Part shown: piece after piece, positions 1 through 64,000 of the stretch | How positions within the stretch are numbered: the stretch's first letter is position 1 | How the letters are laid out: the number at the start of each line of letters is the position of its first letter | Virus record (IMG/VR): IMGVR_UViG_3300032245_001466 | Coordinates: 1 to 64,000 of that record | Length of the DNA: 64,000 bases | Source: a virus | Reading direction: 5' to 3' (one strand) | Position numbers and translations under genes: made by a program | The notes under the pieces: generated by a model | Told to the model about the DNA's origin: nothing | The model's input: the letters and a program-made list of their open reading frames with translations, nothing else | Database searches by the model: none

Positions 1-2
1 AA

Positions 3-3000
3 AGAATTAAGTATCTGACCATGAAGGTCAGCGACACGGCTGGACTATACGCTGCAAGAATAACAACAACGTTTGAGAGATCGTTCATGGCGTTCCACAG
101 GATGATGATTCGCCTTGCCGGAGCTCCGGCAAGAATCTTTACCATGCAAAACTTTGACAAACTTATTACAAGATTTGCTGAGTCAATGGTCAAGGGCTTT
201 ACCCCAAAGACCGCCCCTATGGCCGGGTTCCTTGCTGGCGGCACCAAGAAGGCTCCTACAGAGCTTTTCGCGGGGCTAAAAGACGCTATTGCCAGAAAAG
301 TAATACCAAATACCCTTGTAGGTGCACCAGGGCCAACATTTACAGACAAGATATTTGCTGGGGCAGACAAGCTTGCAAAGGTTTCTGAGCGCTTTGCGGA
401 GATGATGGTCAGGGGCTTTGCTCCAAAGACTGTCCCAATAGAGAAGTTCCTTGCCGGAGGAACTGTCCGTGCGCCTAAGGAATTGTTTACTGGCTTGAAG
501 GACGCAATTGCAAGAATTGTAATTCCAGATAAATTTACACAGCCAATAAGTATTTTCCAGCGAGCGGTAATGTTCTTTAAGAGCGCAACGGCAAACTTTG
601 GCGGTTTCATCAAGGGAATGGGCTCCTCCGTGTCTGGTGCTGGATCAAACCTTCTTAGCAAGTTCGGCACCACGGTTGTTGGCGGTGGCGGAGCAATGCT
701 TGCTGCCATTCGCGCATCTAAGGGAATGGCAGTTGCGTCCTCATCGATTAAGGCGGTTGGAACAGGAATCATGGGCGCAGTTAACAAGATTGGAAAATTC
801 AATCTTCTTCTAACTGCTCTCCTTGCGGGAAATACAATTAGAGAGAGAATTGGCGCAGAAGGAGATAAGAACGCCGGGGCAATTGTTGGGCAGGAGCTCA
901 CCGGAGCCGCTGGGGCACTTATTGGTGGTAAAGTCATTGGTGGCGCAATTGCGGGGAGGCTGGGAACAGCAGTTGGCGCTCTCGGCGGCCCAATCGGAAT
1001 GATTGCTGGAACAATCATTGGTCAGATGCTTGGGTCAGTTCTGGGCGGACTTGTATTCCCTGGTCAAGAAGTAACTCCAGCCGATCAGGAAAAAACTGCA
1101 AAAGAGGCAGCCGTCGCAGAGTACATGAAGGACCAGGTAATGAGCGCCCAGGAGTTCACGCAGCTCCTTACAGACTTTAACTTTACCCCAATAGAGCTTC
1201 TTGACATGAGCAAGGACTATTATGGATCTGTTGACAGCGTGTTCGAACGAATCAAAAATGGTGTTTCAACGCTTGTCCCATCCCTCCAGGAATCTCTTGG
1301 AAATATGTTGCAAGGTCTTGGAACAAAGGCAACAGAAAAAGTAGACGGCACAAGCTATATGGACTTTGCAACGCAGGCTCTTGAAAAGGTAAGAGCCGCA
1401 ATGACTCAATACTACCTCAACCTTGGCAAGAGCCCGGCAGAGGCAATGATTATTGCGCAAAACGAACTGGCTATGGCCCTTGCTGATTTTGGTCAGGTAA
1501 AGACGCTTGACGAAGCAAACTCCCTGTTGCAGCAGCTCGCCTCAAGCTGGCAGGTCAATATCATGGGAATCAAGGGATTCAACCTGTTTATTGGCGGCGC
1601 AAATACTGGCCTTGAGAAACTTCAAACAAACTTGGAAAAGATTAGATCTGAGTTCCAAAAGCTTTCTTCCAGACTACAGTCAAGAATTAACGCCGTATTT
1701 GAGCAGCAGATGGAGAAGGCACTTGAAAAAGCCAAGGACGCGTTCCTTGCGACTCAAATGGTCATGGTTGATGGCGCTGAAACAAACATCCTTGCACTGC
1801 GCGAGGAAATTGAGGCAACAGAGAAACGAAACAAGTTGCTTGCCATCGAGAAGAAGCTTCGAGATGCCGCCAGAAGCGTCGAAATGGCAAAGCTTGCTCA
1901 ATACGATGCCTCTATGGACCCACTTGAGGCTGCCGCAAGAATGCGGGAAGCGCAAGATGCGCAGACCGAAGCCGTTAAGGAAGCAGCTCTGGAAAGAAAG
2001 AAGATCGCTTTGGAAGAGGCAATGGCAAGCGACCCGGTCGTTGCAGGCCTACAGAACGTTGACGAAAGATTTGAAGCTGCAAGAATAAAGTTCCAGGAGG
2101 GAATGGAAGACATTCTTGATCTTGTTGAGCAGGGGAAACTCACTGGTGCACAGGCTGCCGCAAAAATTAAGGAACTGTATACCACAACACTAGGGGAAGT
2201 TGGCGTCCTTGATGCAAACCTTGACGTTGACGCAAAAAACTTTGGCGACTCGTTCCTTGGAACATGGGAAACAATTCTTAAGAAGTTTGAGAATATTGTC
2301 ACAAAACTAAAGAAGGCCATTGCTGCTGTAAACGGATATACTCCACCAGGAAGCGATCCAGGCACCCCAACTAATCCAAACTCTTCAACAACCGGCCTGC
2401 CAAATAGCGACAGCGTTTATGGCGGTAGAGCCTATGATAACTGGAGAGGATTTGGTATTCCTTGGGATGCAAAAGTAATTAGAGACGCAATTATTGCACG
2501 AGTAAATCTAATGGTTGCGGCACTCAGGGGTGAAAGCCAGAAGAATATGGCCGGTCTAATTTACACCGATCAAGACAGACAAATGGGATATGGTGTTGCC
2601 CTGAGCAAGGCAATTACCTCATTCACCACACCAAGCGGATCAATGAATAAAAAGATAGAAGCGGCAAAAAACGATAAGAATGGCAACGAAATTCTTAGCA
2701 GTGCATTGACGACATACATTAAGCCACTATTTAAGTATATGGATTCTCAAAGCGGAAGAATGTACGATTTGAAGTTCCCGCTACAGGGCATGGCCAGCGG
2801 TGGTGAGGTTATGGGCGTTGGTGGAACATTCCAGGTTGGCGAAACTGGCAGGGAGACCCTACAGGTTGTCCCCGGTGGCGTCGCAAGAATCTTCCCACGA
2901 AGAATACGACCAATCAGCCAGATCGGCATGGCTGGTGGCAATGGCGGCGGGGTTAATGCAAGTGTTATAATCAACAACCCAACGGTCAGAAGCGATCAGG

Positions 3001-3077
3001 ACATCCGAAAGCTGGCTGATGCCGTTGGGAAGGCGCAATCGTCGCTTTTGAGGTCCGCGGGCATCGGGAGAATATAA
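3..3077 (+). CDS. Tape measure protein, C-terminal part (5' truncated by window)
   Basis: The frame is open to the left edge, so this is the C-terminal part of a longer protein; the first in-window ATG is at 21. It shows the usual tape-measure layout: a glycine-rich hydrophobic stretch (about residues 200-360 counted from that ATG), alpha-helical coiled-coil-prone segments (about 540-720), and a C-terminus with NNPTVRSDQDIRKLADAV, a motif common at tape measure C-termini. The protein would set tail length inside the tail tube. Residues 45-97 and 115-170 are an imperfect duplication (GFLAGGTKKAP against KFLAGGTVRAP). The stop abuts the next start (TAA-ATG), so it is cotranscribed with the tail protein. 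Confidence 0.85.
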   Translation, partial: RIKYLTMKVSDTAGLYAARITTTFERSFMAFHRMMIRLAGAPARIFTMQNFDKLITRFAESMVKGFTPKTAPMAGFLAGGTKKAPTELFAGLKDAIARKVIPNTLVGAPGPTFTDKIFAGADKLAKVSERFAEMMVRGFAPKTVPIEKFLAGGTVRAPKELFTGLKDAIARIVIPDKFTQPISIFQRAVMFFKSATANFGGFIKGMGSSVSGAGSNLLSKFGTTVVGGGGAMLAAIRASKGMAVASSSIKAVGTGIMGAVNKIGKFNLLLTALLAGNTIRERIGAEGDKNAGAIVGQELTGAAGALIGGKVIGGAIAGRLGTAVGALGGPIGMIAGTIIGQMLGSVLGGLVFPGQEVTPADQEKTAKEAAVAEYMKDQVMSAQEFTQLLTDFNFTPIELLDMSKDYYGSVDSVFERIKNGVSTLVPSLQESLGNMLQGLGTKATEKVDGTSYMDFATQALEKVRAAMTQYYLNLGKSPAEAMIIAQNELAMALADFGQVKTLDEANSLLQQLASSWQVNIMGIKGFNLFIGGANTGLEKLQTNLEKIRSEFQKLSSRLQSRINAVFEQQMEKALEKAKDAFLATQMVMVDGAETNILALREEIEATEKRNKLLAIEKKLRDAARSVEMAKLAQYDASMDPLEAAARMREAQDAQTEAVKEAALERKKIALEEAMASDPVVAGLQNVDERFEAARIKFQEGMEDILDLVEQGKLTGAQAAAKIKELYTTTLGEVGVLDANLDVDAKNFGDSFLGTWETILKKFENIVTKLKKAIAAVNGYTPPGSDPGTPTNPNSSTTGLPNSDSVYGGRAYDNWRGFGIPWDAKVIRDAIIARVNLMVAALRGESQKNMAGLIYTDQDRQMGYGVALSKAITSFTTPSGSMNKKIEAAKNDKNGNEILSSALTTYIKPLFKYMDSQSGRMYDLKFPLQGMASGGEVMGVGGTFQVGETGRETLQVVPGGVARIFPRRIRPISQIGMAGGNGGGVNASVIINNPTVRSDQDIRKLADAVGKAQSSLLRSAGIGRI

Positions 3078-6000
3078 ATGGCTGATGTACGGGTATACAT
3101 AAAGCTTAAATATGAAGGAATGACTGCGGCCTTCTATGACGTCAGCAGAAGAGTTAATTACGAGAGCCTGAATTGGGAAAGCAACAGCGAGGGTACTAGT
3201 GCCAACGCGACAATTGACCTTTGGACCATCCTTCCTAAGTCATCAACCGCAGTTCAAGGCTATGCTGGTGCAACAGAGGCCGACAAGATCAATGCGGCGA
3301 TAGCGGACGAATCGTTTGTTATTGAGATTCCCAGCAAGACAGAGGTACGGATTCTTGACGTCGCAACAAACCCTGATACCGTGTTGTTTGCTGGATATGT
3401 CACGCGAGTTTCAACAAGAAAAGATGGCGGGGCAATCACCCAGGAGGTTGAATGCGCGGACAACACCGCGCTACTGGAAGAGCTAATTATTGCCGATTTC
3501 TATGGGGCGAGAGACTCCAGAGATATTGACATTATTAACGGTGGAAGCGGTGCGTCCACAAGCGCGGCATCCCTCCCATCAATCGTAGGACAGGTCGATG
3601 GGTTGCAAATATCTTCCGAGGCCGTTGGTGGAAGCCTTACTGACGGGGTCTACAGCGTAAGAATTCAAGCAAGGAGCACGACGCTTCTGGGAAGAGACGC
3701 TGCCGCTCCGCAGTATTCGCAAGTCACCTCTGCTATCAGCATAACCCTAAGTGCCGGAACGACAACCCAAAGGCTAAAGGTAAAGTGGAAGAATGCTTCT
3801 CTTGCAGACCAGCATAGGGTTTACGTAATAAAAAACGCCGGCACTGAATACCTTGGTAAAACAACAAAGGCTCTACTTTCTGCAATTGACATCACTGCCG
3901 CAAATAGAGCGTCTAATATTGTCACGATCACAACGGCATCCTCGCACGGGCTTTCTGCGGGAGATCCAATTGTTGTTACAATCCCACAAACAGCAGGATT
4001 CTCCGTTGCTCTTGACGACTACGTTATAGCAACTGCAACAACAACCAATACGATCTCGTATGCAAGCGTTGGTGGTGACGGTTCTGCAACTATTACCAAC
4101 GCAAAACTAACGTCTGGATCGGCTGGTTATGTTTCCAGTCTCGTAACGGCCGAGTCACCAACCGCCCTGACATCTTCTTCTCCGCGTGGGTGGGTCGACG
4201 GAGAGTTTTATGTTGTTGCCGGAAGCACCTACAGGCTTGGCGTTGGGGACGACAACATTCGTGGGTGGCAATACCCAATATCTATTTTTGACGCGTTGTT
4301 TGACAAGAGCCTGATTACAGCCGGAACCCTTGACGTAAAAACATATGTCAATGCCGTAGACACCCAGTATCGCTTTAGCCCATATCTCCCAGAAAGTGAC
4401 ACCGCTAATTACGAGCAGTATGGCGGAAGAAGCGTCCGAAATGTCCTGGACTATATCTCTCAAAAAACTGGTGGCGAGTTCTGGGTGGACAAGGGAACAA
4501 TTGACGGATCTGGAAATTACAAGGCCTACCTGCACTACGGAGCAAAGACGCCAAAGGAACTTGTGGTCAACGGCATATACGATGGCAACATTGACGGATG
4601 GACGACTGCAAGTGGTTTTGCCATTGGCTCCGCAACCAGCGGGCCATACGGGGCTGGCTATAGCGTTTCATCAAGCGCTAGCAACACTAAAATAGAAACA
4701 GCAACTTCTAGCCGCGTTTCGACGGTTTCCGGGAGAAAATACTTTTTCTCCGTAAGAGGAAAGGTTAGCACGCATCAGAACAGGTGGGGCGCATATATTG
4801 TCTGGTACAATTCTGGCGGAACGGAGCTTTCTACTACGCACATTGGCAACCTCCCCGGCTCCCCTGTCGGAACTTGGCACAGGGTATGGAAGACAGCGAC
4901 GGCGCCATCAACCGCTGCCTACTTTGGGCTAAGGGGGCAGTGCACGGGATCGCAGAGCGGCTCTGCTTCATTCACCGACTGGAGCGCTATACAGATCACT
5001 GGGAGCATGGGCTACGGTGACGTAGAGGACTCTGTCACGCATGCTGTCCCCGTTTATGAGATGGAAGTTCCAAGCAGCCCTGTTGAGTCTGGAAACTCAG
5101 CAAATAGGCTGCATCTTTACGCGGTATTCCGCACACGAGACGAAGACGGCAACAAGGTTGCGCTAACCGACGAAAGTGGAAATCCAGTTCAGTATGTTGA
5201 TTATGACTTTGTCCCCGGCATCTGGGCAACAAACGGAAAGATCATTGAGACCGCAACCACAAACGACAAGGTAGAGACACTTGCCGACGCTCAGCTCGCT
5301 GCGAAGGGGTTCTGGAAAGAGAACGGCCTGCCAATTGAGTCGTATGAGTTTGATATCCGACCAAGAGACGCATATGATTCCGTTTACCCAGTACCGAACG
5401 TTGGCGACATTATCCCATTTATCTGGGACACCATGAACGTTGCAAAGCCGCTGATCGTCAAGTCTGTCAAGGCAAAGATGCTTGGTATGGACATTGTTTA
5501 CAGCATCACCGTAGGCGGGGATATTAGGCTGCAAAGAAACTCATTTATCCTTGTAAGTGAGCGGCTTAGGGAGCTTGATAAAGTCAATCCTGTTCCGCCT
5601 ACCCCCTCTGCGCCGACGGAAATCAGTGCTATAGCCAGCATTAAGTCTGCAACAGTCAGCTGGAACTTTGATGAAGACATTGAAAGAAACAAGAATCTTT
5701 CATCGTTTGAGGTCCAGCGACAGGACGGTATATTCAAGGCAATCACAAACGTAGCAAGGGCACTTACTACCGTAACAATTACAACCTCTGGCGCGCATGG
5801 AATAGTAAACGGCGACAAGGTCAGGGTTGAGATGAAGGAATCTATTTACAATCAGGCAACAAAAAAGATCCAGGGCGAATGGATAGTAACTGGAACTACA
5901 ACCACAACATTCACCTACACGTCGGTTGAGAGCGGGCTTATTACCTCTGTCGCGGCAACTGGGTGGGCAATTTACAACTTCACAGAATTTAGGGCAATAC

Positions 6001-7850
6001 AGAATACAAAGTCTACGTATATAAACGACAATGGCCTGTCTTCACTAGTGCAGTACAGATATCAAGTAAGGGCAATGTCTACTGACGATACTGCTGGAAA
6101 CTGGACAGACGAAAGCGACCCCGTAACCCCCGGCGAGGTTGTTGCCGACTCTGTTGCCGACGGATCTATTACTGCCGCAAAGCTTGTTGCCTCCCTTAAG
6201 GCAATAGAAATCGTTTCAGCCGCAGCCCTACCGACACTGCCAAGCAGCTCTTATACAGCAGGAACAATTGTCTACCACCTCGGCGGAACTCCCCCTGGCC
6301 TCAGGAGGGTCTCTGTTGCGGGCACGGCGTGGGAAAATGCCGTTGGCGCTGGTGACATTGTCGCGAATAGCATTACTGCTGGCCTTATCTCTACGGCGGG
6401 AATCGACGCTGGGGTTATAAAATCTGGGCAGTTGACCATTGACAGCCGCTTTGGACTTGGCGTTTTGAAGGATGTTTCGTATAAGCAAAAAACCACAACT
6501 GTTGCAACGCTCACGACAACAGCAGCGCATGGTTTTGTTTCCGGGAATACGGTAACAGTATCTGGGGTGGGCTCTCCGTTTGATGGAACATTCAGCGTGC
6601 TGGCAAGCCCTGCGCCAACAACATTCACGTTTTCCTATACGACTGCTACGGGTGCGGTTAATCTAACAGAAGTCAACCCGCGCGGAGCAGCACTTGTAAA
6701 AACTAATGATTTTGCGATCAGGACTACAACTGATAACTTTACTGTTGACTACCTGGGAAACGTAGTGGCCAAGTCAATCACGCTACAGGGCGCAAATACT
6801 GGCTCCTACACTGGCGCTGGAGTACTAGGATCTGTTGTTCTCAAGGCTCAATCCGGACAGTCTGGTGCGGCAATTATTGCGCAGACATCAGCGGGCGCGC
6901 TTGGTGCCAACCTTGCAATCCAGGCTGGATCTACCACCGCCGGCGGCGTTTACTTCTACAGCTCAAGCGGGACAGACGAGGGCCTTATTGTTGCCGGTGG
7001 AATTGCTGTTAGCAGCAACTTCGCTTATGTATATGACGCAGTAAACAACCCTACGTATGGACCACCAGCTGATGGCGAGCTTGTATTTGCATATGCCGGC
7101 GGAATTACCCCAAGGTATGCTGGCGGAGGAAACCTTTATCAAAGCGCCACCAACGTTCTGCGAACCAGCGGGGGTTTTTCTGTTGGCAGCACCCTTGCGG
7201 TTGGGTCAACTGCGACTTTTACTGGAGTAGTTGATATCAACAACACAACAGACTCCTCATCAACCGCCGGCTCCGGCGCCCTTTATGTTGCTGGCGGTAT
7301 GTATGTTGCTAAGAAAACTTTCCAAATTGGCAATTTTTATGCTAACTACATAGATGTTGGAACATCAACAACTGACGATAGCGTACTTATGACCTTGCCA
7401 TGGAGTTCCGGCTCATCTAATACCTATTCCCTTCGGGCTGTTCAGACGCAGGGCATCGTGACGACAAACGAAGCTGGATCAACCGGCGGTTCGTATGGAA
7501 ATCAACTTACGGCAAGAAGTGTGTATAAGTTTATCTCGCAGAGGGCATACAAAGAAGAGATTGAGGACCTCTTAGACACTGAGGATATTCTTGATGCGCA
7601 ACCCGTATCTTACTATCCAAAGGGTTCTCGTGAAACACTTGGAGACAAAGCGCAAATAGAATACGGTTTTGTTGTTGAAGATTTTGCCCCACTCAACAAA
7701 CTGACGTCTAAATACACCGTTCGAGACCAGGATGGGGTCCCAATGACTGTTCAGTATGAGCTGCTCGCTGTACCAATCATTTCCGCAATGCGCTCCCTTA
7801 GGTCTAGGATTGCTGCGCTTGAGGCCAAAATCGTAGAACTAGAAGGCTAG
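3078..7850 (+). CDS. Large modular minor tail / receptor-binding protein with C-terminal chaperone domain
   Basis: 1590 aa. The N-terminal about 170 residues look like a baseplate-hub domain. Residues about 490-650 resemble a jelly-roll carbohydrate-binding module (opens VVNGIYDGNIDGW). From about 836 there is a fibronectin type III domain (SAPTEISAIASIKSATVSW) interrupted by a module of the type HGIVNGDKVRVE...TTTFTYTS; similar HGLSAGD and HGFVSGNTVTVSG modules occur elsewhere in the protein. The C-terminus (about 1485-1590) fits an S74-type intramolecular chaperone: a Ser and Lys in SQRAYKEEI, then IEYGFVVEDF and a terminal coiled coil. It follows the tape measure gene, as host-recognition tail genes do. 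The assignment is by domain look only. Confidence 0.75.
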   Translation: MADVRVYIKLKYEGMTAAFYDVSRRVNYESLNWESNSEGTSANATIDLWTILPKSSTAVQGYAGATEADKINAAIADESFVIEIPSKTEVRILDVATNPDTVLFAGYVTRVSTRKDGGAITQEVECADNTALLEELIIADFYGARDSRDIDIINGGSGASTSAASLPSIVGQVDGLQISSEAVGGSLTDGVYSVRIQARSTTLLGRDAAAPQYSQVTSAISITLSAGTTTQRLKVKWKNASLADQHRVYVIKNAGTEYLGKTTKALLSAIDITAANRASNIVTITTASSHGLSAGDPIVVTIPQTAGFSVALDDYVIATATTTNTISYASVGGDGSATITNAKLTSGSAGYVSSLVTAESPTALTSSSPRGWVDGEFYVVAGSTYRLGVGDDNIRGWQYPISIFDALFDKSLITAGTLDVKTYVNAVDTQYRFSPYLPESDTANYEQYGGRSVRNVLDYISQKTGGEFWVDKGTIDGSGNYKAYLHYGAKTPKELVVNGIYDGNIDGWTTASGFAIGSATSGPYGAGYSVSSSASNTKIETATSSRVSTVSGRKYFFSVRGKVSTHQNRWGAYIVWYNSGGTELSTTHIGNLPGSPVGTWHRVWKTATAPSTAAYFGLRGQCTGSQSGSASFTDWSAIQITGSMGYGDVEDSVTHAVPVYEMEVPSSPVESGNSANRLHLYAVFRTRDEDGNKVALTDESGNPVQYVDYDFVPGIWATNGKIIETATTNDKVETLADAQLAAKGFWKENGLPIESYEFDIRPRDAYDSVYPVPNVGDIIPFIWDTMNVAKPLIVKSVKAKMLGMDIVYSITVGGDIRLQRNSFILVSERLRELDKVNPVPPTPSAPTEISAIASIKSATVSWNFDEDIERNKNLSSFEVQRQDGIFKAITNVARALTTVTITTSGAHGIVNGDKVRVEMKESIYNQATKKIQGEWIVTGTTTTTFTYTSVESGLITSVAATGWAIYNFTEFRAIQNTKSTYINDNGLSSLVQYRYQVRAMSTDDTAGNWTDESDPVTPGEVVADSVADGSITAAKLVASLKAIEIVSAAALPTLPSSSYTAGTIVYHLGGTPPGLRRVSVAGTAWENAVGAGDIVANSITAGLISTAGIDAGVIKSGQLTIDSRFGLGVLKDVSYKQKTTTVATLTTTAAHGFVSGNTVTVSGVGSPFDGTFSVLASPAPTTFTFSYTTATGAVNLTEVNPRGAALVKTNDFAIRTTTDNFTVDYLGNVVAKSITLQGANTGSYTGAGVLGSVVLKAQSGQSGAAIIAQTSAGALGANLAIQAGSTTAGGVYFYSSSGTDEGLIVAGGIAVSSNFAYVYDAVNNPTYGPPADGELVFAYAGGITPRYAGGGNLYQSATNVLRTSGGFSVGSTLAVGSTATFTGVVDINNTTDSSSTAGSGALYVAGGMYVAKKTFQIGNFYANYIDVGTSTTDDSVLMTLPWSSGSSNTYSLRAVQTQGIVTTNEAGSTGGSYGNQLTARSVYKFISQRAYKEEIEDLLDTEDILDAQPVSYYPKGSRETLGDKAQIEYGFVVEDFAPLNKLTSKYTVRDQDGVPMTVQYELLAVPIISAMRSLRSRIAALEAKIVELEG

Positions 7851-7914
7851 TTTAGACTATCTATATAGCTTATAATGACCTGGCCCCAACTATGGGCTAA
7901 GTTAGGAGTAGGCT
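7851..7914 (+). promoter_or_regulatory. Promoter and leader of the lysis genes
   Basis: A TATAAT hexamer lies at about 7873 with only a poor -35 (TAGTTT) 17 nt upstream. It is followed by a small leader hairpin (GCCC/GGGC) and the Shine-Dalgarno TAGGAG. The order -10, leader hairpin, Shine-Dalgarno recurs elsewhere in this genome. Confidence 0.45.
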
Positions 7915-8628
7915 ATGAAGTATAGGGTTAAGTCTCAGCTCGACCACGAGGAAAAGGGCGGAATTCTGGACGACTGCGGTCCATCCTCAGTCGCCGCAAT
8001 GGTTTCTTGGGTTAATAAGTATGCTCCTGGTGGCGACTTTAGCGCCGCTGACGGCATCGCGGCAAAGACTAAAGCTACAGGCAAGATTGACAAGCAGGGC
8101 GTTTCTGACAACGGCTCTACGCTCGGTGATTTGATCCTCACGGCACGCCAGCTTGGCGCCAATGCCCGCTGGGCAAAGGACTGGAACGATGTTATTGCCA
8201 GCGCCAAGGCTGGCGCAGCCCTCGGCGTGTGGGTTGAGCAGCCATTTGGATACCCAAAGGACCTTGAGGTCTCTGAGTGGCACGAGAGATGGAAGCGCTG
8301 GTGGTGGGTTAAGCAGAAGCAGCCAAATCGCACCTACGGACACATGACCTCAGCGGTCTACGACCCAGAGGACGGCTGGCAGTGGATTTGCCCAACTCGA
8401 TCCGGTAAAGGCAATGAGCAATATGGCGTAAAGATTGATGAGAAGATTCTCCTCACTCTTGCTGATTCCAAGCGGCTTTCGAAGCAGCACGTTGCCCCAG
8501 CATTCAAGCACATCATCATCGTTGAGGCAAAGAAGGGGACCGCACAGCCCGCCCCAGCGCCCGTACCGGCGGCCCCGGTAAAGCCAGCCCCGTGCCCAGC
8601 GTGCGGCGGCACCGGCGTCAAGAAGTAA
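7915..8628 (+). CDS. Endolysin, C39-like cysteine peptidase
   Basis: 237 aa. Residues 17-30 contain DDCGPSSVAAMVSW, the catalytic-cysteine segment of papain-fold C39-like peptidases, and about residue 143 has YGHMTSAV with the matching histidine. Such domains are the peptidase part of many actinobacteriophage endolysins and cut peptide cross-links in peptidoglycan. A Pro/Ala-rich linker leads to a C-terminal CPACGGTG, half of a DnaJ-type zinc motif, in place of a recognisable wall-binding domain. It lies directly upstream of the holin, which supports the lysis role. No signal peptide is seen, so export would depend on the holin. Confidence 0.75.
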   Translation: MKYRVKSQLDHEEKGGILDDCGPSSVAAMVSWVNKYAPGGDFSAADGIAAKTKATGKIDKQGVSDNGSTLGDLILTARQLGANARWAKDWNDVIASAKAGAALGVWVEQPFGYPKDLEVSEWHERWKRWWWVKQKQPNRTYGHMTSAVYDPEDGWQWICPTRSGKGNEQYGVKIDEKILLTLADSKRLSKQHVAPAFKHIIIVEAKKGTAQPAPAPVPAAPVKPAPCPACGGTGVKK

Positions 8629-8641
8629 GCAGGAGAGTATC

Positions 8642-9034
8642 ATGGGACTCTGGACAAAGATTAAGTGGGTTTTGGACAATACTGGCGTTGACGAGGCTCT
8701 CCTTGAGGCCGTTCGCGTGGGTCTTGCCACCGGTATTGCAGTTATGCTTGCAACCGGCGCTCCAATTCTCGATATGACAGCACAGGATTTCCGGACTGTA
8801 GCCTCCGGCGCCATCGCCGCGACGCTTCAGGTAATCGTTCGCGCCCTCAACCCAGAGGACACGAAGTTTGGCGTAGGCAAGGCGAAGGCCGTAAAGGCCG
8901 AGGAGAAGGCCGCCCTTGCGGACACCTCCCACATCGCTGGGTCTGCTATTGACACCGATGGAGACGGGATTCCCGACCAGCTCGCTGGCAGCCTTGCCGG
9001 AGAGACCTGGGACGAGGAAGAGTCCGTCAAGTAA
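8642..9034 (+). CDS. Holin
   Basis: 130 aa with a short amphipathic N-terminus, two hydrophobic segments (about residues 24-45 and 50-68) separated by a short turn, and a charged C-terminal tail. This is the two-helix layout of small phage holins, which form membrane lesions that release the endolysin. The tail ends with DTDGDGIPDQL, a DxDxDG motif that resembles a calcium-binding loop and is not typical of holins. Shine-Dalgarno GGAGAG lies 13 nt after the endolysin stop, so the pair forms one lysis cassette. Confidence 0.7.
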   Translation: MGLWTKIKWVLDNTGVDEALLEAVRVGLATGIAVMLATGAPILDMTAQDFRTVASGAIAATLQVIVRALNPEDTKFGVGKAKAVKAEEKAALADTSHIAGSAIDTDGDGIPDQLAGSLAGETWDEEESVK

Positions 9035-9094
9035 TGTGCTATAGTGGCACTGCGGCAGTTAGCCGTAAGTCATATAGTAGGAGAGAATCTAAGA
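9035..9094 (+). promoter_or_regulatory. Leader with GCGGCAGTTAGCC hairpin
   Basis: Between the holin stop and the basic peptide there is a TATAGT, a leader hairpin (GCGGC-agtta-GCCGt) and the Shine-Dalgarno TAGGAGAG. The leader is close to those of the small-gene arrays at 29-45 kb (GCGGCAGTTGCCGT), so the same transcription-unit plan is used outside the arrays. Confidence 0.4.
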
Positions 9095-9244
9095 ATGGCA
9101 GACAAGAAGAAGGTAGCTCCAAAGCCAGCACCAGCCAAGAAGGCAGGCAAGCCGGCAGTAAAGCCGGTAGCCAAGAAGAGCCCCGCGAAAAAGAGTGCGG
9201 CTCCTAAGAAGAAGAGCCTCCTAGGCCGCCTTCTCGGCAAGTAA
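9095..9244 (+). CDS. Small lysine/alanine-rich basic protein
   Basis: 49 aa, almost entirely Lys, Ala and Pro (repeated PAKK/PAKKS units), ending KSLLGRLLGK. The composition resembles the tails of histone H1-like and HU-like DNA-compacting proteins, but there is no folded domain. It could bind DNA or RNA, or act at the membrane through the amphipathic C-terminal ten residues. Strong start: GGAGAG 8-9 nt before ATG. It is the last gene before the terminator that closes the tail and lysis block. Confidence 0.65.
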   Translation: MADKKKVAPKPAPAKKAGKPAVKPVAKKSPAKKSAAPKKKSLLGRLLGK

Positions 9245-9249
9245 CAGCG

Positions 9250-9311
9250 AGGGGTCCCGAACCCCTCCTTCCAGGAAGCCCCGGTGACGCCCCACCGGGG
9301 CTTCCTCTTTT
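9250..9311 (+). terminator. Double-hairpin terminator after the tail/lysis block
   Basis: A 6-bp hairpin (AGGGGT/ACCCCT, 9250-9266) is followed by a 14-bp perfect stem (AGGAAGCCCCGGTG with its complement, 9273-9306) and CTTTT. It is an intrinsic terminator for plus-strand transcription. Confidence 0.85.
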
Positions 9312-9331
9312 CCGTACACATCTGTGTGCAC

Positions 9332-9405
9332 ATGTGGAAAAGTATTCGTATACCTGTTATGCTGTTTTAGTAGGCGAATGTCCTACCACCAAGGAAGGAG
9401 AGCAT
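9332..9405 (+). promoter_or_regulatory. Promoter and leader of the HTH gene
   Basis: TGGAAA with about 16 nt to TTATGC, then a leader hairpin (GTAGG-cgaatgt-CCTAC) and AAGGAGAG before ATG 9406. It starts a new unit after the strong terminator. Confidence 0.4.
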
Positions 9406-9645
9406 ATGTCCGTAGAGAACATTTTGGAAGAGATTCGTGGCACATCCACGAAGAAGGGTCCACAGTGCAGCGTCAGGGCAATCTTGACCTCTATTGATGG
9501 CGAAAAGAGGGACGCAATGGCTGCTGCCCTTGAAGACCTTTCTATTGACTCTAGCGCCATCTCTCGGTGGCTTTTAAAGAATGGCCATGACGCCAAGCCG
9601 CATACGCTTGCTCGTCATCGCCGGAAAGAGTGCAGGTGCGCATAG
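9406..9645 (+). CDS. Small helix-turn-helix protein
   Basis: 79 aa. The second half (SSAISRWLLKNGHDAKPHTLARHRR) reads as a helix-turn-helix that chooses between conditional states, followed by a basic tail KECRCA. Very similar short HTH proteins precede Mre11-like genes in actinobacteriophages, where they are annotated as DNA-binding or small-terminase-like. The start at 9406 is supported by AAGGAGAG; an upstream in-frame start at 9334 has no ribosome site. It overlaps the next gene by about 16 nt. The true small terminase is more likely the gene at 61.2-61.7 kb. Confidence 0.65.
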   Translation: MSVENILEEIRGTSTKKGPQCSVRAILTSIDGEKRDAMAAALEDLSIDSSAISRWLLKNGHDAKPHTLARHRRKECRCA

Positions 9646-10850
9646 TGGGAAACCCATTAGACGAAATCAAGGCAATCCAGACGGAAATGCAGGCTGAGCG
9701 CCGGCCAAAGCGCCAGCACCCAGAGGGCTGGGAGCCTGGGGTGTCTTGGAACGGCAATGAGGGAACCATTACCACGACGGGAATGCCCGCAGAGAACGCG
9801 CCAGACTGGGCAACCGTTCTTAGGGTTTGGGGTCTTGACCCAGAGCATTTTGACGTCGTAGAGCCAGTCCTGTTTAACGTTTGGGGCGACACGCTTGGCG
9901 TGCTTAACCGGCAGTGGAAGGGCAAGGTTGTGCGCAAGGCGGCCTCTATGGGGTCGGACGTTCAGGAAATTATTGACGAGATTAAGAAGCATCGTTTTGT
10001 TCGACCTGAGGTTACTGAAAATGGCACGGCAATGGTTGTCGCCATCTCAGACCTTCAGTTGGGCAAGGGCGAGAATGGCGGCAGCGCCAAGATTGTTGAG
10101 CGCTTCCTTGCTGGGATCAACGAGGTTGAGAGCCGCTGGAAAGAGCTTCGCAAGGCTGGCAGGCCGCTATCTAAGCTTGTGGTTGTTGGCCTTGGGGACA
10201 TCATTGAGTCCTGCGACGGTCACTACGACATGCAGGCATTCCAGACAGACCTTGACCGCCGAGAGCAGGTAACCGTCGCTCGCCGACTCATTACCAAGGC
10301 GCTCACGCAGTGGTCTAAGTTTGCGCCAGAAATGCTGGTTGCCTGTATTCCTGGAAATCACGGTGAAAACCGAAAGGGTGGTAAGGCGTTTACTACCTTT
10401 GGCGACAACGACGACGTTGCCGTATTTGAGCAGGTTGCGGAGATTCTTGCCGCAAACGAAGAGGCGTATGGGCACGTTAAGTTTGTGATCCCGAAGAACG
10501 ACTTAACCGTGACCATTGATGTCTACGGGACGATCGTTGCCCTTGCTCACGGTCATCAGGCCCGACGTGGCGGAGGAAATGCCATTGGCAAGATTGAGAA
10601 CTGGTGGGCTCGACAGGCGCTGGGAATGGCCCCAGTATCTGACGCCACGCTGCTTCTCACGGGGCACTACCATCACCTTGCCCTTGCTCAGCATGGCGCA
10701 AGGACACACATTCAGGCCCCGTCGCTTGACGGCGGCTCCCAGTGGTACAGGGAGGTAGCGGGAGTCGACGCCCCATCAGGTATCTTGACTCTAGCGGTCA
10801 ACGAAAACGGCTGGGACGACTTGAAAGTCATGCCGTGCAGAATTGATTAG
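9630..10850 (+). CDS. Mre11-like metallophosphoesterase
   Basis: About 406 aa. The metal-binding motifs of the calcineurin-like phosphoesterase fold appear in order: ISDLQLGKG (DxQ instead of the usual DxH), VVGLGDIIES (GDxxE), IPGNHGE (GNHE), LAHGHQ and LLTGHYHH. Phage members are annotated as Mre11/SbcD-like nucleases. The first 110 residues are a family-specific extension. Possible GTG starts lie at 9630, 9636 and 9645; the last overlaps the upstream stop by one base. The 3' end converges with the minus-strand head gene, overlapping by 4 bp. Confidence 0.75.
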   Translation: MQVRIVGNPLDEIKAIQTEMQAERRPKRQHPEGWEPGVSWNGNEGTITTTGMPAENAPDWATVLRVWGLDPEHFDVVEPVLFNVWGDTLGVLNRQWKGKVVRKAASMGSDVQEIIDEIKKHRFVRPEVTENGTAMVVAISDLQLGKGENGGSAKIVERFLAGINEVESRWKELRKAGRPLSKLVVVGLGDIIESCDGHYDMQAFQTDLDRREQVTVARRLITKALTQWSKFAPEMLVACIPGNHGENRKGGKAFTTFGDNDDVAVFEQVAEILAANEEAYGHVKFVIPKNDLTVTIDVYGTIVALAHGHQARRGGGNAIGKIENWWARQALGMAPVSDATLLLTGHYHHLALAQHGARTHIQAPSLDGGSQWYREVAGVDAPSGILTLAVNENGWDDLKVMPCRID

Positions 10851-11182
10851 CGATCGATTCTTTCTGCCCTGAGTAGTAGGTGATGTCGGATGGCCTCGAA
10901 GTCTACCGCGATAACGCGGAACTCGAGGCCATCAGTTTCTAGGCGATCATTAAGTTCCGGCTTATCTCTTCCCTCCAGGTATGGAGTCCAGAAGCGGTAT
11001 ATTTGACGAGCTGTCATACCAGTCTGGGTGGCGTAGTCCCTGCTTCCGTCCTGCCTCAGGGATTGATAGTGGCATTTCTTCACCCAGATAATTTCATCAG
11101 TTGTAATCGGAGTTCCGTCAGCGGCCTGGCTTGACATCCCTTTACGCCTAAGGGTGACAGTTGCCATCGCCCCTGGGATCAT
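10847..11182 (-). CDS. Head closure / head-tail joining protein
   Basis: About 111 aa. It starts by an ATGA overlap with the upstream connector gene. A small beta-rich protein (MATVTLRRKGMSSQ, then EIIWVKKCHYQSLRQD and FWTPYLEGRDKPELNDRLETDG) with the style of phage head-closure proteins, which sit between connector and tail. The position, directly after the connector in the head operon, is the main support. Confidence 0.5.
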   Translation of the reverse strand: MIPGAMATVTLRRKGMSSQAADGTPITTDEIIWVKKCHYQSLRQDGSRDYATQTGMTARQIYRFWTPYLEGRDKPELNDRLETDGLEFRVIAVDFEAIRHHLLLRAERIDR

Positions 11183-12099
11183 CTTAGGGACACCGATACG
11201 TACTGGTCAAGGATGGCGGCTGCCGTAGGCGGAATTGAGAGCGCAGAATATCTTCCCCCAACAACTTGCGGCAGACGCTCCATGGTTGTGTCGCCAACGG
11301 TCAGGCGAGTCAGGAGGCCCATTCCGCTCTGGTAGAGGGAATCCCTGGCCGCAAGGTCCATGGCGATAAGGGCTGTTGCGTCTTTGATCTCGTGTGGTGG
11401 CACCTTGTATCCGTGTGTATACGAAATCTTTGCTACTGGGTTAATAAGGCCTAATGCAACAATTGCCGGAAACAAAGAATACGTAACGTTGGCAAGGCTT
11501 GTGACCTCGACATAGTTTTGGGTGTTGTTGATGTATAGGTCTGTATTGCTAAAAGTTGCTCGCTGCGTATTGCTTACAAAAACTTCAAGCGATTCAACGT
11601 TAATAATTGGTGAGTTATATGGAAATACCCGCCTTGTTTCCTGATTCCAAACGTGTTGCTCAGTGGCAGAGAGATGCTGGAATGAAAACCCACAGTAGGC
11701 ATCGACCATTGATGAGGCAACTGATATCAGTCGCTCAAGTCGGTTGTCTGTTGATTCGGTTCCGTCAGGAAGGCTAAGCGCGCCAAGCTCATATTCTCTG
11801 AACTCAGAAACTGTTACATATCCAAGTTCCTTGCCCTGGAATGCCGCTGCCCAGGAGCTTGCGGCAGATGTTGAGGAGTTAAATAGTCGATAGGTATACC
11901 AGTAGTTAACTGGGTACCCTGAGTCGGTGTAGTTGTAAACACCAACCTTTGAGTCAAGCGCAATGACCGACCCTAGGTTAGCAAAGGTCCCATTCTGAGC
12001 GCTGGCGTACTCCTCCGTCGAAGCCCTGCCAATTTGAATATGGGTGTAGGACGACGCTGAGGCTGCTGGATTGTCGATGTTTACGGTGACTCTTATCAT
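11179..12099 (-). CDS. Head-tail connector (gp6/adaptor-like)
   Basis: 306 aa. The N-terminal about 100 residues are beta-rich with an immunoglobulin-like look (TVNIDNPAASASSYTHIQIGR). The rest follows the phage adaptor pattern: a helix with LERLISVASSMVDAYCGFSF, a beta segment with VFPYNSPIINVESLEVFV, and helices with EIKDATALIAMDLAARD. Adaptors form a ring under the portal. It lies between the capsid genes and the head-closure gene on the minus strand. Shine-Dalgarno AGGA lies close to the ATG. Confidence 0.6.
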   Translation of the reverse strand: MIRVTVNIDNPAASASSYTHIQIGRASTEEYASAQNGTFANLGSVIALDSKVGVYNYTDSGYPVNYWYTYRLFNSSTSAASSWAAAFQGKELGYVTVSEFREYELGALSLPDGTESTDNRLERLISVASSMVDAYCGFSFQHLSATEQHVWNQETRRVFPYNSPIINVESLEVFVSNTQRATFSNTDLYINNTQNYVEVTSLANVTYSLFPAIVALGLINPVAKISYTHGYKVPPHEIKDATALIAMDLAARDSLYQSGMGLLTRLTVGDTTMERLPQVVGGRYSALSIPPTAAAILDQYVSVSLR

Positions 12100-12109
12100 T
12101 TGTCCATCC

Positions 12110-12165
12110 TAAAGCAATGGGGCCCGCATGGCACCTAATAAGTGTCCTGCGAGCCCCACCGCAAA
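12110..12165 (-). terminator. Imperfect hairpin between head genes
   Basis: The minus strand carries GGGGCTCGC facing GCGGGCCCC with a loop of about 20 nt, between the small head gene stop and the connector start. There is no clear U-tract; it may attenuate transcription or tune mRNA levels within the head operon. Confidence 0.35.
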
Positions 12166-12177
12166 CTACGGAGTTAA

Positions 12178-12498
12178 TTACTCGGCTTTGCCGAAAACCT
12201 TCTCCAGCTCAGCCTTCTGGGCGTCGGTAAGCTCCTTCTTGGCTGGGGCAATCGCTGGCTCCACCTCTACGGTGCACCCCTGCGCTACCACATCAAGAAG
12301 ATACTTTGCCTTTACGCTCCCCACCCCAAGGTGGAACCGGACGACGGTGCCGTCGCCAAGTACCAAGGATGAAAGGCCGCTGTGATTGCGAATCTTAACA
12401 ATCTGGTCGTCGGCAACAGCAACCTTTGCAGCCGCAACGGCCTTCTTGGCTACTGCTGCGGAGTCCACCGCAGGAGCTTCCTTCTTATCATCAAACAT
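12178..12498 (-). CDS. Small head-operon protein of unknown function
   Basis: 106 aa: an Ala/Lys-rich N-terminal third, a compact central domain (IVKIRNHSGLSSLVLGDGTV) and a C-terminal helix (KKELTDAQKAELEKVFGK). Downstream of the major capsid gene and before the connector, so a capsid decoration or head-completion role is possible, but no family was recognised. Shine-Dalgarno TAGGAG precedes ATG. Confidence 0.6.
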   Translation of the reverse strand: MFDDKKEAPAVDSAAVAKKAVAAAKVAVADDQIVKIRNHSGLSSLVLGDGTVVRFHLGVGSVKAKYLLDVVAQGCTVEVEPAIAPAKKELTDAQKAELEKVFGKAE

Positions 12499-12517
12499 TT
12501 TTGCTCCTAACGCTTCT

Positions 12518-12543
12518 GGGACCCCGGATCACTCCGGGGTCCC
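12518..12543 (-). terminator. Hairpin after the major capsid gene
   Basis: A perfect 10-bp stem GGGACCCCGG/CCGGGGTCCC with a 6-nt loop, 18 nt after the capsid stop and without a U-tract on the minus strand. It probably lowers expression of downstream head genes relative to the capsid protein. Confidence 0.65.
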
Positions 12544-12561
12544 TTCAGCAAATTGCTTAGA

Positions 12562-13797
12562 TTACGCGGTTACGCGAATCTTGGCCTGGAACTGAGGAGC
12601 CTTGTTCGCAAAGCCCTGCATCACATACATGATGTAGAGTCGCGTCAGGGCGCCGTTCACGCCAATCGGGATCTCGAGCGTCGTGATCGAGTCCGAACCA
12701 AGGTAAGGCATCGACCAGCCGGACTCATCTACCACGTACATATCGCGATAGTTCGTTCCTGAGATCGCATAGCCGCCGATGGCGTCTCCTGGGACCGCAA
12801 GAATTGGAAGCGAACCAGCCGCCGTGACGACCGAGCCAAAGGTTGCGCCAGCGAGCTGGTCAGCCTGTGCAGGGGCGTTGTAGCGAACAAGGTTCGTGAG
12901 CTCATTTACAAGACCAGCGTAGTCCGTTGGCGTGCAAACGATTGCCGATGGGTTTCCACCGTTGTCAAGAACGCCAGCGACGGCAGTGTTGATCGTCGAA
13001 AGGTACGAAGCCGTACCCTTGCCAACGATACCATTGCCGGCAGCGGCGGCCGTGCCAAGGAGCTTGCGGAGGCCGTCGAACGAGTTGGCATCATAGGCGC
13101 CAAGCTCGGTCGTTGCGCCCGCACCCGTGGTAACGGTTGCGTTGCCCTGGAAAAGGGTCTTCTGAAGCTTGTGCGCAATGGCGGTGACGCCGCTGCCAAG
13201 CTCCTGCGAAAGGCCATTGAACGGCGAGCCGCCCTGACCAAGCGCGAACTGATTCTTCAGCGTGATACCACGGCGGGTAGCAAGCACAGCGACGTTGGTC
13301 GTCTGGCGAGCGTAGGTCGCGGTGTCATCCGTCACGGTGCCGGTCTCCGTCTGGAAGACGGCGTCGCCGTAGGCGGTCTGCTGGTTGAACGCGTGCACGA
13401 GGCCGTTTGCGGGCTCCTTGCGAAGTCGCTCAAACAGTGGGAACTTCTTTACGAAAAGGCTGTAAAGAATAGGCTCGAGGTCCTGGCGGATGAGCGCCGT
13501 ACCGGCCGAGCTATCAAGGGCCTTAGCGATTGCTGGGTTCGACATAGCAAGCTGGTTAAGCACTGCCGAATCGGCCTGCTTGCCAACCTGGGCCGAAGCC
13601 TGAACATCGAGCATCTCATTGAGCTCGGTGGCCGACATCTTCGAGAACTTCTTGCGAAGTTCGCGCTGAACGGCATAGGCCTCTGCTGGGTCAAACGCAC
13701 TCTTCTTCTCGACGTCGATCTCGCGACCAACGTGGCCGTCGTTCAACGAGGCAAGGCCTCGCTCGACGTCCTGGAGCTTCTCACGAATCTCACTCAT
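12562..13797 (-). CDS. Major capsid protein, HK97 fold
   Basis: 411 aa. An N-terminal charged helical region (about 1-110, starting MSEIREKLQDVERGLASL) has the character of a scaffolding delta domain, followed by HK97-type capsid features: an N-arm/E-loop region about 150-200 (FQTETGTVTDDTATYARQ), the P domain and a C-terminal A domain (RLYIMYVMQGFANKAPQFQAKIRV). It is just downstream of the prohead protease, the usual order protease then capsid. The hairpin beyond its stop fits the high expression expected. Confidence 0.85.
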   Translation of the reverse strand: MSEIREKLQDVERGLASLNDGHVGREIDVEKKSAFDPAEAYAVQRELRKKFSKMSATELNEMLDVQASAQVGKQADSAVLNQLAMSNPAIAKALDSSAGTALIRQDLEPILYSLFVKKFPLFERLRKEPANGLVHAFNQQTAYGDAVFQTETGTVTDDTATYARQTTNVAVLATRRGITLKNQFALGQGGSPFNGLSQELGSGVTAIAHKLQKTLFQGNATVTTGAGATTELGAYDANSFDGLRKLLGTAAAAGNGIVGKGTASYLSTINTAVAGVLDNGGNPSAIVCTPTDYAGLVNELTNLVRYNAPAQADQLAGATFGSVVTAAGSLPILAVPGDAIGGYAISGTNYRDMYVVDESGWSMPYLGSDSITTLEIPIGVNGALTRLYIMYVMQGFANKAPQFQAKIRVTA

Positions 13798-13803
13798 AAT
13801 CTA

Positions 13804-15972
13804 TTAATCCTTCTGCGCCTCAAGGACGCGCTGTACATATGGGCTCAACCACGGAGCGGTCTCCGCGGCCTTTACCTGAATTCCTTGCGGAACGTCAACA
13901 GACTTTCGCCCAACCCCAAGAGCGCTGATGCGCTCAATGAGATCGAGAGCCTTCGACAGATCCTCTTCGACCTTGGCCTTTGACTCAGCAAGTTCGGTCA
14001 CCTTTGCCGCAAGGGCAGCGACCTCCTCGTGAGCAGCATTGGCTGCATCGAGAGCGGACTTTGCGATTGACTTGACCTCCTCAAGAGGGGCCACGTCAGC
14101 CTCGACAACCTCCGCTGCCGGGGCCTCCTCAACGGGGGCCTCAACAACAACTTCCGCCTCGGCCGCTTCCGGCTGTACGGATGATTCATCGCCGTCGACG
14201 GACTTCTCCTCTTCGACGAGCTTGGCGCCAAGCGCCTCAAGTGCAGCAACGGCTGGGTCCTTGGCAGGCTCTTCGGCCTCCTCTGGCTCCCCAACCGGAG
14301 CGTCTTCCTCGCCGTCTGGGGTGGCAGAGGCCTTAACCTCTTCCTTCTCCGACGGGGCGACCTCATCCTCTGAGACCGCAGGAGCCGCTACTGGCTGCTT
14401 GTCTTCATTGTCCGTGCTGACCGTAACGGTCACACGGGTCTTCTTCTCAAGTTCGCTGTCCATACTATTCTCCACGCTACTTTCTTCTTGCTCCGGAGCA
14501 TCGCCCGGCATTTCCGGCTTTTCGTTATCCATTGACTCATCTTCCTCGGGGGCAAGCGAAGCGCGAAGCTGCCATGACCACTTCTGGTGCATGTCTTGCC
14601 GCTCTGCCAAAAGATTGGCAATACCCTGCTGATTTGCATCAGTGGCGGCCTTAAAGGCGACCATGATGTGCTCCAGCAGCGCCTCATTTGCGGCGTAGAG
14701 AGCCTCTGCAAGGCTTTCTGCGTCGTAGTCATCGGCAAGAGCGCCATTGCTGGTCATTCTTGCCAAATCCTTGAGTTCAAATGGGGCAGAAGAATTAAGT
14801 TTTCTAAGGCTTTCTGCAATTGGGTCAAGCGACTCATGAACGTCTTCGTAAATTTCTCCAAATAGTTCATGATATTGAGCAAACTCTTCACCAACTACAT
14901 TCCAGTGGGCGCCATGCGCTTTTAGATAGAATGCCGTAGTTTCAGCAAGAAGGTTGTACAAAGCGCCAATTAGCGGCGACTTTTCCGCCGATGGCTGTCC
15001 CTCAATCTCAACAGCTTTCCAAGCATTGAGAATGTCTTCTACTGACTTTTTTGGCTTCTTGAGGCGAGATTGATATGAATCGATAATTGATCGCGCGCGA
15101 TCCAGAACTTCAGCCGGGGCATCTGTCTGGGGAAGTCTTGAGGCGGCGGCGCGAATGCCGGCATCAACGGCAACAAGCTTTCCATTTGAGACGTCCGCAA
15201 AAGGCAATTTATAAGATCCCTTTAGATTTGGATTGGCACTATCGTGAATGAGGAATCCCTTTGAAACCGCGGAAAGGTTGTCTCCGGCGAGGGCCCACAT
15301 GCGGCTTTCTGCCGCCGCTCCATCCCACGAATCGCGTCGAAGAATTGGAAGACTTGAAGATCCTCCGGCGACCCACTTTGAGGCAGCTTTATTGCTTTCG
15401 GCAAGTTCACCTTCAAGAAGATCAAGATCAACGCCGGCAGACTTAATGCTCTTAATGGCATTGTGAAGATATGAGCGCTGGTTGGCGGGAATGCCAACGA
15501 CGCTTGCCTCAAGGAGTCTGACCTTTTCAATCACAATTGACTCAGGCTGATCCCCCTGCGCAGCCTTTCGGCTGGCCTTCTCAACTCTGGCGCCAATAGA
15601 CAGTCCCAGCTTGACGCCGCGCTTGATTGCGCGATAAGCACGAAGGGCTTCTGGGTTTTCGTCTTCGTTTACGACACGGATATTGACGTCAAGGTCATAA
15701 ACTTCCTGATTGGTCTCCGAGTCCCATCGCTTTACAATCTCGGCATCAGTGGCCGAGCCAAAAAGGTCCTCTGGAACGTTGTAATTATGATTCAAGAATA
15801 CAGTCATATTCTGGCGAGCGGTGTCCGCCATTGACTTAAGCGCCCCGAGGGACATCTCATCACCGTGGAGGTCCCTGATTGATGAAGATGTGGTTCCGGC
15901 GACAAACTTCTCGCCGCTCTCGTTTTCGTATGCCTTCAAGGCATTTGTATAAATCTTGAAGTCCAAGTTCAT
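13804..15972 (-). CDS. Prohead protease fused to a Dps-like ferritin domain and an acidic scaffold-like tail
   Basis: 722 aa. Residues 1-180 are an S78/U35-type prohead protease: His62 in FLNHNY, Ser125 in KLGLSIGARV and Glu155 in LLEASVVGIPANQRS. Residues about 218-308 form a small domain seen in other phage head proteins (FLIHDSANPNLKGSYKLPF, then GIRAAASRLP). Residues about 330-475 match Dps/ferritin: LLAETTAFYLKAHGAHWNVV, with His356, His368, Asp383 and Glu387 in the same spacing (+12, +27, +31) as the E. coli Dps ferroxidase ligands His51, His63, Asp78 and Glu82. Residues 480-655 are acidic and low-complexity, and the end is a coiled coil that could act as scaffold. It lies directly upstream of the capsid gene (6 nt). 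Inference: the fusion brings a ferritin-like unit into the assembling head. Confidence 0.85.
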   Translation of the reverse strand: MNLDFKIYTNALKAYENESGEKFVAGTTSSSIRDLHGDEMSLGALKSMADTARQNMTVFLNHNYNVPEDLFGSATDAEIVKRWDSETNQEVYDLDVNIRVVNEDENPEALRAYRAIKRGVKLGLSIGARVEKASRKAAQGDQPESIVIEKVRLLEASVVGIPANQRSYLHNAIKSIKSAGVDLDLLEGELAESNKAASKWVAGGSSSLPILRRDSWDGAAAESRMWALAGDNLSAVSKGFLIHDSANPNLKGSYKLPFADVSNGKLVAVDAGIRAAASRLPQTDAPAEVLDRARSIIDSYQSRLKKPKKSVEDILNAWKAVEIEGQPSAEKSPLIGALYNLLAETTAFYLKAHGAHWNVVGEEFAQYHELFGEIYEDVHESLDPIAESLRKLNSSAPFELKDLARMTSNGALADDYDAESLAEALYAANEALLEHIMVAFKAATDANQQGIANLLAERQDMHQKWSWQLRASLAPEEDESMDNEKPEMPGDAPEQEESSVENSMDSELEKKTRVTVTVSTDNEDKQPVAAPAVSEDEVAPSEKEEVKASATPDGEEDAPVGEPEEAEEPAKDPAVAALEALGAKLVEEEKSVDGDESSVQPEAAEAEVVVEAPVEEAPAAEVVEADVAPLEEVKSIAKSALDAANAAHEEVAALAAKVTELAESKAKVEEDLSKALDLIERISALGVGRKSVDVPQGIQVKAAETAPWLSPYVQRVLEAQKD

Positions 15973-15984
15973 TTCCTCCGGCTA

Positions 15985-16134
15985 CTATGCTTCAAAGGCG
16001 CACGGGGCGCTGCCGCCATCAACCTGATAGACGGCTGTGTCAGTAGATAGTCCCGTATGATCACCCGTAGATAATCCATCAACAAGGCTCTTTTCGCAAG
16101 GATATTCATTCCTACACATGCTGCTAATATACAT
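15985..16134 (-). CDS. Possible small protein upstream of the prohead protease
   Basis: A 49-codon ORF (MYISSMCRNEYPCEKSLVDG at the start) ends 12 nt before the protease start, with GGAGG between. No Shine-Dalgarno precedes either ATG (16134 or 16119). The coding case is weak. The alternative is that 15973-16139 is only the leader and promoter region of the head operon. Confidence 0.3.
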   Translation of the reverse strand: MYISSMCRNEYPCEKSLVDGLSTGDHTGLSTDTAVYQVDGGSAPCAFEA

Positions 16135-16139
16135 GATTT

Positions 16140-16176
16140 TTGCACAGATTGTTAGGAAAAGTGTATACTGACAGGC
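16140..16176 (+). promoter_or_regulatory. Promoter for a leaderless gene
   Basis: TTGCAC, 18 nt, TATACT at 16164-16169, then 7 nt to ATG 16177. The start site would fall on or next to the ATG, and there is no Shine-Dalgarno, so the transcript is probably leaderless. Confidence 0.65.
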
Positions 16177-16665
16177 ATGTGTGAGAGAGGGGCAGTCAAC
16201 TGCCATTTGTGCCGGGAATTGAACGCGTCGGAGACCGCCCTTATTGACATCGTACTCACTATGAGGCGCCTGCAAAAGACCCTTTCTCCCATCATGAAGC
16301 GCTATGAGGAGATCCACCGCGCCCACCCAAGATGTGCTCTATGTACCATTATGATTGGCCCAGAGCACCTAGAGACCAAGCTAGTCCCAGAGCCTATGGT
16401 CCCCAGGGCTAAGGGCCAGAAGCGCTACTCGGTCTGTCCAAACTGCTACGACGTCCTTAAGTCAGTCAAGAGAAGCGTTCCCCAGCAGATTAAGTATTCT
16501 CGTCATGTTGAGGAAGAATTGGTTAGGCTGGACGAAGATGATAAAATTGAGTATGATGGCTTCTGGAAAAAGTTCCGAGACCAGAATATTGTAGACACCG
16601 ACGCCATTCTTGGGCTTAGCGGGGAGGGCCCTGAAGCTAACCCCGAAGAAGGGGACGAGGAATAA
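16177..16665 (+). CDS. Cysteine-rich protein upstream of the portal, unknown function
   Basis: 162 aa. Three CxxC pairs (CHLCRE, CALCTI and CPNCYD at about 9, 51 and 89) suggest zinc binding; a helical and acidic C-terminal half follows. Probably read from a leaderless transcript. It is the first gene of the portal operon and could be a head-assembly or packaging accessory, but the family is unknown to me. Confidence 0.7.
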   Translation: MCERGAVNCHLCRELNASETALIDIVLTMRRLQKTLSPIMKRYEEIHRAHPRCALCTIMIGPEHLETKLVPEPMVPRAKGQKRYSVCPNCYDVLKSVKRSVPQQIKYSRHVEEELVRLDEDDKIEYDGFWKKFRDQNIVDTDAILGLSGEGPEANPEEGDEE

Positions 16666-16666
16666 A

Positions 16667-16903
16667 TTGGAATTTAGCGAAAGTGTTGAGATTCATTTTG
16701 AGGACGGAAGATACGTCGTGCCAAAATGGTGGGCTCGATTGCCTTCTTTTCGTGGCATTGGGATGGTCGATGGGATTAGAATGGTACCGTTCAAGTATAC
16801 AGAGGCCAGAGCAATTGTAAACAAAGACTTGGATCAAACTGCGATAACTAGCGCAATCAGGTCCTGGAGAACGAGAAAGCCGAAGGAGCAAAATCCGTGG
16901 TAA
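16667..16903 (+). CDS. Small protein between Cys-rich gene and portal
   Basis: About 78 aa from TTG 16667, which is preceded by a GACGAGG ribosome site; an upstream in-frame ATG at 16610 lies inside the previous gene. It starts with EFSESVEIHFEDGRYVVP and is basic at the C-terminus. It overlaps the portal start by 7 nt, so translation is likely coupled. Function unknown. Confidence 0.6.
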   Translation: MEFSESVEIHFEDGRYVVPKWWARLPSFRGIGMVDGIRMVPFKYTEARAIVNKDLDQTAITSAIRSWRTRKPKEQNPW

Positions 16904-19068
16904 TGATGCCGTGGGAGCGACTAAAGCGCTCCGAAACTACGTCAGAAGCGCAGGCAACCGTTGATGCGATTAAGGACGCAATCCTTATCCCCAACTACGA
17001 CTCGCAGCCATATGCCCGAGGCGCTGGGCAAAGTACCGTGCAGAAGCGATCGGTCAACATGCTTCGCAAGTGGTCGCGCAACAATCCATGGATTCGTGCT
17101 GCCATCAACCTGCGCCGGCAGCAGATTAGCCGCGCCCGCTGGGACATTGTGACCATTGATGGCGAAAGTCAGGCAAACGTAGAAATCGTTCACAAGATTA
17201 AACATCTTTTGCGAGACCCAAACACTCGGATGGATTCATGGAGATCATTTATTGAGCCCATTGTTGAAGACATCTTGGTTCTTGACCAAGGCGCAATTGA
17301 AAAGGAATTGACCGTTGGCGCAAGGGCTGGTCGCGCAGTGGACCCAATTAAGAATCTTTGGCCAAAAGATGCTTCAAGAATAGCATTTGATCCAAATTGG
17401 GATGGAAGCAATCTCAAAAAGCCTAGATATTTTGAATACGATGATACGGGCAAGGTAATTGCAGAATACAAGAACGAAGAAATGGTGGTCATTGTTGCCA
17501 ACAAAGTTACCTATTCCCCACTTGGGCTTTCTCCCCTAGAGGTTCTTGCTGAAACTATTGAGGCAGACCTGCGCGCTGCAAAGTACAACAACAACATTGT
17601 GGAACAGGCAACGCCACCAGGCATCATTGATCTTGGCGAGGGCGTGCGTCCAGATCAGGTTGATGCATTTAAGACTTATTGGGAGGGCGAGATTGCAGGG
17701 AAGAGCCAGACCGCAATCACCGGCGGCGGCAAAGGGGTCAAGTGGATTCCAATGGCCCAGTCCAACAGGGACATGCAGTTTATGGAATGGCAGATCTATC
17801 TTGCCCGAAAGATCTGTGCAGTATTTGGCGTTCAGCCACAAGACATTGGTTTGAACTTTGACGTCAACAAGAGCACGTCTGAGTATGGGGCGGCATTCAC
17901 TGCCGACAACGGTATCGCACCGCTATGCGAGCTAATCGCGGATTATATTACCCGCGAGATCGTCTGGTTGTATGACAGAAACCTTAGATTTGTTTACACC
18001 GACGTCGGCAGGGAATCCGCAGCGGCCGTTTCCGACTACTATAAGGCGGCACTTGCTGGACTCCCTTGGCTTCGACTAAACGATGCACTCAAGGAGCGCG
18101 GGCAGGACGCTGTCGGCGATCTTGGAAATGAGATCTGGATGCCAAGCCCGCTTGGCTATATGCCGCTTAGATTTTACGAGCTTTATTTGAAGGGAAAAGT
18201 TGGCGATCCCGATATGCCGCCACCGCCGACGGTTCCTGACGCCCCGGAGGGAGCAGTCGATACGTCTCCCGGTGCTGGCGGCACCAAGCCAAGCCCCAAG
18301 CCGCCACAGGGCAAGGATCAGCTTGAGTCAAAGCCAAATCCAGATATGAACCCAAGGCAGCAAGAGAACAAGAAGCAGATTGTGGTTATCGAGCCAGATA
18401 GCATTCTTTCTGATGAATGCCCGTCTGAGGTAATTGACGCAATTGATGATTACGTTGCGCAGGGCGCGGAAATCATTGCAATTTCTCGATCAAAGGCAGA
18501 CAAGGAAGAGATTCGCGCTGAACTTGAGGAGTGCGGAATTAATGTTGTTGATGTTCTCTGCAACACATTCCCAGACGATACTGTCTTGCAATTCAAGCGA
18601 TATGAGTCGCAAAAGATTAGCAGGCTTGGTGCAGAGGTTATCGCCTACTACGACGGCGACCAACAAATTGCCGATGCCTATAAATCTTCGCATCCGCTTG
18701 CTAAGGATCTTGCAGTGTTTGATGCCGAGAAGGCGGATGGGATCAATCTAAATGTTCCCGATGGCGTAAAGGCAGAGGCAAAGAAGGGCCTTGATTGGCG
18801 TCGGGAGTTTGGCAGGGGCGGCATTGGCCCTGGTCAGCAGACCGCAAGAATGCTGATCGGCAACAAGATGACCATTGCACGAGTAAGAAAGATGCGCTCG
18901 TACCTTGCTCGGCACGAAGTCGACAAGCGCGGTGAAGGCTGGGCTCCTGGCCAGAAGGGATTCCCTTCAGCCGGAAGAATCGCGTGGGCTCTCTGGGGTG
19001 GAGATTCGGGCAAGGCGTGGTCAAACAAGGTCATGCGTTCGGTTGAAGCCAAAGAGAGAAACGGCTAG
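16897..19068 (+). CDS. Portal protein with C-terminal HAD-like and WALWGG domains
   Basis: 723 aa from GTG, with AGGAG 8 nt upstream (ATG 16903 is the alternative). Residues 1-435 are an HK97-family portal: KWSRNNPWIRAAINLRR, the clip/wing region, and MEWQIYLARKICAVFGVQP with the stem helices. After a Pro-rich linker, residues 494-598 look like a HAD-type Rossmann domain (VVIEPDSI for motif I, IISRSK-like motif II, a Lys, then YYDGDQQIADAY for motif IV); motif I lacks the usual DxD, so catalysis is doubtful. Residues 620-713 (GLDWRREFGRGG to IAWALWGGDSGKAW) are a domain common in phage head proteins. The portal is the DNA channel and packaging-motor dock. Confidence 0.85.
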   Translation: MVMMPWERLKRSETTSEAQATVDAIKDAILIPNYDSQPYARGAGQSTVQKRSVNMLRKWSRNNPWIRAAINLRRQQISRARWDIVTIDGESQANVEIVHKIKHLLRDPNTRMDSWRSFIEPIVEDILVLDQGAIEKELTVGARAGRAVDPIKNLWPKDASRIAFDPNWDGSNLKKPRYFEYDDTGKVIAEYKNEEMVVIVANKVTYSPLGLSPLEVLAETIEADLRAAKYNNNIVEQATPPGIIDLGEGVRPDQVDAFKTYWEGEIAGKSQTAITGGGKGVKWIPMAQSNRDMQFMEWQIYLARKICAVFGVQPQDIGLNFDVNKSTSEYGAAFTADNGIAPLCELIADYITREIVWLYDRNLRFVYTDVGRESAAAVSDYYKAALAGLPWLRLNDALKERGQDAVGDLGNEIWMPSPLGYMPLRFYELYLKGKVGDPDMPPPPTVPDAPEGAVDTSPGAGGTKPSPKPPQGKDQLESKPNPDMNPRQQENKKQIVVIEPDSILSDECPSEVIDAIDDYVAQGAEIIAISRSKADKEEIRAELEECGINVVDVLCNTFPDDTVLQFKRYESQKISRLGAEVIAYYDGDQQIADAYKSSHPLAKDLAVFDAEKADGINLNVPDGVKAEAKKGLDWRREFGRGGIGPGQQTARMLIGNKMTIARVRKMRSYLARHEVDKRGEGWAPGQKGFPSAGRIAWALWGGDSGKAWSNKVMRSVEAKERNG

Positions 19069-19074
19069 CGCTTT

Positions 19075-19224
19075 ATGGCAGATAAATACTTTCACGTGCA
19101 GCCTTGCTTTTGCCTCCCCTGTAAGGTGCTAAAGCAGGACAAGGGAGAGCGACTTCCGCTCAGAGCAGAAACAGCAGCGCCAGAGAAAAAGCCTAAGAAG
19201 GCACGTGGCGCAAAGAAGTCCTAA
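19075..19224 (+). CDS. Small Cys-containing basic protein
   Basis: 49 aa: an N-terminal CFCLPCKVL motif, then a Lys/Ala/Pro-rich tail (EKKPKKARGAKKS). Stop and next start overlap (TAATG). It sits between the portal and HNH genes. Function unknown; the tail suggests nucleic-acid contact. Confidence 0.55.
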   Translation: MADKYFHVQPCFCLPCKVLKQDKGERLPLRAETAAPEKKPKKARGAKKS

Positions 19225-19538
19225 TGGCGCACAAAGATCCCGTCACGCCGGAGCTGAGGAAGGCCATCTTGGATCGAGATCGAGGATGCGTTGGCCCAAG
19301 GGTTGGAATGCACGATCAATGTGGCAGCCAATTTGGGTCGGGAGGTCAAGTTGTTTTAGAGCTCGACCACGTATTTAATTCTGGCATGGGGAAGCGGGGG
19401 CCATCGGAAATGTGGAATCTGGTCACCCTCTGTGGCTGGCATCATAAGATTAAAACCGAATCGTCAAGAAAGTGGCGTGAGGTTTTGTATGAGTATTTGG
19501 AGACGTTTCAATATGACAGAGAACAATATCTACCGTAA
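19224..19538 (+). CDS. HNH endonuclease
   Basis: 104 aa with a full HNH pattern: VLELDHVFNSG (DH), WNLVTLCGWHHKIKT (N and HH), preceded by ILDRDRGCVGP. Small HNH proteins next to portal or terminase genes often assist packaging and DNA cleavage at head filling in siphophages; a free homing-type nuclease is the other option. Here it lies next to the portal but 40 kb from terminase. Confidence 0.8.
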   Translation: MAHKDPVTPELRKAILDRDRGCVGPRVGMHDQCGSQFGSGGQVVLELDHVFNSGMGKRGPSEMWNLVTLCGWHHKIKTESSRKWREVLYEYLETFQYDREQYLP

Positions 19539-19686
19539 CCAACCTTGCTCGAGCAAGATCTGCCCCTCAAAGCAGGCCAGCCTTGTGTCGCGGGGGCTTG
19601 GCCCAATGGTTAAGCGGGGAAATCAAAAATACCACCTGTGCTGCCTTCCTGAGCGCGGCTTGACAAAGGGTGATACAATCAAGTAA
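19513..19686 (+). CDS. Small Cys-containing protein
   Basis: 57 aa overlapping the HNH gene end by 26 nt. Cysteines in PCSSKICPS and LCCLPERG form a probable zinc site. The start is ATG 19513; the frame extends upstream but only inside the HNH gene. Function unknown. Confidence 0.5.
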   Translation: MTENNIYRNQPCSSKICPSKQASLVSRGLGPMVKRGNQKYHLCCLPERGLTKGDTIK

Positions 19687-19709
19687 GGTGATACCGAAAA
19701 GGAGGGAGC

Positions 19710-20030
19710 ATGGCAGATAAGGGAATCTGGTGGCGATCTTGCTACGCGTGCGGCGGAAAGCTTTTTGAGCTATCTGCTGGTCCATTGTTTTGCTCAAACG
19801 AGCATTGCAAGCGTGGCGGAAGAATAATGTCGTTTGAAGAAACGACAGATAAGCAGGGGCAGGCGCAATCGGTGTGCATCTTAGATGACTGCCTGATGCA
19901 TAGAAAGGGAAGGTACGCAGATGACGGAAGCGGAGATGGCGGATCTTGGGAGATCCCGGTTCGACCTTCAACTGAAAAGGGTTCTAGAAGGCGATCAGGG
20001 AGAAAGACCAAAGGTGGTTCTGGGGTTTGA
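19710..20030 (+). CDS. Zinc-ribbon protein with low-complexity tail
   Basis: 106 aa. The first 40 residues carry CYACGGKLF and CSNEHCKRGG, a four-cysteine zinc ribbon. AAGGAGGGAG lies before ATG. The last 37 residues (Gly/Ser/Arg-rich) are read in a frame that overlaps the next gene by 110 nt, so either the tail is a by-product of the overlap or the two genes truly share sequence. Confidence 0.6.
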   Translation: MADKGIWWRSCYACGGKLFELSAGPLFCSNEHCKRGGRIMSFEETTDKQGQAQSVCILDDCLMHRKGRYADDGSGDGGSWEIPVRPSTEKGSRRRSGRKTKGGSGV

Positions 20031-20154
20031 GGCAGCAAACGCAGCGGCCGCGATGGAACAGGGCCTCTCTTACGAGGATCGGGCGGCGTATCATTTAGGA
20101 ATTAATTATGCACTTGAGGCGTGGCTGGTGTATGATCTCAGCCAGAAGGATTGA
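19921..20154 (+). CDS. Small helical protein
   Basis: 77 aa, starts at ATG after GGGAAGG; helical with an Ala-rich centre (GFEAANAAAAMEQGLSYEDR). It overlaps the zinc-ribbon gene by 110 nt in another frame and is followed directly by the HTH gene. Function unknown. Confidence 0.6.
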   Translation: MTEAEMADLGRSRFDLQLKRVLEGDQGERPKVVLGFEAANAAAAMEQGLSYEDRAAYHLGINYALEAWLVYDLSQKD

Positions 20155-20159
20155 GTTAC

Positions 20160-20429
20160 ATGAAGCAGACGGGTCCTAATTTTGCAGAGCAGCGACTAAT
20201 TCAGCGGAAGAAAACCGCGCAGGTTTGGCGACTGCTTGAGGAGACCGGCATTAAGCGCAGGTTTCTTGCGCGACACCTTGGGGTGTCGTATGGTTATCTC
20301 AACCAGGTTCAGTATGGGCAGGCCCCAATCAGTGGGCCAATGCGAAAGCGCATCGCTGAGTTTCTTGGTGTAGACGAAAAGAAACTGTTCGAAGATCTCG
20401 ATCAGTTCATTAGCAATAAGGAGAGCTAG
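20160..20429 (+). CDS. Cro/C1-type HTH DNA-binding protein
   Basis: 89 aa. KRRFLARHLGVSYGYLNQVQ is a clear helix-turn-helix of the Cro/C1 family, followed by GPMRKRIAEFLGVDEKKLFE, the usual fourth and fifth helices. ATG 20160 has AAGGA at proper spacing; TTG 20151 is too close. It heads the replication operon and may regulate it. Confidence 0.75.
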   Translation: MKQTGPNFAEQRLIQRKKTAQVWRLLEETGIKRRFLARHLGVSYGYLNQVQYGQAPISGPMRKRIAEFLGVDEKKLFEDLDQFISNKES

Positions 20430-20430
20430 T

Positions 20431-21000
20431 ATGGCATTCGACAAGAGCGCACTCAAGGATTACGTAGATGTTGCAGAGCGCATCCGTGCGTGGTACGAAG
20501 CGTACCCAAACGCACGTATTGAAACAAATATTATTGAGCACACCGAAAAGCGTGTGGTGATTGAGGCAAAAGCATATCGTGGCGAAACCCCCGAGGACAA
20601 GCCGGCTGGCGTTGGCCACAGCGCCATGCAGATTCCAGGAGCAACGCCATATACTCGTGGTTCCGAGATTGAGAACTGCGAGACATCGGCTGTTGGTCGC
20701 GCGCTGGTGATGGCGGGCCTCCCATCAAAGCGCATCGCCTCAGACGACGAGATCAAGTCAAAGGGCGGAACGTCCAAGACTCTGGCAAAGGCAGCGGCAG
20801 AGATTTTTGATGATGCCGTTTTGCCACCGCACGTTCAGAAGTATGTTGACGAGTTTGACGCCGCTACAACGGTTGAGCAGCTCAATGCAATTGGCCAGAA
20901 GATCAACAATTCTTCGGCAGACGGCGTTGAGATTGACGATCTCTCTCGCCAGTACCTTGTGAATAAGTTCAAGACACGCCGAGCGGAGATTGCTGGATGA
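20431..21000 (+). CDS. Erf-like single-strand annealing protein
   Basis: 189 aa. The core ENCETSAVGRALVMAGL, preceded by a beta-rich stretch (RVVIEAKAYRGETPED), is the hallmark segment of Erf-type phage single-strand annealing proteins, which pair complementary strands during recombination. It is directly followed by a RecB/Cas4-type exonuclease gene (ATGA overlap), the usual annealase-exonuclease pair. Confidence 0.65.
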   Translation: MAFDKSALKDYVDVAERIRAWYEAYPNARIETNIIEHTEKRVVIEAKAYRGETPEDKPAGVGHSAMQIPGATPYTRGSEIENCETSAVGRALVMAGLPSKRIASDDEIKSKGGTSKTLAKAAAEIFDDAVLPPHVQKYVDEFDAATTVEQLNAIGQKINNSSADGVEIDDLSRQYLVNKFKTRRAEIAG

Positions 21001-21869
21001 TTCCAGAGAGGCACCCAGAGCACGTTAGCGTAAGCGAGTTACGCGAGTTTCTTTCCTGTCCTCTTAGGTGGTGGTACAAATACCGCCTGGGTATGTGGAC
21101 GGAAAAAACAACGCCATACTTTGCTCTGGGCACCTCTGTCCACGCTGGTCTTCAGAAGTGGTACGAGCCAATTACTGGCGGCAAGCAGCATGGCGACCTT
21201 ACGAAGGTCTTTGATTACTACCGAAAGACTTGGGCACTTGAATCGTCAAAGGTTGACTGGACTGGAGAGAAAGATCGAGACCTTCTGAGTGAAGGTTTTA
21301 ACGGCGAGGAGATGCTTCGCGCCGCGATCTATGCCGGCGACGATTGGGAGGCGAAGGCCGTTGAGCATGCGATGTTCTCGGAGATTAAGCACTCAAAACT
21401 TGGCAAACTACCAATTAAACTGAAGACGCAAGTTGACATGCTTACCAAGGGTCTTGACGTTGTGGAGCACAAGACCGCTCAGCGAAAATGGGAGGCCGAA
21501 CGAGAGCACGGAGACATTCAGGCGACCGCTTATGCGCTTGCCGTCCGTGAGAACTATTCCCACGACCCGACGGTTACCTTTAACATCATTAGCAATTCCG
21601 CAAAGGGTCCGAATGTTGATCGAAGAATGACGACAAGAACGCAGAGCGAAATTGATAAGTTGTACATTGGCGCTCGGGCATTTGTTGACGCAATCGAAAA
21701 GGGTGCGATCTATCCAAACCCAACAGCGTTTGCCCACGCGACGTGCGAGTTCAAATCGCTGTGCAATGATTGGGAGAGCCACCCGCAGAAACTTCCAGAT
21801 ACGCGAAAGAAACTTTATGATAAGGTTCCGACCCTAAAGAAAGATCTCTGGCCAGATCACGACTGGTAA
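20997..21869 (+). CDS. PD-(D/E)XK exonuclease, Cas4/RecB-like
   Basis: 290 aa. SVSELREFLSCPLRWWYKYR and ALGTSVHAGLQKWY match the N-terminal part of RecB/Cas4-family nucleases, and QVDMLTKGLDVVEHKTAQ is the D-(x)n-EHK catalytic core, followed by GDIQATAYALAV. Three C-terminal-type cysteines of Cas4 are not obvious. It would resect DNA ends for the adjacent annealing protein. Confidence 0.8.
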   Translation: MIPERHPEHVSVSELREFLSCPLRWWYKYRLGMWTEKTTPYFALGTSVHAGLQKWYEPITGGKQHGDLTKVFDYYRKTWALESSKVDWTGEKDRDLLSEGFNGEEMLRAAIYAGDDWEAKAVEHAMFSEIKHSKLGKLPIKLKTQVDMLTKGLDVVEHKTAQRKWEAEREHGDIQATAYALAVRENYSHDPTVTFNIISNSAKGPNVDRRMTTRTQSEIDKLYIGARAFVDAIEKGAIYPNPTAFAHATCEFKSLCNDWESHPQKLPDTRKKLYDKVPTLKKDLWPDHDW

Positions 21870-21891
21870 CGCGCAAATTAAGGAGGGGAGA

Positions 21892-22056
21892 ATGTACGAC
21901 TGGGCGATGAAGTGCGCCACTTGTGGCGAAATCAATACTGCCGAGTTTTTCCAGGGCGATGACAACGTTTGTATTGATTGCCAGGTGGAAATCATTTCGG
22001 ATGCGCCGAAATTTGACCAGCTTTCCTTTGCCCTTGATGACGAGGGTAGTAAGTGA
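21892..22056 (+). CDS. Small zinc-finger protein
   Basis: 54 aa. Two CxxC pairs (KCATCGE and CIDCQV) give a zinc ribbon, followed by an acidic tail. GGAGGGGAG precedes ATG; the stop overlaps the next start (GTGA). Located within the replication operon. Confidence 0.7.
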   Translation: MYDWAMKCATCGEINTAEFFQGDDNVCIDCQVEIISDAPKFDQLSFALDDEGSK

Positions 22057-22742
22057 AGCAGCAGATTATTCCGATCGAGGAGATGGTCGAAGTGCGCGTT
22101 TATTGGCGCTGCTACAGTGATCTTCCGCGGCACGCGAAGCTGTGGAGGCTTCCCGACAATAATGCGCGCTGGGCATGGATTACGTTGCTCTGCGCGGCAT
22201 CCGAGACTAACGGCGTCTTTGAGTCTGATCAGCACGTTGAGGCACTTATTGGAACACAGAACGCCAAGTATCTTCCGCACTTCCGCCGAGTCGGCCTGCT
22301 TGACGGGCTCGTTGTTCATGACTGGGATGAGTGGCAGGAGCCATCAGACGGGTTAACCGAGGCTCGTGAGCGCCTTGCTGAGGCGGGAAGGTCGAGACTT
22401 GATCGACTTGGCCTAAGGGATAATCATGAAACGCCAATAACGCGCAGTCTTAAGGAGTGGCTTGGCTACGTTGTCGCTGGGCCAAACACGCAGGGCAGGC
22501 TTGGGGAGTTTTTTGGCGCAATGCTTGGCGTTGTCCCGCAGCGAAATGACTACAGCAGGATTGCGAAGTTGATGAAAGATTTTCCTGGCGGCATTCCTGC
22601 GCTTATGGCTGCCGTTTGCGACGCCGCCCTCCGTGACCTCAAGGGCGACCCGATCTCGTATTTGACAGCGGTTGGGCAGAAGCGTAAGATGGCTGCTCCT
22701 CGGCAAACGAGCAGTACGCGCGATGCGCATTTGGAGGGATAA
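22053..22742 (+). CDS. Replication initiation / replisome organiser protein
   Basis: 229 aa from GTG. The N-terminal 100 residues have the winged-helix layout of phage replisome organisers (WRCYSDLPRHAKLWRLP, ARWAWITLLCAASETNGVF, HFRRVGLLDGLVVHDW). The C-terminal half has a DnaD-like helical look (LGEFFGAMLGVVPQRND). It lies just before a DnaC-type loader gene, the typical order for origin-binding protein and loader. Confidence 0.7.
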   Translation: MKQQIIPIEEMVEVRVYWRCYSDLPRHAKLWRLPDNNARWAWITLLCAASETNGVFESDQHVEALIGTQNAKYLPHFRRVGLLDGLVVHDWDEWQEPSDGLTEARERLAEAGRSRLDRLGLRDNHETPITRSLKEWLGYVVAGPNTQGRLGEFFGAMLGVVPQRNDYSRIAKLMKDFPGGIPALMAAVCDAALRDLKGDPISYLTAVGQKRKMAAPRQTSSTRDAHLEG

Positions 22743-23383
22743 TGCAAGAGACGATCTATATGGGAGACATTGAGAATCGCGTCAAGCCACCAACGGACAT
22801 CCACGCCGCACTACTGAAGGCTGGAATTCCGCAGCGGTATCTTGATAGTTCGTTTAAGAAGTTTAACGTGCAGAAAGAGTCTAAGACCGCGTTTGAGGCG
22901 GCAGCAGATTGGGCTCGGTCACCGATCACGGATCGTGGCCTGCTGTTCGTGGGCCCTCCGGGAACGGGTAAGACCCACCTTGCAGTCTCAGCCGTGCGAG
23001 AAAAAATCACAGAGGGGATCTCGGGAATCAAGTTTATCAACGTGCCACTGTTTTTAGATAGAATTCGCATGTCGATGAAGTATACTGATTCGGAAGTGAT
23101 CACTCTGTTTGAGCACTGTCTCGAGAAGGCTCCAGTCGTCGTTCTTGATGATCTTGGGAAAGAGAAAGCAACAGACTGGGCAGCCGAGCGGCTGTATGTG
23201 ATGGTGGAGAGCCGATATAGTGCGTGCCGTGCGACGATTGCCACGACGAATCGTGGGCTTGACGAACTCGACGCCCTTGGATATGGGGCTCTCGTCTCCC
23301 GCCTACAGCAAACCTGTCGCGCTGTCAAAGTGGGAGGGGAAGACCAGCGTATCCGACTTGGAAGGCTGGACCAGCCCGCTTGA
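22742..23383 (+). CDS. DnaC-like AAA+ helicase loader
   Basis: 213 aa. Walker A GPPGTGKTH at about 73-81, Walker B VVVLDDLG at about 129-136, sensor-like TIATTNRGLDEL, and RLQQTCRAVKVGGEDQR at the end, as in DnaC/IstB ATPases. It loads a replicative helicase, which is not seen in the window and would be the host DnaB. The start overlaps the previous stop (TAATG). Confidence 0.85.
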   Translation: MQETIYMGDIENRVKPPTDIHAALLKAGIPQRYLDSSFKKFNVQKESKTAFEAAADWARSPITDRGLLFVGPPGTGKTHLAVSAVREKITEGISGIKFINVPLFLDRIRMSMKYTDSEVITLFEHCLEKAPVVVLDDLGKEKATDWAAERLYVMVESRYSACRATIATTNRGLDELDALGYGALVSRLQQTCRAVKVGGEDQRIRLGRLDQPA

Positions 23384-23735
23384 GATTTACCTACCGGGGC
23401 GGCCGCCGTCTTGGAATCGCGCATATCGAGTGGCGAACAGAATTATCTACATGACACGAGAGGCAAAAGCGTGGAAGGAGGAAGTGACAAAGAGGACAGA
23501 GGCTGCTATACTCAGCAGACCGGATTTTATTCCGGTGGATAAGAAGCGAATTGTCATTGACATTTGGGCGCATCTCAATCGCCCGATGGACGCAGATAAT
23601 TTGCTGAAGCTCACGCTCGATGCGGTCGCGACGGGGCTTCATGTGAACGATCGCTGGTTCATACCACGTGTGTGGGAACTAGAGTTTGGGAATAAGGATG
23701 AGCACATTGTCCTTGTTCTCAGTCAGGAGTTATAA
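23358..23735 (+). CDS. rusA: RusA-family Holliday junction resolvase
   Basis: About 125 aa. LPGRPPSWNRAYR at the N-terminus and RPMDADNLLKLTLDAV carry the conserved acidic residues of RusA, which cuts Holliday junctions in replication intermediates. No good ribosome site is visible. TTG 23358 is the most likely start and overlaps the loader gene by 26 nt; longer forms up to 23220 are possible. Confidence 0.8.
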   Translation: MEGWTSPLEIYLPGRPPSWNRAYRVANRIIYMTREAKAWKEEVTKRTEAAILSRPDFIPVDKKRIVIDIWAHLNRPMDADNLLKLTLDAVATGLHVNDRWFIPRVWELEFGNKDEHIVLVLSQEL

Positions 23736-24113
23736 ATGGCTAAGGAGAGACTAGAGATCACGGGGCGACTTGGCGCGAAGCCAGAGTTGCGCGCAACCAA
23801 GAACGGCAAGCAGGTAAGTTCATTCAGCGTTGCCGTAAAGAACAAGCGCGGCGGCGAAGAGACCACCAACTGGTACGACGTTTCCGTATGGGAGAAGCAG
23901 GCAGAGCTTGCGGTCCGACTGCTCGACAAGGGTGACCTTGTGTGCGTTGCTGGATCGCCAAGCGTGAAGACCTTCACCACCCGCAATGGTGAGCAGAAGG
24001 CTTCGATCCAGATCACCGCGCAGACGTTTGATTTGCTCGCAAAGGGCAAGGGCGCTGGCGGGAGCACGGCCGCAGCCGCGGAGGAGCCAGACTTCTCCGA
24101 CATCCCATTCTAA
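23736..24113 (+). CDS. ssb: Single-stranded DNA-binding protein
   Basis: 125 aa. OB-fold SSB features: RLEITGRLGAKPELR, NWYDVSVWEKQAELA and KGDLVCVAGSPS. A short Gly/Ala linker leads to the acidic tip DFSDIPF that contacts partner proteins. GGAG precedes ATG directly after the RusA stop. Confidence 0.92.
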   Translation: MAKERLEITGRLGAKPELRATKNGKQVSSFSVAVKNKRGGEETTNWYDVSVWEKQAELAVRLLDKGDLVCVAGSPSVKTFTTRNGEQKASIQITAQTFDLLAKGKGAGGSTAAAAEEPDFSDIPF

Positions 24114-24115
24114 TC

Positions 24116-24217
24116 GTGGACCTCGGTACGTTCCTGAGTTACGTGGGCGCAGTTGTAGTTGGATCAACGCTCACGCTGGCTTTGTGGACAATCTGGTTCA
24201 GGATCGTTAATCGATAG
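24116..24217 (+). CDS. Tiny single-pass membrane protein
   Basis: 33 aa from GTG two bases after the ssb stop. One hydrophobic helix (LSYVGAVVVGSTLTLALWTI) is followed by FRIVNR. No ribosome site of its own, so expression would depend on coupling. Similar tiny membrane peptides occur at 25979, 37955 and 47137. Confidence 0.45.
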   Translation: MDLGTFLSYVGAVVVGSTLTLALWTIWFRIVNR

Positions 24218-24219
24218 CA

Positions 24220-24289
24220 GTTCACTTCTCTTTATGAGACCCGTACCCAAGAGTTGCCTAGTGGCTCTTGGGTACGGGAACTAGTGAAC
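24220..24289 (+). terminator. Long nested inverted repeat after ssb
   Basis: A perfect 14-bp stem (CCCGTACCCAAGAG with its complement, 24240-24253/24265-24278) lies inside an outer 6-bp stem GTTCAC/GTGAAC (24220-24225/24284-24289). There is no U-tract. It probably ends or attenuates the replication operon. Confidence 0.6.
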
Positions 24290-24307
24290 CTGCGCGCGAG
24301 GCTCAAG

Positions 24308-24604
24308 ATGAAACAGAATCGCATGGTTATCGCCATCAAAGACGATCTTGTCCAGATACTCCCGTTTTCTGCATTGTATTCAGATCACACGGGAAAAATT
24401 TTTTGCGGGAAAATTGAGGTAGCGGCTAGTGATGCTGTACACCACATACGCTTGCTACCCAACCGCCGCTACCAGCAACTCCGTTTGACAAAGTTCATCC
24501 CCATGTATTACCCTCAGTTGTACAAGGCTTGGGTATTGGATGCCTGGCATGTAAGTAGCCCGATGAGCGAGAACTCCATCGGAAAAATAAGGAGAGCAAA
24601 GTGA
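24308..24604 (+). CDS. Uncertain ORF downstream of the inverted repeat
   Basis: 98 aa from ATG 24308, basic, overlapping the next gene by GTGA. It has no recognisable domain and no clear ribosome site, and it contains a TTGACA at 24485. It may instead be the leader of the next gene, which has its own small leader hairpin (CCGATG/CATCGG) before AAGGAGAG. Confidence 0.35.
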   Translation: MKQNRMVIAIKDDLVQILPFSALYSDHTGKIFCGKIEVAASDAVHHIRLLPNRRYQQLRLTKFIPMYYPQLYKAWVLDAWHVSSPMSENSIGKIRRAK

Positions 24605-24975
24605 GAGAAGGTCTCGACGAGATTGTGGACGCCAGAATGGAGACCACGGTCTACAAGCCTGTAATTGAACAGATTGAAGGCGTGATCTACGCAGACGGCT
24701 GGGAGGATTGCCTGGTCGGCCATGGAAACATCTTCCACGGCAGCGATGGCCCAAAGGTTGTCGCCATCTATGACCGAACCAAGATGGTTGAGCGTCTTGG
24801 CAAGGATTTTGAAGACACCTGCGAGGCCAACAACGGCGCCCTACATGAGGATTGCGACCATATCGGCGAGGCAGATGAGTACATCTCCTACAACGTCGAA
24901 GGTGCGTTCTTTAAGACAGGAATGCCAGTCTACGCGTCTTTTCAGGCCCCAACAATCAACGTGGAGGAGATGTAA
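24601..24975 (+). CDS. Hypothetical acidic protein
   Basis: 124 aa from GTG after AAGGAGAG. Contains IEQIEGVIYADGWEDCLVGH and a Cys/His-bearing segment (DTCEANNGALHEDCDHIGEA), perhaps a metal site. First gene of an accessory run of overlapping genes to 29024. Family not recognised. Confidence 0.65.
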   Translation: MREGLDEIVDARMETTVYKPVIEQIEGVIYADGWEDCLVGHGNIFHGSDGPKVVAIYDRTKMVERLGKDFEDTCEANNGALHEDCDHIGEADEYISYNVEGAFFKTGMPVYASFQAPTINVEEM

Positions 24976-25538
24976 TGGCAAAGAAAAAGACTGAAGCCAC
25001 AGAGACGATTGAAGTCCGTATGTACGACGAAGAAGTCGGGGATTTCTACATGCGCTCCGTGCCAAAAGTGCCAGTCAGTGCTTGCGTCCTTTGCGGATGC
25101 GCAGGATGCCTCAGTGATAAGTGCTGTGAGCATCTTGAGTATTGGGGTTCGGAGCATGGTCAGCCAGCGCGCTATCAGGTGCGCACGCTTGCCGAGCGAA
25201 TCGAACGACTCGAGGGGCTCATTACCAAGCTGGAGCGCAATCGTACCGACGCGGTTGCAGCGATTACCGCTGTGGTCTCGCAGTACGAAAAATCGAGTTA
25301 CCAGCCGCAAGAGGTCTCGGTCCTCAGGACGCTCAAGGCAGCACTCAGCGAGGATGTTGTGGCGACCGGGCGAACGTTCTGCCATAAGGACGAGCACTTG
25401 TGCTCTGCGTGCAGTTGCCAGAAGTGCAGCGCTCGAATCTATCAGGCGTTGAAGAACAAGCACAATTGGGATTCGTTTACGCCAGTTCCGGAATGCTGTG
25501 GTCACAAAGACTACACGCCGGATGAGTTGCCGTTTTAG
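24975..25538 (+). CDS. Cysteine-rich protein
   Basis: 187 aa. Two cysteine-rich knots (CVLCGCAGCLSDKCCEH at about 36 and CHKDEHLCSACSCQKCSARI at about 135) flank a coiled coil (LAERIERLEGLITKLERN). Probably zinc-bound and dimeric. TAATG overlap with the previous gene. Function unknown. Confidence 0.65.
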   Translation: MAKKKTEATETIEVRMYDEEVGDFYMRSVPKVPVSACVLCGCAGCLSDKCCEHLEYWGSEHGQPARYQVRTLAERIERLEGLITKLERNRTDAVAAITAVVSQYEKSSYQPQEVSVLRTLKAALSEDVVATGRTFCHKDEHLCSACSCQKCSARIYQALKNKHNWDSFTPVPECCGHKDYTPDELPF

Positions 25539-25547
25539 GCAGAAGGA

Positions 25548-25979
25548 ATGAAGATCATGACAAAGCGAACCGTTACAGTTGACACGTCGTGGATTGGCGG
25601 GGCTAAGGGGAAGGCTCTTGGCTTTGTCCTTGGGCTTATCGTTGTGGCGCTCATTGCGTTCAGTGTCGGTCACGACGGCGGATACAAGGAAGGTCTTACC
25701 AAGGGACTTGAGGATGGCAATAAGGCAGGATTTGATCGCGGGGATCGAGCTGGATTTGAGAATGGCTACTGGAGCGGACGAGAAGATGGTTGCCTCTGGG
25801 TGATTGATTCTTCAGGTAAGCAGTACGTCATTGGTTCTGGCAATCCGTTCACCACGTGGTACTACCTGATGGACCTTGGGTCAATCTATATCACGCGATC
25901 TAATTGCAGCACTGATGGACACGGCAATGCTCCATACGAGCCATCGACCTATGTTCCAAGCACAACGGATACCAACTAA
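25548..25979 (+). CDS. Membrane-anchored glycine-repeat protein
   Basis: 143 aa. An N-terminal helix (ALGFVLGLIVVALIAFSVGH) anchors it; next comes a strict four-residue repeat (GYKEGLTKGLEDGNKAGFDR, continuing to about residue 80) with Gly at every fourth position, then a folded C-terminal part with two cysteines. The repeat resembles Gly-x-x-x-Gly arrays of envelope proteins. The start is ATG 25548 or 25557. Confidence 0.6.
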   Translation: MKIMTKRTVTVDTSWIGGAKGKALGFVLGLIVVALIAFSVGHDGGYKEGLTKGLEDGNKAGFDRGDRAGFENGYWSGREDGCLWVIDSSGKQYVIGSGNPFTTWYYLMDLGSIYITRSNCSTDGHGNAPYEPSTYVPSTTDTN

Positions 25980-26137
25980 TGTTGGCCATTGTGCAGGACC
26001 TTGTCATTGTTGTGGGCGGAGGAGTTTTGCTTTTGAGCGGAATTCTTGAACATAATCTCATCCACATGTCGATTGGCGGCGCGGTGGAGATCTTCGGTCT
26101 CCTCGCGCTGTTCTTCGATGTCACTAGGGGGAAGTGA
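25979..26137 (+). CDS. Small two-helix membrane protein
   Basis: 52 aa. Two hydrophobic helices (IVQDLVIVVGGGVLLLSGIL and SIGGAVEIFGLLALFFDV) are joined by EHNLIHM. The start overlaps the previous stop (TAATG). It pairs with the preceding membrane protein; function unknown. Confidence 0.6.
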   Translation: MLAIVQDLVIVVGGGVLLLSGILEHNLIHMSIGGAVEIFGLLALFFDVTRGK

Positions 26138-26139
26138 GC

Positions 26140-26562
26140 ATGCAATACAGCGATCTGACAGTTCAGGATATCAATCGCAAGGTCGAGCTCCTCAATCGCC
26201 TTTCTGGTTTTCCAGACGGATTTAAGGGGTACACCACGCCAGGTTTTTTCCGCACGCTGAGTGATTACGGTGGCATGAAACTTGTCAGGGTAATCAACTA
26301 CGCCGGCGGGGTCCGCGCGGTGATTCAGGGTTATCAGCATCCAGACGTTCTCCTCACCAAGTTAGACGGCTTCATTGCCGGATGGCATGAGGGGAAGATG
26401 ACGCTGGAAGAGTACAAGAATATCGCCGACGATTACGAGAAGCGTGGTAATCTCGTCTCGGCACCGTCAGGGGACGAGGCTGCTGAACGGAAGTTCCTTC
26501 AGCCGCTCAATCCAGATCCAATTGCGGCGCTGGCGAAAACACTTAGAGGAGGGAAGAGATGA
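26140..26562 (+). CDS. Hypothetical protein
   Basis: About 140 aa. ATG 26140 follows GGGGGAAG; GTG 26134 is too close to it. A mixed alpha/beta N-terminal half (VQDINRKVELLNRLSGFPD) and a helical C-terminus. It overlaps the MazG gene by ATGA-type coupling. Family not recognised. Confidence 0.6.
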   Translation: MQYSDLTVQDINRKVELLNRLSGFPDGFKGYTTPGFFRTLSDYGGMKLVRVINYAGGVRAVIQGYQHPDVLLTKLDGFIAGWHEGKMTLEEYKNIADDYEKRGNLVSAPSGDEAAERKFLQPLNPDPIAALAKTLRGGKR

Positions 26563-26972
26563 TTAGCGAAGTAGAGTGCAATTGCGCGTGTGTTGGTTGC
26601 TCTGAGGGCAACTGCTGCGACCATAAGGCGTGGGTGCAGGGTTTTTCTGATTACCAGCGCGGTGCAGCGGTGACCGCTCGCGGAGAGGTGTACCTCACCC
26701 CAGAGTACGGCCGTATCGCCATCGCAGCCATGGGGCTCGCAGGAGAATCTGGCGAGTTGATTGACCACCTCAAAAAGGTCATCGGTCACGGTCACGCCGT
26801 AGACAAGGACTATCTGACCAAGGAGCTTGGTGATATACTCTGGTACGTGGCGGAGATTGCCACCGTGTCTGGGATAGACCTTGGCGATGTCGCAGTTGCC
26901 AACGAGAAGAAACTACGACTTCGCTACCCGCAGGGGTTCTCTGTGGACCGAAGCGTTAACAGGAGAGACTAA
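26559..26972 (+). CDS. MazG-like nucleotide pyrophosphohydrolase
   Basis: 137 aa. MGLAGESGELIDHLKKVIGH and LTKELGDILWYVAEIA carry the acidic metal-binding motifs ExxE and ExxD of MazG-type all-alpha NTP pyrophosphatases. A Cys-rich N-terminal extension (CNCACVGCSEGNCCDHKAW) is unusual. Phage MazG proteins are linked to nucleotide pools and alarmone control. Confidence 0.85.
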   Translation: MISEVECNCACVGCSEGNCCDHKAWVQGFSDYQRGAAVTARGEVYLTPEYGRIAIAAMGLAGESGELIDHLKKVIGHGHAVDKDYLTKELGDILWYVAEIATVSGIDLGDVAVANEKKLRLRYPQGFSVDRSVNRRD

Positions 26973-27682
26973 TGCCTGAACTGAACGCCAATATTCCGTC
27001 AATTGAGTGCTACGTTCGTGGCAACTATTTGCGCGATCAGGAAGACAGCCACGACAAATACTTCCCAGTTGTCGTCTTCGGCGTCGCTTCTATTGCCGGA
27101 AGAAGCCCACTCTTTCACTTTATGATGGAAGACGGTGGGATCTGGTGGAGGGCCCCGCTTAGTGCCTTCTGCGCAAAGCCAGGCGTTCCAGAAGTGGACA
27201 TCCACGATCTTGTGCTGTGGAATTCATTTTCACACAACATCAGCGTGACAAAGTTTTACGCGCTGGATGGCATGCGCGTCTCGTACATTGATCGCCACAA
27301 GAACAACATTGGCGGAAAGTATCTGTTCACGCTGGACTGGAGCGCGCCGGACTACAACACGCTGGATGTCGGGTATAGCCAGAACCCAGGGCAGCACAAG
27401 TGCGGTCACATGATCCTGCGCGACGATGGTAACTTTGCCATTCAGCCAAACAACCGCATTCATCTTTATGACCCATCGTTCTCTACGAAGCCGAACGAAA
27501 ACCTGATTCAGCGTAAGGTCAATACCCGCAAGTGGGATGTCGAGGATGCGGCAAAGTGGATCACGTCCGACGACGATCTCTACAACTACGGCGTGGTAAG
27601 CAACCCGCTTAATTTTACGGCGCAAGACCTTGAGCCGTTCTTCCTGACCAAGAAAGGACCGAACGATGCCGAAGCCAAATAA
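26972..27682 (+). CDS. Hypothetical protein
   Basis: 236 aa, beta-rich in the middle (YFPVVVFGVASIAGRSPLF, FHFMMEDGGIWWRAPLSAF). No known family recognised. The start overlaps the mazG stop; the end overlaps the glycosyltransferase by 17 nt, so it belongs to the same operon and may act with it. Confidence 0.6.
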   Translation: MPELNANIPSIECYVRGNYLRDQEDSHDKYFPVVVFGVASIAGRSPLFHFMMEDGGIWWRAPLSAFCAKPGVPEVDIHDLVLWNSFSHNISVTKFYALDGMRVSYIDRHKNNIGGKYLFTLDWSAPDYNTLDVGYSQNPGQHKCGHMILRDDGNFAIQPNNRIHLYDPSFSTKPNENLIQRKVNTRKWDVEDAAKWITSDDDLYNYGVVSNPLNFTAQDLEPFFLTKKGPNDAEAK

Positions 27683-28475
27683 GTACGCTCCGAACGCAAG
27701 GCCAGAACAGAAGCCAATCTCTTTGTATGTCGGTGGCCCAATTGCTCATGATATGCACCCCCGCAATACGATGGGGCTGATGACGCTCCAGCGCGAGTGC
27801 GGAAAAGCTGGCATCCCGTTTAAGTGGAAGATTGTCCACGGCTCTTCGGTCTTGCCAGATGCGAGAAACATTGTGTGCTCGCAGTTTCTTGAATCAGACG
27901 CTACGCACCTCTTTATGGTGGACGCAGACATTGAGTTCCAGGGCGTTGATGTCTTGCGCGCAATTGTGACGGGTAAGGACATTGTTGGTCTGCCGTGCGC
28001 AAAGAGACAGCCACACTTTGACCTTGCGGCGGAAGTGCTTCGAAAGTACCCAGAAATTCCAGGAGAGAACCTGCCTGCTTATCTTGGCGGAATGAACTTC
28101 CTTCCGTTGAATGAAGAAACGCAGCCAGAGCAGGACATGACGCTAAAAGTTACACACATTGGAACAGGCGCAATGATTATTAGCAGAAAGGCGCTGGAAA
28201 CATTTATTGCCGCCTACCCAGACCGATGGTATAGAAACACGATCACCGGTCAGGACCTTAAGGAATTCTTTAGATTTTGGAATAATCCTGAGACAAAAGA
28301 GCAGTGGGGTGAGGACTACGGATTCTGCATCGATATGCGGAACGCAGGTGTAGACGTTCACGTGCTTATTGACGCAAAAACGATTCATTACGGATCATTT
28401 GGCTTTGAGGCGGACTTCTCTAAGCTCGCCGTGCATTACATTAAGGATGTGGATGTGGAGGTGGAAAATGGTTGA
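27666..28475 (+). CDS. GT-A-type glycosyltransferase
   Basis: 269 aa. LPDARNIVCSQFLESDATHL and LFMVDADIEF give a nucleotide-sugar site with a DxD motif; KDIVGLPCAKRQ, THIGTGAMIISRKALE and WGEDYGFCIDMRNAGVDV follow in the order of GT2/Anp1-like enzymes. It could modify phage DNA, virion or host surface; the acceptor cannot be told from the sequence. Confidence 0.75.
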   Translation: MPKPNKYAPNARPEQKPISLYVGGPIAHDMHPRNTMGLMTLQRECGKAGIPFKWKIVHGSSVLPDARNIVCSQFLESDATHLFMVDADIEFQGVDVLRAIVTGKDIVGLPCAKRQPHFDLAAEVLRKYPEIPGENLPAYLGGMNFLPLNEETQPEQDMTLKVTHIGTGAMIISRKALETFIAAYPDRWYRNTITGQDLKEFFRFWNNPETKEQWGEDYGFCIDMRNAGVDVHVLIDAKTIHYGSFGFEADFSKLAVHYIKDVDVEVENG

Positions 28476-28776
28476 GCAGAATAAAGAACTTGGGGTTATT
28501 GCCAGCGAGATTAGCAGCAACCTACGGAAGTTGATCTCTTCACTTCCAAGTGGTGAGCGCCTGTCGTCGATTGAATACAATCACGATCAGGCCGAGTGGA
28601 TTGCGGCATCATCCCGATGGAACGAAGAAGAGATGTCCCCGCCGTCCATGCTGAATTACCTCCGACCAGAGGGTGAGCCACTTGCCCCAAGCGGCGCATG
28701 GGTAACGGTTGGTAGGGCAACGGGCGCAAGCATCGGCGAAGCAATCAAGAACCTTGTTGAGGACCGCGCAAAGTGA
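28468..28776 (+). CDS. Hypothetical protein
   Basis: 102 aa, starting inside the end of the glycosyltransferase gene (ATGGTTGA overlap). An N-terminal helix (VIASEISSNLRKLISSLP) and a Ser/Pro-rich loop region. Function unknown. Confidence 0.6.
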   Translation: MVEQNKELGVIASEISSNLRKLISSLPSGERLSSIEYNHDQAEWIAASSRWNEEEMSPPSMLNYLRPEGEPLAPSGAWVTVGRATGASIGEAIKNLVEDRAK

Positions 28777-29024
28777 GCCCGCGCTGGATGGACTACGCCA
28801 CCCTCTCGCACGAAGAGGCAGAGGCAGAGATCAACCAATCCGGCTATTTGCTCGCAGCCATTCACCACGCCTTCGTAGACGGGGACTGGATGGCAGTCTC
28901 CTACGACAAGAAGGGGCGCAGAATTACCGCAAAGGGCAGAAACCCGCAAGAAGCCGTCTGTAAGCTTGCGTGGGAGCTCCGGGTGCGGCTAGATGGTAAA
29001 GAGGGCTCTACGGGCCGCAAATAG
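28773..29024 (+). CDS. Hypothetical protein
   Basis: 83 aa from GTG (GTGA overlap). Pattern EEAEAEINQSGYLLAAIHHA, a beta hairpin (GDWMAVSYDKKGRRITAKG), then EAVCKLAWELRVRLDG: a small alpha/beta fold resembling many phage proteins of about 80 residues. Last gene of the long plus-strand accessory operon. Confidence 0.6.
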   Translation: MSPRWMDYATLSHEEAEAEINQSGYLLAAIHHAFVDGDWMAVSYDKKGRRITAKGRNPQEAVCKLAWELRVRLDGKEGSTGRK

Positions 29025-29159
29025 GCCTTTCTGTGGGGTTTGGAAGGCGCTTGGGGGCTGATTATCGAACCGCCAACCCCACTGCTGTGAAAAATCCGCC
29101 GGTGTCCCTAGCGCAGGGGCCAGGGGGGGCCTCGAGGGCGCACGAGAGGGGTTAGACCC
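29025..29159 (+). terminator. End of accessory operon: inverted repeats, no gene
   Basis: Holds GGCC-n7-GGCC followed by TTTCTGT, and an 8-bp inverted repeat GTGGGGTT/AACCCCAC (29033-29040/29075-29082). It probably ends the long accessory operon before the first array promoter. Otherwise nothing recognisable. Confidence 0.45.
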
Positions 29160-29277
29160 GACCCTCCGGGTCTATCAGTCGACCAGATACAGACTGCGTG
29201 CGCGTGGCATTCTCTCCTCAGCGGCGAGACACTCTCGCCCATAGACGCATCGGACGCGATGCGAGAAGGAGTCAATC
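29160..29277 (+). promoter_or_regulatory. Plus-array unit 1: palindrome, promoter-like boxes, leader hairpins
   Basis: GACCC-TCC-GGGTC palindrome (29160-29172), TATCAG, a weak ACCAGATACAGAC box, and GGCATTCT at 29206, exactly 33 nt after the palindrome, as in the other units. Two leader hairpins (GGCGAG/CTCGCC and GCATCG/CGATGC) and AAGGAG follow. Confidence 0.65.
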
Positions 29278-29574
29278 ATGACGGATCGAGTAGACGCAAT
29301 CGGAGCCACGCTCCTCGCAATCTTCGCGGCAACGGTTGCCGCTATGATCTTCGGCAGCGTGCCGTTCAGCGTGCTGAACGATCACGCGTTCGCCTACGCG
29401 GTGATGTCGCTCACGATGGGCGTCATCGCAGCGGTAGCGTTCTTCGCTCTCATGGAGTTCGTTGTTGTTCCTGTTGTCGATAGGATCTACTGGGCGCGGC
29501 GAGCAGCACGCCAAGAGCGCGAGCGCATTGAGCGCGCTTATCGCTCGTGGTCAGTCACGCGCAATCAGCGCTAG
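29278..29574 (+). CDS. Two-helix membrane protein (plus-array unit 1)
   Basis: 98 aa. Two hydrophobic segments (about 8-33 and 40-68, IGATLLAIFAATVAAMIFG and MGVIAAVAFFALMEFVVVP) and a strongly basic cytoplasmic tail (RRAARQERERIERAYRSW). It could be a superinfection-exclusion or membrane-acting host-takeover protein; function unknown. It has its own promoter, so it is a single-gene unit. Confidence 0.7.
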   Translation: MTDRVDAIGATLLAIFAATVAAMIFGSVPFSVLNDHAFAYAVMSLTMGVIAAVAFFALMEFVVVPVVDRIYWARRAARQERERIERAYRSWSVTRNQR

Positions 29575-29712
29575 TCGGATTCACCCGCTGTACCGCGGAC
29601 GCGCGGTGCGGCGGGTGGTTCGTTCGCGCCCACCTGTGGCCGCGTTCGATCTCACACACACATAATATAAGTAAGTAACTAAGTAATCTGACTAACCTAA
29701 CAGGTTCGAGAC

Positions 29713-29805
29713 AGCGCTCCGCGCTTATCGAGGCCACCTAATGACTGACCGCTATCGTGGCATTCTCTCGGTGCGGCAGTTGCCGTATAGTTTATTGGAG
29801 GGTGT
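29713..29805 (+). promoter_or_regulatory. Plus-array unit 2 promoter module
   Basis: AGCGC-TCC-GCGCT palindrome (29713-29725), ACCTAATGACTGAC, GGCATTCT at 29759, then leader GCGGCAGTTGCCG and GGAGGG. Upstream, 29669-29700 is a TAAC/TAAG run with stops in all frames. Confidence 0.7.
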
Positions 29806-30120
29806 ATGTTCGAGTATGGTGAACCAGTCGTATCCGCAACCTACCGCAACGACGCGGTCGCAACGGTCACGATGACCTATCCGTCATTGGAGGGCAAGCT
29901 TCCAATGTGGTACACGCTTGATTTGACAATCGGCGATCTACCGCGTCTCGTTTGGGGCTACGGCGAATGGAAGGCGGGTAGCGTCAGCGATACGCCGCGC
30001 GTCTACTCACTGCTCAAGAATATTGGCGTGTGGACGGATGTGCCAGCGTTCATCCGCAGGGATGTTCTCAACGACTACGCGTCATTGGTCGGCGTGACCA
30101 TTCGCGGCAGCGTCCTGTAG
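29806..30120 (+). CDS. Hypothetical protein (plus-array unit 2)
   Basis: 104 aa, beta-rich first half (PVVSATYRNDAVATVTMTYP, WYTLDLTIGDLPRLVWG), helical end. No family recognised. TTGGAGGG before ATG. Single-gene unit with a hairpin after the stop. Confidence 0.65.
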   Translation: MFEYGEPVVSATYRNDAVATVTMTYPSLEGKLPMWYTLDLTIGDLPRLVWGYGEWKAGSVSDTPRVYSLLKNIGVWTDVPAFIRRDVLNDYASLVGVTIRGSVL

Positions 30121-30247
30121 CGCACGCAACCCCCATCGTCCAGACCATCGGGTCTGGGCGGTGGGTGGTTCGTTGGCCGCCCCCCGATGGGCACAGTTCG
30201 ATATCGAGACTCCATAATATAAGTAACAGCCTAACTAAGTTCGAAGC

Positions 30248-30345
30248 GGCGCTCCGCGCCTAACAACACCACCTAAACGAATCTGCTGCTCGTGGCACTC
30301 TCTTGGTGCGGGGCAACAGCACCGCAATAGTATGGAGGGAATCAA
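30248..30345 (+). promoter_or_regulatory. Plus-array unit 3 promoter module
   Basis: GGCGC-TCC-GCGCC palindrome (30248-30260), ACCTAAACGAATC, GGCACTCT at 30294, leader stem TGCGG/CCGCA and GGAGGG. A TAAG/TAAC run precedes it. Confidence 0.7.
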
Positions 30346-30561
30346 ATGGCGTCAACGGCATGGAATCGCAAGAGTGCTGATTGGTATCAGCACAAGGCTA
30401 CTGAGATCGTTGATATTGCGATGGACCTCACGAATCCATCGGCAGACCTGGCGTTGGGTCTAGCCCACAAATGCGCAACGGCGTGGAGCCTCTCACCGCT
30501 CAATCGTGAGAAGTTCATGATGCTCGTATACGCAACGTTCAAGAACGCAATCAAGAAGTAG
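30346..30561 (+). CDS. Hypothetical protein (plus-array unit 3)
   Basis: 71 aa, all-helical and slightly basic (IVDIAMDLTNPSADLALGLA, REKFMMLVYATFKNAIKK). No family recognised. Good ribosome site GGAGGG. Confidence 0.6.
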   Translation: MASTAWNRKSADWYQHKATEIVDIAMDLTNPSADLALGLAHKCATAWSLSPLNREKFMMLVYATFKNAIKK

Positions 30562-30703
30562 ATCGACCAATAGGTCGGCAACAGAATCCACTCGCGGGTC
30601 GCAGTCGATGCGGCTCGCGGGTGGTTCGTTCGCCACCACACACAGGCCAGAGTTCTATCTCGAAGCTATGTAATATAAGTAAGTGGGTAACTAAGTTCGA
30701 CGC

Positions 30704-30806
30704 GGCGCTCCGCGCCTAACATGCCCACCTAAACAACACTCTGGCGTGTGGCACTCTCTGGTCAGCGGCGGACGCGCCGCGTAATCGTATAGTAGTAGGA
30801 GGTAGT
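30704..30806 (+). promoter_or_regulatory. Plus-array unit 4 promoter module
   Basis: GGCGC-TCC-GCGCC palindrome (30704-30716), ACCTAAACAACAC, GGCACTCT at 30750, a GC-rich leader hairpin (GCGGCG/CGCCGC) and AGGAGG. Confidence 0.7.
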
Positions 30807-31103
30807 ATGGTAGACGCAACCGTCAAGCACTACAACCCTATCGAGTGGGTTGTCTGGTTCGTAGAGGATAGGTCGCTATCTGATACGGAGAATAGCATCG
30901 AGTTCACGGAGCTTCAGGATCGTGTGAATGATCGGATCACCGCCGCAATCACGGCGCTCCGTCATTCCAATCCAAACGGCTGGCTCGATAGCCTGGATCA
31001 GGGTGGCATGCGCATCATTAACGATGCGCTCGCGCCGATCCAATGCCGCACGAATCGTCAGGACGATTCTGGCGCGTGGATCATTGAACGAGTAGACGCG
31101 TAA
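30807..31103 (+). CDS. Hypothetical protein (plus-array unit 4)
   Basis: 98 aa: YNPIEWVVWFVEDRSLSDT, then a helical middle (FTELQDRVNDRITAAITALR) and WLDSLDQGGMRIINDALAPI. No family recognised. AGGAGG before ATG. Confidence 0.6.
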   Translation: MVDATVKHYNPIEWVVWFVEDRSLSDTENSIEFTELQDRVNDRITAAITALRHSNPNGWLDSLDQGGMRIINDALAPIQCRTNRQDDSGAWIIERVDA

Positions 31104-31225
31104 AACATCCCCCACTCATCGCGGACGCGCGGTGGGTGGGGGGTTAGTTCGTCGCACCCCGTTCTGTGGCCAAGTTCTAACTCGAGATCCCATAATATAA
31201 CTAACAGCCTAACTAAGTTCGAGTC

Positions 31226-31339
31226 AGCGCTCCGCGCTTAACGAGCACACCTAAATGAATCTGCTGCTCGTGGCATTCTCTTCTTGCGAGCGATGGCACC
31301 CGTATAGCAGCGGTGCTCGCAGAAAGGTAGGTGTTCACG
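31226..31339 (+). promoter_or_regulatory. Plus-array unit 5 promoter module
   Basis: AGCGC-TCC-GCGCT palindrome (31226-31238), ACCTAAATGAATC, GGCATTCT at 31272, then a longer leader hairpin (TGCGAGC/GCTCGCA with inner GCACC/GGTGC) and AAAGGTAGG. Confidence 0.7.
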
Positions 31340-31582
31340 ATGTCTAAGAATGACAATCTTGCCGTCGCGATCAAGCGCCGAGACAATGCTCTCGCGTTGC
31401 TTGTAAGCGCGAAGGCGGATGTTGTTGCTGCGACGCGTCGTATCGCCGAGAGCGGTGGTTCCTATTTGGGGAATCGCCCTTCGTCGCATCCGAGCGTTCA
31501 GACAGCACAACGCGTCCTCTGGAACGTTGAAGAGCAGTACGCCAAAGCGGCGGCTGATCTGGCAACGATCCAGAAGGCGTAG
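31340..31582 (+). CDS. Coiled-coil-like small protein (plus-array unit 5)
   Basis: 80 aa, mostly helical with heptad-like spacing (LAVAIKRRDNALALLVSAKA and VLWNVEEQYAKAAADLATIQ). ATG 31340 follows AGGTAGG; a GTG nine bases upstream is possible. Function unknown. Confidence 0.6.
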   Translation: MSKNDNLAVAIKRRDNALALLVSAKADVVAATRRIAESGGSYLGNRPSSHPSVQTAQRVLWNVEEQYAKAAADLATIQKA

Positions 31583-31745
31583 CGTCCGTCTGGATTCTCC
31601 GAACCGCTCGTCGCTGCTAGGCGAGCGGTTCCCCTTCTCCCCTCACCGAGCAAGCGCGGTGGGGGGAGAGGTCTATCGGGCCTCTCTCACTACGTTCGAT
31701 CCCGACAGTCCATAATATAACTAACTAAGTAACTAAGTTCGAGTC

Positions 31746-31853
31746 AGCGCTCCGCGCTTAACGAGCCAACCTAAATGAATCTGCCGTCCGTGGGAATATT
31801 CATTTGCGACGGGAGAGACGTCGCCCATGTGGTTAAAGCAAATAGGAGGCTCT
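31746..31853 (+). promoter_or_regulatory. Plus-array unit 6 promoter module
   Basis: AGCGC-TCC-GCGCT palindrome (31746-31758), ACCTAAATGAATC, GGGAATATT at 31792 in the place of GGCATT, leader hairpin GCGACG/CGTCGC and AGGAGG. Confidence 0.65.
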
Positions 31854-32126
31854 ATGACGGATACCGAAAAGAAGGCAGCTCCGGTCACGTTGCTGCCATT
31901 TGTTGTCGTGGTCGCACGACTCGTTGAATTCTACATCCCTGTAGCAGCGGCTACAGCGGCTGATGCGAGTGATATCGCTCAGCAGATGGTCATGGATGGC
32001 CATGCTGATGATTTCTCCAACGAATGCGACATCCAGGAGGATGACGTTGACGTTCGGGGGGCGACGTTTGACGATCGCAACCTGTACAAATTCTTTGACG
32101 CGGACGGCGAAGAGCACCGCTTCTAG
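31854..32126 (+). CDS. Hypothetical acidic protein (plus-array unit 6)
   Basis: 90 aa. Starts MTDTEKKAAPVTLLPFVVVV, then a helix and a strongly acidic C-terminus (DDVDVRGATFDDRNLYKFFD). The hydrophobic strand is probably buried rather than membrane-spanning. AGGAGG before ATG 31854. An acidic DNA-mimic role is conceivable but not shown. Confidence 0.6.
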   Translation: MTDTEKKAAPVTLLPFVVVVARLVEFYIPVAAATAADASDIAQQMVMDGHADDFSNECDIQEDDVDVRGATFDDRNLYKFFDADGEEHRF

Positions 32127-32273
32127 ATCCTGACCGCCATCTCTCGGCGGTCAACATCCCCCTCACCGCAGCGATGCGGTGAGGGGGATGGTAGATCCCT
32201 AGTCTCTCTCACTACGTTCGAGCTCGAGAATCCGCAATATAACTAACTAACTAACTAACCCAGAGTTCGACTC

Positions 32274-32392
32274 GCCGCTCCGCGGCTAACATGCGTACCT
32301 AAATGAATCGGGCGGTCGGGGCATTATGTCGGCACGGGGACGCCCGACGCGTTGTGAATCGCAACGCGAAACAGAATCAAATAGGAGGCAGT
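32274..32392 (+). promoter_or_regulatory. Plus-array unit 7 promoter module
   Basis: GCCGC-TCC-GCGGC palindrome (32274-32286; arms differ from other units yet pair), ACCTAAATGAATC, GGCATTAT at 32320, leader hairpin GCGTTG/CAACGC and AGGAGG. Confidence 0.7.
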
Positions 32393-32653
32393 ATGGACGC
32401 ACTGGAAATCTTGTACAAGGTATTCGCACTATCGTATGTTGCCGAGCGCGAGGCGTATCGCAATGTTCAGCGTTGGGAGACGCTCGCAGCGGCGCAGGGG
32501 AAACCCGAACCGCAGTACGCAACCGATAGCGTGTACGCTTCGCTCATTGATGAGTGGGACGAAGCGCACAAGGAACTGAAGAAGTTTGAGCGCGAACTTC
32601 TCAAGGAGTACCGCAAGCAGCGAGCAGCGGGCACCTTCACAGTGATGGCGTAG
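32393..32653 (+). CDS. Helical coiled-coil protein (plus-array unit 7)
   Basis: 86 aa, almost all helix (EILYKVFALSYVAEREAYRN, EAHKELKKFERELLKEYRKQ), probably a coiled-coil dimer. The start at ATG 32393 is set by AGGAGG; longer upstream frames have none. Function unknown. Confidence 0.65.
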   Translation: MDALEILYKVFALSYVAEREAYRNVQRWETLAAAQGKPEPQYATDSVYASLIDEWDEAHKELKKFERELLKEYRKQRAAGTFTVMA

Positions 32654-32793
32654 ACACCGCCACGACACCACACCCCATCAACCGCGGACGCGCGGTTGGT
32701 GGGGTGGTCGGTCGGTACTCTCTCTCACGTTGTTCGAGCTCGGCAGCCCATAAGATAACTAACTAACTAACTAACCAATAACTGGTTCGAATC

Positions 32794-32888
32794 GGCGCTC
32801 CGCGCCTAACGAGCCCACATAAACGAATCCGTCGCCTATGACATTATTCAGGTGCGGCAGTTGCCGTGTAGTATGAAAGGGGAAAGAA
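32794..32888 (+). promoter_or_regulatory. Plus-array unit 8 promoter module
   Basis: GGCGC-TCC-GCGCC palindrome (32794-32806), ACATAAACGAATC, GACATTAT at 32840, leader GCGGCAGTTGCCGTGTAG and AAAGGGG. The leader segment GGCAGTTGCCGTGTAG is identical to one in minus-array unit 11. Confidence 0.7.
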
Positions 32889-33215
32889 ATGTCACACGAG
32901 TTAGAGTTCAGTCACGATCCAAAGAGCGTCGCAGATCCCTGCTCTCTGGATAGTATCGTTGAGGCGTACATTGAATTCCGCAACGCACCTGTGCGTGGCA
33001 CGAATCTCGTTTATCGGCAAATGCCCGTAGACGAGATGCTCGCGATGACGCGCCGACCAGAGGATTTCATTGAGAGGCTAGGATCGTGGGCTGCGATCTG
33101 GGGTTCAGATTCTCAGCGATACGACATCGGCAAGTTCGGGTGGTGGTCCTGCTCCGAGTGCGGCGCCGATGACATTGAGTTAGGTTCATACGACGACGAG
33201 TGCGACGAAGAGTAG
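32889..33215 (+). CDS. Hypothetical protein with single CxxC (plus-array unit 8)
   Basis: 108 aa. YIEFRNAPVRGTNLVYRQMP in the middle and a C-terminal GWWSCSECGADDIELGSYDD. The last motif resembles GYWECEECGEESKRIS at the end of unit 11, so the two proteins may be distant relatives. Function unknown. Confidence 0.65.
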   Translation: MSHELEFSHDPKSVADPCSLDSIVEAYIEFRNAPVRGTNLVYRQMPVDEMLAMTRRPEDFIERLGSWAAIWGSDSQRYDIGKFGWWSCSECGADDIELGSYDDECDEE

Positions 33216-33223
33216 TCGCCAAT

Positions 33224-33264
33224 CGCTCCACTCTCCCACCGCTCACCGCTTCGGCGGTGGGCGG
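33224..33264 (+). terminator. Terminator of plus-array unit 8
   Basis: CCCACCGC/GCGGTGGG-type stem closed by a UUCG-like loop region (CTCACCGCTTCGGCGGTG). Equivalent UUCG or near-UUCG hairpins follow the stops of units 7, 9, 10 and 11 (about 32160, 33770, 34300 and 34865); units 2 to 6 have related GC-rich hairpins there. Confidence 0.6.
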
Positions 33265-33343
33265 TGGTAGTTCCATCCCGAGTCTCTCACTTCGTTCGAT
33301 CTCGAAACTCCATAAGATAACTAACTAACTGGGCGTTCGATCC

Positions 33344-33436
33344 GACGCTCCGCGTCTATCAGGAGAACCTAAACAATAATGGCGTCTATGTCATTGTCTC
33401 TCTGCGGCACCTGCCGTATAGTTTGTAGGAGGTAGT
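33344..33436 (+). promoter_or_regulatory. Plus-array unit 9 promoter module
   Basis: GACGC-TCC-GCGTC palindrome (33344-33356), ACCTAAACAATAA, GTCATTGT at 33390, leader GCGGCACCTGCCG and AGGAGG. Confidence 0.7.
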
Positions 33437-33760
33437 ATGTCGGACACAGAAACGATGAGCCTTCAGGAGATGGCTCGCGAACTGACGGTAATGCGCATTG
33501 AGCGTTCCCGCTGCTGCGATCCATACGATTGTATGCATCACGAGATGTGCGGCGAAGAGTGGTACGGGAAATGCAGCGGCTGCGAGCGTCGTGCGTACCT
33601 TTCCAATGAATTCTACGCTGCGTGCGAAGCAGAGAATGCAGATCCTGCCGCGCTGCTCAATGCAGAAGAGCGCGCTATTGAGGATGAGCGCTTTGACTTC
33701 TACTCGCGAATGAACGAGTGGGGCAATGACGACGCTGCCTTCTGGACCGATCAAGAGTAG
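33437..33760 (+). CDS. Cysteine-rich acidic protein (plus-array unit 9)
   Basis: 107 aa. Six cysteines in CCDPYDCMHHEMCGEEW and CSGCERRAYL make a zinc site; helical and acidic afterwards (AEERAIEDERFDFYSRMNEW). AGGAGG precedes ATG. Function unknown. Confidence 0.65.
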   Translation: MSDTETMSLQEMARELTVMRIERSRCCDPYDCMHHEMCGEEWYGKCSGCERRAYLSNEFYAACEAENADPAALLNAEERAIEDERFDFYSRMNEWGNDDAAFWTDQE

Positions 33761-33873
33761 TCGCATCACCCCGTTCACCGCTTTGGCGGTGGGCGGGGTG
33801 GTCTACCGAGGCTCTCTCACTACGTTCGATACCGAACCCCCGTAAGATAACTAACTAACCCTGAGTTCGACTC

Positions 33874-33969
33874 GGCGCTCCGCGCCTAACGAGAGCACCT
33901 AAATGAATCACCCCCTCGTGGCATTCTCTTGGTGCGGCACTTGCCGCGTAGTATGAAAGGGGAGCGCAA
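33874..33969 (+). promoter_or_regulatory. Plus-array unit 10 promoter module
   Basis: GGCGC-TCC-GCGCC palindrome (33874-33886), ACCTAAATGAATC, GGCATTCT at 33920, leader GCGGCACTTGCCGC and AAAGGGGAG. This unit is closest to the array consensus. Confidence 0.75.
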
Positions 33970-34275
33970 ATGTTTGATTGCGTAAAGCACGGCGAGGTAG
34001 CGAAGAGTCTCAGTGGCTATTGCGTTGCTTGCTGCTCAGAGGATCATATCTGCGAAACCTGCGGATTGCGCAGCGGCAGTGATGATGGCTTCACTCTCGT
34101 TGAGTGGCGCAGCACGCAAATTTGGAAGGGTCAGATGCTTTGCGATGATTGCGTTGCGTGCGCAGATTGCGAAGTTTCTGGTGACGGTACCGTGAACACC
34201 CACAACGATTACAGCGAACTGCTTTGCGATGCTTGCGTTGAGGATCGCGACGCAGAGTGGGAGAGCGAAGAGTAG
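33970..34275 (+). CDS. Multi-zinc-ribbon protein (plus-array unit 10)
   Basis: 101 aa with at least six Cys pairs: CVACCSEDHICETCG, CDDCVACADCEVSG and CDACVEDRD. Probably two zinc knuckles, LIM-like in spacing, and an acidic tail. It may be a protein- or nucleic-acid-binding adaptor; family unknown. Confidence 0.7.
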   Translation: MFDCVKHGEVAKSLSGYCVACCSEDHICETCGLRSGSDDGFTLVEWRSTQIWKGQMLCDDCVACADCEVSGDGTVNTHNDYSELLCDACVEDRDAEWESEE

Positions 34276-34413
34276 TCACAACCGATCCACTCCACCATCG
34301 TCAACCGCTCGGCGGTTGGCGGTGGTGGTTCAATCGGGAGTCTCTCACTTCGTTCGATCCCGACAGTCCGTAATATAACTAACTAATTAACTAACTAATA
34401 ACTGGTTCGACTC

Positions 34414-34508
34414 GGCCCTCCGGGCCTATCGGCCTAACATAAATGAATCAATCGTTTGCCGTACTCTCTGGGTGCGGCGGTTGCCGTGTAGTAATAAGGA
34501 GGCTAGTA
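34414..34508 (+). promoter_or_regulatory. Plus-array unit 11 promoter module
   Basis: GGCCC-TCC-GGGCC palindrome (34414-34426), ACATAAATGAATC, CGTACTCT at 34460, leader GCGGCGGTTGCCGTGTAG and AAGGAGG. Confidence 0.65.
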
Positions 34509-34853
34509 ATGGGAGCAATGAAGAATCAAGCAATAGAGGAGCGCAACGATAGCGTCGTTGATTATCACACATGGCGATTCGTAGAAGCCGATGGCGGTGC
34601 TGATCAGCACGCGCTAGAGTGGTGGGCGTCATCATACGCTCGCCGTGCCGATACCGCCGACGAAGCGGTAGACGTCATGGAGAAGCCGCATCACTACGCT
34701 GAGGAGATTGCAGAGTTCGCCAGCATTTATGCTGACGCGAGCGATGACGACCTCTCGCTATTCGGCTATTGGGAGTGTGAAGAGTGCGGCGAAGAGTCCA
34801 AGAGGATCTCGCACTCGATAGACATGGCGAAGACCTGCTACGGTCAGCAGTAG
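34509..34853 (+). CDS. Hypothetical protein with CxxC (plus-array unit 11)
   Basis: 114 aa, helical and acidic (QHALEWWASSYARRADTADE, ASIYADASDDDLSLFG), ending GYWECEECGEESKRIS. It shares the aromatic-x-C-x-E-C-G ending with unit 8. AAGGAGG selects ATG 34509 over upstream in-frame starts. Confidence 0.65.
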   Translation: MGAMKNQAIEERNDSVVDYHTWRFVEADGGADQHALEWWASSYARRADTADEAVDVMEKPHHYAEEIAEFASIYADASDDDLSLFGYWECEECGEESKRISHSIDMAKTCYGQQ

Positions 34854-34982
34854 CGCACCGCCCCACTCACCGCTTCGGCGGTGGGTGGGGCGGTCTATCG
34901 GGCCTCTCTCACTTCGTTCGAGCTCGCCAACCTGACTAATAACTAACTGCATAACTAACTAAGATAACTAACCTAACGTTCT

Positions 34983-35082
34983 GACGCTCGCTCCGCTCGC
35001 TTCGGCCGAACTATAATGAACCCAGCGATTCAGGCACTATGTCGGTGCGGGGCTTCCCGTGTTGCGATAAGGAGGCAATAAA
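34983..35082 (+). promoter_or_regulatory. Plus-array unit 12 promoter module (divergent)
   Basis: The palindrome is degenerate (GCTCGCTCCGCTCGC, then TTCGGCCGAA), but ACTATAATGAACC and GGCACTAT at 35033 keep the spacing. Leader CGGTGCGGGGCTTCCCG and AAGGAGG. CTATAATG contains a TATAAT that could serve as a second promoter. Confidence 0.5.
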
Positions 35083-35313
35083 ATGGTAGCGTGCCAAGAT
35101 TGTGGCGTTGAGTTCTTCAACGAGTTTGAGCCACTATCAACTATCTGCGCAGCGTGCGTAGATGAGCGCGATTCCTATTACGAGAAATGGGCGGCAGAAT
35201 ACGCTGACGCTATGGCGGAAGAAGATGACGCTTGGGAGCGCACCAAGCGCAGGATTAGCCCTGAGCGCGGGTTTATCGGAACGGATACCGACCCGCTACC
35301 AGGCGGCGACTAA
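35083..35313 (+). CDS. Small zinc-ribbon protein (plus-array unit 12)
   Basis: 76 aa. CQDCGVEFFNEFEPLSTICAAC is a compact CxxC...CxxC ribbon; the rest is helical and acidic (YYEKWAAEYADAMAEEDDAW). Last gene of the plus array, facing the minus array. Confidence 0.65.
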   Translation: MVACQDCGVEFFNEFEPLSTICAACVDERDSYYEKWAAEYADAMAEEDDAWERTKRRISPERGFIGTDTDPLPGGD

Positions 35314-35319
35314 ACCAGA

Positions 35320-35437
35320 AGCCCCTCGTTGCCACGCGGCAGCGGGGGGCTTTCTGTTTGACCCCTCCTCGCCGGGCGAGGAGGGCTTGCCCAAATAATA
35401 AGCCCCCCAAGAGCCTCGGCGGTTTCTTGGGGGGCTT
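35320..35437. terminator. Bidirectional terminator cluster at the array junction
   Basis: Three strong stems: AGCCCCTCGTTGC/GCAGCGGGGGGCT with TTTCTGTTT (35320-35356, plus direction), CCCTCCTCGC/GCGAGGAGGG (35363-35385), and AAGCCCCCCAAGA/TCTTGGGGGGCTT with ATTATT on the minus strand (35400-35437). They separate the facing arrays. Confidence 0.85.
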
Positions 35438-35455
35438 GCTTTGCTTCTGGTGTGT

Positions 35456-35773
35456 TTATGCTTCTGCCTTTGCCTCGGCTTTCGCGTCATCTACATAGGT
35501 GCGTGCGATTTCGTGCCAGTTGATTGCCTCAACCGCGGCGCGCAATAGGTCTGCCTCAAGTCCTGCCGCCTTCGTTGTCCAAGTTTCGTCAATCTCGTTG
35601 CGCAAGGTGTCCGCGAGAGTGTCGGCGGCGTCGTCCGTGTCGCCTTCGTTGTCCGTAAGAATCTCGGCGGCAATCTCCGCAACATAGTCGCTGCCGCCCG
35701 CATAGCCTTCGCCAATCCACAACGCGGCAAGCCAAGTTTCGTAGTTGCTCCAGCCGTTGTATTGTCCGCTCAT
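35456..35773 (-). CDS. DUF7249-like protein (minus-array unit 1)
   Basis: 105 aa. YNGWSNYETWLAALWIGE at the N-terminus is typical of a small phage/plasmid family (DUF7249-like, NGWxNYETWxxxLW). The rest is helical and acidic. GGAGG before ATG, own sigma-70 promoter, terminator shared with the array junction. Family function unknown. Confidence 0.7.
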   Translation of the reverse strand: MSGQYNGWSNYETWLAALWIGEGYAGGSDYVAEIAAEILTDNEGDTDDAADTLADTLRNEIDETWTTKAAGLEADLLRAAVEAINWHEIARTYVDDAKAEAKAEA

Positions 35774-35878
35774 TGTCTAGCCTCCTTCTATGCCTTGCCC
35801 AAGTGGGCTAGTCGCATTATAGAGTGAGATTCTGCGCCCTGTCAAGCGTTCTATCTCAGGTAGCCGGGGCTACCTGAG
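35774..35878 (-). promoter_or_regulatory. Minus-array promoter 1 with upstream palindrome
   Basis: TTGACA (35840-35845), 18 nt, TATAAT (35816-35821). Upstream a perfect 10-bp palindrome CTCAGGTAGC with its complement and a 4-nt loop (35855-35878). Leader hairpin GCCCACTTGGGC and GGAGG follow. A UUCG-capped terminator of the preceding unit lies at about 35892-35912. Confidence 0.85.
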
Positions 35879-35954
35879 CCATAACAATAAACCCCGCCGA
35901 AGCGGGGCTTATCGTTTCACGACGGGGGGCTAGTTCCCCGTAGCGAGCATCTAG

Positions 35955-36176
35955 TTATCGCGCAAGCGCGACGGCCTCTTGTACGCGGCTTGCCGCGCCC
36001 TCGGCGCTACCGAACTCCTCAATGCCGAACACCTCAACGAGATTGTTTACAAAGTCGGTCGCCATCTTCTCAAAGTAGAAGGTCGTATCGCCCTCCGCGT
36101 CCTGCCCCTCATACCAACGGGCAAAGGTTGTGCTTGCTCCGTTTGTGTGAATCTGATACCAAGTGTTTGCGTTCAT
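35955..36176 (-). CDS. Hypothetical protein (minus-array unit 2, second gene)
   Basis: 73 aa, begins MNANTWYQIHTNGASTTFAR; aromatic beta N-terminus then a helix (SAEGAASRVQEAVALAR). It starts 5 nt after the preceding stop, so it is cotranscribed with the zinc protein at 36182. Function unknown. Confidence 0.6.
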   Translation of the reverse strand: MNANTWYQIHTNGASTTFARWYEGQDAEGDTTFYFEKMATDFVNNLVEVFGIEEFGSAEGAASRVQEAVALAR

Positions 36177-36181
36177 TAGTC

Positions 36182-36331
36182 CTACTCCTCACATACGCAG
36201 GTTTCGCACCCGCAGTTGATTTTGTTGTGGCACTTCTCGCAAAGCACCTTGCCGCTCTGGTTGAGTGTTTCGCTCATACCATCGCCGCAGTTCTCGCAGG
36301 GCGAGTAGTCCAAGTCCTCAAAGGTCGCCAT
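36182..36331 (-). CDS. Small zinc-binding protein (minus-array unit 2, first gene)
   Basis: 49 aa with eight cysteines: CENCGDGMS, CEKCHNKINCGCETCVC. Two zinc sites are likely. GGAGGCTAGAA before ATG, the same ribosome-site sequence used by its neighbours. Function unknown. Confidence 0.65.
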   Translation of the reverse strand: MATFEDLDYSPCENCGDGMSETLNQSGKVLCEKCHNKINCGCETCVCEE

Positions 36332-36436
36332 TTCTAGCCTCCTATTCCTAGCCAGCCCAAGTGGGCTACGGGCATTATAGAGTCATCTTCTGCCTGCCGT
36401 CAAGTGGTTCTAGTCCAATCTGCCGAGGCAGATTGG
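36332..36436 (-). promoter_or_regulatory. Minus-array promoter 2 with upstream palindrome
   Basis: TTGACG (36398-36403), 18 nt, TATAAT (36374-36379). Palindrome CCAATCTGC with its complement (36415-36436, loop CTCG on the minus strand). Leader hairpin GCCCACTTGGGC. Just upstream, AACGAGGGG/CCCCTCGTT with TTTTTG terminates the previous unit. Confidence 0.85.
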
Positions 36437-36492
36437 AGGCAAACAAAAACGAGGGGCGCACCCCTCGTTTCTGTTTTCTGAGCTGCGAAACC

Positions 36493-36900
36493 TTACGCGA
36501 TAGGGTAGCCGCCCAGTTCTAGCAGCGTGCGGATTTCTTCCACCTGCTCATCATTGAGGGCGAGCGTCTGCCCGTCCTTATCCTCTGCGGTGAGTACGCA
36601 GTTGCCATAGATGCCGTCAAAGTTTCCGCCGAGGATTTCATTTCGCAGCGAAGTTGCCGCCTGATTGCGGACGACTGGCTCATTGAAAAGCCCTTCCTCA
36701 TCGCACCAGAGCACCACACTCGTTGCGCCGTACTTGCCAGAAACCGCAACCTCGGTAATGTCAAACTCGCCCACGCGGTAAATCTCTTTGAGCGTGCTGC
36801 CGTCATCGTTGAAGTCCACCACCTCAACCCAGTTGAAGAGTGCGCCGTTTGGCGTTGCGTCCTCAAACTTGCCGACTCCGAACTTGAACGCCTTACCCAT
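36493..36900 (-). CDS. Hypothetical protein (minus-array unit 3)
   Basis: 135 aa, beta-rich (FNWVEVVDFNDDGSTLKEIY, YGATSVVLWCDEEGLFNEP) with a C-terminal IYGNCVLTAEDKDGQTLALN and helix. The last part resembles small phage DUF3846-type proteins, but I cannot assign it firmly. GGAGGCTAG before ATG. Confidence 0.6.
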   Translation of the reverse strand: MGKAFKFGVGKFEDATPNGALFNWVEVVDFNDDGSTLKEIYRVGEFDITEVAVSGKYGATSVVLWCDEEGLFNEPVVRNQAATSLRNEILGGNFDGIYGNCVLTAEDKDGQTLALNDEQVEEIRTLLELGGYPIA

Positions 36901-37010
36901 TTTCTAGCCTCCTACTTTTTCCATCGGGAAGCCCCGACCTCTGAATCTTACGCGATAAATCCGCAGCCTGTCAAGCGGGTTCTACCCCTAATGGCCGGAG
37001 CCATTAGGGG
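36901..37010 (-). promoter_or_regulatory. Minus-array promoter 3 with upstream palindrome
   Basis: TTGACA (36969-36974), 18 nt, TAAGAT (36945-36950). An 11-bp palindrome CCCCTAATGGC with its complement and UCCG loop (36985-37010). Leader hairpin TCGGGGCTTCCCGA. No separate terminator lies between it and the preceding gene, so the palindrome itself may end transcription. Confidence 0.85.
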
Positions 37011-37030
37011 CTGAACTATTATCTGGCGAT

Positions 37031-37372
37031 TTAGGCGAAGACGCTTGTGATGTCCTGCATTTCGCGCTCAGCGGCTTCGGCGGAATCAAAGACAACGAAG
37101 TCAATGAATCCATCGTTGCGCCAGTGAACGATTGCATACTGGAACCTATCGTAAGTCCCATCAAGTTCGGTTTCATACGATTCATCTGGGATAGCAACGC
37201 CATCCATCGTATCTCCATAGATGAGTTCAATCTTGATAGCGTGCGGCTCAACGCGGCTCCGAACTTCTGGTCGGAGATACCAAACTGGGCACTTGCTGCA
37301 CACTTCGCCCTGTGAGCAGTGGAACTGGTAGAAGTCGCTCTTCGTGAGTGAGATTGCAAACGCCTTGAACAT
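37031..37372 (-). CDS. Hypothetical protein (minus-array unit 4)
   Basis: 113 aa. MFKAFAISLTKSDFYQFHC and CSKCPVWYLRPEVRSRVEPH, then alternating strands and helix (YAIVHWRNDGFIDFVVFDS, AEAAEREMQDITSVFA). Possibly one zinc pair. GGAGGCTAGG before ATG. Confidence 0.6.
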   Translation of the reverse strand: MFKAFAISLTKSDFYQFHCSQGEVCSKCPVWYLRPEVRSRVEPHAIKIELIYGDTMDGVAIPDESYETELDGTYDRFQYAIVHWRNDGFIDFVVFDSAEAAEREMQDITSVFA

Positions 37373-37476
37373 CCTAGCCTCCTGTTCTCAATCAGCCCAA
37401 GTGGGCTACGCCCATTGTAATGTGAACTTTCCCAGCCTGTCAAGCGTTCTATCCCAAGTGGCCTCGGCCACTTGGG
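37373..37476 (-). promoter_or_regulatory. Minus-array promoter 4 with upstream palindrome
   Basis: TTGACA (37438-37443), 18 nt, TACAAT (37414-37419). Palindrome CCCAAGTGGC with its complement, loop CGAG (37453-37476). Leader hairpin GCCCACTTGGGC. Upstream terminator AAGCGGGCTAGTTG with its complement at about 37492-37527. Confidence 0.85.
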
Positions 37477-37573
37477 GCATAACAATAATAAAGCGGGCTA
37501 GTTGGCTGCGATCAACTAGCCCGCTTGGGGAAGAGGTGGTGGAGGCTGCCGCCACCTCGTAGACATTAGTCCG

Positions 37574-37837
37574 CTATGCGAACTCAAACTGGCGACAATC
37601 TGCGCCGAACAAACAACTGGCTGGCTCGTGTGGTTGTGGCTCTATTGCCCAGTTTAGGCAAGTGCCGCAAGAATCGCCACAAAGGTTGATGTCATCCCAG
37701 TCAAAGACAGGTCCGAGGGTGTTGCCCTCGCGGTCAGTTGTCTGTGGGTCGTCAAGCGCGTCGCCGAAGCGAACCTCAGCGCACGCCACGCAATGGAATG
37801 AACCCTCGTAAGTCCAAGCCAAGATTCTGCTATCCAT
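37574..37837 (-). CDS. Cysteine-containing protein (minus-array unit 5)
   Basis: 87 aa. Cysteines in CVACAEVRFGD, LCGDSCGTCLNW and CLFGADCRQF suggest two metal sites. AGGAGG before ATG 37837; an upstream in-frame start lacks a ribosome site. Function unknown. Confidence 0.6.
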   Translation of the reverse strand: MDSRILAWTYEGSFHCVACAEVRFGDALDDPQTTDREGNTLGPVFDWDDINLCGDSCGTCLNWAIEPQPHEPASCLFGADCRQFEFA

Positions 37838-37940
37838 AAGTCCTCCTACTCGCAACTATCGGTAGTTCCCGACCACACGATTATACGCGATAAGTTCTGA
37901 GCCTGTCAAGTTCCACCGCAAGGAGCCGAGGCTCCTTGCG
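37838..37940 (-). promoter_or_regulatory. Minus-array promoter 5 with upstream palindrome
   Basis: TTGACA (37904-37909), 18 nt, TATAAT (37880-37885). Palindrome CGCAAGGAGC with its complement, loop CTCG (37917-37940). Leader hairpin TCGGGAACTACCGA. Confidence 0.85.
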
Positions 37941-37954
37941 CCTACCCAATAATG

Positions 37955-38035
37955 CTATCTACTGCTGATGAGGGCGAGTGTGTACAGCATTAGGAGCAGG
38001 AGCAGCCCGTAGAAGATGGCGTACTCCACAATCAT
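37955..38035 (-). CDS. 26-residue membrane peptide (minus-array unit 6, second gene)
   Basis: MIVEYAIFYGLLLLLMLYTL plus six residues: one transmembrane helix. The ATG overlaps the upstream stop (ATGA), so translation is coupled. A 26-codon membrane ORF with the same coupling is found at 47137. Confidence 0.5.
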   Translation of the reverse strand: MIVEYAIFYGLLLLLMLYTLALISSR

Positions 38036-38289
38036 ACAACCACGCTTTGGAGCGCGTCGTAGCAGTCATCGCATAGCGACTGCTTATGCTCGTAGGCGTT
38101 CTCGTAGCCGTTCCAGCCGTAGGCAAACGAACGCGTCTTGCCCTCAAACGGGCAACGCTTGTCCAGACCAAGAGCCTCCTCGCCCTCGCACTCCTGAACC
38201 ATTGGGTGATCGTGCGTTTCGCACTCGCATTGGTCGTAGTAGCAATCGCCGTTGCCACACATCGTCATTGACGCTTGTAGGTATGCCAT
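38032..38289 (-). CDS. Cysteine-rich protein (minus-array unit 6, first gene)
   Basis: 85 aa. MCGNGDCYYDQCECETHDH at the N-terminus and SLCDDCYDALQSV at the C-terminus form probable zinc sites. AAGGAGGCAACA before ATG 38289. Function unknown. Confidence 0.65.
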   Translation of the reverse strand: MAYLQASMTMCGNGDCYYDQCECETHDHPMVQECEGEEALGLDKRCPFEGKTRSFAYGWNGYENAYEHKQSLCDDCYDALQSVVV

Positions 38290-38395
38290 TGTTGCCTCCT
38301 TCACTAGCCTCCCCAAGTGGGGTACTCGTATTCTATACACACTCCTAGCCAGCCGTCAAGCGGGGTTCTAGTCATCTTTGCCGGAGCAAAGATGA
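38290..38395 (-). promoter_or_regulatory. Minus-array promoter 6 with upstream palindrome
   Basis: TTGACG (38354-38359), 18 nt, TAGAAT (38330-38335). Palindrome TCATCTTTGC with its complement, UCCG loop (38372-38395). Confidence 0.8.
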
Positions 38396-38408
38396 GCAGA
38401 ACAAATAG

Positions 38409-38628
38409 AAAGACCCCCCAGAGCCGTCGCCCTGAGAGGTCTTTCCTCGGATTCGTTGTCTGGGGCTAATCACTTCCCCAGACTCCTTTTCCTTCCGCTC
38501 CGCCGATACATTGGCTCCTAGCGGTCATCGTCCTTTGCGTCTCTATCCCCGCATTTCTTGGCTGCGGCATCTGCTCGCTCGTCCAGAGTCTCACCCAGTC
38601 GGTTGCTATTCCTAGGATCGCTTCCGAC
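38409..38628 (-). ncRNA. Candidate structured non-coding RNA 1
   Basis: A canonical array promoter reads into about 220 nt with no ribosome site and no convincing ORF, ending in an intrinsic terminator (AAAGACC/GGTCTTT stem, 38409-38444, then TCTATTTGTT). Within it lie GTCGG/CCGAC at the 5' end (38598-38628), CCGCA/TGCGG (38549-38567), CCGCT/AGCGG with inner GCC/GGC (38495-38524), and an 8-bp GTCTGGGG/CCCCAGAC hairpin (38458-38483). The last can be replaced by AGACTC/GAGTCT (38480-38485 with 38586-38591), a possible switch. A 54-codon ORF starting 4 nt after the -10 is possible but improbable. Confidence 0.55.
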
Positions 38629-38749
38629 ATAGGGAGTATCTCACCTCGTCTGGGGTCTTGTCAAGCACTTTCCCAAAGATTCTTTATGAATCTTTTTTAT
38701 CCACCAGCCGCCCCCTTGACAGTTCTATCCCGAAGTGCAGCTGCACTTC
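38629..38749 (-). promoter_or_regulatory. Minus-array promoter 7 (drives ncRNA 1) with distant palindrome
   Basis: TTGACA (38659-38664), 18 nt, GATACT (38635-38640). The palindrome CCCGAAGTGC with its complement (38726-38749) sits about 60 nt further upstream than in other units. Between them lies a plus-oriented terminator-like hairpin (AAGATTC/GAATCTT then TTTTT, about 38673-38700). Confidence 0.7.
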
Positions 38750-38792
38750 GGGCTGCCACAATAATAAACTCAAAGAACAAGGAGCCAAATAA

Positions 38793-38927
38793 CTAACTCT
38801 CTTGCGGGTGCTCGCAGTTTTCTGACTGCTCCAACTCGTAGCACGCGTTATCCCGAACGGGATTGTCTACACACTCGCAGACAATCTCATTGCGTTCGCA
38901 GTCATCGCACCAAACCATCGTACTCAT
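38793..38927 (-). CDS. Small Cys-rich acidic protein (minus-array unit 8, third gene)
   Basis: 44 aa. CDDCERNEIVCECVDN, then CYELEQSENCEH: seven cysteines in total, probably a zinc site. TAATG overlap with the preceding gene. Function unknown. Confidence 0.55.
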   Translation of the reverse strand: MSTMVWCDDCERNEIVCECVDNPVRDNACYELEQSENCEHPQES

Positions 38928-39145
38928 TAGAGCCTCCCAGTTCCGCCGCAGCCGCAGATGCCGCCCTCGCAGGTTGCGCCTTCCTCAACGAGCAGCGCGC
39001 AGCCGTACTTCTCGGCTCGGTGTTCCTCGCACGATTCGCAGTAAAGAGCAGATTTGCCAGACTCATTGTTGTCGGAGATGTACGCTGCCTGACCGTCGCA
39101 GAAGTCGCAGAAGCGCGACTCCAAGATGAACTCGCCCTCGCTCAT
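38927..39145 (-). CDS. Zinc-ribbon protein (minus-array unit 8, second gene)
   Basis: 72 aa. CDFCDGQAAYISDN and CESCEEHRAEKYG form one ribbon; the end CEGGICGCGGTG is a second cysteine cluster. The start overlaps the upstream stop (ATGA). Function unknown. Confidence 0.65.
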   Translation of the reverse strand: MSEGEFILESRFCDFCDGQAAYISDNNESGKSALYCESCEEHRAEKYGCALLVEEGATCEGGICGCGGTGRL

Positions 39146-39351
39146 AGTGCCACCTCAAATCCGTCAGCCTGAATACCATCTAGAATCTGCTGAACATAGC
39201 GGCGCTCAATCGCAAGACCGCGACCAAGATACATCGCGTCCTCGCCGATGTTCTCGTCCAGCCAGCGGCGAGCATCGCTCGTCGTCGGAGTGAGTAGGCA
39301 GACGGAGCCGCCGTCCGTGAGCGTGAAGTCCGCGCTGTGCTTCTTTGCCAT
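39142..39351 (-). CDS. Hypothetical protein (minus-array unit 8, first gene)
   Basis: 69 aa: DFTLTDGGSVCLLTPTTSDA then ARRWLDENIGEDAMYLGRGL and YVQQILDGIQADGFEV. A small alpha/beta fold; many phage proteins of this size and pattern are known without function. AGGAGG precedes ATG. Confidence 0.65.
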   Translation of the reverse strand: MAKKHSADFTLTDGGSVCLLTPTTSDARRWLDENIGEDAMYLGRGLAIERRYVQQILDGIQADGFEVAL

Positions 39352-39452
39352 TGTGTCCTCCTATCGCAACGCGCCCAAGTGAGCGTGAGGAAAGTGTAAA
39401 TGATCATTGACCAGCCGTCAAGTTCTAACTCAAACAGCCGCGGCTGTTTGAG
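39352..39452 (-). promoter_or_regulatory. Minus-array promoter 8 with upstream palindrome
   Basis: TTGACG (39416-39421), 17 nt, TACACT (39393-39398). Palindrome CTCAAACAGC with its complement, loop CGCG (39429-39452). Confidence 0.8.
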
Positions 39453-39465
39453 CCGAAACAATAAA

Positions 39466-39668
39466 GGGGAGCCGCGCCAGACACCACATCTGGCACGACT
39501 CCCCGCGTATCGCCGCTATGACGCTTATCCCCTTGCGGAGGCAACCTTCGGCTCTCGCCTAGTTGCTGCTGACTCTACCTTCTCTGGTTAGGAGCCCAAG
39601 AGCCAGACCTTATCGTCGCGGGCAGTTCGTCAATCTGCCAACTAGCCGTCCTCTACACGGCGCGGATT
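39466..39668 (-). ncRNA. Candidate structured RNA 2 (3' region of unit 9)
   Basis: After the stop of the unit-9 gene about 165 nt of non-coding sequence lead to a terminator (GGGGAG plus GCCAGA stems, 39466-39504, then TTTATTG). Paired segments include GCCGT/ACGGC (39645-39661), a closing stem CTAGTTG/CAACTAG (39559-39565 with 39639-39645) around TCTGG/CCAGA (39583-39607) and GGCAG/CTGCC (39621-39639), a GCAA-capped CUCC/GGGG hairpin and a GAGA-capped GGC/GCC. Two GNRA tetraloops and a multibranch closing stem suggest a folded RNA. No own promoter is visible. Confidence 0.5.
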
Positions 39669-39671
39669 TAT

Positions 39672-39956
39672 TTACGCTTTCACCTCGTACTGCTCGCCGC
39701 CGATTCGCAGCGCGGTGATTGCGTCAAGGGCGATTGAGCGATAGCCCTCTGCGGTAATGTCATAGACGAAGATGAGGTCTTTGGCAGCAGCGTCATACGC
39801 AGCCTCGCCGCCTTTGAGATGCTTCTTTACGCCAAGACGCGCCGTCATCTTGCGAAGTTCGCCCGTGGTTCGCTTGATGAAGTCCACGCCGAAGATTGCG
39901 CCATTGCTGTTGCGAATCATCTCTGCCGCTTCGCTTCGCTTGATTGCCTTTGCCAT
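39672..39956 (-). CDS. Conserved phage/plasmid small protein, SH3-like (minus-array unit 9)
   Basis: 94 aa. Pattern MIRNSNGAIFGVDFIKRTTG, RLGVKKHLKGGEAAYD, DLIFVYDITAEGYRSIALD and GGEQYEV. This small beta-rich family (KKHLKGG and GYRSI motifs) is widespread in phages and plasmids, without known function. GGAGGAAGAA selects ATG 39956. Confidence 0.7.
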   Translation of the reverse strand: MAKAIKRSEAAEMIRNSNGAIFGVDFIKRTTGELRKMTARLGVKKHLKGGEAAYDAAAKDLIFVYDITAEGYRSIALDAITALRIGGEQYEVKA

Positions 39957-40062
39957 TTCTTCCTCCTTGTTCACAGCACCCCAATCGGGGCAAGCCCATT
40001 ATAGGGTCATCTTTTGCCAGCCGTCAAGTGGGTTCTAGCCCAAGAGGCCGGAGCCTCTTGGG
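39957..40062 (-). promoter_or_regulatory. Minus-array promoter 9 with upstream palindrome
   Basis: TTGACG (40022-40027), 18 nt, TATAAT (39998-40003). Palindrome CCCAAGAGGC with its complement, UCCG loop (40039-40062). Confidence 0.85.
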
Positions 40063-40078
40063 GCTGAACTATAATCGC

Positions 40079-40255
40079 CTACTTCCAGTCTTCTGGAACT
40101 AACTGCCAATCCTTTTCGCAATCACTAGAATAAAGGTCGCAATGCCGACACCAGACGACAAAGCAGCCCTCCTCGTGTCCGTCTTTCTCGCAATCAGACC
40201 AGAGCCAATGCGCCTCGCGAAGATTGTCTGGGCAGTCGCAGCGAAGAACGCTCAT
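40079..40255 (-). CDS. Small Cys/His-rich protein (minus-array unit 10, second gene)
   Basis: 58 aa. CDCPDN, CEKDGHEEGC and WCRHCDLYSSDCEKDW give two possible zinc sites. ATGA overlap with the upstream gene. Function unknown. Confidence 0.6.
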   Translation of the reverse strand: MSVLRCDCPDNLREAHWLWSDCEKDGHEEGCFVVWCRHCDLYSSDCEKDWQLVPEDWK

Positions 40256-40701
40256 AGGACTTCGCAACCTTTCAGGGTGCGGCAAAGACCCAGAAACTCT
40301 CGCCACTCCTCAATAATCGCAACCCAAGCCGTAGCCTCTTCATCTGGGTCAGCCTTCGTCTTATCGTCCGTGTACGGGCTGGCAAGAAGAATACCAGTAA
40401 TAATCTTCTTGATTTCTTCTTCGCTCAACTTGGAGATGGCATTGTGTAGTTCTTCGCACTCATAGTCCTTGATGATGTTGCCGCTGTTATCGTACAGATT
40501 CTCATTGACCTCGGTGAATCCAATCTCATCGTGGAAAGCGCGCAGGTAGCCCATACCCCAAATGTTCAGTCGGAAATAGACCGCGCTTGGAGCCTTCTCA
40601 GCGTAAGAGCCGTCTGGCTCAATCCACATTGAGCGGAACTTCTTGGCGTGCGCCGCAGCCAGTTCACGATTCTCTCGCAATGAGTAGATGTCGTATCCCA
40701 T
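40252..40701 (-). CDS. Hypothetical protein (minus-array unit 10, first gene)
   Basis: 149 aa. MGYDIYSLRENRELAAAHAK, YFRLNIWGMGYLRAFHDEIG and SKLSEEEIKKIITGILLASP. The start MGYDIY... and an aromatic N-terminal half recur in small phage proteins, but the family is not certain. GGAGGACAAA precedes ATG 40701; an upstream in-frame extension lies in the promoter region. Confidence 0.65.
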   Translation of the reverse strand: MGYDIYSLRENRELAAAHAKKFRSMWIEPDGSYAEKAPSAVYFRLNIWGMGYLRAFHDEIGFTEVNENLYDNSGNIIKDYECEELHNAISKLSEEEIKKIITGILLASPYTDDKTKADPDEEATAWVAIIEEWREFLGLCRTLKGCEVL

Positions 40702-40803
40702 TTTGTCCTCCTTATTCCACACCCCAATCAGGGCAAGGTCATTGTAAGGTACCGCTCTCCGCTCGTCAATAGGTTCTAGCCAAGATGGCCGGAGCCATCT
40801 TGG
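40702..40803 (-). promoter_or_regulatory. Minus-array promoter 10 with upstream palindrome
   Basis: TTGACG (40764-40769), 17 nt, TACAAT (40741-40746). Palindrome CCAAGATGGC with its complement, UCCG loop (40780-40803). Upstream terminator AACCGCC-TTCG-GGCGGTT with TTTTTTG at about 40812-40830. Confidence 0.85.
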
Positions 40804-40854
40804 GTACAACAAAAAACCGCCCGAAGGCGGTTAGTTGTTTGGAAATAATCCTGA

Positions 40855-41331
40855 CTAAACGATAACTTCCTGCGGCTCCATAAGCCCAGCCCAGATGTTT
40901 GGCACATTAGAGCGGATGCTCGTGTATCCGTCAGAGGAAATAACGAGATGGTCAAGAAACTCAATGTCCAACAGGCGCGCCCCTGCCACCAAGTCCTCAG
41001 TTAGTTTCTTGTCCTCGTCGGACGGAGTGTGGTCGCCGCTTGGGTGATTGTGAACAACCACAATGCCCTGACCGCCAGTCAGGATACAAGAGCGAAACAC
41101 TTCGTTGATGCGAACGCTTGTGCCTGTTGCCGTGCCAAGATAGACCTGCTCAATCCCGATGAGATTATTCCTTGCCCCAAGCACCATCACAAACAGCGAC
41201 TCCTGATTAGAGTCCTTTGCGAAATCGCGGAACATCTTTACTGCCTCGGCTGGCTGCTCAACCCTCTCATCGGACTGATCAGCAACCTTCTTTCTCTTTA
41301 CCACCATTTCGTATGCTTTCCAGTTCTTCAC
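40855..41331 (-). CDS. RadC-like JAB-domain protein (minus-array unit 11, second gene)
   Basis: 158 aa. VVVHNHPSGDHTPSDED is the JAB/JAMM metal motif (HxH...D) of RadC-like proteins, followed by LLDIEFLDHLVISSDGYTSI. Residues 1-35 are a basic extension. RadC-like genes are common in mobile elements and defence islands; their biochemical role is unsettled. The start overlaps the upstream stop by ATGA. Confidence 0.85.
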   Translation of the reverse strand: MKNWKAYEMVVKRKKVADQSDERVEQPAEAVKMFRDFAKDSNQESLFVMVLGARNNLIGIEQVYLGTATGTSVRINEVFRSCILTGGQGIVVVHNHPSGDHTPSDEDKKLTEDLVAGARLLDIEFLDHLVISSDGYTSIRSNVPNIWAGLMEPQEVIV

Positions 41332-41876
41332 GCTACCACCACCTTTGCTGCTTCCTCTTTGGTTGTCTTGCCGCTGCGAATCTCATCTCGCAACTCAATC
41401 CCTTCCTTCATCCAGATTGCGTCAAGTTCGGCGTTGCGCTTCTCAGCGTGCTTTGCCTCGCGCAAACCTTCCTCAGTCATACGCTCAACAACGCGCTTGC
41501 GCCAAGCCGTCGGCGACTCATAAGAGGCGTTTGTTGAGAGTCCGATGTGCCGAACGATGTCGGCACGCGTCAGAGGGCGAGCCTCAAAGCAATCTGCGTT
41601 CTTATCGCCGTCTGGCTCGTTTCCGTTCCATACGGTCATCTTTGAGAGCCAACCGATTTCGTATGCGAGCGCGAGTCGCTGCTCCCACTCATCCACATTG
41701 GCTTCGGTGATTTCGTTTAGTCCAATCGTCATCGTCGCCCAGATGAAGGAGTTCGTGATTGGGCTGAGGTACTCCTCGCCGCGCACGCGTCCATCCATCA
41801 CGCTGCTCTTTGTTGCGGTGAGCCAACAGACATCATCCGCGTCCTTGATGTTTCCCACGAACCAACTTAGTGGCAT
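41328..41876 (-). CDS. Hypothetical protein (minus-array unit 11, first gene)
   Basis: 182 aa. MPLSWFVGNIKDADDVCWLT, then FIWATMTIGLNEITEANVDE and a highly charged helical end (MTEEGLREAKHAEKRNAELD). Not recognised. It is encoded with the RadC-like gene. Confidence 0.6.
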   Translation of the reverse strand: MPLSWFVGNIKDADDVCWLTATKSSVMDGRVRGEEYLSPITNSFIWATMTIGLNEITEANVDEWEQRLALAYEIGWLSKMTVWNGNEPDGDKNADCFEARPLTRADIVRHIGLSTNASYESPTAWRKRVVERMTEEGLREAKHAEKRNAELDAIWMKEGIELRDEIRSGKTTKEEAAKVVVA

Positions 41877-41984
41877 ACTGCCTCCTTATGTCCTCTTATC
41901 GGGAAGCCCCGACCTGCTTATTCTAAGACCACGCTTGACCCGCTGTCAAATGGGTTCTAGTCCAATGAGCCGGAGCTCATTGGA
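41877..41984 (-). promoter_or_regulatory. Minus-array promoter 11 with upstream palindrome
   Basis: TTGACA (41944-41949), 18 nt, TAGAAT (41920-41925). Palindrome TCCAATGAGC with its complement, UCCG loop (41961-41984). Leader hairpin TCGGGGCTTCCCGA. No other terminator precedes it. Confidence 0.85.
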
Positions 41985-42004
41985 GGCGAACTATTATCTG
42001 CTTA

Positions 42005-42475
42005 TTACTTGATTTGGTTTGTCGTATAACCGCACGCCATACAAACTGGGACGGAGCAGCCTTCGGGATTGTCGCCCGTATCTACGCCCTCATCTGGGTC
42101 GCACAATCCACACGGCGCATAATCGACATCACGGCAGAGGCACTCGCTTTTCGCATCTCGCGGCAAGTCGTTGTAGTGCCTGTGCCAGTTTGCGTCGCCG
42201 TCGCGATTCAGCGCAAACTCGCAATCAGGGCGGAAGCACCAACCATCAGCAACGGCTTCCTTGTCCGACATAAATGGCGGGTGAAACTCACACTCGCACG
42301 GAGCGCAGTCCAAGCAGTAGACGAGATAGCCATCTGGCACGCTTCCATCATACTGATCAAAGTCAAGCGTATCGAATCGCGTGTACGGCATACCATTCCA
42401 AGTGCCGATGACCTTCTCGTCGGCGTAGAAGACCATCGTGGAGCAGCGAACGCATTTGTCCATCTGCCCACTCAT
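42005..42475 (-). CDS. Cysteine-rich protein (minus-array unit 12, second gene)
   Basis: 156 aa with about 14 cysteines in pairs (CVRCSTMVFY, CLDCAPCECEFH, CRDVDYAPCGLCD, VCMACGYTT). Probably several zinc ribbons. ATGA overlap with the upstream gene. Function unknown. Confidence 0.65.
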   Translation of the reverse strand: MSGQMDKCVRCSTMVFYADEKVIGTWNGMPYTRFDTLDFDQYDGSVPDGYLVYCLDCAPCECEFHPPFMSDKEAVADGWCFRPDCEFALNRDGDANWHRHYNDLPRDAKSECLCRDVDYAPCGLCDPDEGVDTGDNPEGCSVPVCMACGYTTNQIK

Positions 42476-42780
42476 TCTGCTTCCTCCCACTCCGCGCCCT
42501 GCTCAATCAGGGAAACGAATCCTTCATTTGGATCATCGTGGTTGGTGTGAACTGCCTGTACGAATCGCAACGAACAAGAGTTCTCGTACCACTCCATCAC
42601 CGCGCTCAGCATCTCATCTGGCGTGGTGTCTTCCGCGGAGATCAGCGGATCATAGCCGTACCCGCGCATCTCCGACATCTGCTCATCGTCCATCAAGACA
42701 TAGATCTTGTGGCAGGTATCAAACGCGATGCCCTTCGCATTTTCTAGATACTCCTCAACCTTGTCGAAACTCGCTGCCAT
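42472..42780 (-). CDS. Hypothetical protein (minus-array unit 12, first gene)
   Basis: 102 aa: MAASFDKVEEYLENAKGIAF, KIYVLMDDEQMSEMRGYGYD, and an acidic tail. The pattern YLENAKGIAFDTCHKIYVLMD followed by G-Y-D-P resembles small phage proteins of unknown function. Confidence 0.65.
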   Translation of the reverse strand: MAASFDKVEEYLENAKGIAFDTCHKIYVLMDDEQMSEMRGYGYDPLISAEDTTPDEMLSAVMEWYENSCSLRFVQAVHTNHDDPNEGFVSLIEQGAEWEEAE

Positions 42781-42885
42781 TTCGTCCTCCTAGTTTCTAC
42801 ACGGCAACTGCCGTAGGTGGATTGTAAGGCACAACCTAGCGGCTCGTCAAATGTTCTACTCCAAGTGGCCGGAGCCACTTGGAGT
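42781..42885 (-). promoter_or_regulatory. Minus-array promoter 12 with upstream palindrome
   Basis: TTGACG (42845-42850), 18 nt, TACAAT (42821-42826). A 12-bp palindrome ACTCCAAGTGGC with its complement, UCCG loop (42858-42885). The leader GGCAGTTGCCGTGTAG equals that of plus-array unit 8. Upstream terminator AAATCCCGCCC with its complement and TTTTTG. Confidence 0.85.
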
Positions 42886-42940
42886 AAAACAAAAATCCCG
42901 CCCCGAAGGGCGGGATTTCTGGTTGATCTTCTGGTGAAGA

Positions 42941-43903
42941 TTACGCGAGGGCGAGAATCGCCTCGCGCTTTGTCTTCGCTGCGAAGCCCGTATCCAACAT
43001 CACGCTTGACGCTCGCGCATCAAGAGCCGTTGAGCGAACGCCGCCACGATACGAAACGCCGTGATCGAGGTACTCCGCGATGGCGTTGTACACGCCCCAC
43101 TTCGTATCGCGAAGCCCGTCAAGATTCTCCGCGTTATTGAGAATCGCGAAAGTTGCCTTAGCGCGCTCCGACATTACTTCCTTATCGCGCTTCTCCGATT
43201 CAGAGAGCGGGAAGATCTTTGAGATGATGCGGAACGCCTCAGATCGCTCAATCTTCTGGGCAACCATCTGCGAGCCGATGCGCGAGAACTCATCAACAGC
43301 GGCAGAGGCAAGCCCAAGAGCGCGCTTCGCCTCCGCGACTTTCTCCTCAATCTTCGCCGTGTGGCGAAGTGTGAACGACATCTTCGCGCTTCCAAGAGCC
43401 GCGTTGAGCGTATTCTGGCATACCACGCGCACAGGAGTGATCATCGCTTTGAGCGGGAACAGCCCGTTGTGCCCATTGGCGATGACGAGGTAAGTCGTCG
43501 TGCCGCCGTTGTCGCCCTTGATCTCGATCTTCTCAGGAATCTCCAACGCCGCGAAGATCACCTGACCGCCTTTGAGTGAACCAGCCGTTTCGTAGCGCGC
43601 ACCCTCATCAAGCAGCGCGTCCGCGAACGACAGCATCTCATCGTTCTGGATTGGCGTGTAGCGGTCGCCGACAACGCCAAGAACCGCGCCGTCAGTTGAT
43701 CGAACATTTGCGCGCTTGCCCTCGATGGCGAGCGTCTTGTTGTCGAGCGTTGTGAAGATCGGCTGCTGCTTGACCTGCCAATCAAGACCCGCGGCAACGA
43801 TCATTTCCGCGCTCGTAGTAAGACCTGCGTTTGCTACGCCAAGTCCGTGCCACGGCATACCGCGCTCCGCGTTGTATGCCATCGTTTCTACCTCGTGTGC
43901 CAT
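42941..43903 (-). CDS. DUF932 / TIGR03299-type phage/plasmid protein (minus-array unit 13)
   Basis: 320 aa. MAYNAERGMPWHGLGVANAG, VGDRYTPIQNDEMLSFADAL, TYLVIANGHNGLFPLKAM and PVRVVCQNTLNAALG are characteristic of the DUF932 family (TIGR03299), frequent in phages and on conjugative plasmids near the leading region, where it is expressed early. Biochemical function unknown. GGAGGACACA before ATG 43903. Confidence 0.85.
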   Translation of the reverse strand: MAHEVETMAYNAERGMPWHGLGVANAGLTTSAEMIVAAGLDWQVKQQPIFTTLDNKTLAIEGKRANVRSTDGAVLGVVGDRYTPIQNDEMLSFADALLDEGARYETAGSLKGGQVIFAALEIPEKIEIKGDNGGTTTYLVIANGHNGLFPLKAMITPVRVVCQNTLNAALGSAKMSFTLRHTAKIEEKVAEAKRALGLASAAVDEFSRIGSQMVAQKIERSEAFRIISKIFPLSESEKRDKEVMSERAKATFAILNNAENLDGLRDTKWGVYNAIAEYLDHGVSYRGGVRSTALDARASSVMLDTGFAAKTKREAILALA

Positions 43904-44003
43904 TGTGTCCTCCTTCTTTACATACGGCAACTGCCGTAAGAAGATTCTCCCACAAGCACAAGATCGCGTCAAGTTCTAGCCCAAAGGGCCGGAGCCCTTT
44001 GGG
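43904..44003 (-). promoter_or_regulatory. Minus-array promoter 13 with upstream palindrome
   Basis: TTGACG (43967-43972), 17 nt, GAGAAT (43944-43949). Palindrome CCCAAAGGGC with its complement, UCCG loop (43980-44003). Leader GGCAGTTGCCGTATG. Upstream terminator at about 44014-44042 with TTATTATTAT. Confidence 0.8.
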
Positions 44004-44088
44004 TGGAACATAATAATAAGCCCCCCGAATAATCGAGGGGCTTATTACTTTGTGGGGCGCAGGGAGGACGCCTTGCGCCCCGAAGTCA

Positions 44089-44901
44089 TCAGCCTCCGAC
44101 GATGCCGCCGAAATGCTCCTCGCAGAACGACTCAAACTCCGTCTGCGGAACGGCATCATAATCTCGCTCGCCGTATTGCGGCTTGCCATCTTCGCCCTTG
44201 TACCACGCCTCATCTGGCAGCGAGTCGCCATCGCCAAACTCACGCCGCGAGATTTCGTTTCCCGCGTGATAGACAACTTCGCCAGCGTAGCCCATACCGC
44301 CTTCGCAATAACGATGAGTAATGGTCAGCGTTGGGAATAACCCAGAGAGCGCGTGAATCACAGGCTCGGCAGGGCTCCACGCGGTATCAAAGTTGTATGA
44401 AGTTATACCCGCGACAAATGAGTCGTCGCGGTCGTGCCAAGCCTCGGAGCAGTTCCACTTTGTTCCCCAATGCTCAACATTCCAGTTGTACCACCAGTCT
44501 GGGTGTGAGGAAATCTTTGGGGTGTTGTGCTTTGGGCAGACCTCTGAGCCGCCGAACATCTGAGCAACAGAGTCAGTAATCGTGCCGTTATCAAGGTTCG
44601 TCTTCTTTACCTCAACGCCGTCCACAGCCCAATAGCCTTCTTGAGGCTCAAAGCCGTAGTCCTTCTCGTACTCGTGTCCTTCGGCTCCCTTGACCACCGC
44701 CTTGGTGATAACGAACTCTGGGTGGCAGCCACAAAGGAAATCGTTCTGATTCTCGTTGGCTGAATAGTACGGAACATCAGGAGTCGGAACAATCTTCGCG
44801 AAATCGAAGCCGTCCTCTTCGCCCTTGACCAACTCAATGAGTCGGACAATCTCCTGCTCGTTTCCGCTGATGTCTACTTGGTTTACGCACCAGTTTGGCA
44901 T
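44089..44901 (-). CDS. Api92-like DUF1281 protein, ferredoxin-like fold (minus-array unit 14)
   Basis: 270 aa. MPNWCVNQVDISGNEQEIVR at the start and WYNWNVEHWGTKWN in the middle are the signature of Api92/YubB-like DUF1281 proteins found in phages and on plasmids next to anti-restriction and DUF932 genes. The C-terminal half has AWSPAEPVIHALSGLFPTLT. Function unknown; plasmid co-occurrence suggests an early host-interaction role. Confidence 0.85.
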   Translation of the reverse strand: MPNWCVNQVDISGNEQEIVRLIELVKGEEDGFDFAKIVPTPDVPYYSANENQNDFLCGCHPEFVITKAVVKGAEGHEYEKDYGFEPQEGYWAVDGVEVKKTNLDNGTITDSVAQMFGGSEVCPKHNTPKISSHPDWWYNWNVEHWGTKWNCSEAWHDRDDSFVAGITSYNFDTAWSPAEPVIHALSGLFPTLTITHRYCEGGMGYAGEVVYHAGNEISRREFGDGDSLPDEAWYKGEDGKPQYGERDYDAVPQTEFESFCEEHFGGIVGG

Positions 44902-45004
44902 TGTGTCCTCCTTGTGTCCTCGCGGGAAGCCCCGCACCATTGGATTGTAAGCCACCGCTTCCGCTGCTGTCAAGTTCTACCTCAACAAGCCGGAGCTTGT
45001 TGAG
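44902..45004 (-). promoter_or_regulatory. Minus-array promoter 14 with upstream palindrome
   Basis: TTGACA (44968-44973), 18 nt, TACAAT (44944-44949). Palindrome CTCAACAAGC with its complement, UCCG loop (44981-45004). The leader GGTGCGGGGCTTCCCG equals that of plus-array unit 12. Confidence 0.85.
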
Positions 45005-45022
45005 CGCGAACTAATTATTTTT

Positions 45023-45355
45023 TTATTTATCGAAAGAGAGTGCACTAACTCCGTCAGGCGTCATGACCACATGTCCACCTTCGACGAAGATGCGTCCGCC
45101 ATCGTTAGCCTCATCATCAGATGAAATAATCAGGGAATAACGCTTGCCGTTCTGCTTGACGAATAACACGGGCATGTATGGCTCTTCCTCGCCATCGCCA
45201 ATAACTGTCCCACCAATAATCGTCGCCCCAATAAATGGCTCGACCATCTCTGTCCGAAGGTAGTGGCGCTCAATGGCATCGCGGCTCAAGCCAGTCCGCT
45301 CTTTCACTAACTGATTCCTATTGCTCAATAACTGCGCAATCGTTTCGACAGCCAT
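45023..45355 (-). CDS. Hypothetical protein (minus-array unit 15, array start)
   Basis: 110 aa: an N-terminal helix (LLSNRNQLVKERTGLSRDAI), then strands (FIGATIIGGTVIGDGEEEPY, YSLIISSDDEANDGGRIFVE). GGAGGAAGTT before ATG 45355. First gene of the minus array; function unknown. Confidence 0.6.
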   Translation of the reverse strand: MAVETIAQLLSNRNQLVKERTGLSRDAIERHYLRTEMVEPFIGATIIGGTVIGDGEEEPYMPVLFVKQNGKRYSLIISSDDEANDGGRIFVEGGHVVMTPDGVSALSFDK

Positions 45356-45452
45356 AACTTCCTCCTTACACCTATAGGCTAACTGCCTAACCGCATTATA
45401 AGTCAGCCAATAACCGTCTGTCAAATAATAAGGTTCGGGCCTCGCTTGCGAG
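45356..45452 (-). promoter_or_regulatory. Minus-array promoter 15 with short upstream hairpin
   Basis: TTGACA (45419-45424), 18 nt, TATAAT (45395-45400): both boxes match the full sigma-70 consensus. Only a short CTCGC/GCGAG hairpin (45441-45452) replaces the long palindrome. Leader hairpin TAGGC/GCCTA. Confidence 0.8.
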
Positions 45453-45508
45453 CTCGGGACTGCCCCAAATAATAAGTCTTGTCAACTCCCCCCACCCCCA
45501 CCCCAAAC

Positions 45509-45560
45509 TTGACTCCCCGCTATCCCCTGCCTTACAATGCCCCCATAGGAAAGGAGTCGC
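45509..45560 (+). promoter_or_regulatory. Promoter of the 45.6-47.4 kb operon
   Basis: TTGACT (45509-45514), 18 nt, TACAAT (45533-45538), then AAAGGAG before ATG 45561. It diverges from the start of the minus array. Confidence 0.8.
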
Positions 45561-45776
45561 ATGGAAATCATCACGATCATTCTCTTCTCGCCGATCCTGT
45601 TGGTTGCGTATCTCTGGCAGGTCGCAGAGGCAGACTGGTGGCAGCGGCTACATCTGGTCATGCTGCCAGTCATCTTCTTCGTAGCGGCGGGTAAGGCGTA
45701 TCTGGGAGTTCTTGGCGGTATCGGAGCGATTGTCGTTTCCACGCCATTTCTGATTTGGGCACTAAGGAGGATTTGA
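45561..45776 (+). CDS. Two-helix membrane protein
   Basis: 71 aa. Hydrophobic helices IITIILFSPILLVAYLWQV and about 32-65 (LVMLPVIFFVAAGKAYLGVL). AAAGGAG before ATG. First gene of an eight-gene operon; overlaps the next by TGATG. Function unknown. Confidence 0.65.
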   Translation: MEIITIILFSPILLVAYLWQVAEADWWQRLHLVMLPVIFFVAAGKAYLGVLGGIGAIVVSTPFLIWALRRI

Positions 45777-46018
45777 TGAAGCGTTTCAGAGTGTACATTA
45801 AGAAGATCGATGACTTCTCAGTCGATCTCTCTTACGATGGAGAGGACTTGGCTGGCTTAGAGGGTAATCAGTTGCTTGCCGCGGTTGCGGACGATGCAGC
45901 CGAGCAGGGGCTTGGCAACTGGGATTTCCTTGAAGGCAACACTATCGCGGTGACGGTAGCCGAAATCAATGAGGACGGCACCGAAGGTAACTCCTTGCAG
46001 ATCAATAAGGAGGTCTAA
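45776..46018 (+). CDS. Hypothetical acidic protein
   Basis: 80 aa: KRFRVYIKKIDDFSVDLSYD (two strands), a helix, and NTIAVTVAEINEDGTEGNS. A small alpha/beta fold. Start overlaps the previous stop. Function unknown. Confidence 0.6.
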   Translation: MKRFRVYIKKIDDFSVDLSYDGEDLAGLEGNQLLAAVADDAAEQGLGNWDFLEGNTIAVTVAEINEDGTEGNSLQINKEV

Positions 46019-46019
46019 G

Positions 46020-46409
46020 ATGTGGCACATCATTCACGACGAGAGCATCACGGCAAACGAGAATCTGTCGATCTGGGCGAAGGATGGCAAGGGTGATCGA
46101 GAGGTTCTCTTCGAGAAGAGCAATCAAGGTCTTGAGGTTGTCTACTATCACACAGCCTTCGACGGGATCAATGAGAAGTTCCCCGCAGCGCGGATCTGCT
46201 ACGGCTGGGATGTGATCCAGATGGAGAGCGAGGAGAAGGACGCGTTCCTTGAGCGCGTTGTTGACAACCAAGACATCCATCGGGTACTCTCTTGTGAGCA
46301 TGACTTCACCTGCGAGGAGATCTTCCACGCAGCAGCGGTCATGCTGAGCAATGAAGAGTGCGACGGCTGTGAGCCATGCGCCCGCTATGGGTACAAGGAG
46401 GAAGAATGA
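46020..46409 (+). CDS. Hypothetical protein with Cys pair
   Basis: 129 aa. MWHIIHDESITANENLSIWA, LEVVYYHTAFDGINEKFP; the C-terminus has CEHDFTCEEIFHAAAVML and CDGCEPCARYG, a possible zinc site. AGGAGG before ATG. Function unknown. Confidence 0.6.
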   Translation: MWHIIHDESITANENLSIWAKDGKGDREVLFEKSNQGLEVVYYHTAFDGINEKFPAARICYGWDVIQMESEEKDAFLERVVDNQDIHRVLSCEHDFTCEEIFHAAAVMLSNEECDGCEPCARYGYKEEE

Positions 46410-46600
46410 AGTACACGGTGAAAGTACAGTATCCGCTCTATCTCGACATCGAGATCGAAGCAGACGACGTGCCAGAGGCGCGGGCAGAGGCGATGAAGAT
46501 CGCTGAGGCTACGCCCATTGGCGAGTGGGACGCGTATGCGCTCCCTGAGGTCTTTGAAACTGAGTGGACAGACGAGAGCGGTATCCACACCATCATTTAG
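46406..46600 (+). CDS. Hypothetical small protein
   Basis: 64 aa, a strand-helix-strand pattern: MKYTVKVQYPLYLDIEIEAD, VPEARAEAMKIAEA, then an acidic end. The look is that of DpnD/PcfM-type or similar small alpha/beta proteins, without certainty. ATGA overlap. Confidence 0.6.
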   Translation: MKYTVKVQYPLYLDIEIEADDVPEARAEAMKIAEATPIGEWDAYALPEVFETEWTDESGIHTII

Positions 46601-46608
46601 GAGGAATA

Positions 46609-46929
46609 ATGTTAGTTCATAAATCGTGTGATCTTCAGGACGTAGACGGTAGGGACGCGGTTGCTCGCGTTCGCCGCGGGGTCTACTTCCTTGGCAATAC
46701 GCCTGTATCGTTTGAGTTGTTCAGCACCACATCGGCAGAGGGCGGCATTCAGATTGCCGTTGCCAATGATTACGCAATCGGAGAGGGCGGCGGGTACATC
46801 GACTCGATCGAGTGCTACGACTGCGGCAAGACGGTTGAGTCGTTCCCAGAGATCGAGATGTACAAGTTGGAGCGGATTCTTGACGCGTCCCCAGAAGACT
46901 ACGACTTGGTTGAATACCATGCCGAGTGA
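46609..46929 (+). CDS. Hypothetical protein
   Basis: 106 aa with SIECYDCGKTVESFPEIEM, one CxxC. AGGAGG before ATG 46609. It and the next protein (ECLDCSAVIVDYDIDAEM) share a similar C-x-D-C segment and may be related. Function unknown. Confidence 0.6.
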   Translation: MLVHKSCDLQDVDGRDAVARVRRGVYFLGNTPVSFELFSTTSAEGGIQIAVANDYAIGEGGGYIDSIECYDCGKTVESFPEIEMYKLERILDASPEDYDLVEYHAE

Positions 46930-47140
46930 ACACCGAGGACACGAGATCGAGGTTGGGGTCTACGGCCCTAATCTTGTCAAGAATGATCAGTTGTTATTCG
47001 ATATGAGCGACATACACAACTTATCACTGGAATGCCTTGACTGTTCCGCGGTCATCGTGGATTATGACATCGACGCAGAGATGACTGTGGCGAAGGCCCG
47101 CAATCTGATCTCTGACGCAATCAAGGAGGTACTCGCATGA
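46919..47140 (+). CDS. Hypothetical protein
   Basis: 73 aa, overlapping the previous gene by 11 nt. HNLSLECLDCSAVIVDYDID carries a CxxC; the end is a helix (AKARNLISDAIKEVLA). Possibly a paralogue of its upstream neighbour. Function unknown. Confidence 0.55.
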   Translation: MPSEHRGHEIEVGVYGPNLVKNDQLLFDMSDIHNLSLECLDCSAVIVDYDIDAEMTVAKARNLISDAIKEVLA

Positions 47141-47217
47141 TCGAAACTGTCCTACCCCAAAGTTCAATTGTTTTCTTGATCGCAGTCTGGCTCTTTGCTT
47201 GGGTAACTGCTCGATGA
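47137..47217 (+). CDS. 26-residue membrane peptide
   Basis: A single hydrophobic helix (SSIVFLIAVWLFAWVTAR) after MIETVLPQ. ATGA overlaps on both sides join it to the neighbours. Same length and arrangement as the peptide at 37955. Confidence 0.5.
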   Translation: MIETVLPQSSIVFLIAVWLFAWVTAR

Positions 47218-47387
47218 TCGTGGAGGAGGCGACGGAACGGTTCCTCTGCTACGACTGCGAGGACTACCATCACGGCAAGCCATACTTCACCATGATCGCC
47301 GCGACAAAGCGCGACCCAGGCGCGTTCCTCTGTAAGGAGTGCTTCGCGGGACTAGAGAAGCGGGGGTACGTTCCCGATTCTGAATAA
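47214..47387 (+). CDS. Small zinc-ribbon protein
   Basis: 57 aa. CYDCEDYHHGKPYFTMIAAT and CKECFAGLEKRGY make a CxxC...CxxC ribbon. The start at 47214 overlaps the upstream stop (ATGA). Last gene of the operon. Confidence 0.65.
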   Translation: MIVEEATERFLCYDCEDYHHGKPYFTMIAATKRDPGAFLCKECFAGLEKRGYVPDSE

Positions 47388-47390
47388 TAA

Positions 47391-47461
47391 TAGCCCCGAT
47401 TAGGGGGCTAGGAGCCCTGGAAACGATAGACCCCCTCCTGGGACACCAGGTTGGGGGTTTT
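47391..47461 (+). terminator. Terminators after the 45.6-47.4 kb operon
   Basis: TAGCCCC/GGGGCTA (47391-47410), then CCCCC/GGGGG with inner CCTGG/CCAGG (47431-47457) followed by TTTTCG. Confidence 0.8.
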
Positions 47462-47497
47462 CGTTGCTCTCCGTGGCGCAAATCTGGGTGTGCGGTT

Positions 47498-47582
47498 GTT
47501 CTAACTCGGGACTCTGTCCCCTGGTTCTATCCCGCCAGCCCGGACAATAACTTTTGTTCGATCCCGCCAGCCCAGAAAATAA
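47498..47582. repeat. Degenerate array-like modules, tandem 27-bp repeat
   Basis: On the minus strand a GGGAC/GTCCC hairpin (47508-47520) is followed by TTAGAAC, like the palindrome-TAGAAC part of minus-array units but without a promoter. Next to it are two similar 27-bp copies (47525-47551 and 47556-47582) sharing ATCCCGCCAGCCC. Confidence 0.5.
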
Positions 47583-47583
47583 C

Positions 47584-47754
47584 CTAGCCGCGCCGTGCCC
47601 AGCCCTCTCCGCGGTATACAACCTGGATACTATTTATGCAGCGCACTAACTCACCCCCACAGTCTTCGTGGACAAGGTCCGGCACTTCGTCTGCCTTATG
47701 GAGGAGCTCAATAACTGCCTCGCACTTCTGGCACTGGTAGTCGTAGGTGGGCAT
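47584..47754 (-). CDS. FmdB-like zinc ribbon protein
   Basis: 56 aa. MPTYDYQCQKCEAVIELLHK with a second Cys (HEDCGGELVRC) matches the FmdB-type regulatory zinc ribbon, common in phages and bacteria. It follows tRNA-Ile in the same direction. GGAGG precedes ATG. Confidence 0.75.
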   Translation of the reverse strand: MPTYDYQCQKCEAVIELLHKADEVPDLVHEDCGGELVRCINSIQVVYRGEGWARRG

Positions 47755-47772
47755 ATGGGCCTCCTGAATAAC

Positions 47773-47848
47773 TGGTGGGGGCGCCTGGATTTGAACCAGG
47801 GGCCGTCCGGATATAAGCCGGATGCTCTAACCGCTGAGCTACGCCCCC
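47773..47848 (-). tRNA. tRNA-Ile (anticodon TAT)
   Basis: Complete cloverleaf on the minus strand: acceptor GGGGGCG/CGCCCCC, D-arm GCTC/GAGC, anticodon stem TCCGG/CCGGA with loop CTTATAT (anticodon TAT, reading AUA), T-arm with GGTTCAAATCC, discriminator A and encoded CCA. It would help decode AUA, rare in high-GC hosts. Confidence 0.9.
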
Positions 47849-48045
47849 TCGGTGTCGTAGCGGTTCCATTCTTTGCGGGCGCGCAACTTCTTCATTTTTT
47901 GATCAATCTCTAACCTGGTGATGACGTCCTTGATGCATCGCTTACAGACCAGGAAAATAACCCGTTGCTCGTCTTCCTGCTCATAGATAGGACCCAGTTC
48001 CTGGCAGTAGTTGCACATCCCTATCTTTTGCTCTGATTTCGCCAT
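47839..48045 (-). CDS. Small zinc-finger protein overlapping the tRNA
   Basis: 68 aa: MCNYCQELGPIYEQED and CKRCIKDVITRLEIDQK form a ribbon, followed by a basic helix. Its TAG stop is the TAG of tRNA positions 8-10, so gene end and tRNA start overlap by 10 nt. Start ATG 48045; an upstream extension has no ribosome site. Confidence 0.65.
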   Translation of the reverse strand: MAKSEQKIGMCNYCQELGPIYEQEDEQRVIFLVCKRCIKDVITRLEIDQKMKKLRARKEWNRYDTEGA

Positions 48046-48158
48046 ATGGGCCCCCGGAATAACTACGTGGTTAGCGCGAAAACCTAACGAATGAGCGTGA
48101 ACCTGCTCGAGAGGCATTCGGCCGGGGGGTGGCCCAGGTGTTTCCACCCCACCCCACC

Positions 48159-48554
48159 TCACGCAATAGTATCACCTTTTTCACCATCCGCAACCCCATC
48201 GCCACGATCCTCTGTGCTCAAACTGCGGAACGACCCCAAGATTTCCTCACCTGACGGCATCCCGTATAAATCCCCCACACGTAGGGTATCGATGGTGCCT
48301 TTCAGCCCCTTTATCATTGCGACCCGAAGATCCATATGATCGCTGTTCATACAGATCAACCCTGTGCGATTTCCGCCACACTCGCAGTCATTACGCTTTG
48401 CGATAGAGAGCACGGTGACATGGGAGAGGGAGCCCGCATTCCATAACTCCCATGCCTTCTCCAAAGAGATGATCTCTGCAAGATGGGCTTCCAGTGCGTT
48501 ATCAATCACTCCTTGCACCTCACTCACCCAAGAAGTCACGGATGAGCCATGCAC
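48159..48554 (-). CDS. Hypothetical protein downstream of the sigma region 4 gene
   Basis: Up to 131 aa; ATG 48554 overlaps the upstream gene by 35 nt, and GTG 48527 would shorten it by nine residues. Contains a CECGGNRTGLIC metal-like segment and SHVTVLSIAKRN. The C-terminus is acidic. Function unknown; coupled to the sigma-like gene, so a partner role is possible. Confidence 0.55.
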   Translation of the reverse strand: MHGSSVTSWVSEVQGVIDNALEAHLAEIISLEKAWELWNAGSLSHVTVLSIAKRNDCECGGNRTGLICMNSDHMDLRVAMIKGLKGTIDTLRVGDLYGMPSGEEILGSFRSLSTEDRGDGVADGEKGDTIA

Positions 48555-48735
48555 GTGCTGGGTGCTTGAGCTTCTTCAGTGCTCGCTGTTCAATCTGTCG
48601 CACGCGTTCACGAGAGATACGGAACTCTGCTGCGATCTCCTCCAATGTCCATGGACGACCTGTGCCAATGGTGAGATTCCCTGCGTCGTAGGTGCCTTGT
48701 TCGTCTTTTGTCACTGCTACCTTTTTGCGTCCCAT
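48520..48735 (-). CDS. Free-standing sigma-70 region 4 protein
   Basis: 71 aa. RPWTLEEIAAEFRISRERVR and QIEQRALKKLKHPAR are the helix-turn-helix of sigma-70 region 4.2, which reads the -35 box. Regions 1-3 are absent, so it cannot open promoters alone; it may compete with or replace host region 4 on RNA polymerase, or act as a DNA-binding coactivator. GGAGAGGAG precedes ATG. It sits among phage regulators and could direct the unusual plus-array promoters (inference). Confidence 0.85.
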   Translation of the reverse strand: MGRKKVAVTKDEQGTYDAGNLTIGTGRPWTLEEIAAEFRISRERVRQIEQRALKKLKHPARAWLIRDFLGE

Positions 48736-48827
48736 GTGTTTCTCCTCTCCTTAGGTGCCCATGTGGGCGTGCCCCTCGCAGGCTCGGGTCGGGCTCTCGC
48801 CTCACGGTCAAGCCTCGCTGTCGCGAG
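48736..48827 (-). promoter_or_regulatory. Upstream region of the sigma region 4 gene
   Basis: TTGACC (48806-48811) follows a CTCGC/GCGAG hairpin (48814-48827), as in minus-array unit 15, but the expected -10 position holds GC-rich CCGAGC. Leader hairpin GCCCACATGGGC. The promoter seems to need help or is degenerate. Confidence 0.4.
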
Positions 48828-48852
48828 TCTTGCCCCTACGGGCTTCGATCCC

Positions 48853-49329
48853 TCACGTGTCTGCTGGGAAATATCCGCTATTCCAACCGAACTTTCTGCT
48901 CTCAGGGATGATACCATCATGCACCATCTCTCGCGCAGCGACCATCGCTTGCGGGTATGAGTTTGCCACAGTCCACACCTCGGTGTCAAATAGGTCTGGT
49001 GTGTATTGCTTCATAAGCGCAAAGAAGCCCATCGCCCAATCCTTCGAGTGCGCCTCGTTCAGCCACACATGGGCCAACTCATGCAGCGCAATCAGGATGT
49101 CTGGCCGACAAAGCTGGACAGAGCGCTCCGAGAATGTCGTAAGCCCAAGAGGATGGTTGTCTTGTGGGTATCCGTCTCCATGGCGATGAAGCACTAACTC
49201 TGCGAGCGGGATGTCGTAGGAGGAGCAAGCGTCGGCAAGTGTTGCCACAACAGTATCCCACTCATCCAGATTTTCATACTCAATGCCGTCGCCAAAAGAG
49301 AGGAGGAACGGCAAGCCTTCAAGCGGCAC
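48853..49329 (-). CDS. HExxH metallopeptidase-like protein A
   Basis: 158 aa from GTG. ILIALHELAHVWLNEAHSKD gives a zinc-binding HELAH motif; the following residues (MGFFALMKQY) are helical. The N-terminal part resembles SprT-like or M78-type small metalloproteases only loosely. It starts 4 nt after the next HExxH gene stops, a tandem pair. Confidence 0.6.
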   Translation of the reverse strand: MPLEGLPFLLSFGDGIEYENLDEWDTVVATLADACSSYDIPLAELVLHRHGDGYPQDNHPLGLTTFSERSVQLCRPDILIALHELAHVWLNEAHSKDWAMGFFALMKQYTPDLFDTEVWTVANSYPQAMVAAREMVHDGIIPESRKFGWNSGYFPADT

Positions 49330-49332
49330 GAA

Positions 49333-49734
49333 TTAACTCTTAGGGAATTGTGGGAGCGGCAGGAGTGGTGAAACAATGCGCGCCCAGTGGTCTGTCGCCC
49401 GCTCGGTAGCGTCAAGATAGTTTGGCTCAAACGTCGACCAGCCAATCTTCCCCAGCGCCTCTTCTAGGTTCTCAACAACGCGATCGGTTCCGGCGTTGAC
49501 GATGTGTCCTAACTCGTGGCACAGCGTGACGCGTTGCTTCTCTGGGTCGTAAGAGAAAAAATCTTTTTGCAGTCGCATCTCAGCATAGCTTCTCTGGGGT
49601 GATACTTCAATGTCAGCGTCAGCATCTGGATCAGCAAAGTCGCGAGAGATGGCAATCTCCCAGTGCGAAATACCAAACACAATAGCGGCGGCGGTGACCC
49701 ACTCTTCAACAGCCTTAAACTTGTCTACCTTCAT
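49333..49734 (-). CDS. HExxH metallopeptidase-like protein B
   Basis: 133 aa. RVTLCHELGHIVNAGTDRVV carries HELGH. Preceded by MRLQKDFFSYDPEKQ, a layout like ImmA/IrrE (M78) and related peptidases. Phage proteins of this kind may cleave host regulators, but substrate is unknown. Transcribed with protein A. Confidence 0.6.
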   Translation of the reverse strand: MKVDKFKAVEEWVTAAAIVFGISHWEIAISRDFADPDADADIEVSPQRSYAEMRLQKDFFSYDPEKQRVTLCHELGHIVNAGTDRVVENLEEALGKIGWSTFEPNYLDATERATDHWARIVSPLLPLPQFPKS

Positions 49735-49850
49735 TGCACACGCTCCGTACTACGCACCAGCATTGGGTGGGGGCAGAGCATAACAGCGGTGCATCTTCCG
49801 CCGCAATCTGTCATAATGCTGCCTATAACCACCATAGATAGGAGCCCCCC

Positions 49851-50153
49851 ATGATCATCAACCTTGAGTCGTCGACCCTCCAAGAGACCATCGGAACCGC
49901 CAGTGCCATTGTAGACTTTTGGGCGCCGTGGTGCAACCCATGCAAGGCAATCAATGCGGAGTTGGAAAAGGTTAATCAAACTCGACCAGACATCACGATT
50001 GTCAAGGTGAATGTGGATAACCATCAAGAACTGGTACGGGAATATCATATCAAATCAGTACCCACCGTCTTGTTTATTCGCGATGGCGGGGCACCCACCT
50101 CGGTGGCGGGACTGATCCGCGCCGAAGAAATGATCAAGAAGGTTAGCCGTTGA
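49851..50153 (+). CDS. Thioredoxin-like protein
   Basis: 100 aa. VDFWAPWCNPCKAINAELEK is the thioredoxin active site, with CNPC in place of CGPC, and IKSVPTVLFIRDGGAP contains the cis-proline. Short form without extra domains. Phage thioredoxins supply reducing power for ribonucleotide reductase or act as polymerase factors. Divergent from the HExxH pair, with a TATA-like -10 at about 49815. Confidence 0.9.
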   Translation: MIINLESSTLQETIGTASAIVDFWAPWCNPCKAINAELEKVNQTRPDITIVKVNVDNHQELVREYHIKSVPTVLFIRDGGAPTSVAGLIRAEEMIKKVSR

Positions 50154-50380
50154 AGCTCGTTGCGACAATCACCCTGCTTCCTGGGCGGGTGCAGGTATGG
50201 CGGGTTGACGCCAATGGAGAGGTGCATCTTGCCATTACCCCAGAAGAGGCGCTTGACGCAGTGCTCTCCGCTGCGACCGGTCGGTCAGTGAGTGTAAACT
50301 GGATTGGCGTCCCTCAGGACTTTGACCCGCCCGGATGGGATGGTCGCCTTGATCGTCTTCCACCAAACGCAATGGCGTGA
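50150..50380 (+). CDS. Small protein coupled to thioredoxin
   Basis: 76 aa, starting at the thioredoxin stop (ATGA-type overlap, TTGAAG start context). Strands KLVATITLLPGRVQVWRVDA and EALDAVLSAAT. The end overlaps the minus-strand ParB-like gene by 67 bp (convergent). Function unknown. Confidence 0.5.
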   Translation: MKLVATITLLPGRVQVWRVDANGEVHLAITPEEALDAVLSAATGRSVSVNWIGVPQDFDPPGWDGRLDRLPPNAMA

Positions 50381-50832
50381 AATTTGTGCCCACACATCGG
50401 GCACTCAGTCTTTTTCTCGTCAAGGTCCATTGGGTCTGGCTCCATCGCCTGCCGAACCAGTCGGTCCATATCTTCAAGGTCATAGCCAGTAGAGTCAAGG
50501 AGCCCATCTACGGCGGACTCGTACACAACGCGCGCCAGGATTTCGTCGTCATAGCCACCAAGATCTGACGCTCGATTGTCGGCAAGAAGAATTGCCCTTG
50601 CCCGCTGATCGTCGACATCTGCCCATTGCACGGGGATCTCTTCAAGATTAAGAATGAGCGCGGCCTTAACTCGATGGTTTCCAACCAAGATTCTTCGCGT
50701 AGACTTTTGGCAAACGACTACGCCGTGCCAGCCATTCTTTTTGATTGACTCGACAATTGCCCCAACGTCACCCGAGCGCGGATTGTCTGGGTGCGGCTTT
50801 AGGGTTGCTGGTCGCTCTTGCGTGATTTCCAA
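50314..50832 (-). CDS. ParB-like nuclease-domain protein A
   Basis: 172 aa from TTG. LKPHPDNPRSGDVGAIVESI, VGNHRVKAALIL and LLADNRASDLGGYDDEILAR match the ParB/Srx-like nuclease fold. The end has CPMCGHKFH (zinc pair). Such phage proteins are linked to DNA modification and partition-like activities. It is the last gene of the glycan cluster. Confidence 0.75.
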   Translation of the reverse strand: MEITQERPATLKPHPDNPRSGDVGAIVESIKKNGWHGVVVCQKSTRRILVGNHRVKAALILNLEEIPVQWADVDDQRARAILLADNRASDLGGYDDEILARVVYESAVDGLLDSTGYDLEDMDRLVRQAMEPDPMDLDEKKTECPMCGHKFHAIAFGGRRSRRPSHPGGSKS

Positions 50833-51530
50833 GCTTCACCCCCATCGTTGGGGAAGCCCTTATGCTTTCGGGCCTCAAAGATCATCTTGTCATATGTGTA
50901 TAGCCATGGCTGCTCGTTTCTCTCAAGCAATGGATCGCGAAATTCATTTGTGCCAATCCATTCGTGCTTAACAATATCATCAGAAATGTACGTCAATTTA
51001 CCAAGGGCATTGCCAACTTCGGTATACTCGTTGTCGGCAAAAAGAGATTTGTACCCAGGGTAGTATATATGACCAAAGCGTTCATAATACTTTCTCCCAG
51101 AGGCGACAATTGTGCAGTTATTGCTTCCGCCCATTGCATGATCATCCAGCCATAGCGCGCCGTCCGTGTCCGGATAGTGCTCAATTAGGCGAGAGAGCAT
51201 CATGTCATCATAGCCAAATGAGAGCGGGATCATGTCGTCCTGCCCATTGAAGACCATATCCCAGTCGTCGCTTGCCTTGTCCATGTCGGCGTTAATTGCC
51301 TCAATCTTTGTGGAAGAGTTTCCGTAGAAATATTTAAGATCCGTGCCGTTTGACTTAATGCGCTCAAGCTTTTCCTTCACGGCGTCGTTGTTCATTAGCT
51401 TGTCGTCTTCGTCCATAGAAATAAGAATCTCAATCTGATGTCGACCAGATGCCATGGCAATGTACTTTTCTAACGTCTTAAAGAAAAGCTCAGGGCGCTG
51501 TCTAGTTGGAAATTTAATAAGTAGTTTCAC
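50799..51530 (-). CDS. Glycosyltransferase, GT2-like (A)
   Basis: 243 aa from GTG. MKLLIKFPTRQRPELFFKTL, then DMVFNGQDDMIPLSFGYDDM in the donor-site region. Fits GT-A enzymes of phages. ATGA/GTGA overlap with glycosyltransferase B, so they are cotranscribed with the epimerase. Confidence 0.7.
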   Translation of the reverse strand: MKLLIKFPTRQRPELFFKTLEKYIAMASGRHQIEILISMDEDDKLMNNDAVKEKLERIKSNGTDLKYFYGNSSTKIEAINADMDKASDDWDMVFNGQDDMIPLSFGYDDMMLSRLIEHYPDTDGALWLDDHAMGGSNNCTIVASGRKYYERFGHIYYPGYKSLFADNEYTEVGNALGKLTYISDDIVKHEWIGTNEFRDPLLERNEQPWLYTYDKMIFEARKHKGFPNDGGEAWKSRKSDQQP

Positions 51531-52114
51531 TTGATGTTCTTCAACAGTTCTGCCCGGAGTGCCAGCGGGAACTCATGGGACTGATAGTAATAATAAATCA
51601 CGCCATCCACCTTTCCTTCCGTCTTCAGATATTTCTGAAGATCCTTTGAGTATTGATGGTCCTCGCCATGATTAATCTCTTGGAACCGAACTTGCAGCGC
51701 ATACTCTCGCTTGATAGCGTTTAGGTGACTTGGCATGCGGTAGTCAATGCCCTCGCTTGTATACCAGCTTGTGTACTCGATTGAATGCCTAAAGAGCCGC
51801 TTGCTTCCGTCGCGCCAGTAAACATACCCATCGAGAGAAGCGCAGTCTGGGTTGCCCTCAAGGGCCGCCAAGACCTTTTCCACATAATCCTTGCTGATCA
51901 TGTCGTCATCGTCAATGAACGCGACGTAATCGCCGGTAGCACCCTCAAGCAGCGTGTTCCTCTTGGCCCCAATGGTCTGCTCCCCATTGTCGGGGAGGAT
52001 GAGCATCTCAACGTCAGTTGTCAGTTGATTGACAATTTCTGACGTAATTTGCTCACAAATTTTTGAGCGCTCATGCAGCGTTGGGATTAAGAGCGAAAGC
52101 CGCTTGTGACCCAT
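51527..52114 (-). CDS. Glycosyltransferase, GT2 (B)
   Basis: 195 aa. LSLLIPTLHERSKICEQITS, IGAKRNTLLEGATGDYVAFI and FIDDDDMISKDYVEKVL give the GT2 nucleotide-sugar and DDD motifs. Short, catalytic domain only. Start overlaps the epimerase stop (TAATG). Confidence 0.8.
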   Translation of the reverse strand: MGHKRLSLLIPTLHERSKICEQITSEIVNQLTTDVEMLILPDNGEQTIGAKRNTLLEGATGDYVAFIDDDDMISKDYVEKVLAALEGNPDCASLDGYVYWRDGSKRLFRHSIEYTSWYTSEGIDYRMPSHLNAIKREYALQVRFQEINHGEDHQYSKDLQKYLKTEGKVDGVIYYYYQSHEFPLALRAELLKNIK

Positions 52115-53100
52115 TACTCCGATCCCCGCTTCTTCTTCTCTACCTGCTCAAATACCCATGCATACGTTTTTTCTAAGCCGCTGCGCAAAGAGATAGACGG
52201 CTGCCAACCAAGGCGCTCCTGAATCATGGTGTTGTCGCTGTTTCTTCCGCGAACGCCCTTTGGCGCATCAAGGTTGTATTGCCGCTCAAGTTTTATCCCC
52301 GCAATGTCTTCCACAATAGAAACCAGTTGATTAATCGAAACCAACTCAGACGACCCAAGGTTTAGCGGATCATGAATGTCCGACTGCATAATGCGAATCG
52401 TCCCCTGGACACAATCGTCAATGTACATAAATGATCGCGTCTGTTCGCCATCGCCCCAAATCTCAATTTCATGCTTTCTACCAATGACCGCCTCTGCAAC
52501 TTTTCGACAAATAGCGGCGGGGGCTTTTTCTCTTCCGCCAATCCACGTTCCATTTGGTCCGTATACATTGTGATATCGAGCAATGCGAGTCTCAAGTTTA
52601 AAGTCTTCGTAAAAGTGTCGGGCCATGCGCTCAGAAAAAAGTTTCTCCCAGCCATAGCCGTCCTCTGCCATTGCGGGATAGGCATCAGACTCTTTTAGCG
52701 CGGTGACATTGGGGTCAATCTGCTTATCTGCCGCATACACACAGGCGCTGGAAGAATAGAAAAATCGTTTAACGTTTGCTTTTCGGGCAGCAACCAACAT
52801 GTTGGTGCTAGTTAAGACGGAAAGCATGCAGGCGGCTTTGTTGTGTTCAATAAAACCCATACCGCCCATGTCGGCGGCAAGATTGTACACCTCGTCCATG
52901 CCAAGCGCTGACATATTGGCATACTCCGCAATAGAAAGATTTGTCTCACCATGCGACTTTGCCGTTGGGGAAATTTGCTCCCACTCCGAGAGCGGCTTTT
53001 TATCCACGGCAAAAACTTGGCCCTCATCGCGACGCACAAGTTCACGAACAAGCCACCCGCCAATAAAGCCACCCGCACCCGTAACAAGAATTCGCTTCAT
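52114..53100 (-). CDS. GDP-mannose 3,5-epimerase
   Basis: 328 aa from ATG 53100. MKRILVTGAGGFIGGWLVRE (Rossmann GxxGxxG), YNLAADMGGMGFIEHNKAAC, SSACVYAADKQIDP, GYGWEKL (YxxxK), NVYGPNGTWIGGREKAPAAI and GVRGRNSDN closely follow plant and bacterial GME enzymes, which convert GDP-D-mannose to GDP-L-galactose and GDP-L-gulose. With two glycosyltransferases it suggests a phage-made L-sugar. A longer ATG at 53226 lacks a ribosome site. Confidence 0.9.
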   Translation of the reverse strand: MKRILVTGAGGFIGGWLVRELVRRDEGQVFAVDKKPLSEWEQISPTAKSHGETNLSIAEYANMSALGMDEVYNLAADMGGMGFIEHNKAACMLSVLTSTNMLVAARKANVKRFFYSSSACVYAADKQIDPNVTALKESDAYPAMAEDGYGWEKLFSERMARHFYEDFKLETRIARYHNVYGPNGTWIGGREKAPAAICRKVAEAVIGRKHEIEIWGDGEQTRSFMYIDDCVQGTIRIMQSDIHDPLNLGSSELVSINQLVSIVEDIAGIKLERQYNLDAPKGVRGRNSDNTMIQERLGWQPSISLRSGLEKTYAWVFEQVEKKKRGSE

Positions 53101-53147
53101 GGGGGGAGTATACACAACCTTTGGATATTGCCAGGGTTGTTTGTGTT

Positions 53148-53450
53148 TTAGCCTGTGCCAAGCATACTTTGTAACTTTTTTCTGTCGCGTTTTCTTCTCT
53201 GACGCTCGGCCATCTTTGCCTTCCATACCGGGTCCCCTTTACGGCGTTGCCAGCGGAGGCGCTGTTTTTCCGCCGCCCTTGCCCTCTGCTCTGGGGTTCT
53301 TACCCTGCTTGGGTCTCGATCGTGCTGCGCTTTTTTTACTTCGTATTTGCAGGCCTTACAGTTTTTGTCCGTACTTTTTTGATAAAAATCCGCAGAGTCT
53401 GGCCAGTTCTCGCCACATCGACCGCACGTTTTTACATCAACCCAAGCCAT
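53148..53450 (-). CDS. Zinc-finger basic protein
   Basis: 100 aa. CGRCGENWPDSADFYQKSTD and CKACKYEVKKAQHD are a CxxC-FY-CxxC ribbon seen in phage HNH-associated proteins; a long Arg/Lys-rich tail follows (WQRRKGDPVWKAKMAERQRR). It probably binds nucleic acid. No HNH catalytic residues are visible. Confidence 0.65.
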   Translation of the reverse strand: MAWVDVKTCGRCGENWPDSADFYQKSTDKNCKACKYEVKKAQHDRDPSRVRTPEQRARAAEKQRLRWQRRKGDPVWKAKMAERQRRKRDRKKLQSMLGTG

Positions 53451-53463
53451 TCCCGAACCCCAC

Positions 53464-54183
53464 CTACGGAAGATATTCTACCGTGATCCAGTTGCTTCCC
53501 CACTGCGCGCCCGTTAATGCATTTCGGTAGTATCTCTTGCCGTTTATGTAATACGTTTCTCGCCCCATCTCGGCCCACGCCTCTGGGCTTAAGTCTACCA
53601 AAGGACGAATCTTTTTGCCATCAGAAACCACGTATCCACTACACTCGCATGAATCAGCAACCCAGACAACAACACGAATACCTGTCTCCAGGGATGTGAT
53701 TCTAAGTTTGTGAGCCGGAACCGTGTGGTGTCTTGGAATTTGCTTCGCAATGATGCTTCGCAAATATGGCCCAAGCGCTGCATAAAGATTTTCTGTTGTT
53801 GAGGTCCATTTCCTTCGATACTGAATCCATCCGCCCATATTAACAGCGCGACACTTCCATTGCGGGTTTTTTGCACATGACTTTTTTGTCTCAACGAGAT
53901 ATCCATTTCTGCCGGGCTTACCTTTTCTGCTAAGCGAATACCACGCCTGGACGTTACCAGCATAAAAAGCGTCATAAGTTGTCGCGTATCCAGTAACTGA
54001 TTCAGAAAAAATCCACTCAAGTGGCTCCGAACATTCCGGCAGTTGCCTATCTACCCCAGCGCATTCTGCCTTCGTAATCTGAAAATTAATTGGCTGTTTT
54101 GGCTCGACCAAAATCGTCGTCGGGAGAGCCAGCGACGCAATGACGATTGCGGAAACTACAAGGCGCAAAAGCCTTAGCTGCAA
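53464..54183 (-). CDS. Secreted RlpA/expansin-like double-psi barrel protein
   Basis: 239 aa from TTG 54183, or better from TTG 54168. An N-terminal signal peptide (LVVSAIVIASLALPTTILVE) is followed by a Cys-bearing mature protein; GYATTYDAFYAGN, RVVVWVADSCECSGYVVSDG and PLVDLSPEAWAEMGRETYYI resemble double-psi beta-barrel domains (RlpA, expansins, resuscitation-promoting-like proteins). It would act outside the membrane on cell wall. Unusual for a phage. Confidence 0.6.
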   Translation of the reverse strand: MQLRLLRLVVSAIVIASLALPTTILVEPKQPINFQITKAECAGVDRQLPECSEPLEWIFSESVTGYATTYDAFYAGNVQAWYSLSRKGKPGRNGYLVETKKSCAKNPQWKCRAVNMGGWIQYRRKWTSTTENLYAALGPYLRSIIAKQIPRHHTVPAHKLRITSLETGIRVVVWVADSCECSGYVVSDGKKIRPLVDLSPEAWAEMGRETYYINGKRYYRNALTGAQWGSNWITVEYLP

Positions 54184-54392
54184 ATCCCGATACCACGACG
54201 AGTCATCTCCTCGTCAACAAGTGCGATGCCACCCATCGCGCTGGCAATGTAGCGAAGGCGATCTTTTTCGCTTCGATCCTCAAGATACGCTACCCAGCTA
54301 AACATTAGCGATCTTCTTTCTGCTGCGCGAATCAGATCGCTGTCGCTCATTTTTGAGAAATCTTTTCTAGGCTTATGCCTATGCTTTGCCAC
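54174..54392 (-). CDS. Hypothetical helical protein
   Basis: 72 aa from GTG 54392, selected by AGGAGG 6 nt upstream (inside the preceding gene). Basic N-terminus (AKHRHKPRKDF), then SDSDLIRAAERRSLMFSWVA. It overlaps the previous gene by 14 nt and the secreted-protein gene by 10 nt. Function unknown. Confidence 0.6.
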   Translation of the reverse strand: MAKHRHKPRKDFSKMSDSDLIRAAERRSLMFSWVAYLEDRSEKDRLRYIASAMGGIALVDEEMTRRGIGICS

Positions 54393-54711
54393 GCTTTTCC
54401 TCCTCTTCGTAAAAAGCAAGCCAAACGCAAAGCGCCATTGCTTTGCACTGTGCGGCAATGCCTTGCTTTTGATTGTATTCATCAGGGTTTACTTCTAACA
54501 CATCACAAAGCGCCTGAAGAAATTCTTTATGCCAAATGCCATACGAAACAACTGGCTCTGACTGATGTGGGCGGACCAACTGGTCAACAAAACTTTTTGG
54601 CCACCCACCGTCAATGTAGAACGATGGGTCAACAACTTCTCGCCAGTTGTCACCGACGGTTAGTTGCGCCTTGGTCTCACGCATAATTTGCAGTGCTTCC
54701 GACCTAGTCAT
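54379..54711 (-). CDS. Hypothetical protein, probably leaderless
   Basis: 110 aa. DNWREVVDPSFYIDGGWPKS and AQCKAMALCVWLAFYEEEEK. The sequence before ATG is TATACT plus 6-7 nt, with no ribosome site, so the message is probably leaderless. It starts the minus-strand cluster down to ParB-like A. Function unknown. Confidence 0.6.
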   Translation of the reverse strand: MTRSEALQIMRETKAQLTVGDNWREVVDPSFYIDGGWPKSFVDQLVRPHQSEPVVSYGIWHKEFLQALCDVLEVNPDEYNQKQGIAAQCKAMALCVWLAFYEEEEKRGKA

Positions 54712-54733
54712 GATGCGAGTATAGCAGAAATCG

Positions 54734-54809
54734 TGGCGCCGCCGACAGGAATCGAACCTGCGACTAACTGCTTAGAAGGCAGCTGCTCTATCCACTGAGC
54801 TACGGCGGC
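54734..54809 (-). tRNA. tRNA-Arg (anticodon TCT)
   Basis: Complete cloverleaf on the minus strand: acceptor GCCGCCG/CGGCGGC, D-arm GCTC/GAGC, anticodon loop CTTCTAA (anticodon TCT, reading AGA), T-arm GGTTCGATTCC, discriminator G and encoded CCA. AGA is frequent in phage genes here (about the tail region) and rare in high-GC hosts. Confidence 0.92.
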
Positions 54810-54814
54810 GAAGA

Positions 54815-55165
54815 TTACCGCTTCCCCTTGCTCACCAGTTCGTATGCCGCACTGCCAATCAAGAAGTGACTTACGCCCAACTCTTTTGCAATGCGGCCAA
54901 TGGGCTTTTTATTTTTTGCTGCGGATTCAACCGCTCGCAAAAGATTCTCATCAACCTTCTTTGACTTAAATGTTTGTCGGTTGCGATTACTTCCGTAAGA
55001 CTCCACCTCTGAGCGAACGTACATGATCCGCGGACGCCCACCGTTAGGTCCTTGGCCGGCGTTAAACTTCTGCCACCCATAGCGTCGAGCGGCCTGTACT
55101 GCCGCAGAATACGAGACTCCAAGAATCTCTGCCGCTTCGGAAATCGAAACGTGCTCTGTCTTCAT
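54815..55165 (-). CDS. HTH DNA-binding protein
   Basis: 116 aa from ATG 55165 (AAGAAGGAG). Two helix-turn-helix-like segments: SISEAAEILGVSYSAAVQAA (MerR/excisionase-like) and PIGRIAKELGVSHFLIGSAA. It probably binds DNA, perhaps the hairpin-rich region just upstream. Own strong promoter. Confidence 0.75.
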   Translation of the reverse strand: MKTEHVSISEAAEILGVSYSAAVQAARRYGWQKFNAGQGPNGGRPRIMYVRSEVESYGSNRNRQTFKSKKVDENLLRAVESAAKNKKPIGRIAKELGVSHFLIGSAAYELVSKGKR

Positions 55166-55235
55166 TTTCTCCTTCTTTCCCCAAGTCATCTTCGCTTGGA
55201 CAACCACTATACGCGACCCACAATGAGGCTGTCAA
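55166..55235 (-). promoter_or_regulatory. Sigma-70 promoter of the HTH gene
   Basis: TTGACA (55230-55235), 18 nt, TATAGT (55206-55211), then about 40 nt of leader and AAGGAG. No upstream palindrome. Confidence 0.8.
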
Positions 55236-55310
55236 GTTGGCGATCAAAGTAAGACATCACTCAAAATGCGTCAACGGGGGAAAAAGGGTAGGGATAAAGG
55301 GGGAAATAGG

Positions 55311-55529
55311 ATTACGAAGGTATCTTAAGAACATGAGGTATGAAATACCGAATGTTCTTGAGATACCGTAGTAATCGGGTACAGTATCCCGAGAGTTCCT
55401 GAGGTACGTAGTACCGAAGGAACTAGAGGGATAGCTGTACCCGGAAGTTAACGGTATTTCTAAGAGTACATAATACTTAAGTACCGTTATACCTAAGAAC
55501 CATATTGTTCCTGTTACCTGAGAACAATA
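55311..55529. repeat. Tandem block of four segmented hairpins (origin- or RNA-like)
   Basis: Hairpin 1 (55311-55375): helices ATTAC/GTAAT, GGTATCT/AGATACC, AGAACAT/ATGTTCT and GGTAT/ATACC, separated by small symmetric internal loops. Hairpin 2 (55376-55443) abuts it: CGGGTACAG/CTGTACCCG, TCCC/GGGA, AGTTCCT/AGGAACT, GGTAC/GTACC. In both, the last two helices are separated by GA opposite GA. Hairpins 3 (TAACGGTA/TACCGTTA, 55449-55489) and 4 (TATTGTTC/GAACAATA, 55503-55529) are simpler. Gene-free. It could be a replication origin, a packaging or regulatory site, or a structured RNA. Confidence 0.75.
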
Positions 55530-55544
55530 GAGAGGATTGTACAG

Positions 55545-55703
55545 GTGGAAATTGACTTGTCAAGTCCAGACACACAAACTGCCGAGCAGTCGCCTGAAGA
55601 TATTATATTAACTTGCGCAAATTGTGGAAAAAAGATGGAAGAGCGAAAATGCAAGTTGATTTGCGAGTGCGGCTATTACGCGTCGTGTTCTGACTACTAT
55701 TAA
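55545..55703 (+). CDS. Small zinc-ribbon protein
   Basis: 52 aa from GTG, with GAGAGG upstream. ILTCANCGKKMEERKC and LICECGYYASCSDYY give a ribbon; the first 24 residues are acidic and flexible. It starts 16 nt after the last hairpin of the tandem block. Function unknown. Confidence 0.6.
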   Translation: MEIDLSSPDTQTAEQSPEDIILTCANCGKKMEERKCKLICECGYYASCSDYY

Positions 55704-55776
55704 ATTTGCGGCAAAGGGAGAAATGTTGTAGGCTATCCACAAGCAGGTAAATACCCCTGCAAAAAGTGGAGGAGCA

Positions 55777-56145
55777 ATGAATCAAGGGCAAGGCGTTGTT
55801 GACCAAATTATTGTTCAACAAGTTTTAATGCATCGAGCGCCAGCGGGTGTTTCAAGTATTTCTGGAGCTTGTCGCGCACTTGCGTCAGATTACGGAATTA
55901 CTCCGGAAACTATGCGGACGTATGCCCACAAGGGTGTTCCTGGGAAGTCAAAAATTGCAAGAAGGATCTTGATGGAATTTTCCGAAGTTGAAGCAAGTCA
56001 ACATTCCGCCGTCGTTAAAGTTTCTGCGAGCAAAGAAAACCTTATAAAATCAATTGAAGAAATTACGCAAGCGTTTGAATCCTCAGCAGAAACGCTTCGC
56101 GCATTGAAAAAAACCGTTGCAGAAGAAATTGGAGTTTCAAAGTGA
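55777..56145 (+). CDS. DNA-binding HTH protein
   Basis: 122 aa. GVSSISGACRALASDYGITP and ETMRTYAHKGVPGKSK read as a helix-turn-helix; a coiled-coil tail follows (LIKSIEEITQAFESSAETLR). AGTGGAGGAG before ATG. Overlaps the ParB-like gene (GTGA), so the pair may act together. Confidence 0.6.
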   Translation: MNQGQGVVDQIIVQQVLMHRAPAGVSSISGACRALASDYGITPETMRTYAHKGVPGKSKIARRILMEFSEVEASQHSAVVKVSASKENLIKSIEEITQAFESSAETLRALKKTVAEEIGVSK

Positions 56146-56822
56146 TTATTGACGATCTTATCCCACTTGCCACGCCCATTGAAGGGCTAAAGCCATGGGG
56201 GAAAAACCCACGGCGGGGAAACGTTGACGCCATTGCGCGCTCGCTTGCAAAGTTTGGACAGCGACGACCAATTGTTGTTCGCAAAAGCACAAACGAAGTT
56301 ATTGCGGGAAACCACACGCTTCAGGCAGCGCAGCAACTTGGCTGGAAGCAAATTGCCGTAGTTTGGGTGCAGGACGACGACCAAACTGCGACCGCCTTTG
56401 CTCTTGCTGACAACCGCACGCAAGACCTTGGTTTCTACGACGAAGATTTGCTTGAAGAGTTGATTAACAGCATTAACGAGCAGGACTTGTTCCTAGCAAC
56501 TGGGTATTCCGAAGAAGAGCCAGAGTTAGATTTTTCTAGCGGCACACAGACCGCAACCGTTCCGCAAATTCCGCAAATTTCTGACCCAAACGCAATGCGA
56601 ACGGAATTTGTCGAGGGCCTTGACGGGAGCATTTCTCAGCGACCAGCGCCACCGCTTGACCCCAATATGGCAATGCTGGTAAAGATTGGTGGCATTGAGC
56701 TACGCCTTGCAAGGGAAGAGGCAGAACCGCTGGTTATGGCGTATCGCAGGTACGTTGAAAAGAAGGGAACATCAACGGGATTCTTCCTTTGGCTGGTTGA
56801 GGGGAAAGATATCCCCGAGTAA
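56142..56822 (+). CDS. ParB-like nuclease-domain protein B
   Basis: 226 aa. LKPWGKNPRRGNVDAIARSL, FGQRRPIVVRKSTNEVIAGN (GNHT in place of GNHR), then ALADNRTQDLGFYDEDLLEE. The same family as the protein at 50314 but with an extra C-terminal part (PLDPNMAMLVKIGGIELRLA). Function in phages unclear; DNA modification or segregation are the usual guesses. Confidence 0.75.
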   Translation: MIIDDLIPLATPIEGLKPWGKNPRRGNVDAIARSLAKFGQRRPIVVRKSTNEVIAGNHTLQAAQQLGWKQIAVVWVQDDDQTATAFALADNRTQDLGFYDEDLLEELINSINEQDLFLATGYSEEEPELDFSSGTQTATVPQIPQISDPNAMRTEFVEGLDGSISQRPAPPLDPNMAMLVKIGGIELRLAREEAEPLVMAYRRYVEKKGTSTGFFLWLVEGKDIPE

Positions 56823-56964
56823 GGAAGTGGCCGCCGAGGGGAAAAGGAGGAAACCCCAAGGCGGCCAGGGCCAAAGACCCTACCGGCATAGGCCGGTTGG
56901 TCAATAATGCCAGATTGTTTTTATTTTTGCCATAAATTTACTTTTTCTGTGTTATGCTTTTTTT
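56823..56964 (+). promoter_or_regulatory. Hairpin and promoter for a leaderless-like gene
   Basis: GGCCGCC/GGCGGCC hairpin (56829-56866) with inner GGGG/CCCC ends the ParB operon, and CCGGC/GCCGG follows. Then TTGCCA (56927-56932), 17 nt, TGTTAT, and 9 nt to ATG 56965 with no ribosome site. Confidence 0.6.
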
Positions 56965-57174
56965 ATGGCAGGTAAGACAGCGGTCAAGAAGCAATCCGGC
57001 CCACCCTCAAAGGTGGCGATGTCTTCGCGCGTCTGTAATGAGTGCGGCTCCCGCCTGATGAGCAATGCCATTTTCTGCTACAAGGAGATTGCCTTTAGTG
57101 GGGCGTCGGCATCAGCCAGAATGCGCTATACTTGCAAGGAACATGCAAAGAGAACAGAAGCAGGAAGAAAGTAA
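56965..57174 (+). CDS. Zinc-binding protein, probably leaderless
   Basis: 69 aa: basic N-terminus, CNECGSRLMSNAIFCYKE, a Cys/His pair (CKEHAKRTEAG). Probably starts at or near the transcription start. First gene of the operon to 58662. Function unknown. Confidence 0.6.
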   Translation: MAGKTAVKKQSGPPSKVAMSSRVCNECGSRLMSNAIFCYKEIAFSGASASARMRYTCKEHAKRTEAGRK

Positions 57175-57337
57175 CCCAAGAAACCAGCGGTGTGGCGTTT
57201 GCCATATGCGCAAAAGTTCTTGCATTAACGTTGGTTACGACGATGGGAGCGGATGGGGAAACCGCATGGTTTGCTCTGAATGCTTCCCAATGATTTTCAA
57301 AAAGGGGAAGAAAGATGGATCAGGTATTACTAGGTAA
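57143..57337 (+). CDS. Zinc-ribbon protein
   Basis: 64 aa overlapping its neighbours. RCGVCHMRKSSCINVGYDDG and MVCSECFPMIFKKGKK form the ribbon. The start ATG 57143 lies inside the previous gene after AAGGA. Function unknown. Confidence 0.6.
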   Translation: MQREQKQEESNPRNQRCGVCHMRKSSCINVGYDDGSGWGNRMVCSECFPMIFKKGKKDGSGITR

Positions 57338-57506
57338 AATCATCATTGGTTGGCTGTTTTTGCTGACCATATTCCACGCTACAATGTTTGTTCAGGTTTA
57401 TAGGCGGTCAAATGAGCCGGGTGGAGGGCTTGCTGTTACCGTTGCTGGGGCCGTTTTCTTTGGCAGCCTGTTGGCGATGCTTTGGATTGCGCGGAACAAC
57501 GTATGA
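57315..57506 (+). CDS. Two-helix membrane protein
   Basis: 63 aa: IIIGWLFLLTIFHATMFVQV and GLAVTVAGAVFFGSLLAMLW as two membrane helices. Start inside the end of the previous gene after AAGAAAG. Function unknown. Confidence 0.6.
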   Translation: MDQVLLGKIIIGWLFLLTIFHATMFVQVYRRSNEPGGGLAVTVAGAVFFGSLLAMLWIARNNV

Positions 57507-57856
57507 CCAAAGAAGAAAAAACTTTTCAAGAAACGTTTAGGGAAATTTATGGTGAGGCGTTTGCCCTGCTTGTTGAAAGACAGGCAAAGTATGGCAATCT
57601 CAACATTGAGCAGCTAGGATTGTATGGGGTTCTTAGCAGGGTTGCCAACGACAAGATGTCTCGAGTCATGAAGAGTTTGAATGGCAAGATTGTCGACGGA
57701 AAAGTCCTGCTTGACCCAATAAAAGAGGAGCATGTTGACGAGGTTCTGGAAGACGCTCTTCTTGACATTGCCAACTACGCCCTCATTGCCATTGCTTTAA
57801 AGCGTGGCGTCTGGGGCAAGGAATTTGACAAAAAAGACACAAGGCTGGTGAAGTAA
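57503..57856 (+). CDS. DUF1599/Nmad1-like protein
   Basis: 117 aa. LVERQAKYGNLNIEQLGLYG, GVLSRVANDKMSRVMKSL and DALLDIANYALIAIALKRGV fit the DUF1599 (nucleotide modification associated domain 1) family, present in phages with modified DNA and elsewhere. It may act on nucleotides; the function is not firmly known. Confidence 0.7.
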   Translation: MTKEEKTFQETFREIYGEAFALLVERQAKYGNLNIEQLGLYGVLSRVANDKMSRVMKSLNGKIVDGKVLLDPIKEEHVDEVLEDALLDIANYALIAIALKRGVWGKEFDKKDTRLVK

Positions 57857-58020
57857 TGAGCAAGAAAGATCGCTACGAAGTTATTCATATTGGCCTTCAT
57901 GGGGCTGAGTGGATTGCTGTTGTTTGGGACCGCAGAGATAAGCGGGTTGTTGGAAGCGCCGTTAGCAAGAGCCTGGACGAGGTTGTCTCTGCCGTTGTGG
58001 ACCTTATTGCTGCTTTGTAG
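57856..58020 (+). CDS. Hypothetical small protein
   Basis: 54 aa: YEVIHIGLHGAEWIAVVWDR, then KSLDEVVSAVVDLIAAL. Starts by TAATG overlap; its stop directly precedes the next ATG. Function unknown. Confidence 0.6.
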   Translation: MSKKDRYEVIHIGLHGAEWIAVVWDRRDKRVVGSAVSKSLDEVVSAVVDLIAAL

Positions 58021-58662
58021 ATGTATTCGCAAAATAACGAAGAAGAGGTAATTCTTAGAGTTTTTGAGGGACAGATTGGGTCCTTTCTAGACATTGGCGC
58101 ATACGATGGCGTGTCGCTAAGCAATACTCGAGCCCTTGCCGAGCGCGGTTGGTCGGGTGCGTTAATTGAAGGCTCTTCGTTTTCTTTTCAAAAGCTTTTT
58201 TCTCTTTATGGGGGAAATAAAAAGTTTACTCTGATTAACGCAATGCTTGACCCCTTTGGAAAAAACGCTGGGAAAATTGTTAAAATGTGGGAGGCGCCCA
58301 ATTGCGCCGTCACAACCATAAGCCCACAAAACTTTGAAAAATGGCAAAACGACGTTGTAATGCACAGCGATGGTGGGGCTAAGTTTTCTGAGATATTTGT
58401 TGCCCCAACGCCGTTTGCTGCAATTCTTGACTTTTTTAAGAGTCAAGACCTCAAGTTTGATTTTGTATCAATTGACATTGAGGGCGGGTCTGCTGACGTT
58501 GCAATGCTTTATGAACCGGACGAATTTGGCACATCTCTTCTTTGCGTAGAGCACGATGACAGGGACAGTGAAATCGTGGCCAGGTATGCAAAACTTGGCT
58601 TTGTTCTCATCTTAAAAAACGATGAAAATATCATCTTGTCAAGGGGTTCGCAGCAGGGCTGA
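58021..58662 (+). CDS. FkbM-family methyltransferase
   Basis: 213 aa. GSFLDIGAYDGVSLSNTRAL is the SAM-binding motif I of FkbM-type methyltransferases; WSGALIEGSSFSFQKL, FDFVSIDIEGGSADVAML follow in order. These enzymes usually O-methylate sugars. It could decorate a glycan made with the phage glycosyltransferases. Confidence 0.85.
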   Translation: MYSQNNEEEVILRVFEGQIGSFLDIGAYDGVSLSNTRALAERGWSGALIEGSSFSFQKLFSLYGGNKKFTLINAMLDPFGKNAGKIVKMWEAPNCAVTTISPQNFEKWQNDVVMHSDGGAKFSEIFVAPTPFAAILDFFKSQDLKFDFVSIDIEGGSADVAMLYEPDEFGTSLLCVEHDDRDSEIVARYAKLGFVLILKNDENIILSRGSQQG

Positions 58663-58699
58663 CCCTAGAAAAACACAGGGTCCTTGCTACCATTTGCCA

Positions 58700-59086
58700 A
58701 TGGACGAGTTTGAAAGGTACCTTGCTTGGTCAAAGCCCAGCCGCGATGCAGTGGGCGACTTTTACGCGTCCTCCCTCAAAGTTTTTACCAAGAAGTTCTT
58801 TGGGCAAAGCGAAGAAGAGCAGGCCAGTGAAATTGTTGCTCACATCTTTCGGGTACTGAGCGGCATTATTTCTGTTTACGGAGTTGAGGGAGAACAGGAT
58901 AATATTGCCGTAAAATGTCAGCCCCCCAGGGAGACTGGTGGGATTTGGACGTTTGATGTACGATTCTCAATTAATGGAAGAAACTCACAGGTCTTAGCGG
59001 CAGCTAGGGATATCAAAGAAATTGCTGAAAGTCTAAATAAGGAGATCAATGTCATCCTCAGATCAAACCCAGAAATTAGCCGCTAA
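58700..59086 (+). CDS. Hypothetical protein
   Basis: 128 aa from ATG 58700; a hairpin (GACCCT/AGGGTC) ends the FkbM unit just before, and a possible TACCAT -10 lies 8 nt before ATG. SKPSRDAVGDFYASSLKVFT and a beta-rich C-terminal half (IWTFDVRFSINGRNSQVLAA). Function unknown. Confidence 0.55.
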   Translation: MDEFERYLAWSKPSRDAVGDFYASSLKVFTKKFFGQSEEEQASEIVAHIFRVLSGIISVYGVEGEQDNIAVKCQPPRETGGIWTFDVRFSINGRNSQVLAAARDIKEIAESLNKEINVILRSNPEISR

Positions 59087-59267
59087 GCGCATTGTCGCAA
59101 GGCTGTCCGGGGCAATCTCTGCCGCCTTTACAGAGCACTCTGGGGATAAGTTCCCAGGCAAAGTAGACTCAGTTTCCCGGCTTTCATACGTGCTTGGTCT
59201 CCGCAGAGCCCTTGAGATCGTTATGGAGGAAATTGACCCAAGCGATTACCCCCCAAAAAAGAAGTGA
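59049..59267 (+). CDS. Hypothetical small helical protein
   Basis: 72 aa, AAGGAG before ATG; overlaps the previous gene by 38 nt. LAAKRIVARLSGAISAAFTE, LSYVLGLRRALEIVMEEIDP. Function unknown. Confidence 0.6.
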   Translation: MSSSDQTQKLAAKRIVARLSGAISAAFTEHSGDKFPGKVDSVSRLSYVLGLRRALEIVMEEIDPSDYPPKKK

Positions 59268-59415
59268 TTCTGGCTAGTTTCCTTGAATATTTGCAAGATT
59301 ATAAGGGCAGTTTTATGGGGAAAAACAAGCATTGCTGCTTAATTGACAAATATGCTGCCACAGTTGTATCATCCACGCAGATACATAAACGTATCACCTA
59401 GAAGGAGGTTTGAGC
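59268..59415 (+). promoter_or_regulatory. Promoter and leader of the 59.4 kb gene
   Basis: TTGACA (59343-59348), 18 nt, TATCAT, then a leader hairpin GATAC/GTATC (59380-59395) and GAAGGAGG. AT-rich before it (59280-59340), nothing else seen. Confidence 0.75.
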
Positions 59416-59793
59416 GTGAATCAGAGCAAGAAGACTAGGAAGCAGTTGGTGCTAGAGGTCTTAGAGAAAAACCTCAATGTATGGATTGACGGGAGCGTGC
59501 TGATGCAGCCAGACTGCGGCGGTGGCCGCTTTGGCGCAAGAATTGAGGAGTTGCGCAAAGATGGCCACACGGTAGAGGCCCGTCCGCACCCAGATCCAAA
59601 GCGCGACATCTGGCAATACAGAATTTGCGATAAGGCATCTCCAGCTGGGTTTTGGGAGTGTTCTAGGTGCGGGACGAGATCGCAAGACAAGCCGGGGGGC
59701 AACTTGCGGGCAAGCGTTGTTGAGACGATGATTATGGCTGCTTGCTGGAAATGCAAAAAGCAGTCGGTTATTTGGCAGTTTCGGAAGATCTAG
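59416..59793 (+). CDS. Zinc-ribbon protein with winged-helix-like N-terminus
   Basis: 125 aa from GTG 59416 (AGGAGG). KTRKQLVLEVLEKNLNVWID and GARIEELRKDGHTVEARPHP resemble a winged helix as in small phage HTH proteins; CSRCGTRSQDKPG and CWKCKKQSV form a ribbon. It could be a regulator. It converges with terL by 4 bp. Confidence 0.65.
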   Translation: MNQSKKTRKQLVLEVLEKNLNVWIDGSVLMQPDCGGGRFGARIEELRKDGHTVEARPHPDPKRDIWQYRICDKASPAGFWECSRCGTRSQDKPGGNLRASVVETMIMAACWKCKKQSVIWQFRKI

Positions 59794-61250
59794 CGTTTAG
59801 CGGAAGTAAAGTAGAAGCCCACAGTCCCAACGTCAGCAGCATAGACAAGAGCGTCAACAAGGTCGTCATGCTCGCTGTTTGGGAATGACATCATTTCTGA
59901 CTCAAGCTGCCTGATCCCAGGGCCATTTTTAAGGTGAAATACCTTGCCGGCCTCGTACCTGGCGGCAAGCGATCTAGAGCGGAAAACCTTGTCTCTTTCA
60001 GGGCGTACTGCCCGAGCCGGAAGTCTGGTTTCATTGACAAGTTCCCGGACAAAAGTGGATTGGTACTGAACGGCCTCAATGTTTACCTCGGTAAACTTCC
60101 TTGGCTCATCCCCCCAGGTGTCCCTTTGGCCTCGCAGGCCAACAAACTTTGCTGGCCAAAGCAGTTTTGGACTTGACGCATCGTCAATGATTGACCCATC
60201 TCGCTCTACTCCAGTTAGCCACTTTTGATGCCCTTGCTGAATTCTGGTCCGATAGGCGCCAACCACGTATAGGTTGTGATCGTCGTCTTCCACCACCTCA
60301 ACGGCAGCTGTGTAGTCCGAACGCTCTTTCTCGGAGGCTGCAAGGTCAACTCCAATTCTTCTTGCCCCTGGTGGAATTTGATCAACATACTGAAAGAACT
60401 CATAGCGGAAGATATTGCCACCCATGGAGGTAACGTCGTTTTGATATTGAAGGTTAAAGATTGGCGTTCCAAGCTCTTCCCGTTTTCGTTCAAGGTCTTC
60501 AACCGTGTACATGTCTGGCCATAGCGGGCCGGAATCCTCAATTGATCTCCGGAGATACGTAGGAATGCCCTTGCTGGTCAATTCGGCATAGAAATCGTCT
60601 TCATGCCAACGCGTGCCGATATACCACCTTGTTGCACCGGGAACAAGCATTGGATCGATGACCTGCCAATACGTTTCACTTGCTTTCTGACGCTGGGTGG
60701 GGGTGGCATTTTCCTTAAGCCCAACAATGTCGTCTGCGATCAGCAAGTCAAGGCGCGGGCCCGGCTTAATAGAGGTTAGTCCGTCAGCAAAGCAAGTGGC
60801 ATCTTTACCAAGGTTTACGCCCTTGATGGTCCAAACCTCGTCGGTCCATTTTCCGCCCGCAACGCCACCCCTTGCCCACGGGAACACTTCTGCAAATTTT
60901 GCAGATTCGACAATGGTCTTGATAGCCCTAGATCGCGCAAGGGCGTCAGAAAGAACAGATGTAACAATACCAATACGAATTTTGCCTTCCGTCACGCCAA
61001 CAAGGCGAGCGGCGCGATGAATTAATTGCGTGGTTTTTGCGTGACCGCGCGGCATAAGCACTAAGGCCCTTGGGTTGCCGGTGAGAAAATTCTCCATCTC
61101 TCGAAGATGGCGAGGAAAGACTAGCCCGCTGACATATTCAGCAAACGCCGCGTCATCAGAAGCGGCACGGTCCCGAAGCCATGAGCGATACTGCTCGTTA
61201 GTCGGCGGCGGCGGTATCTTCGATTTGCTTTGCTTCTTCGTGCTCTGCAA
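59790..61250 (-). CDS. terL: Terminase large subunit
   Basis: 486 aa. Walker A MPRGHAKTT (about 66-74), Walker B LDLLIADDIVG (about 169), then a nuclease domain with IGVDLAASEKERSDYTAAVE and MMSFPNSEHDDLVDALVYA at the end (metal-binding acids). It drives DNA packaging into heads. It overlaps the small subunit by 53 nt and lies 41 kb away from the portal gene on the opposite strand. Confidence 0.93.
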   Translation of the reverse strand: MQSTKKQSKSKIPPPPTNEQYRSWLRDRAASDDAAFAEYVSGLVFPRHLREMENFLTGNPRALVLMPRGHAKTTQLIHRAARLVGVTEGKIRIGIVTSVLSDALARSRAIKTIVESAKFAEVFPWARGGVAGGKWTDEVWTIKGVNLGKDATCFADGLTSIKPGPRLDLLIADDIVGLKENATPTQRQKASETYWQVIDPMLVPGATRWYIGTRWHEDDFYAELTSKGIPTYLRRSIEDSGPLWPDMYTVEDLERKREELGTPIFNLQYQNDVTSMGGNIFRYEFFQYVDQIPPGARRIGVDLAASEKERSDYTAAVEVVEDDDHNLYVVGAYRTRIQQGHQKWLTGVERDGSIIDDASSPKLLWPAKFVGLRGQRDTWGDEPRKFTEVNIEAVQYQSTFVRELVNETRLPARAVRPERDKVFRSRSLAARYEAGKVFHLKNGPGIRQLESEMMSFPNSEHDDLVDALVYAADVGTVGFYFTSAKR

Positions 61251-61734
61251 TCTTTGATGCCTCCTCTAGCTGCTTTGACCATATTGCCAGCCGACCAGAA
61301 AGCTCGCTGGCAGTCAGAGTATCAATTTCATGCGGTGTTTTAGAAATCTCAATTGCCCCGCCGTCAACCCCGCTGACCTCTTGGCGAACTGGGGCATAGG
61401 CTCCGGTAAGCTTTGCAACTTTATCTAATATTTCAATTTGCACTTTTAAATATTGAATCTCCATGGCGGAACCGCGGGCCTTTGAGGCACCCACCGCAGC
61501 CTGCTGCCCAATCATGCGAGCCCTCTGCACCAGTTCCGCCCGCGTAAGGATCTGGTCCGGCTGATCTTCTGCCCACTTTTTGCGAATAGCCCGAATGTGC
61601 TCTCGGACCGTGTGGACTGAAAGGTCGGTTGCTTTGGAAATCTGTGCGGTAGGCACGCCATTAAGGAGCAGTTGCGTAATCTGCTCTCGCAATGCGTCAA
61701 TCTGTGCTTGTGGCTTTCGCCCCGGCTTACCCAT
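61198..61734 (-). CDS. Terminase small subunit
   Basis: 178 aa. GVPTAQISKATDLSVHTVREHIRAI is an HTH of LuxR/phage small-terminase type, followed by a helical oligomerisation region (MEIQYLKVQIEILDKVAKLT) and a C-terminus that may bind TerL. Upstream neighbour of terL and overlapping it, the usual order. Confidence 0.8.
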   Translation of the reverse strand: MGKPGRKPQAQIDALREQITQLLLNGVPTAQISKATDLSVHTVREHIRAIRKKWAEDQPDQILTRAELVQRARMIGQQAAVGASKARGSAMEIQYLKVQIEILDKVAKLTGAYAPVRQEVSGVDGGAIEISKTPHEIDTLTASELSGRLAIWSKQLEEASKIAEHEEAKQIEDTAAAD

Positions 61735-61810
61735 ACTTGTATATTACACTATACCCAACGTAAAACCACACAGCATTGACTTTGCTGCAAATCTGAAGGA
61801 CAATCCGGCT

Positions 61811-62158
61811 ATGCCTGCAAGTATTTATGACATTATCTGCGAACAGGGTGCAACGCTTGTCCGGGTGGTTACGTATAAGGATTCTGCTGGTAATCCGGTA
61901 AACCTCTCTACGTACACAGCCCGAATGAAGGTGCGCTCTTCTCGGGGCGCCCCAGGAGCGCAGCTTGCGCTGACTACTGGTGGCTCTGGAATTGTTTTGC
62001 AATCTAACGGAGAGATTGAAATTACTGTTCCCGCAGCAACTACCGCAATTATTCCTGCGGGAAAGTATCGCTACGATTTGGAAATTATGTCGTCTAGTGG
62101 AATTGTTACAAGAGTTATTGAGGGAGAATTTACCGTTAGCGGCGAGGTCACTCGGTGA
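61811..62158 (+). CDS. Tail-associated Ig-like protein
   Basis: 115 aa. MPASIYDIICEQGATLVRVV, PVNLSTYTARMKVRSSRGAP and IPAGKYRYDLEIMSSSGIVT follow the pattern of small phage tail/baseplate beta-sandwich proteins (BppU-like N-terminal fold). It is the first gene of the tail-fibre run; the terminase genes diverge from it. Confidence 0.65.
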   Translation: MPASIYDIICEQGATLVRVVTYKDSAGNPVNLSTYTARMKVRSSRGAPGAQLALTTGGSGIVLQSNGEIEITVPAATTAIIPAGKYRYDLEIMSSSGIVTRVIEGEFTVSGEVTR

Positions 62159-62454
62159 CAGACGACTATAATGTAATTATTACCGACCCAGATGGCAACA
62201 TTGTTGTTCAAGATACTGCGTTAAATGTAACCACAACGTCGCTAATTTCTCTTGTTGGCGGATCAACCTATGTTCACACTCAATCCTTCCCCTCCGCAAC
62301 ATGGACAATTAGTCACAATCTTGGCCGAAGACCAAGCGTAACAGTTGTGGATTCCGCAGGTAGCGTGGTTATTGGAGAAGTGACTTATTTGAGCGATAAT
62401 AGCCTTCGAGTTGAGTTTTCGGCTGGCTTTAGTGGCCAAGCATATTTGAATTAG
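62155..62454 (+). CDS. Tail fibre accessory protein
   Basis: 99 aa from GTG (GTGA overlap). [20 protein letters not shown] and [20 protein letters not shown] are a beta domain common at the ends of phage tail fibre proteins. Function likely structural at the tail tip. Confidence 0.65.
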
Positions 62455-62462
62455 GAGATAAA

Positions 62463-64000
62463 ATGGCAGTAAAATTTCTAGCTGGTATTGACCTTCAGAA
62501 AAATGAGCTGCTAAATGCTGCTATTCAAAATCTGCCAACTGCTCCGCCAAGTCCAGTTCAGGGGCAAATTTATTACGACACTGCTGCTGACGCCATTAAG
62601 GTTTGGGACGGAGCTGCCTGGCAAACTCTTGCCACTGGTGGCGGAACAGTTACTTCCGTTGGCGCATCCAGTCCGCTTGCGTCGACCGGCGGCAGCACCC
62701 CAACAATTAGTATTCAGGACGGCACAACCATTCAGAAGGGCGCGGTTCAGCTTGAGGACTCAACAAGCAGCACCTCAACAAGCAAGGCTGCAACGCCAAA
62801 TAGCGTCAAGACTGCTTATGATACGGCTGCTGCCAAAGCAAACCCATCAGACGTTACGTACATTGGTACGACTAGCGTTGCCCTTAATCGATCATCTGCA
62901 AATCTTGCCCTTACCGGAATTACCAGCGTCACCATGCCGGGCTCCACTTCTGGTAGTGCGCAAATTATCCCGTCAGCGGTTGCCGGAACTGGCACCGTTA
63001 TTACACTTCCGGCAACAACCGGCACAGTTGCTTTAACAAGCAATAAGATTTCAGATTTTGCCTCAAGCACATCTTCTGAGCTTGCGGGAAAAATCTCTGA
63101 CGAGACTGGTACTGGCGCGCTCGTCTTTGCCAATACGCCAACACTTGTAACGCCAATTCTTGGAACGCCACAAAGCGCCACGCTAACAAACGCAACTGGG
63201 CTTCCAATTAGCACAGGTGTCTCTGGTCTTGGAACTGGCGTTGCGACGTTCCTTGCAACTCCATCTTCAGCAAACCTCATCAGCGCAATTACCGATGAGA
63301 CCGGAACCGGTGCGTTGGTATTTGCTAACACCCCAACGCTCGTCACGCCAAACATTGGCGTAGCAACTGGTACAAGCCTGGTGCTTTCTGGTGATTTGAC
63401 GGTCAACGGAACCACAACAACAATTAACTCGACAACTATTACGGTCGACGACAAGAACATTGAACTCGGCTCTGTTGCAAGTCCAACAGATGCCGGTGCT
63501 GATGGTGGCGGTATCACCCTCAAGGGCACCACGGACAAGACGATCAACTGGGTTGATGCGACCGACGCATGGACCTCATCGGAACACGTTAATCTCCTTG
63601 CCGGCAAGGCGTATTACATTAACGGAGCCTTAGTTCTTAGCGGCACAACTCTTGGCAGCGGAGTTACTGGCTCCAGCCTAACGTCGGTTGGAACTATTGG
63701 TACTGGCGTTTGGCAGGGAACAGCCGTTGGCATCTCTTACGGTGGTACTGGGGCAACCAGCGCTAGCGCAGCACGAACGGCCCTTGGGCTTGCTATTGGC
63801 ACTGATGTCCAGGCTTATAACAGCACACTCGCGGCGGTTGCTGGCGGAACGTACAGCGGTGATGACAGCATAACGACTGTTGGCACAATTTCTGCTGGCA
63901 CATGGAACGGCACAGACATTGCCGTAGCCGACGGCGGAACTGGCGCAAGCACGGCCGCAGGGGCAAAGACCAACCTTGGATTTATGACCCGCTACAGCAC
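62463..64000 (+). CDS. Tail fibre protein (3' truncated by window)
   Basis: At least 512 aa, open to the right edge. [20 protein letters not shown] and [20 protein letters not shown] start a typical fibre N-terminus. Then long runs of [12 protein letters not shown] and [20 protein letters not shown] (the latter twice), and [17 protein letters not shown] and [17 protein letters not shown] repeats. These are fibre shaft motifs that trimerise. GGAG precedes ATG 62463. Confidence 0.8.

Follow-up and report, generated by a model that had tools for sequence, protein, structure and literature searches.

In HK97 the fragments of the prohead protease leave the head, and the C protease of lambda has a nested scaffold, Nu3. 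Encapsulins carry ferritin-like cargo, which has a targeting peptide, in a shell of the HK97 fold that holds no genome. Dps proteins, which belong to the ferritin-like group and in bacteria bind iron and protect DNA, usually form 12-mers. Ferritin and Dps genes are already known from phages: the solo Dps of the Proteus phage Privateer was detected by mass spectrometry in CsCl-purified virions (PMC7881722), that of the E. coli phage SU10 was detected in the phage proteome (PMC4281155), and published interpretations of phage-borne Dps and ferritin genes invoke host ROS defence (PMC6802176; PMC8008677). Domains fused to MuF head proteins are likewise a known theme (PMC5512222), treated there with no mention of Dps or ferritin. 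A fusion of a Dps or ferritin domain with a prohead or capsid maturation protease is undescribed in the literature searched, which left subscription journals and preprints mostly outside, and appears to be new; as the original prediction from this DNA had said, Dps has no established role in capsids. The locus described below brings a known fold and a known protease together in a combination that is new, recurrent and modular, and that is carried mostly by uncultured phages.

The window analysed here is a stretch of 64,000 nucleotides from an 82.9-kb virus contig, whose record holds a single Ferritin match. That match lies inside a polyprotein combining a prohead protease, cargo modules and a scaffold (Table 1), for which 73 viral relatives were collected from IMG/VR.

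Table 1. Coordinates of the polyprotein, its parts and its neighbours in the window, with two solo Dps loci from other contigs.
Feature	Coordinates	Strand	Basis
Prohead protease/cargo/scaffold polyprotein, 722 aa	13804..15972	-	ORF and translation; 73 viral relatives
Prohead protease domain, S78/HK97 type, residues 1-190	15403..15972	-	PF04586, TIGR01543, invariant columns
Exchangeable cassette (mod2 and Dps)	14545..15406	-	Absent in L015, Tudor-replaced in L016; blastn and alignment
Accessory module "mod2", residues 195-320	15013..15390	-	Present in further phage protease fusions
Dps (ferritin-like) domain, residues 330-475	14548..14985	-	Pfam, PHROG, PDB, AlphaFold2, Foldseek
His356 (E. coli Dps His51)	14905..14907	-	Invariant, 70/70 phage and 36/36 cellular sequences
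His368 (E. coli Dps His63)	14869..14871	-	Invariant, 70/70 phage and 36/36 cellular sequences
Gly372 instead of a fifth ligand (E. coli Dps Asp67)	14857..14859	-	Alignment
Asp383 (E. coli Dps Asp78)	14824..14826	-	Invariant, 70/70 phage and 36/36 cellular sequences
Glu387 (E. coli Dps Glu82)	14812..14814	-	Invariant, 70/70 phage and 36/36 cellular sequences
Acidic disordered linker, residues 477-628, net charge -39	14089..14544	-	Charge count, AlphaFold2
Internal ribosome-binding site GGAG (14470-14473) and ATG (14461-14463, Met504)	14461..14473	-	Family conservation
Scaffold coiled coil, residues 630-684	13921..14085	-	AlphaFold2 full length, pLDDT about 70-85
Major capsid protein	12562..13797	-	phrog_752, E=3.5e-10
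Portal protein, divergently transcribed	16897..19068	+	PHROG match
Solo Dps genes directly behind portal (gaps of 3 nt and 28 nt, respectively)	L268 1528-4457; L213 1-1719		

Sequence profile searches with the central part of the polyprotein recovered significant matches to the Pfam Ferritin model PF00210 (residues 337-473; 42.2 bits, E=9.6e-11, above the curated cut-off of 24.5) and to the PHROG Dps family phrog_3636 (residues 332-473; E=5.8e-25), and phmmer gave the Dps structure 8ff9 as the best PDB match (residues 330-474; E=1.4e-16). The AlphaFold2 model of the domain, based on an alignment of 40 phage domains (pLDDT 94.3, pTM 0.88), has the four-helix layout of Dps, with four long helices and a short helix in the B-C loop (9-34, 40-67, 76-82, 94-121 and 125-148); the best 50 Foldseek matches are all Dps-family structures, including HP-NAP, CAIP and TpF1, with TM about 0.85. 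The agreement of Pfam, PHROG, PDB, fold and the 40-sequence alignment rules out a chance resemblance, and the recurrence of the same fusion in dozens of separate contigs rules out an assembly or frameshift artefact. A Dps-like domain at about residues 330-475, lying between the protease and an acidic scaffold-like tail by the capsid gene, is what had originally been predicted, and both its identity and its placement are borne out. The closest solved structures, the Dps proteins of P. aeruginosa (PA0962, 8ff9) and V. cholerae (3iq1), share with it the fold, the B-C loop helix, four ferroxidase ligands and about 33% identity. It differs from them in being embedded in a viral polyprotein, in the replacement of the fifth ligand, in its acidic character (net charge -14), and in its tree position, which among the sequences sampled is within a clade specific to phages. 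Both of its ends are fused and it has no free Lys-rich ends; the Lys/Arg-rich ends or basic tail by which certain members of the Dps family bind DNA were not seen in the domain. Some Dps proteins protect DNA without binding to it (title of PDB 1o9r).

His356, His368, Asp383 and Glu387 show exactly the spacing of the Dps ferroxidase ligands (+12/+27/+31), and the four are invariant across the 106 sequences sampled, phage and cellular together. The domain had been predicted to possess intact ferroxidase ligands, a description that holds for these four residues and overstates the set as a whole, because the fifth ligand of Dps (Asp67 in E. coli, Asp47 in L. innocua) is a glycine here and is unconserved in the phage clade, Asp or Glu occupying this position in 19/70 phage versus 33/36 cellular sequences. 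With this second-metal ligand lost, the ferroxidase activity of the phage Dps domain may be weak or absent.

The N-terminal domain of the polyprotein matches PF04586 (Peptidase_S78) at residues 97-174 with 28.4 bits and E=2.2e-6, passing the cut-off of 21, and in an alignment of 23 members of the polyprotein family His62, Ser125 and Glu155 are invariant; by their motifs we take these to be the catalytic residues. It is akin to the HK97-type (S78) prohead proteases in sequence family and in its position before the capsid gene, whose start (13797) lies 6 bases past the protease stop codon (13804). It departs from them in the added cargo modules and scaffold, and its match to TIGR01543 (E=2.5e-10) scores 40.7 bits, short of the curated NCBIfam cut-off of 59 for the HK97 proheadase equivalog. 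The full-length AlphaFold model has a mean pLDDT of 51 and is too weak to be read except at the Dps domain and the coiled coil. No Pfam model matches mod2, which follows Dps in some relatives; cultured Streptomyces phages have the same module fused to head protease and MuF proteins, and elsewhere it stands next to Dps. The capsid and protease genes are oriented against the portal gene, and the C-terminal 100 or so residues of the portal protein form an accessory domain (phrog_2859 region) of a kind that is also found, as LPD, at the N-terminus of Dps-protease fusions of other phages.

Among the IMG/VR relatives the protease and scaffold are common and the segment between them is variable. The relative L015 is colinear with the window, at 86-87% identity on both flanks, and cleanly lacks positions 14545-15406, presenting an empty site. 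Another, L016, has a Tudor domain (Hva1_TUDOR) together with a linker similar to that found elsewhere before Dps, but lacks Dps itself, a state that looks like a clean loss of the domain. Within this one protease family Tudor, Dps and mod2 are shuffled in nine arrangements, and no other Ferritin match was found in the records checked for the Dps-less relatives, which may be fragments. Dps is accordingly an optional cassette between protease and scaffold. The median dN/dS is 0.079 for Dps, near that of the protease (0.042) and far lower than that of the scaffold (0.31), and the Dps domain is under purifying selection. In one member of the family (L012, 6001-8573) the coding sequence for the end of the scaffold is divided between two overlapping frames of 819 aa and 45 aa, owing either to a phage frameshift or to a sequencing error.

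The scaffold itself is predicted to be made also as a separate protein of 219 aa starting at Met504. At the scaffold start, TRVTVTV, a GGAG-type site stands 4-10 bases before 22 of 23 family start codons, compared with 37 of the 721 remaining in-frame start codons in these genes (5%), a large contrast between counts whose family members are not independent; relatives without an ATG at this point have a GTG with AAGGAG instead. Because this internal start is conserved, a separate scaffold is to be expected, with Dps only on the protease-length product. The arrangement is reminiscent of lambda C/Nu3 in joining a protease to a scaffold and in the conserved in-frame start, with its ribosome-binding site, ahead of the scaffold; it differs in that the protease is of a different family and cargo modules lie between protease and scaffold.

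Dps domains of the same clade are also joined to other prohead proteases, either before or after the protease. The architectures include Dps-S78, LPD-Dps-mod2-Tudor-S78, S78-Dps (L209), protease-DUF6321-Dps (L065), protease-Dps (L058) and giant LPD-protease-Dps proteins (L043, L239). In L275, a phage contig within an actinobacterial genome bin, the sequence gives the gene order terminase, portal, Dps-protease and capsid. A scan seeded with the Dps alignment, and hence biased towards sequences near the Dps of the window, yielded 77 distinct best-scoring Dps proteins, 38 with head-protease family sequence and 27 solo. Some of the solo genes, as in L268 and L213, follow a portal gene at a distance of 3-28 nt, in a slot that often holds a protease or MuF gene. 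Several others are found in or near replication regions, outside head operons.

In the tree, the phage Dps sampled cluster together and separately from the 36 cellular sequences, with 89% support (98% for a cluster of 69 of the 70), and the class to which the Dps of the window belongs is one clade with 97% support, with L209, in which the protease comes first, nested among the Dps-protease proteins. With few columns and many open forks, the tree does not fix the number of fusion events. That the phage Dps was recently captured from one of the hosts sampled is unsupported, given the separate grouping of phage and cellular Dps. Pattern searches recovered a relative in only 4 of 84,980 cellular genomes, of which at least two were phage contigs and another was a bacterial Dps of the ordinary kind. 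No fusion was found in cultured phages with the window, S78, DUF6321, L220, L239 and L224-type queries; DSL-LC01 and the Microbacterium phage A3Wally have an L239-type protease without Dps. UniProt contains fusions from uncultured phages under automatic names such as "Prohead protease" or "DNA-binding protein Dps"; A0A6J5RFH1 has 87% identity, and A0A6J7XDU5, A0A6J7WPK9 and A0A6J7WIS1 bear the former name.

The fusion suggests that these phages place an iron or oxidative-stress protein in their own virions, and we consider it rather probable that Dps is virion cargo, loaded via the protease-scaffold fusion and binding iron inside the head. Under such a mechanism the polyprotein would be a prohead protease and scaffold with an optional cargo cassette, here mod2 and Dps, between them. 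The scaffold end would carry full-length molecules into the prohead, and thereby place Dps inside the head; most of the scaffold would come from the internal start codon as a protein of its own, Dps arriving only with the less abundant protease form. The protease would then cut itself and the scaffold, freeing Dps, which would remain folded in the head, perhaps as an oligomer, where it would bind iron and lower Fe/H2O2 damage to the packaged genome, or enter the cell with it. The likeliest benefit seems to be that the genome is shielded from iron and peroxide, with entry alongside the DNA being possible. This mechanism accords with the recurrence of fusions to head proteases, the dispensability of Dps and the retention of the metal ligands. 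The cargo could however be lost to autodigestion, given that in HK97 the fragments of the protease exit the head. No motif shared with the N-terminus of the capsid protein was found at potential cleavage sites around Dps.

A function in iron or oxidative-stress chemistry inside the virion is plausible. The Dps proteins of Privateer and SU10 resemble the present one in being Dps of phages, and their detection by mass spectrometry in particle preparations is an experimental precedent that supports Dps as a virion protein, although their presence there might be carry-over; no proteomics was found for phages that bear the fusion. They are set apart as separate genes, unjoined to head proteins, and by their distant sequences (about 28% identity across a part of the domain). 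Encapsulins offer the parallel of a ferritin-like protein inside an HK97-fold shell, as proposed here, and differ in holding no genome and in using a targeting peptide in place of a protease-scaffold fusion. A more specific and decidedly tentative version of the cargo reading is an iron-binding Dps cage in a DNA-filled head, delivered by fusion, freed by proteolysis and trapped as an oligomer that guards the genome from iron and peroxide or carries iron to the next cell. If this were true, head proteases would be general loading docks for exchangeable virion cargo.

The existence of solo Dps genes away from head genes, several of them in or near replication regions, means that Dps may act in the infected cell, and the host ROS defence reading of phage Dps and ferritin cited above points the same way. 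The fused Dps might on this basis work late in infection, in oxidative-stress or iron protection or in DNA condensation, the fusion serving only to couple it to late expression. We regard this as unlikely, since a neighbouring gene would suffice for coupled expression, yet the fusion is repeated in several protease families, and since the attached scaffold should send the fused protein into proheads. The original prediction had also raised the idea of a 12-mer assembly core. In a fuller form of this idea a Dps dodecamer would nucleate the protease-scaffold molecules and help to set head size, with iron chemistry secondary. Although 12-mers are usual for Dps, the fold and core residues are retained and Dps adjoins the scaffold, this idea is disfavoured and in our view improbable, because near-identical proteases and scaffolds exist without Dps (none in L015, the linker only in L016) and Dps is N- or C-terminal of the protease depending on the phage; moreover, an assembly core alone needs no four metal ligands, yet these are kept throughout the phage sequences sampled.

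The shuffling of the same small domains with Dps at head proteases and portals, together with the known theme of MuF-fused domains (PMC5512222), brings to mind a mobile pool of head-associated domains (Tudor, mod2, LPD, DUF6321, Dps) that, in the manner of MuF effector domains, contact the genome in the head or, on entry, the host, iron binding being incidental or for sensing. MuF fusions and polyvalent proteins do resemble the present fusions in that head proteins carry effector domains which are exchanged between phages. Their carrier is different, being here a protease-scaffold without a MuF domain; no MuF, toxin or known effector domain was matched in the polyprotein by Pfam or NCBIfam, and the partner domains are without known activity, so that we hold this to be the least probable of the explanations, and a very unlikely one.

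Were Dps indeed virion cargo, the maturation protease would provide a natural route by which a chosen protein is loaded into the phage head, across several lineages. Iron and oxidative-stress chemistry would then take place inside the virion, and protection against iron and ROS by phage particles would be directly testable. The cassette site is also a possible place for engineered cargo in laboratory phages.

Elsewhere in the window, about 41 kb separate the large terminase gene (59790-61250, minus strand) from the portal gene, which lies on the opposite strand, and a gene at 26972-27682 on the plus strand matches a phage ferredoxin family (phrog_3704, E=1.8e-55), representing a second iron protein in this genome.

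Follow-up and report, generated by a model that had tools for sequence, protein, structure and literature searches.

The middle promoters of phage T4 carry a MotA box at 12 ± 1 bp from the -10 element, and about half of them contain a TGn motif (PMC2988021). The virion RNA polymerase (vRNAP) of phage N4 depends on a DNA hairpin and requires -12A, a closing base pair, a purine at -11, -10G, -8G, and +1C on the template strand (PMC4496689). In the cluster K mycobacteriophages, repeated short modules (SAS and ESAS) lie upstream of many small genes (PMC3203893, PMC11373665).

The window analyzed here (64,000 nucleotides, positions 1 to 64,000 of the IMG/VR virus record IMGVR_UViG_3300032245_001466) contains an array of twelve modules that shares features with each of these systems. 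As with SAS/ESAS, the modules are repeated, contain inverted repeats and are putative promoters in front of many small single genes, but ESAS repeats measure 17 bp, have variable spacers and lie near a 13-bp start-codon element, their sequence is unrelated, and the putative promoters there have both -35 and -10 hexamers. The cluster K element that lies beside the start codon (GGGATAGGAGCCC) was not seen beside any start codon of the sequence read. As in the N4 early promoters, a 5-bp stem with a 3-nt TCC loop on the coding strand and a GC heptamer is followed by a 4-nt W-rich spacer and then G or A, but here there are 12 copies rather than 3, the hairpin stands at a fixed distance from a -10-like hexamer, no virion RNA polymerase was found and the tail genes are siphophage-like and not those of the Schitoviridae. 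The modules (with the hexamer as the putative -10) and the genes that they putatively drive are as follows.

29,160–35,047, plus strand: array of twelve modules, each with a TCC-loop palindrome, TAWC, an A-rich box, and a hexamer in rigid register
29,160–29,220, plus strand: module 1, hairpin 29,160–29,172, divergent box 29,183–29,195, hexamer CATTCT 29,208–29,213, predicted +1 at 29,220
29,713–29,773, plus strand: module 2, hairpin AGCGC-TCC-GCGCT, box, hexamer CATTCT, predicted +1 at the last base
30,248–30,308, plus strand: module 3, hairpin GGCGC-TCC-GCGCC, hexamer CACTCT
30,704–30,764, plus strand: module 4, hairpin GGCGC-TCC-GCGCC, hexamer CACTCT
31,226–31,286, plus strand: module 5, hairpin AGCGC-TCC-GCGCT, box ACCTAAATGAATC, hexamer CATTCT
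31,746–31,806, plus strand: module 6, hairpin AGCGC-TCC-GCGCT, box ACCTAAATGAATC, hexamer GAATAT
32,274–32,334, plus strand: module 7, hairpin GCCGC-TCC-GCGGC, box ACCTAAATGAATC, hexamer CATTAT
32,794–32,854, plus strand: module 8, hairpin GGCGC-TCC-GCGCC, hexamer CATTAT
33,344–33,404, plus strand: module 9, hairpin GACGC-TCC-GCGTC, hexamer CATTGT
33,874–33,934, plus strand: module 10, hairpin GGCGC-TCC-GCGCC, box ACCTAAATGAATC, hexamer CATTCT
34,414–34,474, plus strand: module 11, hairpin GGCCC-TCC-GGGCC, hexamer TACTCT
34,987–35,047, plus strand: module 12, degenerate hairpin CTCGC-TCC-GCTCG, hexamer CACTAT, spacing unchanged
29,278–35,313, plus strand: twelve small single genes, putatively driven by the modules
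29,278–29,574, 29,806–30,120, 30,346–30,561, and 30,807–31,103, plus strand: examples of these genes
32,889–33,215, 33,437–33,760, 33,970–34,275, and 35,083–35,313, plus strand: further examples

Seven of the twelve plus-array genes were searched against Pfam and none had a match. The promoter grammar that an earlier note had proposed for the array proved real, with corrections: the parts stand in rigid register across all 12 modules, and the distance from the palindrome end to the position of GGCATT is 33 nt in 12/12 units. The pattern TCC-N5-TAWC-N6-ACCTAA occurs eight times in the window, every time inside the array, and never in 100 dinucleotide-preserving shuffles. When the 64 possible triloops were compared in the 5-bp palindromes of the genome, TCC ranked first (12 on the plus strand, 5 for the runner-up), and the matches of a covariance model of the module are confined to plus arrays. 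The TCC loop, described as invariant, is present in 12/12 units, whereas the palindrome is perfect in 11/12 and TAWC follows it in 11/12, the last unit (34,987) being nonpalindromic and carrying CTTC.

Absence of the motif from relatives with the same genes had been named as evidence that would speak against the grammar; three related IMG/VR phages carry 35 further modules. The spacing between hairpin and hexamer is constant in 46/47 modules of the four phages and in 46/47 the box stops 12 nt short of the hexamer, although the 47 modules amount to far fewer independent observations because copies within one phage can be homogenized by recombination. About 20 columns between hairpin and hexamer are near random in the same modules, and the distance from hexamer to start codon takes 21 values between 24 and 102 nt. 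According to one alternative explanation the modules are merely repeats kept alike by cassette recombination, with ordinary weak promoters somewhere within them. Cassette arrays can indeed recombine and gene content varies among relatives, but the modules of a single phage have diverged in spacers and leaders while their spacing stayed exact, and the layout is retained in four phages and in a sister clade, which makes this explanation very improbable. The sister clade retains the hairpin, hexamer, start, and leader, with a different box and a fixed spacing of its own: all 11 distinct modules (11/11) have the hexamer GATGAT (one GATGCT), a 44-nt spacing, and a purine at +1, and the position of the box relative to the -10 shifts by ~5 bp between the clades. 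No module was found at significant covariance-model scores in four distant relatives (G009, G013, G016, and G017), and no isolated phage matched by DNA or by major capsid protein. A search for the host through the terminase gave one match, at 55% and in an Anaerolinea metagenome bin, which does not suffice for naming a host.

The earlier note had placed the -10 at GGCATT, which is exact in 5/12 modules. Comparison with the relatives and with the minus array moved it: GGCATT is two bases out of register, its GG is not kept in the relatives (GCGTATTCT), and the conserved hexamer lies 2 nt downstream, reading CATTCT here and TATTCT, TACTCT, or GATTAT in relatives. Base-by-base column counts were taken over 45 modules (spacing counts over 47) and give the hexamer as [C/T/G]AYTNT, with A at position 2 in 44/45, T at position 4 in 42/45, and T at position 6 in 44/45; the predicted +1 is a purine in 44/45 and -1 a pyrimidine in 41/45, and TGn precedes the hexamer in 9/12 modules of the window. 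The suggestion that neither box is sigma-70-like holds for the -35 but fails for the downstream box: shifted by two bases, that box becomes a -10-type hexamer with A2 and T6. Because of this shift in register the core looks like a sigma-70-family -10, often TGn-extended, with the -35 box and the hairpin as its oddities. Where a -35 would be expected stands ACCTRAAMTRAAY, whose end lies 12 bp upstream of the -10; the box originally described (ACCTAAATGAATC) is exact in 4/12 modules, but that of the first unit (CCAGATACAGACT) is very divergent. A consensus scan of the array region for a TTGACA-like -35 at 16–18 nt from TATAAT returned 3 promoter-like sites, against 3.6 expected. On inspection of the sequence a sigma-54 promoter was rejected: TGGCAT resembles a -24 element, but the spacing to a -12 is wrong and the GG is not conserved.

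A second array on the opposite strand served as an internal comparison.

35,456–45,424, minus strand: minus array with TTGACR-17/18-TATAAT-type promoters and the same layout of +1 and leader hairpin as the plus array

The canonical sigma-70 layout (TTGACA-like -35, 16–18 nt, TATAAT) was found in this array, where each promoter is preceded at variable distance by a palindrome (10-bp stem, 4-nt loop) and TAGAAC. As the earlier note had observed, the arrays share leaders: GGCAGTTGCCGTGTAG follows TACAAT in the minus array (near 42,820) at the same 7-nt offset. Relative to the purine +1 and the leader hairpin, the plus-array hexamer aligns with the minus-array TATAAT, a homology of layout with canonical promoters. 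This bears on the possibility that transcription starts further upstream, near a GTTCGA...TAATATAACTAAC box, and that hairpin, box, and hexamer all belong to a long regulatory leader RNA. Such a box, together with TAANNT-like hexamers, is present in nearly all units, and the hairpin arms covary. However, the box is missing from the first unit of each array, its distance to the loop is variable (50–137 nt, 18 values) whereas the hairpin-to-hexamer distance is fixed, the arms lack G-U pairs, and taking the hexamer as the -10 is the only way to place the leader hairpin at +2 in both arrays; a leader RNA is considered improbable.

The idea of a second promoter class, distinct from the TTGACR/TATAAT promoters of the minus array, kept in relatives and starting just before the leader hairpin, is retained without its GGCATT -10. 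The layout conserved in relatives looks like a real phage-specific switch for the gene set, and from sequence evidence we consider it moderately probable that the modules are a phage-specific, activator-dependent class of promoters read by the host RNA polymerase. The modules would switch on each of the plus-array genes individually. Host RNA polymerase with its main sigma would read the weak, often TGn-extended hexamer at -12 to -7 and initiate at the purine directly before the leader hairpin; ACCTRAAMTRAAY at -37 to -25, in place of the missing -35, would serve as the binding site for a phage-controlled factor by which the polymerase is recruited or re-aimed, like MotA at T4 middle promoters. 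A third element of the complex would be the GC palindrome at -60 to -48, which, because its distance to the -10 is fixed, may act there as a structure in the DNA, either a hairpin or a cruciform. No RNA polymerase of the phage's own could be detected, which was counted in favor of the host enzyme. The hexamer favors T rather than A at position 4 and has often lost the T at position 1, which counts against this reading; it may not be a main-sigma -10.

The likeness to T4 middle promoters extends to a box standing in for the -35 (12 bp from the -10 in T4, box end at 12 nt here), TGn in a large share of promoters and the use of host polymerase (presumed here), the phage itself encoding none. The modules differ in their longer, different box, the extra hairpin at a fixed place, the single-gene cassettes and a weaker -10, NAYTNT with the preference for T at position 4 given above instead of an excellent match to TAtaaT. 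Pfam named no relative of MotA or AsiA in the subset of conserved ORFs scanned. Host polymerase with a phage factor is more likely than a dedicated alternative sigma. A host sigma of the stress or ECF type would read CCTRAA and NAYTNT as -35 and -10 with no phage factor; their position and spacer (~18 nt) agree with such a pair and the hexamer departs from the main-sigma consensus, but the box runs 6 nt into the spacer and both box and distance differ in the sister clade. We know of no sigma consensus that matches CCTRAA/NAYTNT, and this alternative is decidedly improbable.

The arms of the plus-array hairpin covary (93.5% of cells paired versus 78.6% in shuffles, 0/500) and contain no G-U cell (0/215). 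Because they covary without G-T pairs, the hairpin is probably a DNA structure. A hairpin at the RNA level was rejected; the minus-array palindromes (G-U 4 versus A-C 7 of 850 cells) likewise bear no RNA signature. An alternative reading is that of N4-type promoters, in which the palindrome (TCC coding, GGA template), TAWC, and purine would be the promoter itself and a hairpin-reading polymerase would start right after TAWC. The N4 hairpins found in EF056009 (GTTGC-TTC-GCAAC-TTAT-GG, GAAGC-TCC-GCTTC-TTTT-GG, and GCTGC-TCC-GCAGC-TTTT-GG) resemble the modules (GNNGC-TCC-GCNNC-TAWC-R), and the N4 template requirements recur in the 45 modules (-12A, closing pair, -11 purine, and -10G in 45 each, -8G in 41, +1C in 37). 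Hairpins of strict N4 grammar number 5, 8, and 9 in G000, G003, and G004, with 0.2 expected per shuffled genome, and the start, 43 nt upstream, would be equally well conserved (C then purine, 45/45). Against this, the sister clade lacks -8G, an N4-type start would not need the hairpin to keep a fixed distance from a hexamer 40 nt further downstream, and convergence is possible because GNA triloops form hyperstable DNA hairpins in general (PMC4686876). No N4-like virion RNA polymerase turned up in the giant tail protein or elsewhere in BLAST (including blastp), phmmer, hhalign, and motif searches, nor with a profile of 11 diverse virion RNA polymerases that recovered divergent members at 1e-64 in a hold-out control; the controls of a PF00940 search gave no signal. 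The giant tail protein has just 3 Trp among its 2,628 residues and its N-terminus is poorly conserved; a viral scan with the tape-measure N-terminus found no close relatives. Promoters of the N4 type proper are rather improbable. It is possible, though unlikely, that an N4-type DNA hairpin, extruded and recognized by its GGA template loop, is coupled at fixed distance to a bacterial-type -10, the hairpin or cruciform serving host polymerase as a supercoiling sensor or upstream activating element, or marking hairpin-initiated transcription by an unrecognized polymerase.

For the phage-controlled factor of the favored activator-dependent class, one gene is a weak candidate.

54,815–55,207, minus strand: 130-aa protein with a MerR/BldC-like winged HTH and a second HTH, candidate trans-acting factor

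The gene is present in every near-complete relative that bears the array and in none that lacks it; because the array-bearing phages form one clade, dozens of other genes also track this distribution. A stand-alone sigma region 4 protein (48,520–48,735) was rejected as specificity factor, since none was found in G003, G004, and G005, which bear the array.

Should the activator-dependent reading hold, the promoters of an uncultivated phage lineage would follow a grammar of their own that exists in two clade-specific versions and includes a structure-dependent element at a fixed distance from the start site. These versions would form a natural series in which to study the redirection of polymerase specificity and to ask if DNA hairpins serve as promoter elements outside the N4-like phages, and knowledge of the grammar would make these small uncharacterized genes findable in metagenomes.

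The IMG/VR record (82,937 bases, of which 1-64,000 form the window) looks circular because the 3' end of the last large ORF repeats the sequence with which the window's first ORF begins. It represents a tailed phage whose genes encode a portal, a terminase and a major capsid protein of the SU10 type, as well as small replication proteins, among them SSB and a DnaC-like loader. No isolated phage matched it by DNA or by tblastn with the capsid protein, and a related capsid protein was found in >80 IMG/VR loci. The giant tape-measure protein (about 3,600 residues, L009 53-7937 and window 1-3077) is cysteine-free and has an N-terminal extension of ~1,700 residues that is little conserved among relatives. 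The ORF at 13804-15972 (-) combines a ferritin-like domain with an S78 prohead protease. A stand-alone sigma-70 region 4 of 71 residues, without other sigma regions, is encoded at 48520-48735 (-) (Sigma70_r4, 1.6e-13); homologues were identified in the distant relatives G016 and G017 and not found in the relatives G003-G005.

The twelve plus-strand modules described in the earlier note are real, apart from exceptions in individual units (e.g., the degenerate last palindrome), and within this genome are confined to the plus array. Pattern and capsid searches identified three relatives with the same grammar (G001, G003, and G004). A total of 45 modules were aligned from hairpin to hexamer without gaps, save for one module that is 1 nt shorter, and two additional modules obey the same spacing.

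Elements of the plus-strand module (positions relative to the predicted +1)
-60 to -48, hairpin
-47 to -44, TAWC
-37 to -25, box ACCTRAAMTRAAY
-12 to -7, hexamer

Among the 45 aligned modules, the hexamer is conserved at A2 (44), T4 (42), and T6 (44), and 44 modules have a purine at the predicted +1 and 41 a pyrimidine at -1. The GGCATT previously placed in the -10 position did not hold in that register: its GG is unconserved in two relatives (G003 and G004), where the corresponding sequence is GCGTATTCT or GCCTACTCT, and the hexamer should therefore be read as CATTCT. A further conserved box (GTTCGA-n2/3-TCGA...CCATAATATAACTAAC, then TAAC repeats) lies 5' of the plus modules (window 29650-34960) and is absent from the first unit of each array. 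Directly adjoining the 5' side of the hairpin in 10 out of 12 units is GTTCGANNC (e.g., 34405-34413), which is similar to the T-loop consensus of tRNAs; tRNA prediction gives none there.

Across these modules, the hexamer and the start codon are separated by 24-102 nt (a few of the start codons are automatic calls and possibly off), and the upstream GTTCGA box and the loop by 50-137 nt. Since the hairpin-to-hexamer interval alone is fixed among the intervals compared, despite many near-random spacer columns inside it, hairpin, box, and hexamer probably act in one complex, and this fixed interval is the strongest argument for it.

The minus-array promoters (opposite strand, 35.4-45.4 kb) consist of TTGACR, 17-18 nt, a TATAAT-like hexamer and a purine +1, and are followed by leader hairpins of the same kinds as in the plus array. 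Each has an upstream palindrome (10 bp, 4-nt loop) and then TAGAAC, with a variable spacing to the -35 (7-12 nt in most units); the fixed hairpin distance is therefore special to the plus class. GTTC, palindrome, and TAGAAC precede nearly all of these promoters (window 35456-45424 (-) and the matching arrays of G003, G004, and G005), with arms that vary freely in sequence and pair almost perfectly, and with loops in both orientations (GGCG, CGCC), as if the palindromes flip or copy from strand to strand.

The arms of the plus hairpins covary (93.5% of cells paired vs. 78.6% in shuffles; 26 double changes vs. 6.3) and contain no G-U cells (0/215), and the minus-array arms contain 4 G-U and 7 A-C in 850 cells, with loops found as both reverse complements. 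Because selection on RNA structure usually leaves G-U pairs, these counts suggest that palindromes at the DNA level are likelier than RNA structure; template switching can alternatively maintain perfect palindromes. The loop orientation of the plus class never flips, so that the template strand always reads C-GGA-G, which belongs to the hyperstable GNA mini-hairpins (PMC4686876).

The modules were also compared with the early promoters of phage N4, which are read by a virion RNA polymerase. N4 early hairpins were located in EF056009 by a scan for 5-bp/3-nt palindromes, their identity as P1-P3 resting on agreement with the published description (PMC4496689). Two out of three carry the TCC loop of the modules, and the consensus GNNGC-TYC-GCNNC-4 nt-G closely fits the modules; hairpins with the exact N4 grammar number 5 in this genome, 8 in G003, and 9 in G004 (0.2 expected). 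However, sequence and profile searches detected no virion RNA polymerase in the phage, and the giant tail protein, considered for this role, does not resemble one. As the DNA element agrees with N4 and no matching polymerase was detected, the modules were not classed as N4 promoters, although they may work partly like them.

The plus arrays of the sister clade (G005 and relatives) contain a TCC-loop hairpin, GTAC, an A-rich box (often AAAGAATC), the hexamer GATGAT and a purine +1, and the 44-nt spacing is fixed in all 11 distinct modules. The interval between hairpin and box is unchanged, and the box lies ~5 bp farther from the -10, which indicates that specificity changed jointly in all units of a phage.

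The gene for a trans factor would be expected to track the array in its distribution. A 130-residue protein (54,815-55,207 in this phage, G000) is shared by every near-complete genome that bears the array (G000, G003, G004, G005, and G022); G001 has it too, and the array-less genomes all lack it. It has two predicted HTH domains, the first MerR/BldC-like (moderate confidence), and whole-chain comparison gave no significant match. Because many other genes share this distribution and the array-bearing clade is one lineage, the protein is only a lead as the putative factor.

Overall, the sequence comparisons support well that the modules are a distinct, conserved promoter class. By analogy with the T4 middle promoters (PMC2988021), the likeliest mechanism would be host polymerase together with a phage activator, and the novel part of this promoter class is the putative role of the hairpin.

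Follow-up and report, generated by a model that had tools for sequence, protein, structure and literature searches.

Cluster K mycobacteriophages carry many copies of a 17-bp inverted repeat, the extended start-associated sequence (ESAS), in regions of non-structural genes. These copies lie just upstream of translation starts, and according to the authors who described them, departures from the repeat did not support base pairing (PMC3203893). Dyads of 17-18 bp in Cluster O mycobacteriophages and Cluster EG Microbacterium phages are also repeated and intergenic, with one fixed arm sequence (PMC4351075, PMC7302621). In integrons, one attC site stands at the 3' end of each cassette; its sequence is poorly conserved but its fold is conserved, with conserved boundary boxes, an unpaired spacer and a variable stem (PMC2727003). 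REP elements are extragenic palindromes of 20-40 bp with a short conserved tag and a stem sequence shared within the family; GTAG REPs accompany RAYT (Y1) transposases, and the frequent G-T pairs were read by the authors as a sign of RNA function (PMC3733652). Intrinsic terminators place a GC-rich hairpin, followed directly by a U-tract, at the 3' end of a transcription unit. Template switching homogenises the arms of inverted repeats and inverts their spacers, though inversion was observed only when the arms exceeded 9 bp (PMC8604942), and hairpins can be maintained by this process (PMC8794818).

In this study, we analysed bases 1-64000 (the window) of an 82,937-bp virus record, in which a 38-bp palindromic element recurs through a minus-strand gene array. 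As in the ESAS, the half-site is 17 bp, with a 4-bp gap, but the pairing is perfect and the element is located at the 3' boundary of a unit; it lies upstream of a -35 box or has no promoter behind it, and it does not stand beside a start-associated sequence at a start codon. Its arms vary by unit, unlike those of the Cluster O and EG dyads. The element shares with attC a conserved structure without a conserved sequence and a 3' position. However, its outer boxes are GTTC (5') and TAGAAC (3') and not the R boxes RYYYAAC / GTTRRRY, single extrahelical bases are lacking, and the units own their promoters. There is no shared REP-like stem with a GTAG/CGTC tag, as 99 distinct elements hold 63 arms and the base before TAGAAC varies. 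Neither a tyrosine integrase (PF00589) nor a serine resolvase nor a Y1 transposase (PF01797) was found in the nine records with the array, which may be incomplete. Like an intrinsic terminator, the element is a GC-rich hairpin located 3' in its transcription unit, but it has no U-tract, and most units already have a canonical-looking terminator hairpin in front of it.

Results

The array occupies 35.4-45.4 kb of the minus strand. A sigma-70-like promoter, a short hairpin at the 5' end and a ribosome-binding site are found in every one of its small units. The array is common to nine records of one uncultured phage group, the window record and eight relatives, all of which carry the same element design. 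Comparison of these records showed that unit order differs between phages and that some gene gains fall within units. No cultured relative was found of the array at the DNA level or of the c1 protein; a Brevundimonas phage has a distant homologue of another array protein, and the genes annotated at that place are closely packed. The element is absent from the DUF932 relatives L056 and L057 (64-65% identity).

Each transcript in the window (35790-44940, minus strand) seems to start with a separate hairpin of 4-6 bp that is not part of the element, for example at 44922..44935 (-) with the loop GCTT. The loop of these hairpins is RNTT (GCTT, ACTT, GATT, AGTT), the stem is variable and some pairs are G.U. 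The plus array (29600-35050, plus strand) has its own repeated short hairpin, read by eye as approximately GTTCGANNC-5 bp-TCC-5 bp-TAAC/TATC with varying stems. Elsewhere in the window there are two ParB-like genes, at 50314-50832 (-) and 56142-56822 (+). A 406-aa exonuclease (9630-10850) was considered as an SbcD-like hairpin nuclease and rejected; it had no Pfam or PDB match.

The element has the form GTTC-NNN-[10-bp arm / 4 nt / 10-bp arm]-N-TAGAAC. Fourteen minus-strand palindromes between 45004 and 35855 share this design, each with 10 perfect arm pairs around 4 central bases, and the GTTC and GAAC flanks are mutually complementary across a 3x3 unpaired stretch. GTTC is altered at one or more bases in some copies. 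Element 1 (44974..45011; palindrome 44981-45004) reads CTCAACAAGC TCCG GCTTGTTGAG. The same loop follows the first arm in element 2 (43973..44010; 43980-44003; CCCAAAGGGC TCCG), element 3 (42853..42890; 42860-42883; TCCAAGTGGC TCCG), element 4 (41954..41991; 41961-41984; TCCAATGAGC TCCG), element 5 (40773..40810; 40780-40803; CCAAGATGGC TCCG), element 6 (40032..40069; 40039-40062; CCCAAGAGGC TCCG), element 9 (38365..38402; 38372-38395; TCATCTTTGC TCCG) and element 12 (36979..37016; 36986-37009; CCCTAATGGC TCCG), eight in all. Pairing is longer in two palindromes, reaching 13 bp in element 3 (42857-42886) and 11 bp at 36985-37010. The loop CTCG occurs twice, in element 10 (37910..37947; 37917-37940; CGCAAGGAGC CTCG), for which L002 has the reverse complement CGAG, and in element 13 (36407..36444; 36414-36437; TCCAATCTGC CTCG), which has a canonical terminator hairpin (36447-36470) directly before it. 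The remaining loops occur once each, in element 7 (39422..39459; 39429-39452; CTCAAACAGC CGCG), element 8 (38722..38759; 38729-38752; CCCGAAGTGC AGCT), element 11 (37446..37483; 37453-37476; CCCAAGTGGC CGAG) and element 14 (35848..35885; 35855-35878; CTCAGGTAGC CCCG). Element 14 looks like a hybrid of two L002 elements, at 18331 and 18735, its outer arm bases resembling one and its inner bases the next, as if one extra L002 unit between them had been lost or gained. A probable degenerate terminal element on the same strand (35356..35392; 10-bp arms and a 3-nt loop at 35363-35385) follows the last unit, with no promoter behind it.

The unit downstream of element 8, whose promoter lies tens of bases beyond the element, has no clear gene (38400-38700, minus strand). 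It begins GTCGGAAGCGAT, is conserved in L003 (11028-11350) and L004 (13624-13941), and is probably a non-coding RNA, for which Rfam gave no match that passed the threshold. A second unit that lacks a gene, with GAGCCGCTCTGGTGCCGCTGTGAA, is present in L003 (13377), L005 (14844), L037 (9439) and L039 (5902), and L004 has a different unit there. The 3' region of one window unit (39456-39670, minus strand) possibly holds a structured RNA; Rfam ctRNA_pGA1 matched weakly at 39456-39524 (E 0.013, below gathering score). In the Rfam 15 search of the window, only two tRNAs matched and the element had no match above gathering score.

In the nine records, 119 elements were detected at a threshold of at least 9/10 arm pairs, by which imperfect copies could be hidden; these represent 99 distinct 38-mers and the 63 arms mentioned above. 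Two checks limit that effect: among the sites listed in a search of the flanks alone, none that adjoined an array promoter was poorly paired, and in the arrays only the first unit's promoter has a ribosome-binding site but no element. Watson-Crick pairs accounted for 988/990 arm pairs in the 99 distinct elements, the exceptions being one G.T and one A.C. Shuffled partners gave a mean of 590 and a maximum of 624 of 990, which indicates that the element is not due to chance, and sliding the partner by one position gave 327-374. All ten pair columns vary, with 2-4 Watson-Crick types each, and arm positions 6-8 match in 297/297 cases. The stem ends at 10 bp, as the next position was paired in 8 cases against 18.3 expected. 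Both halves retain CCAA/TTGG, GC/GC and GTTC/GAAC, and the centre (positions 9-16) is GC-rich, with 96-99% GC at seven positions and 82% at the eighth. Kinship among the phages inflates these counts, and tests on close pairs and on one phage per group were used to lessen the effect. In other viral contigs, the same flanks (GTTC N28 TAGAAC N0-7 TTGAC) gave at least 74 matches, with pairing of 0-7/10 and mostly 1-3, as expected at random.

These results bear on several points of an earlier, sequence-only reading of this DNA. The perfect palindromes before promoters and the recurring GTT...TAGAAC flanks described there were confirmed, in a design more regular than first stated, and its suggestion that covariation reflects structural selection is strongly supported now that relatives are included. 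Its statement that the arms differ in every unit is correct in that no two of the 14 window arms are identical, but the arms are not free, since they follow the consensus YYCAANNNGC with a mean identity of 5.9/10. The conserved UNCG (UCCG) tetraloop that it proposed is not borne out as a motif by the relatives, whose loops are GGCG, CGCC, CGCG, TGCG and CGCA. The loop is in fact hypervariable: between L004 and L005, it changed at 7/44 sites compared with 18/660 in the surroundings (Fisher p = 0.0005). In orthologous elements the loop flips to its reverse complement, at c9 (GGCG/CGCC at 8326/8087), ncA and c4 between L004 and L005 and at c6 between the window and L002, although such flips could partly be two single substitutions because loops in those phages are mostly SGCS.

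In thirteen of the 14 window elements, a TTGAC box follows 0-7 nt beyond GAAC. Overall, 0 to 57 nt separate the element from the -35 box, and the promoter geometry is therefore not fixed. The first unit's promoter (45390..45424, minus strand; at about 45424) is the sole array promoter with a ribosome-binding site that lacks an element. Conversely, the last element has no TTGAC promoter behind it and is undegraded in L003, L004, L005, L037, L038 and L039, which amount to about four independent cases because L004, L005 and L038 are close kin. The earlier claim that the element precedes each promoter is thus true as to position, but it does not cover either end of the array, and the element is more aptly described as coming after each unit.

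The likeness of arms between phage groups pointed the same way. It tracked the upstream gene (6.92 versus 5.95; permutation, 0/1000) and, to a lesser degree, the downstream gene (6.49 versus 5.93; permutation, 0/1000); both neighbours thus count, the upstream one more, and the view that the arms travel with the downstream gene was dropped. Similarity from a shared upstream neighbour drops to background in the promoter spacer, where similarity from a shared downstream neighbour starts. Between L004 and L005 one whole unit has been replaced, the change beginning just past the -35 box and ending within the next element. The element is better read as a 3' fencepost of the preceding unit than as a part of the promoter.

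Of 100 distinct 3' regions, 68 have a folded hairpin no more than 16 nt from GTTC, often with a U-rich tail, and about a third have no adjacent terminator hairpin. With one phage per group, the terminator cores had G.U in 27/360 pairs, 9 internal loops and defects in 27/45 stems, whereas the element cores had defects in 2/624 pairs and 2/78 stems. Between close phages, the element arms showed 8 two-sided and no one-sided changes and the terminator stems 5 two-sided and 14 one-sided changes (p = 0.0006), a comparison based on few changes and on terminators folded automatically. The element itself forms a stable hairpin. It is followed by TAGAAC in the sense direction and by GAAC and A-biased sequence on the other strand, so that neither strand has a U-tract directly after it.

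Discussion

We tentatively propose that the element is a boundary made by folded-back DNA, which separates strong tandem units and closes one transcription unit of a modular array. Because neither strand uses wobble in its pairing, the selected form would be a hairpin of DNA, either single-stranded or as a cruciform. In addition, switching of the template from one arm to the other during replication probably makes the arms match again, which would explain both the perfect arms and the inverted loops. Since template switching should hit the terminators too, and these keep mismatches, selection on the pairing of the element is likely as well. With less confidence, the fold-back may insulate strong tandem promoters from one another, as a topological or physical boundary, and the differing arms may also spare adjacent units long shared homology, which is compatible with the suggestion in the sequence-only reading that unique arms would prevent recombination between repeats. 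Of the roles considered in the sequence-only reading, a cruciform agrees best in being a fold at the DNA level, but the GC-rich centre disfavours its spontaneous extrusion and counts against our own proposal.

A terminator or RNA-processing site, also suggested there, is less likely, given the terminator hairpin that usually stands just before the element, the missing U-tract and the near absence of G.U pairs and one-sided changes. The sequence comparisons favour selection on DNA self-pairing, probably helped by template switching, because the neighbouring terminators are rich in G.U and one-sided changes and the elements have almost none; by the reasoning applied to REPs, such scarcity points in the opposite direction from RNA function. 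G.U pairs could, however, also be kept out by strong selection on an RNA stem to be fully stable. The element might then be an RNA hairpin after each unit's main terminator, serving as a second, U-less terminator, a read-through barrier or a 3'-end stabiliser. We consider this rather unlikely. It would suit the presence of an element at the 3' end of every unit, the last one included, the 3' regions without an adjacent terminator, and the GC pairs beside the loop, which fit a single-strand hairpin. However, the loop is unconserved and sometimes flipped, and a backup would be expected under weaker constraint than the main terminator, not stronger.

Less probable still is a double-stranded operator, in which a dimeric protein would read the dyad GTTC..CCAA..GC / GC..TTGG..GAAC and template switching would match the unread positions. 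The bases kept in both halves agree with such a protein, and repeats with conserved dyads have been described in other phages (PMC4351075, PMC7302621). In this model, however, positions 6-8 are unread and yet always match, mismatches persist in the terminator stems of the same DNA, and the next three positions outward match no better than chance.

We regard as very doubtful an attC-like folded recombination site, whereby every unit would end, on its 3' side, in a fold-back site of its own at which units are exchanged: the reordering of units between phages, the whole-unit replacement between L004 and L005 and the link of the arms to the upstream gene would agree with it, but none of the recombinases sought was found in the nine, possibly incomplete, records, some gene gains lie inside units, and the same result would follow from homologous recombination within the TAGAAC..TTGAC stretch that the units share. 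A related and equally speculative possibility is that the elements are recognised by their shape as folded DNA and would mark, and possibly exchange, self-contained promoter-gene-terminator units via an unknown enzyme, as a phage counterpart of integron cassettes without the integron integrase. Hairpin promoters of the N4 type are unlikely, as the array has sigma-70-like boxes and the spacing is not fixed.

The phage intergenic repeats compared here keep their sequence, whereas in about 119 copies of this element it is mainly the fold that is preserved, and wobble pairs are almost absent. It therefore offers a clean natural case for asking whether hairpins of DNA, and not of RNA, are selected, and for studying how template switching maintains perfect inverted repeats. 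Should the element indeed act as a boundary, it would also help to define which gene units of phage arrays can be exchanged, and may be applied as a compact insulator.
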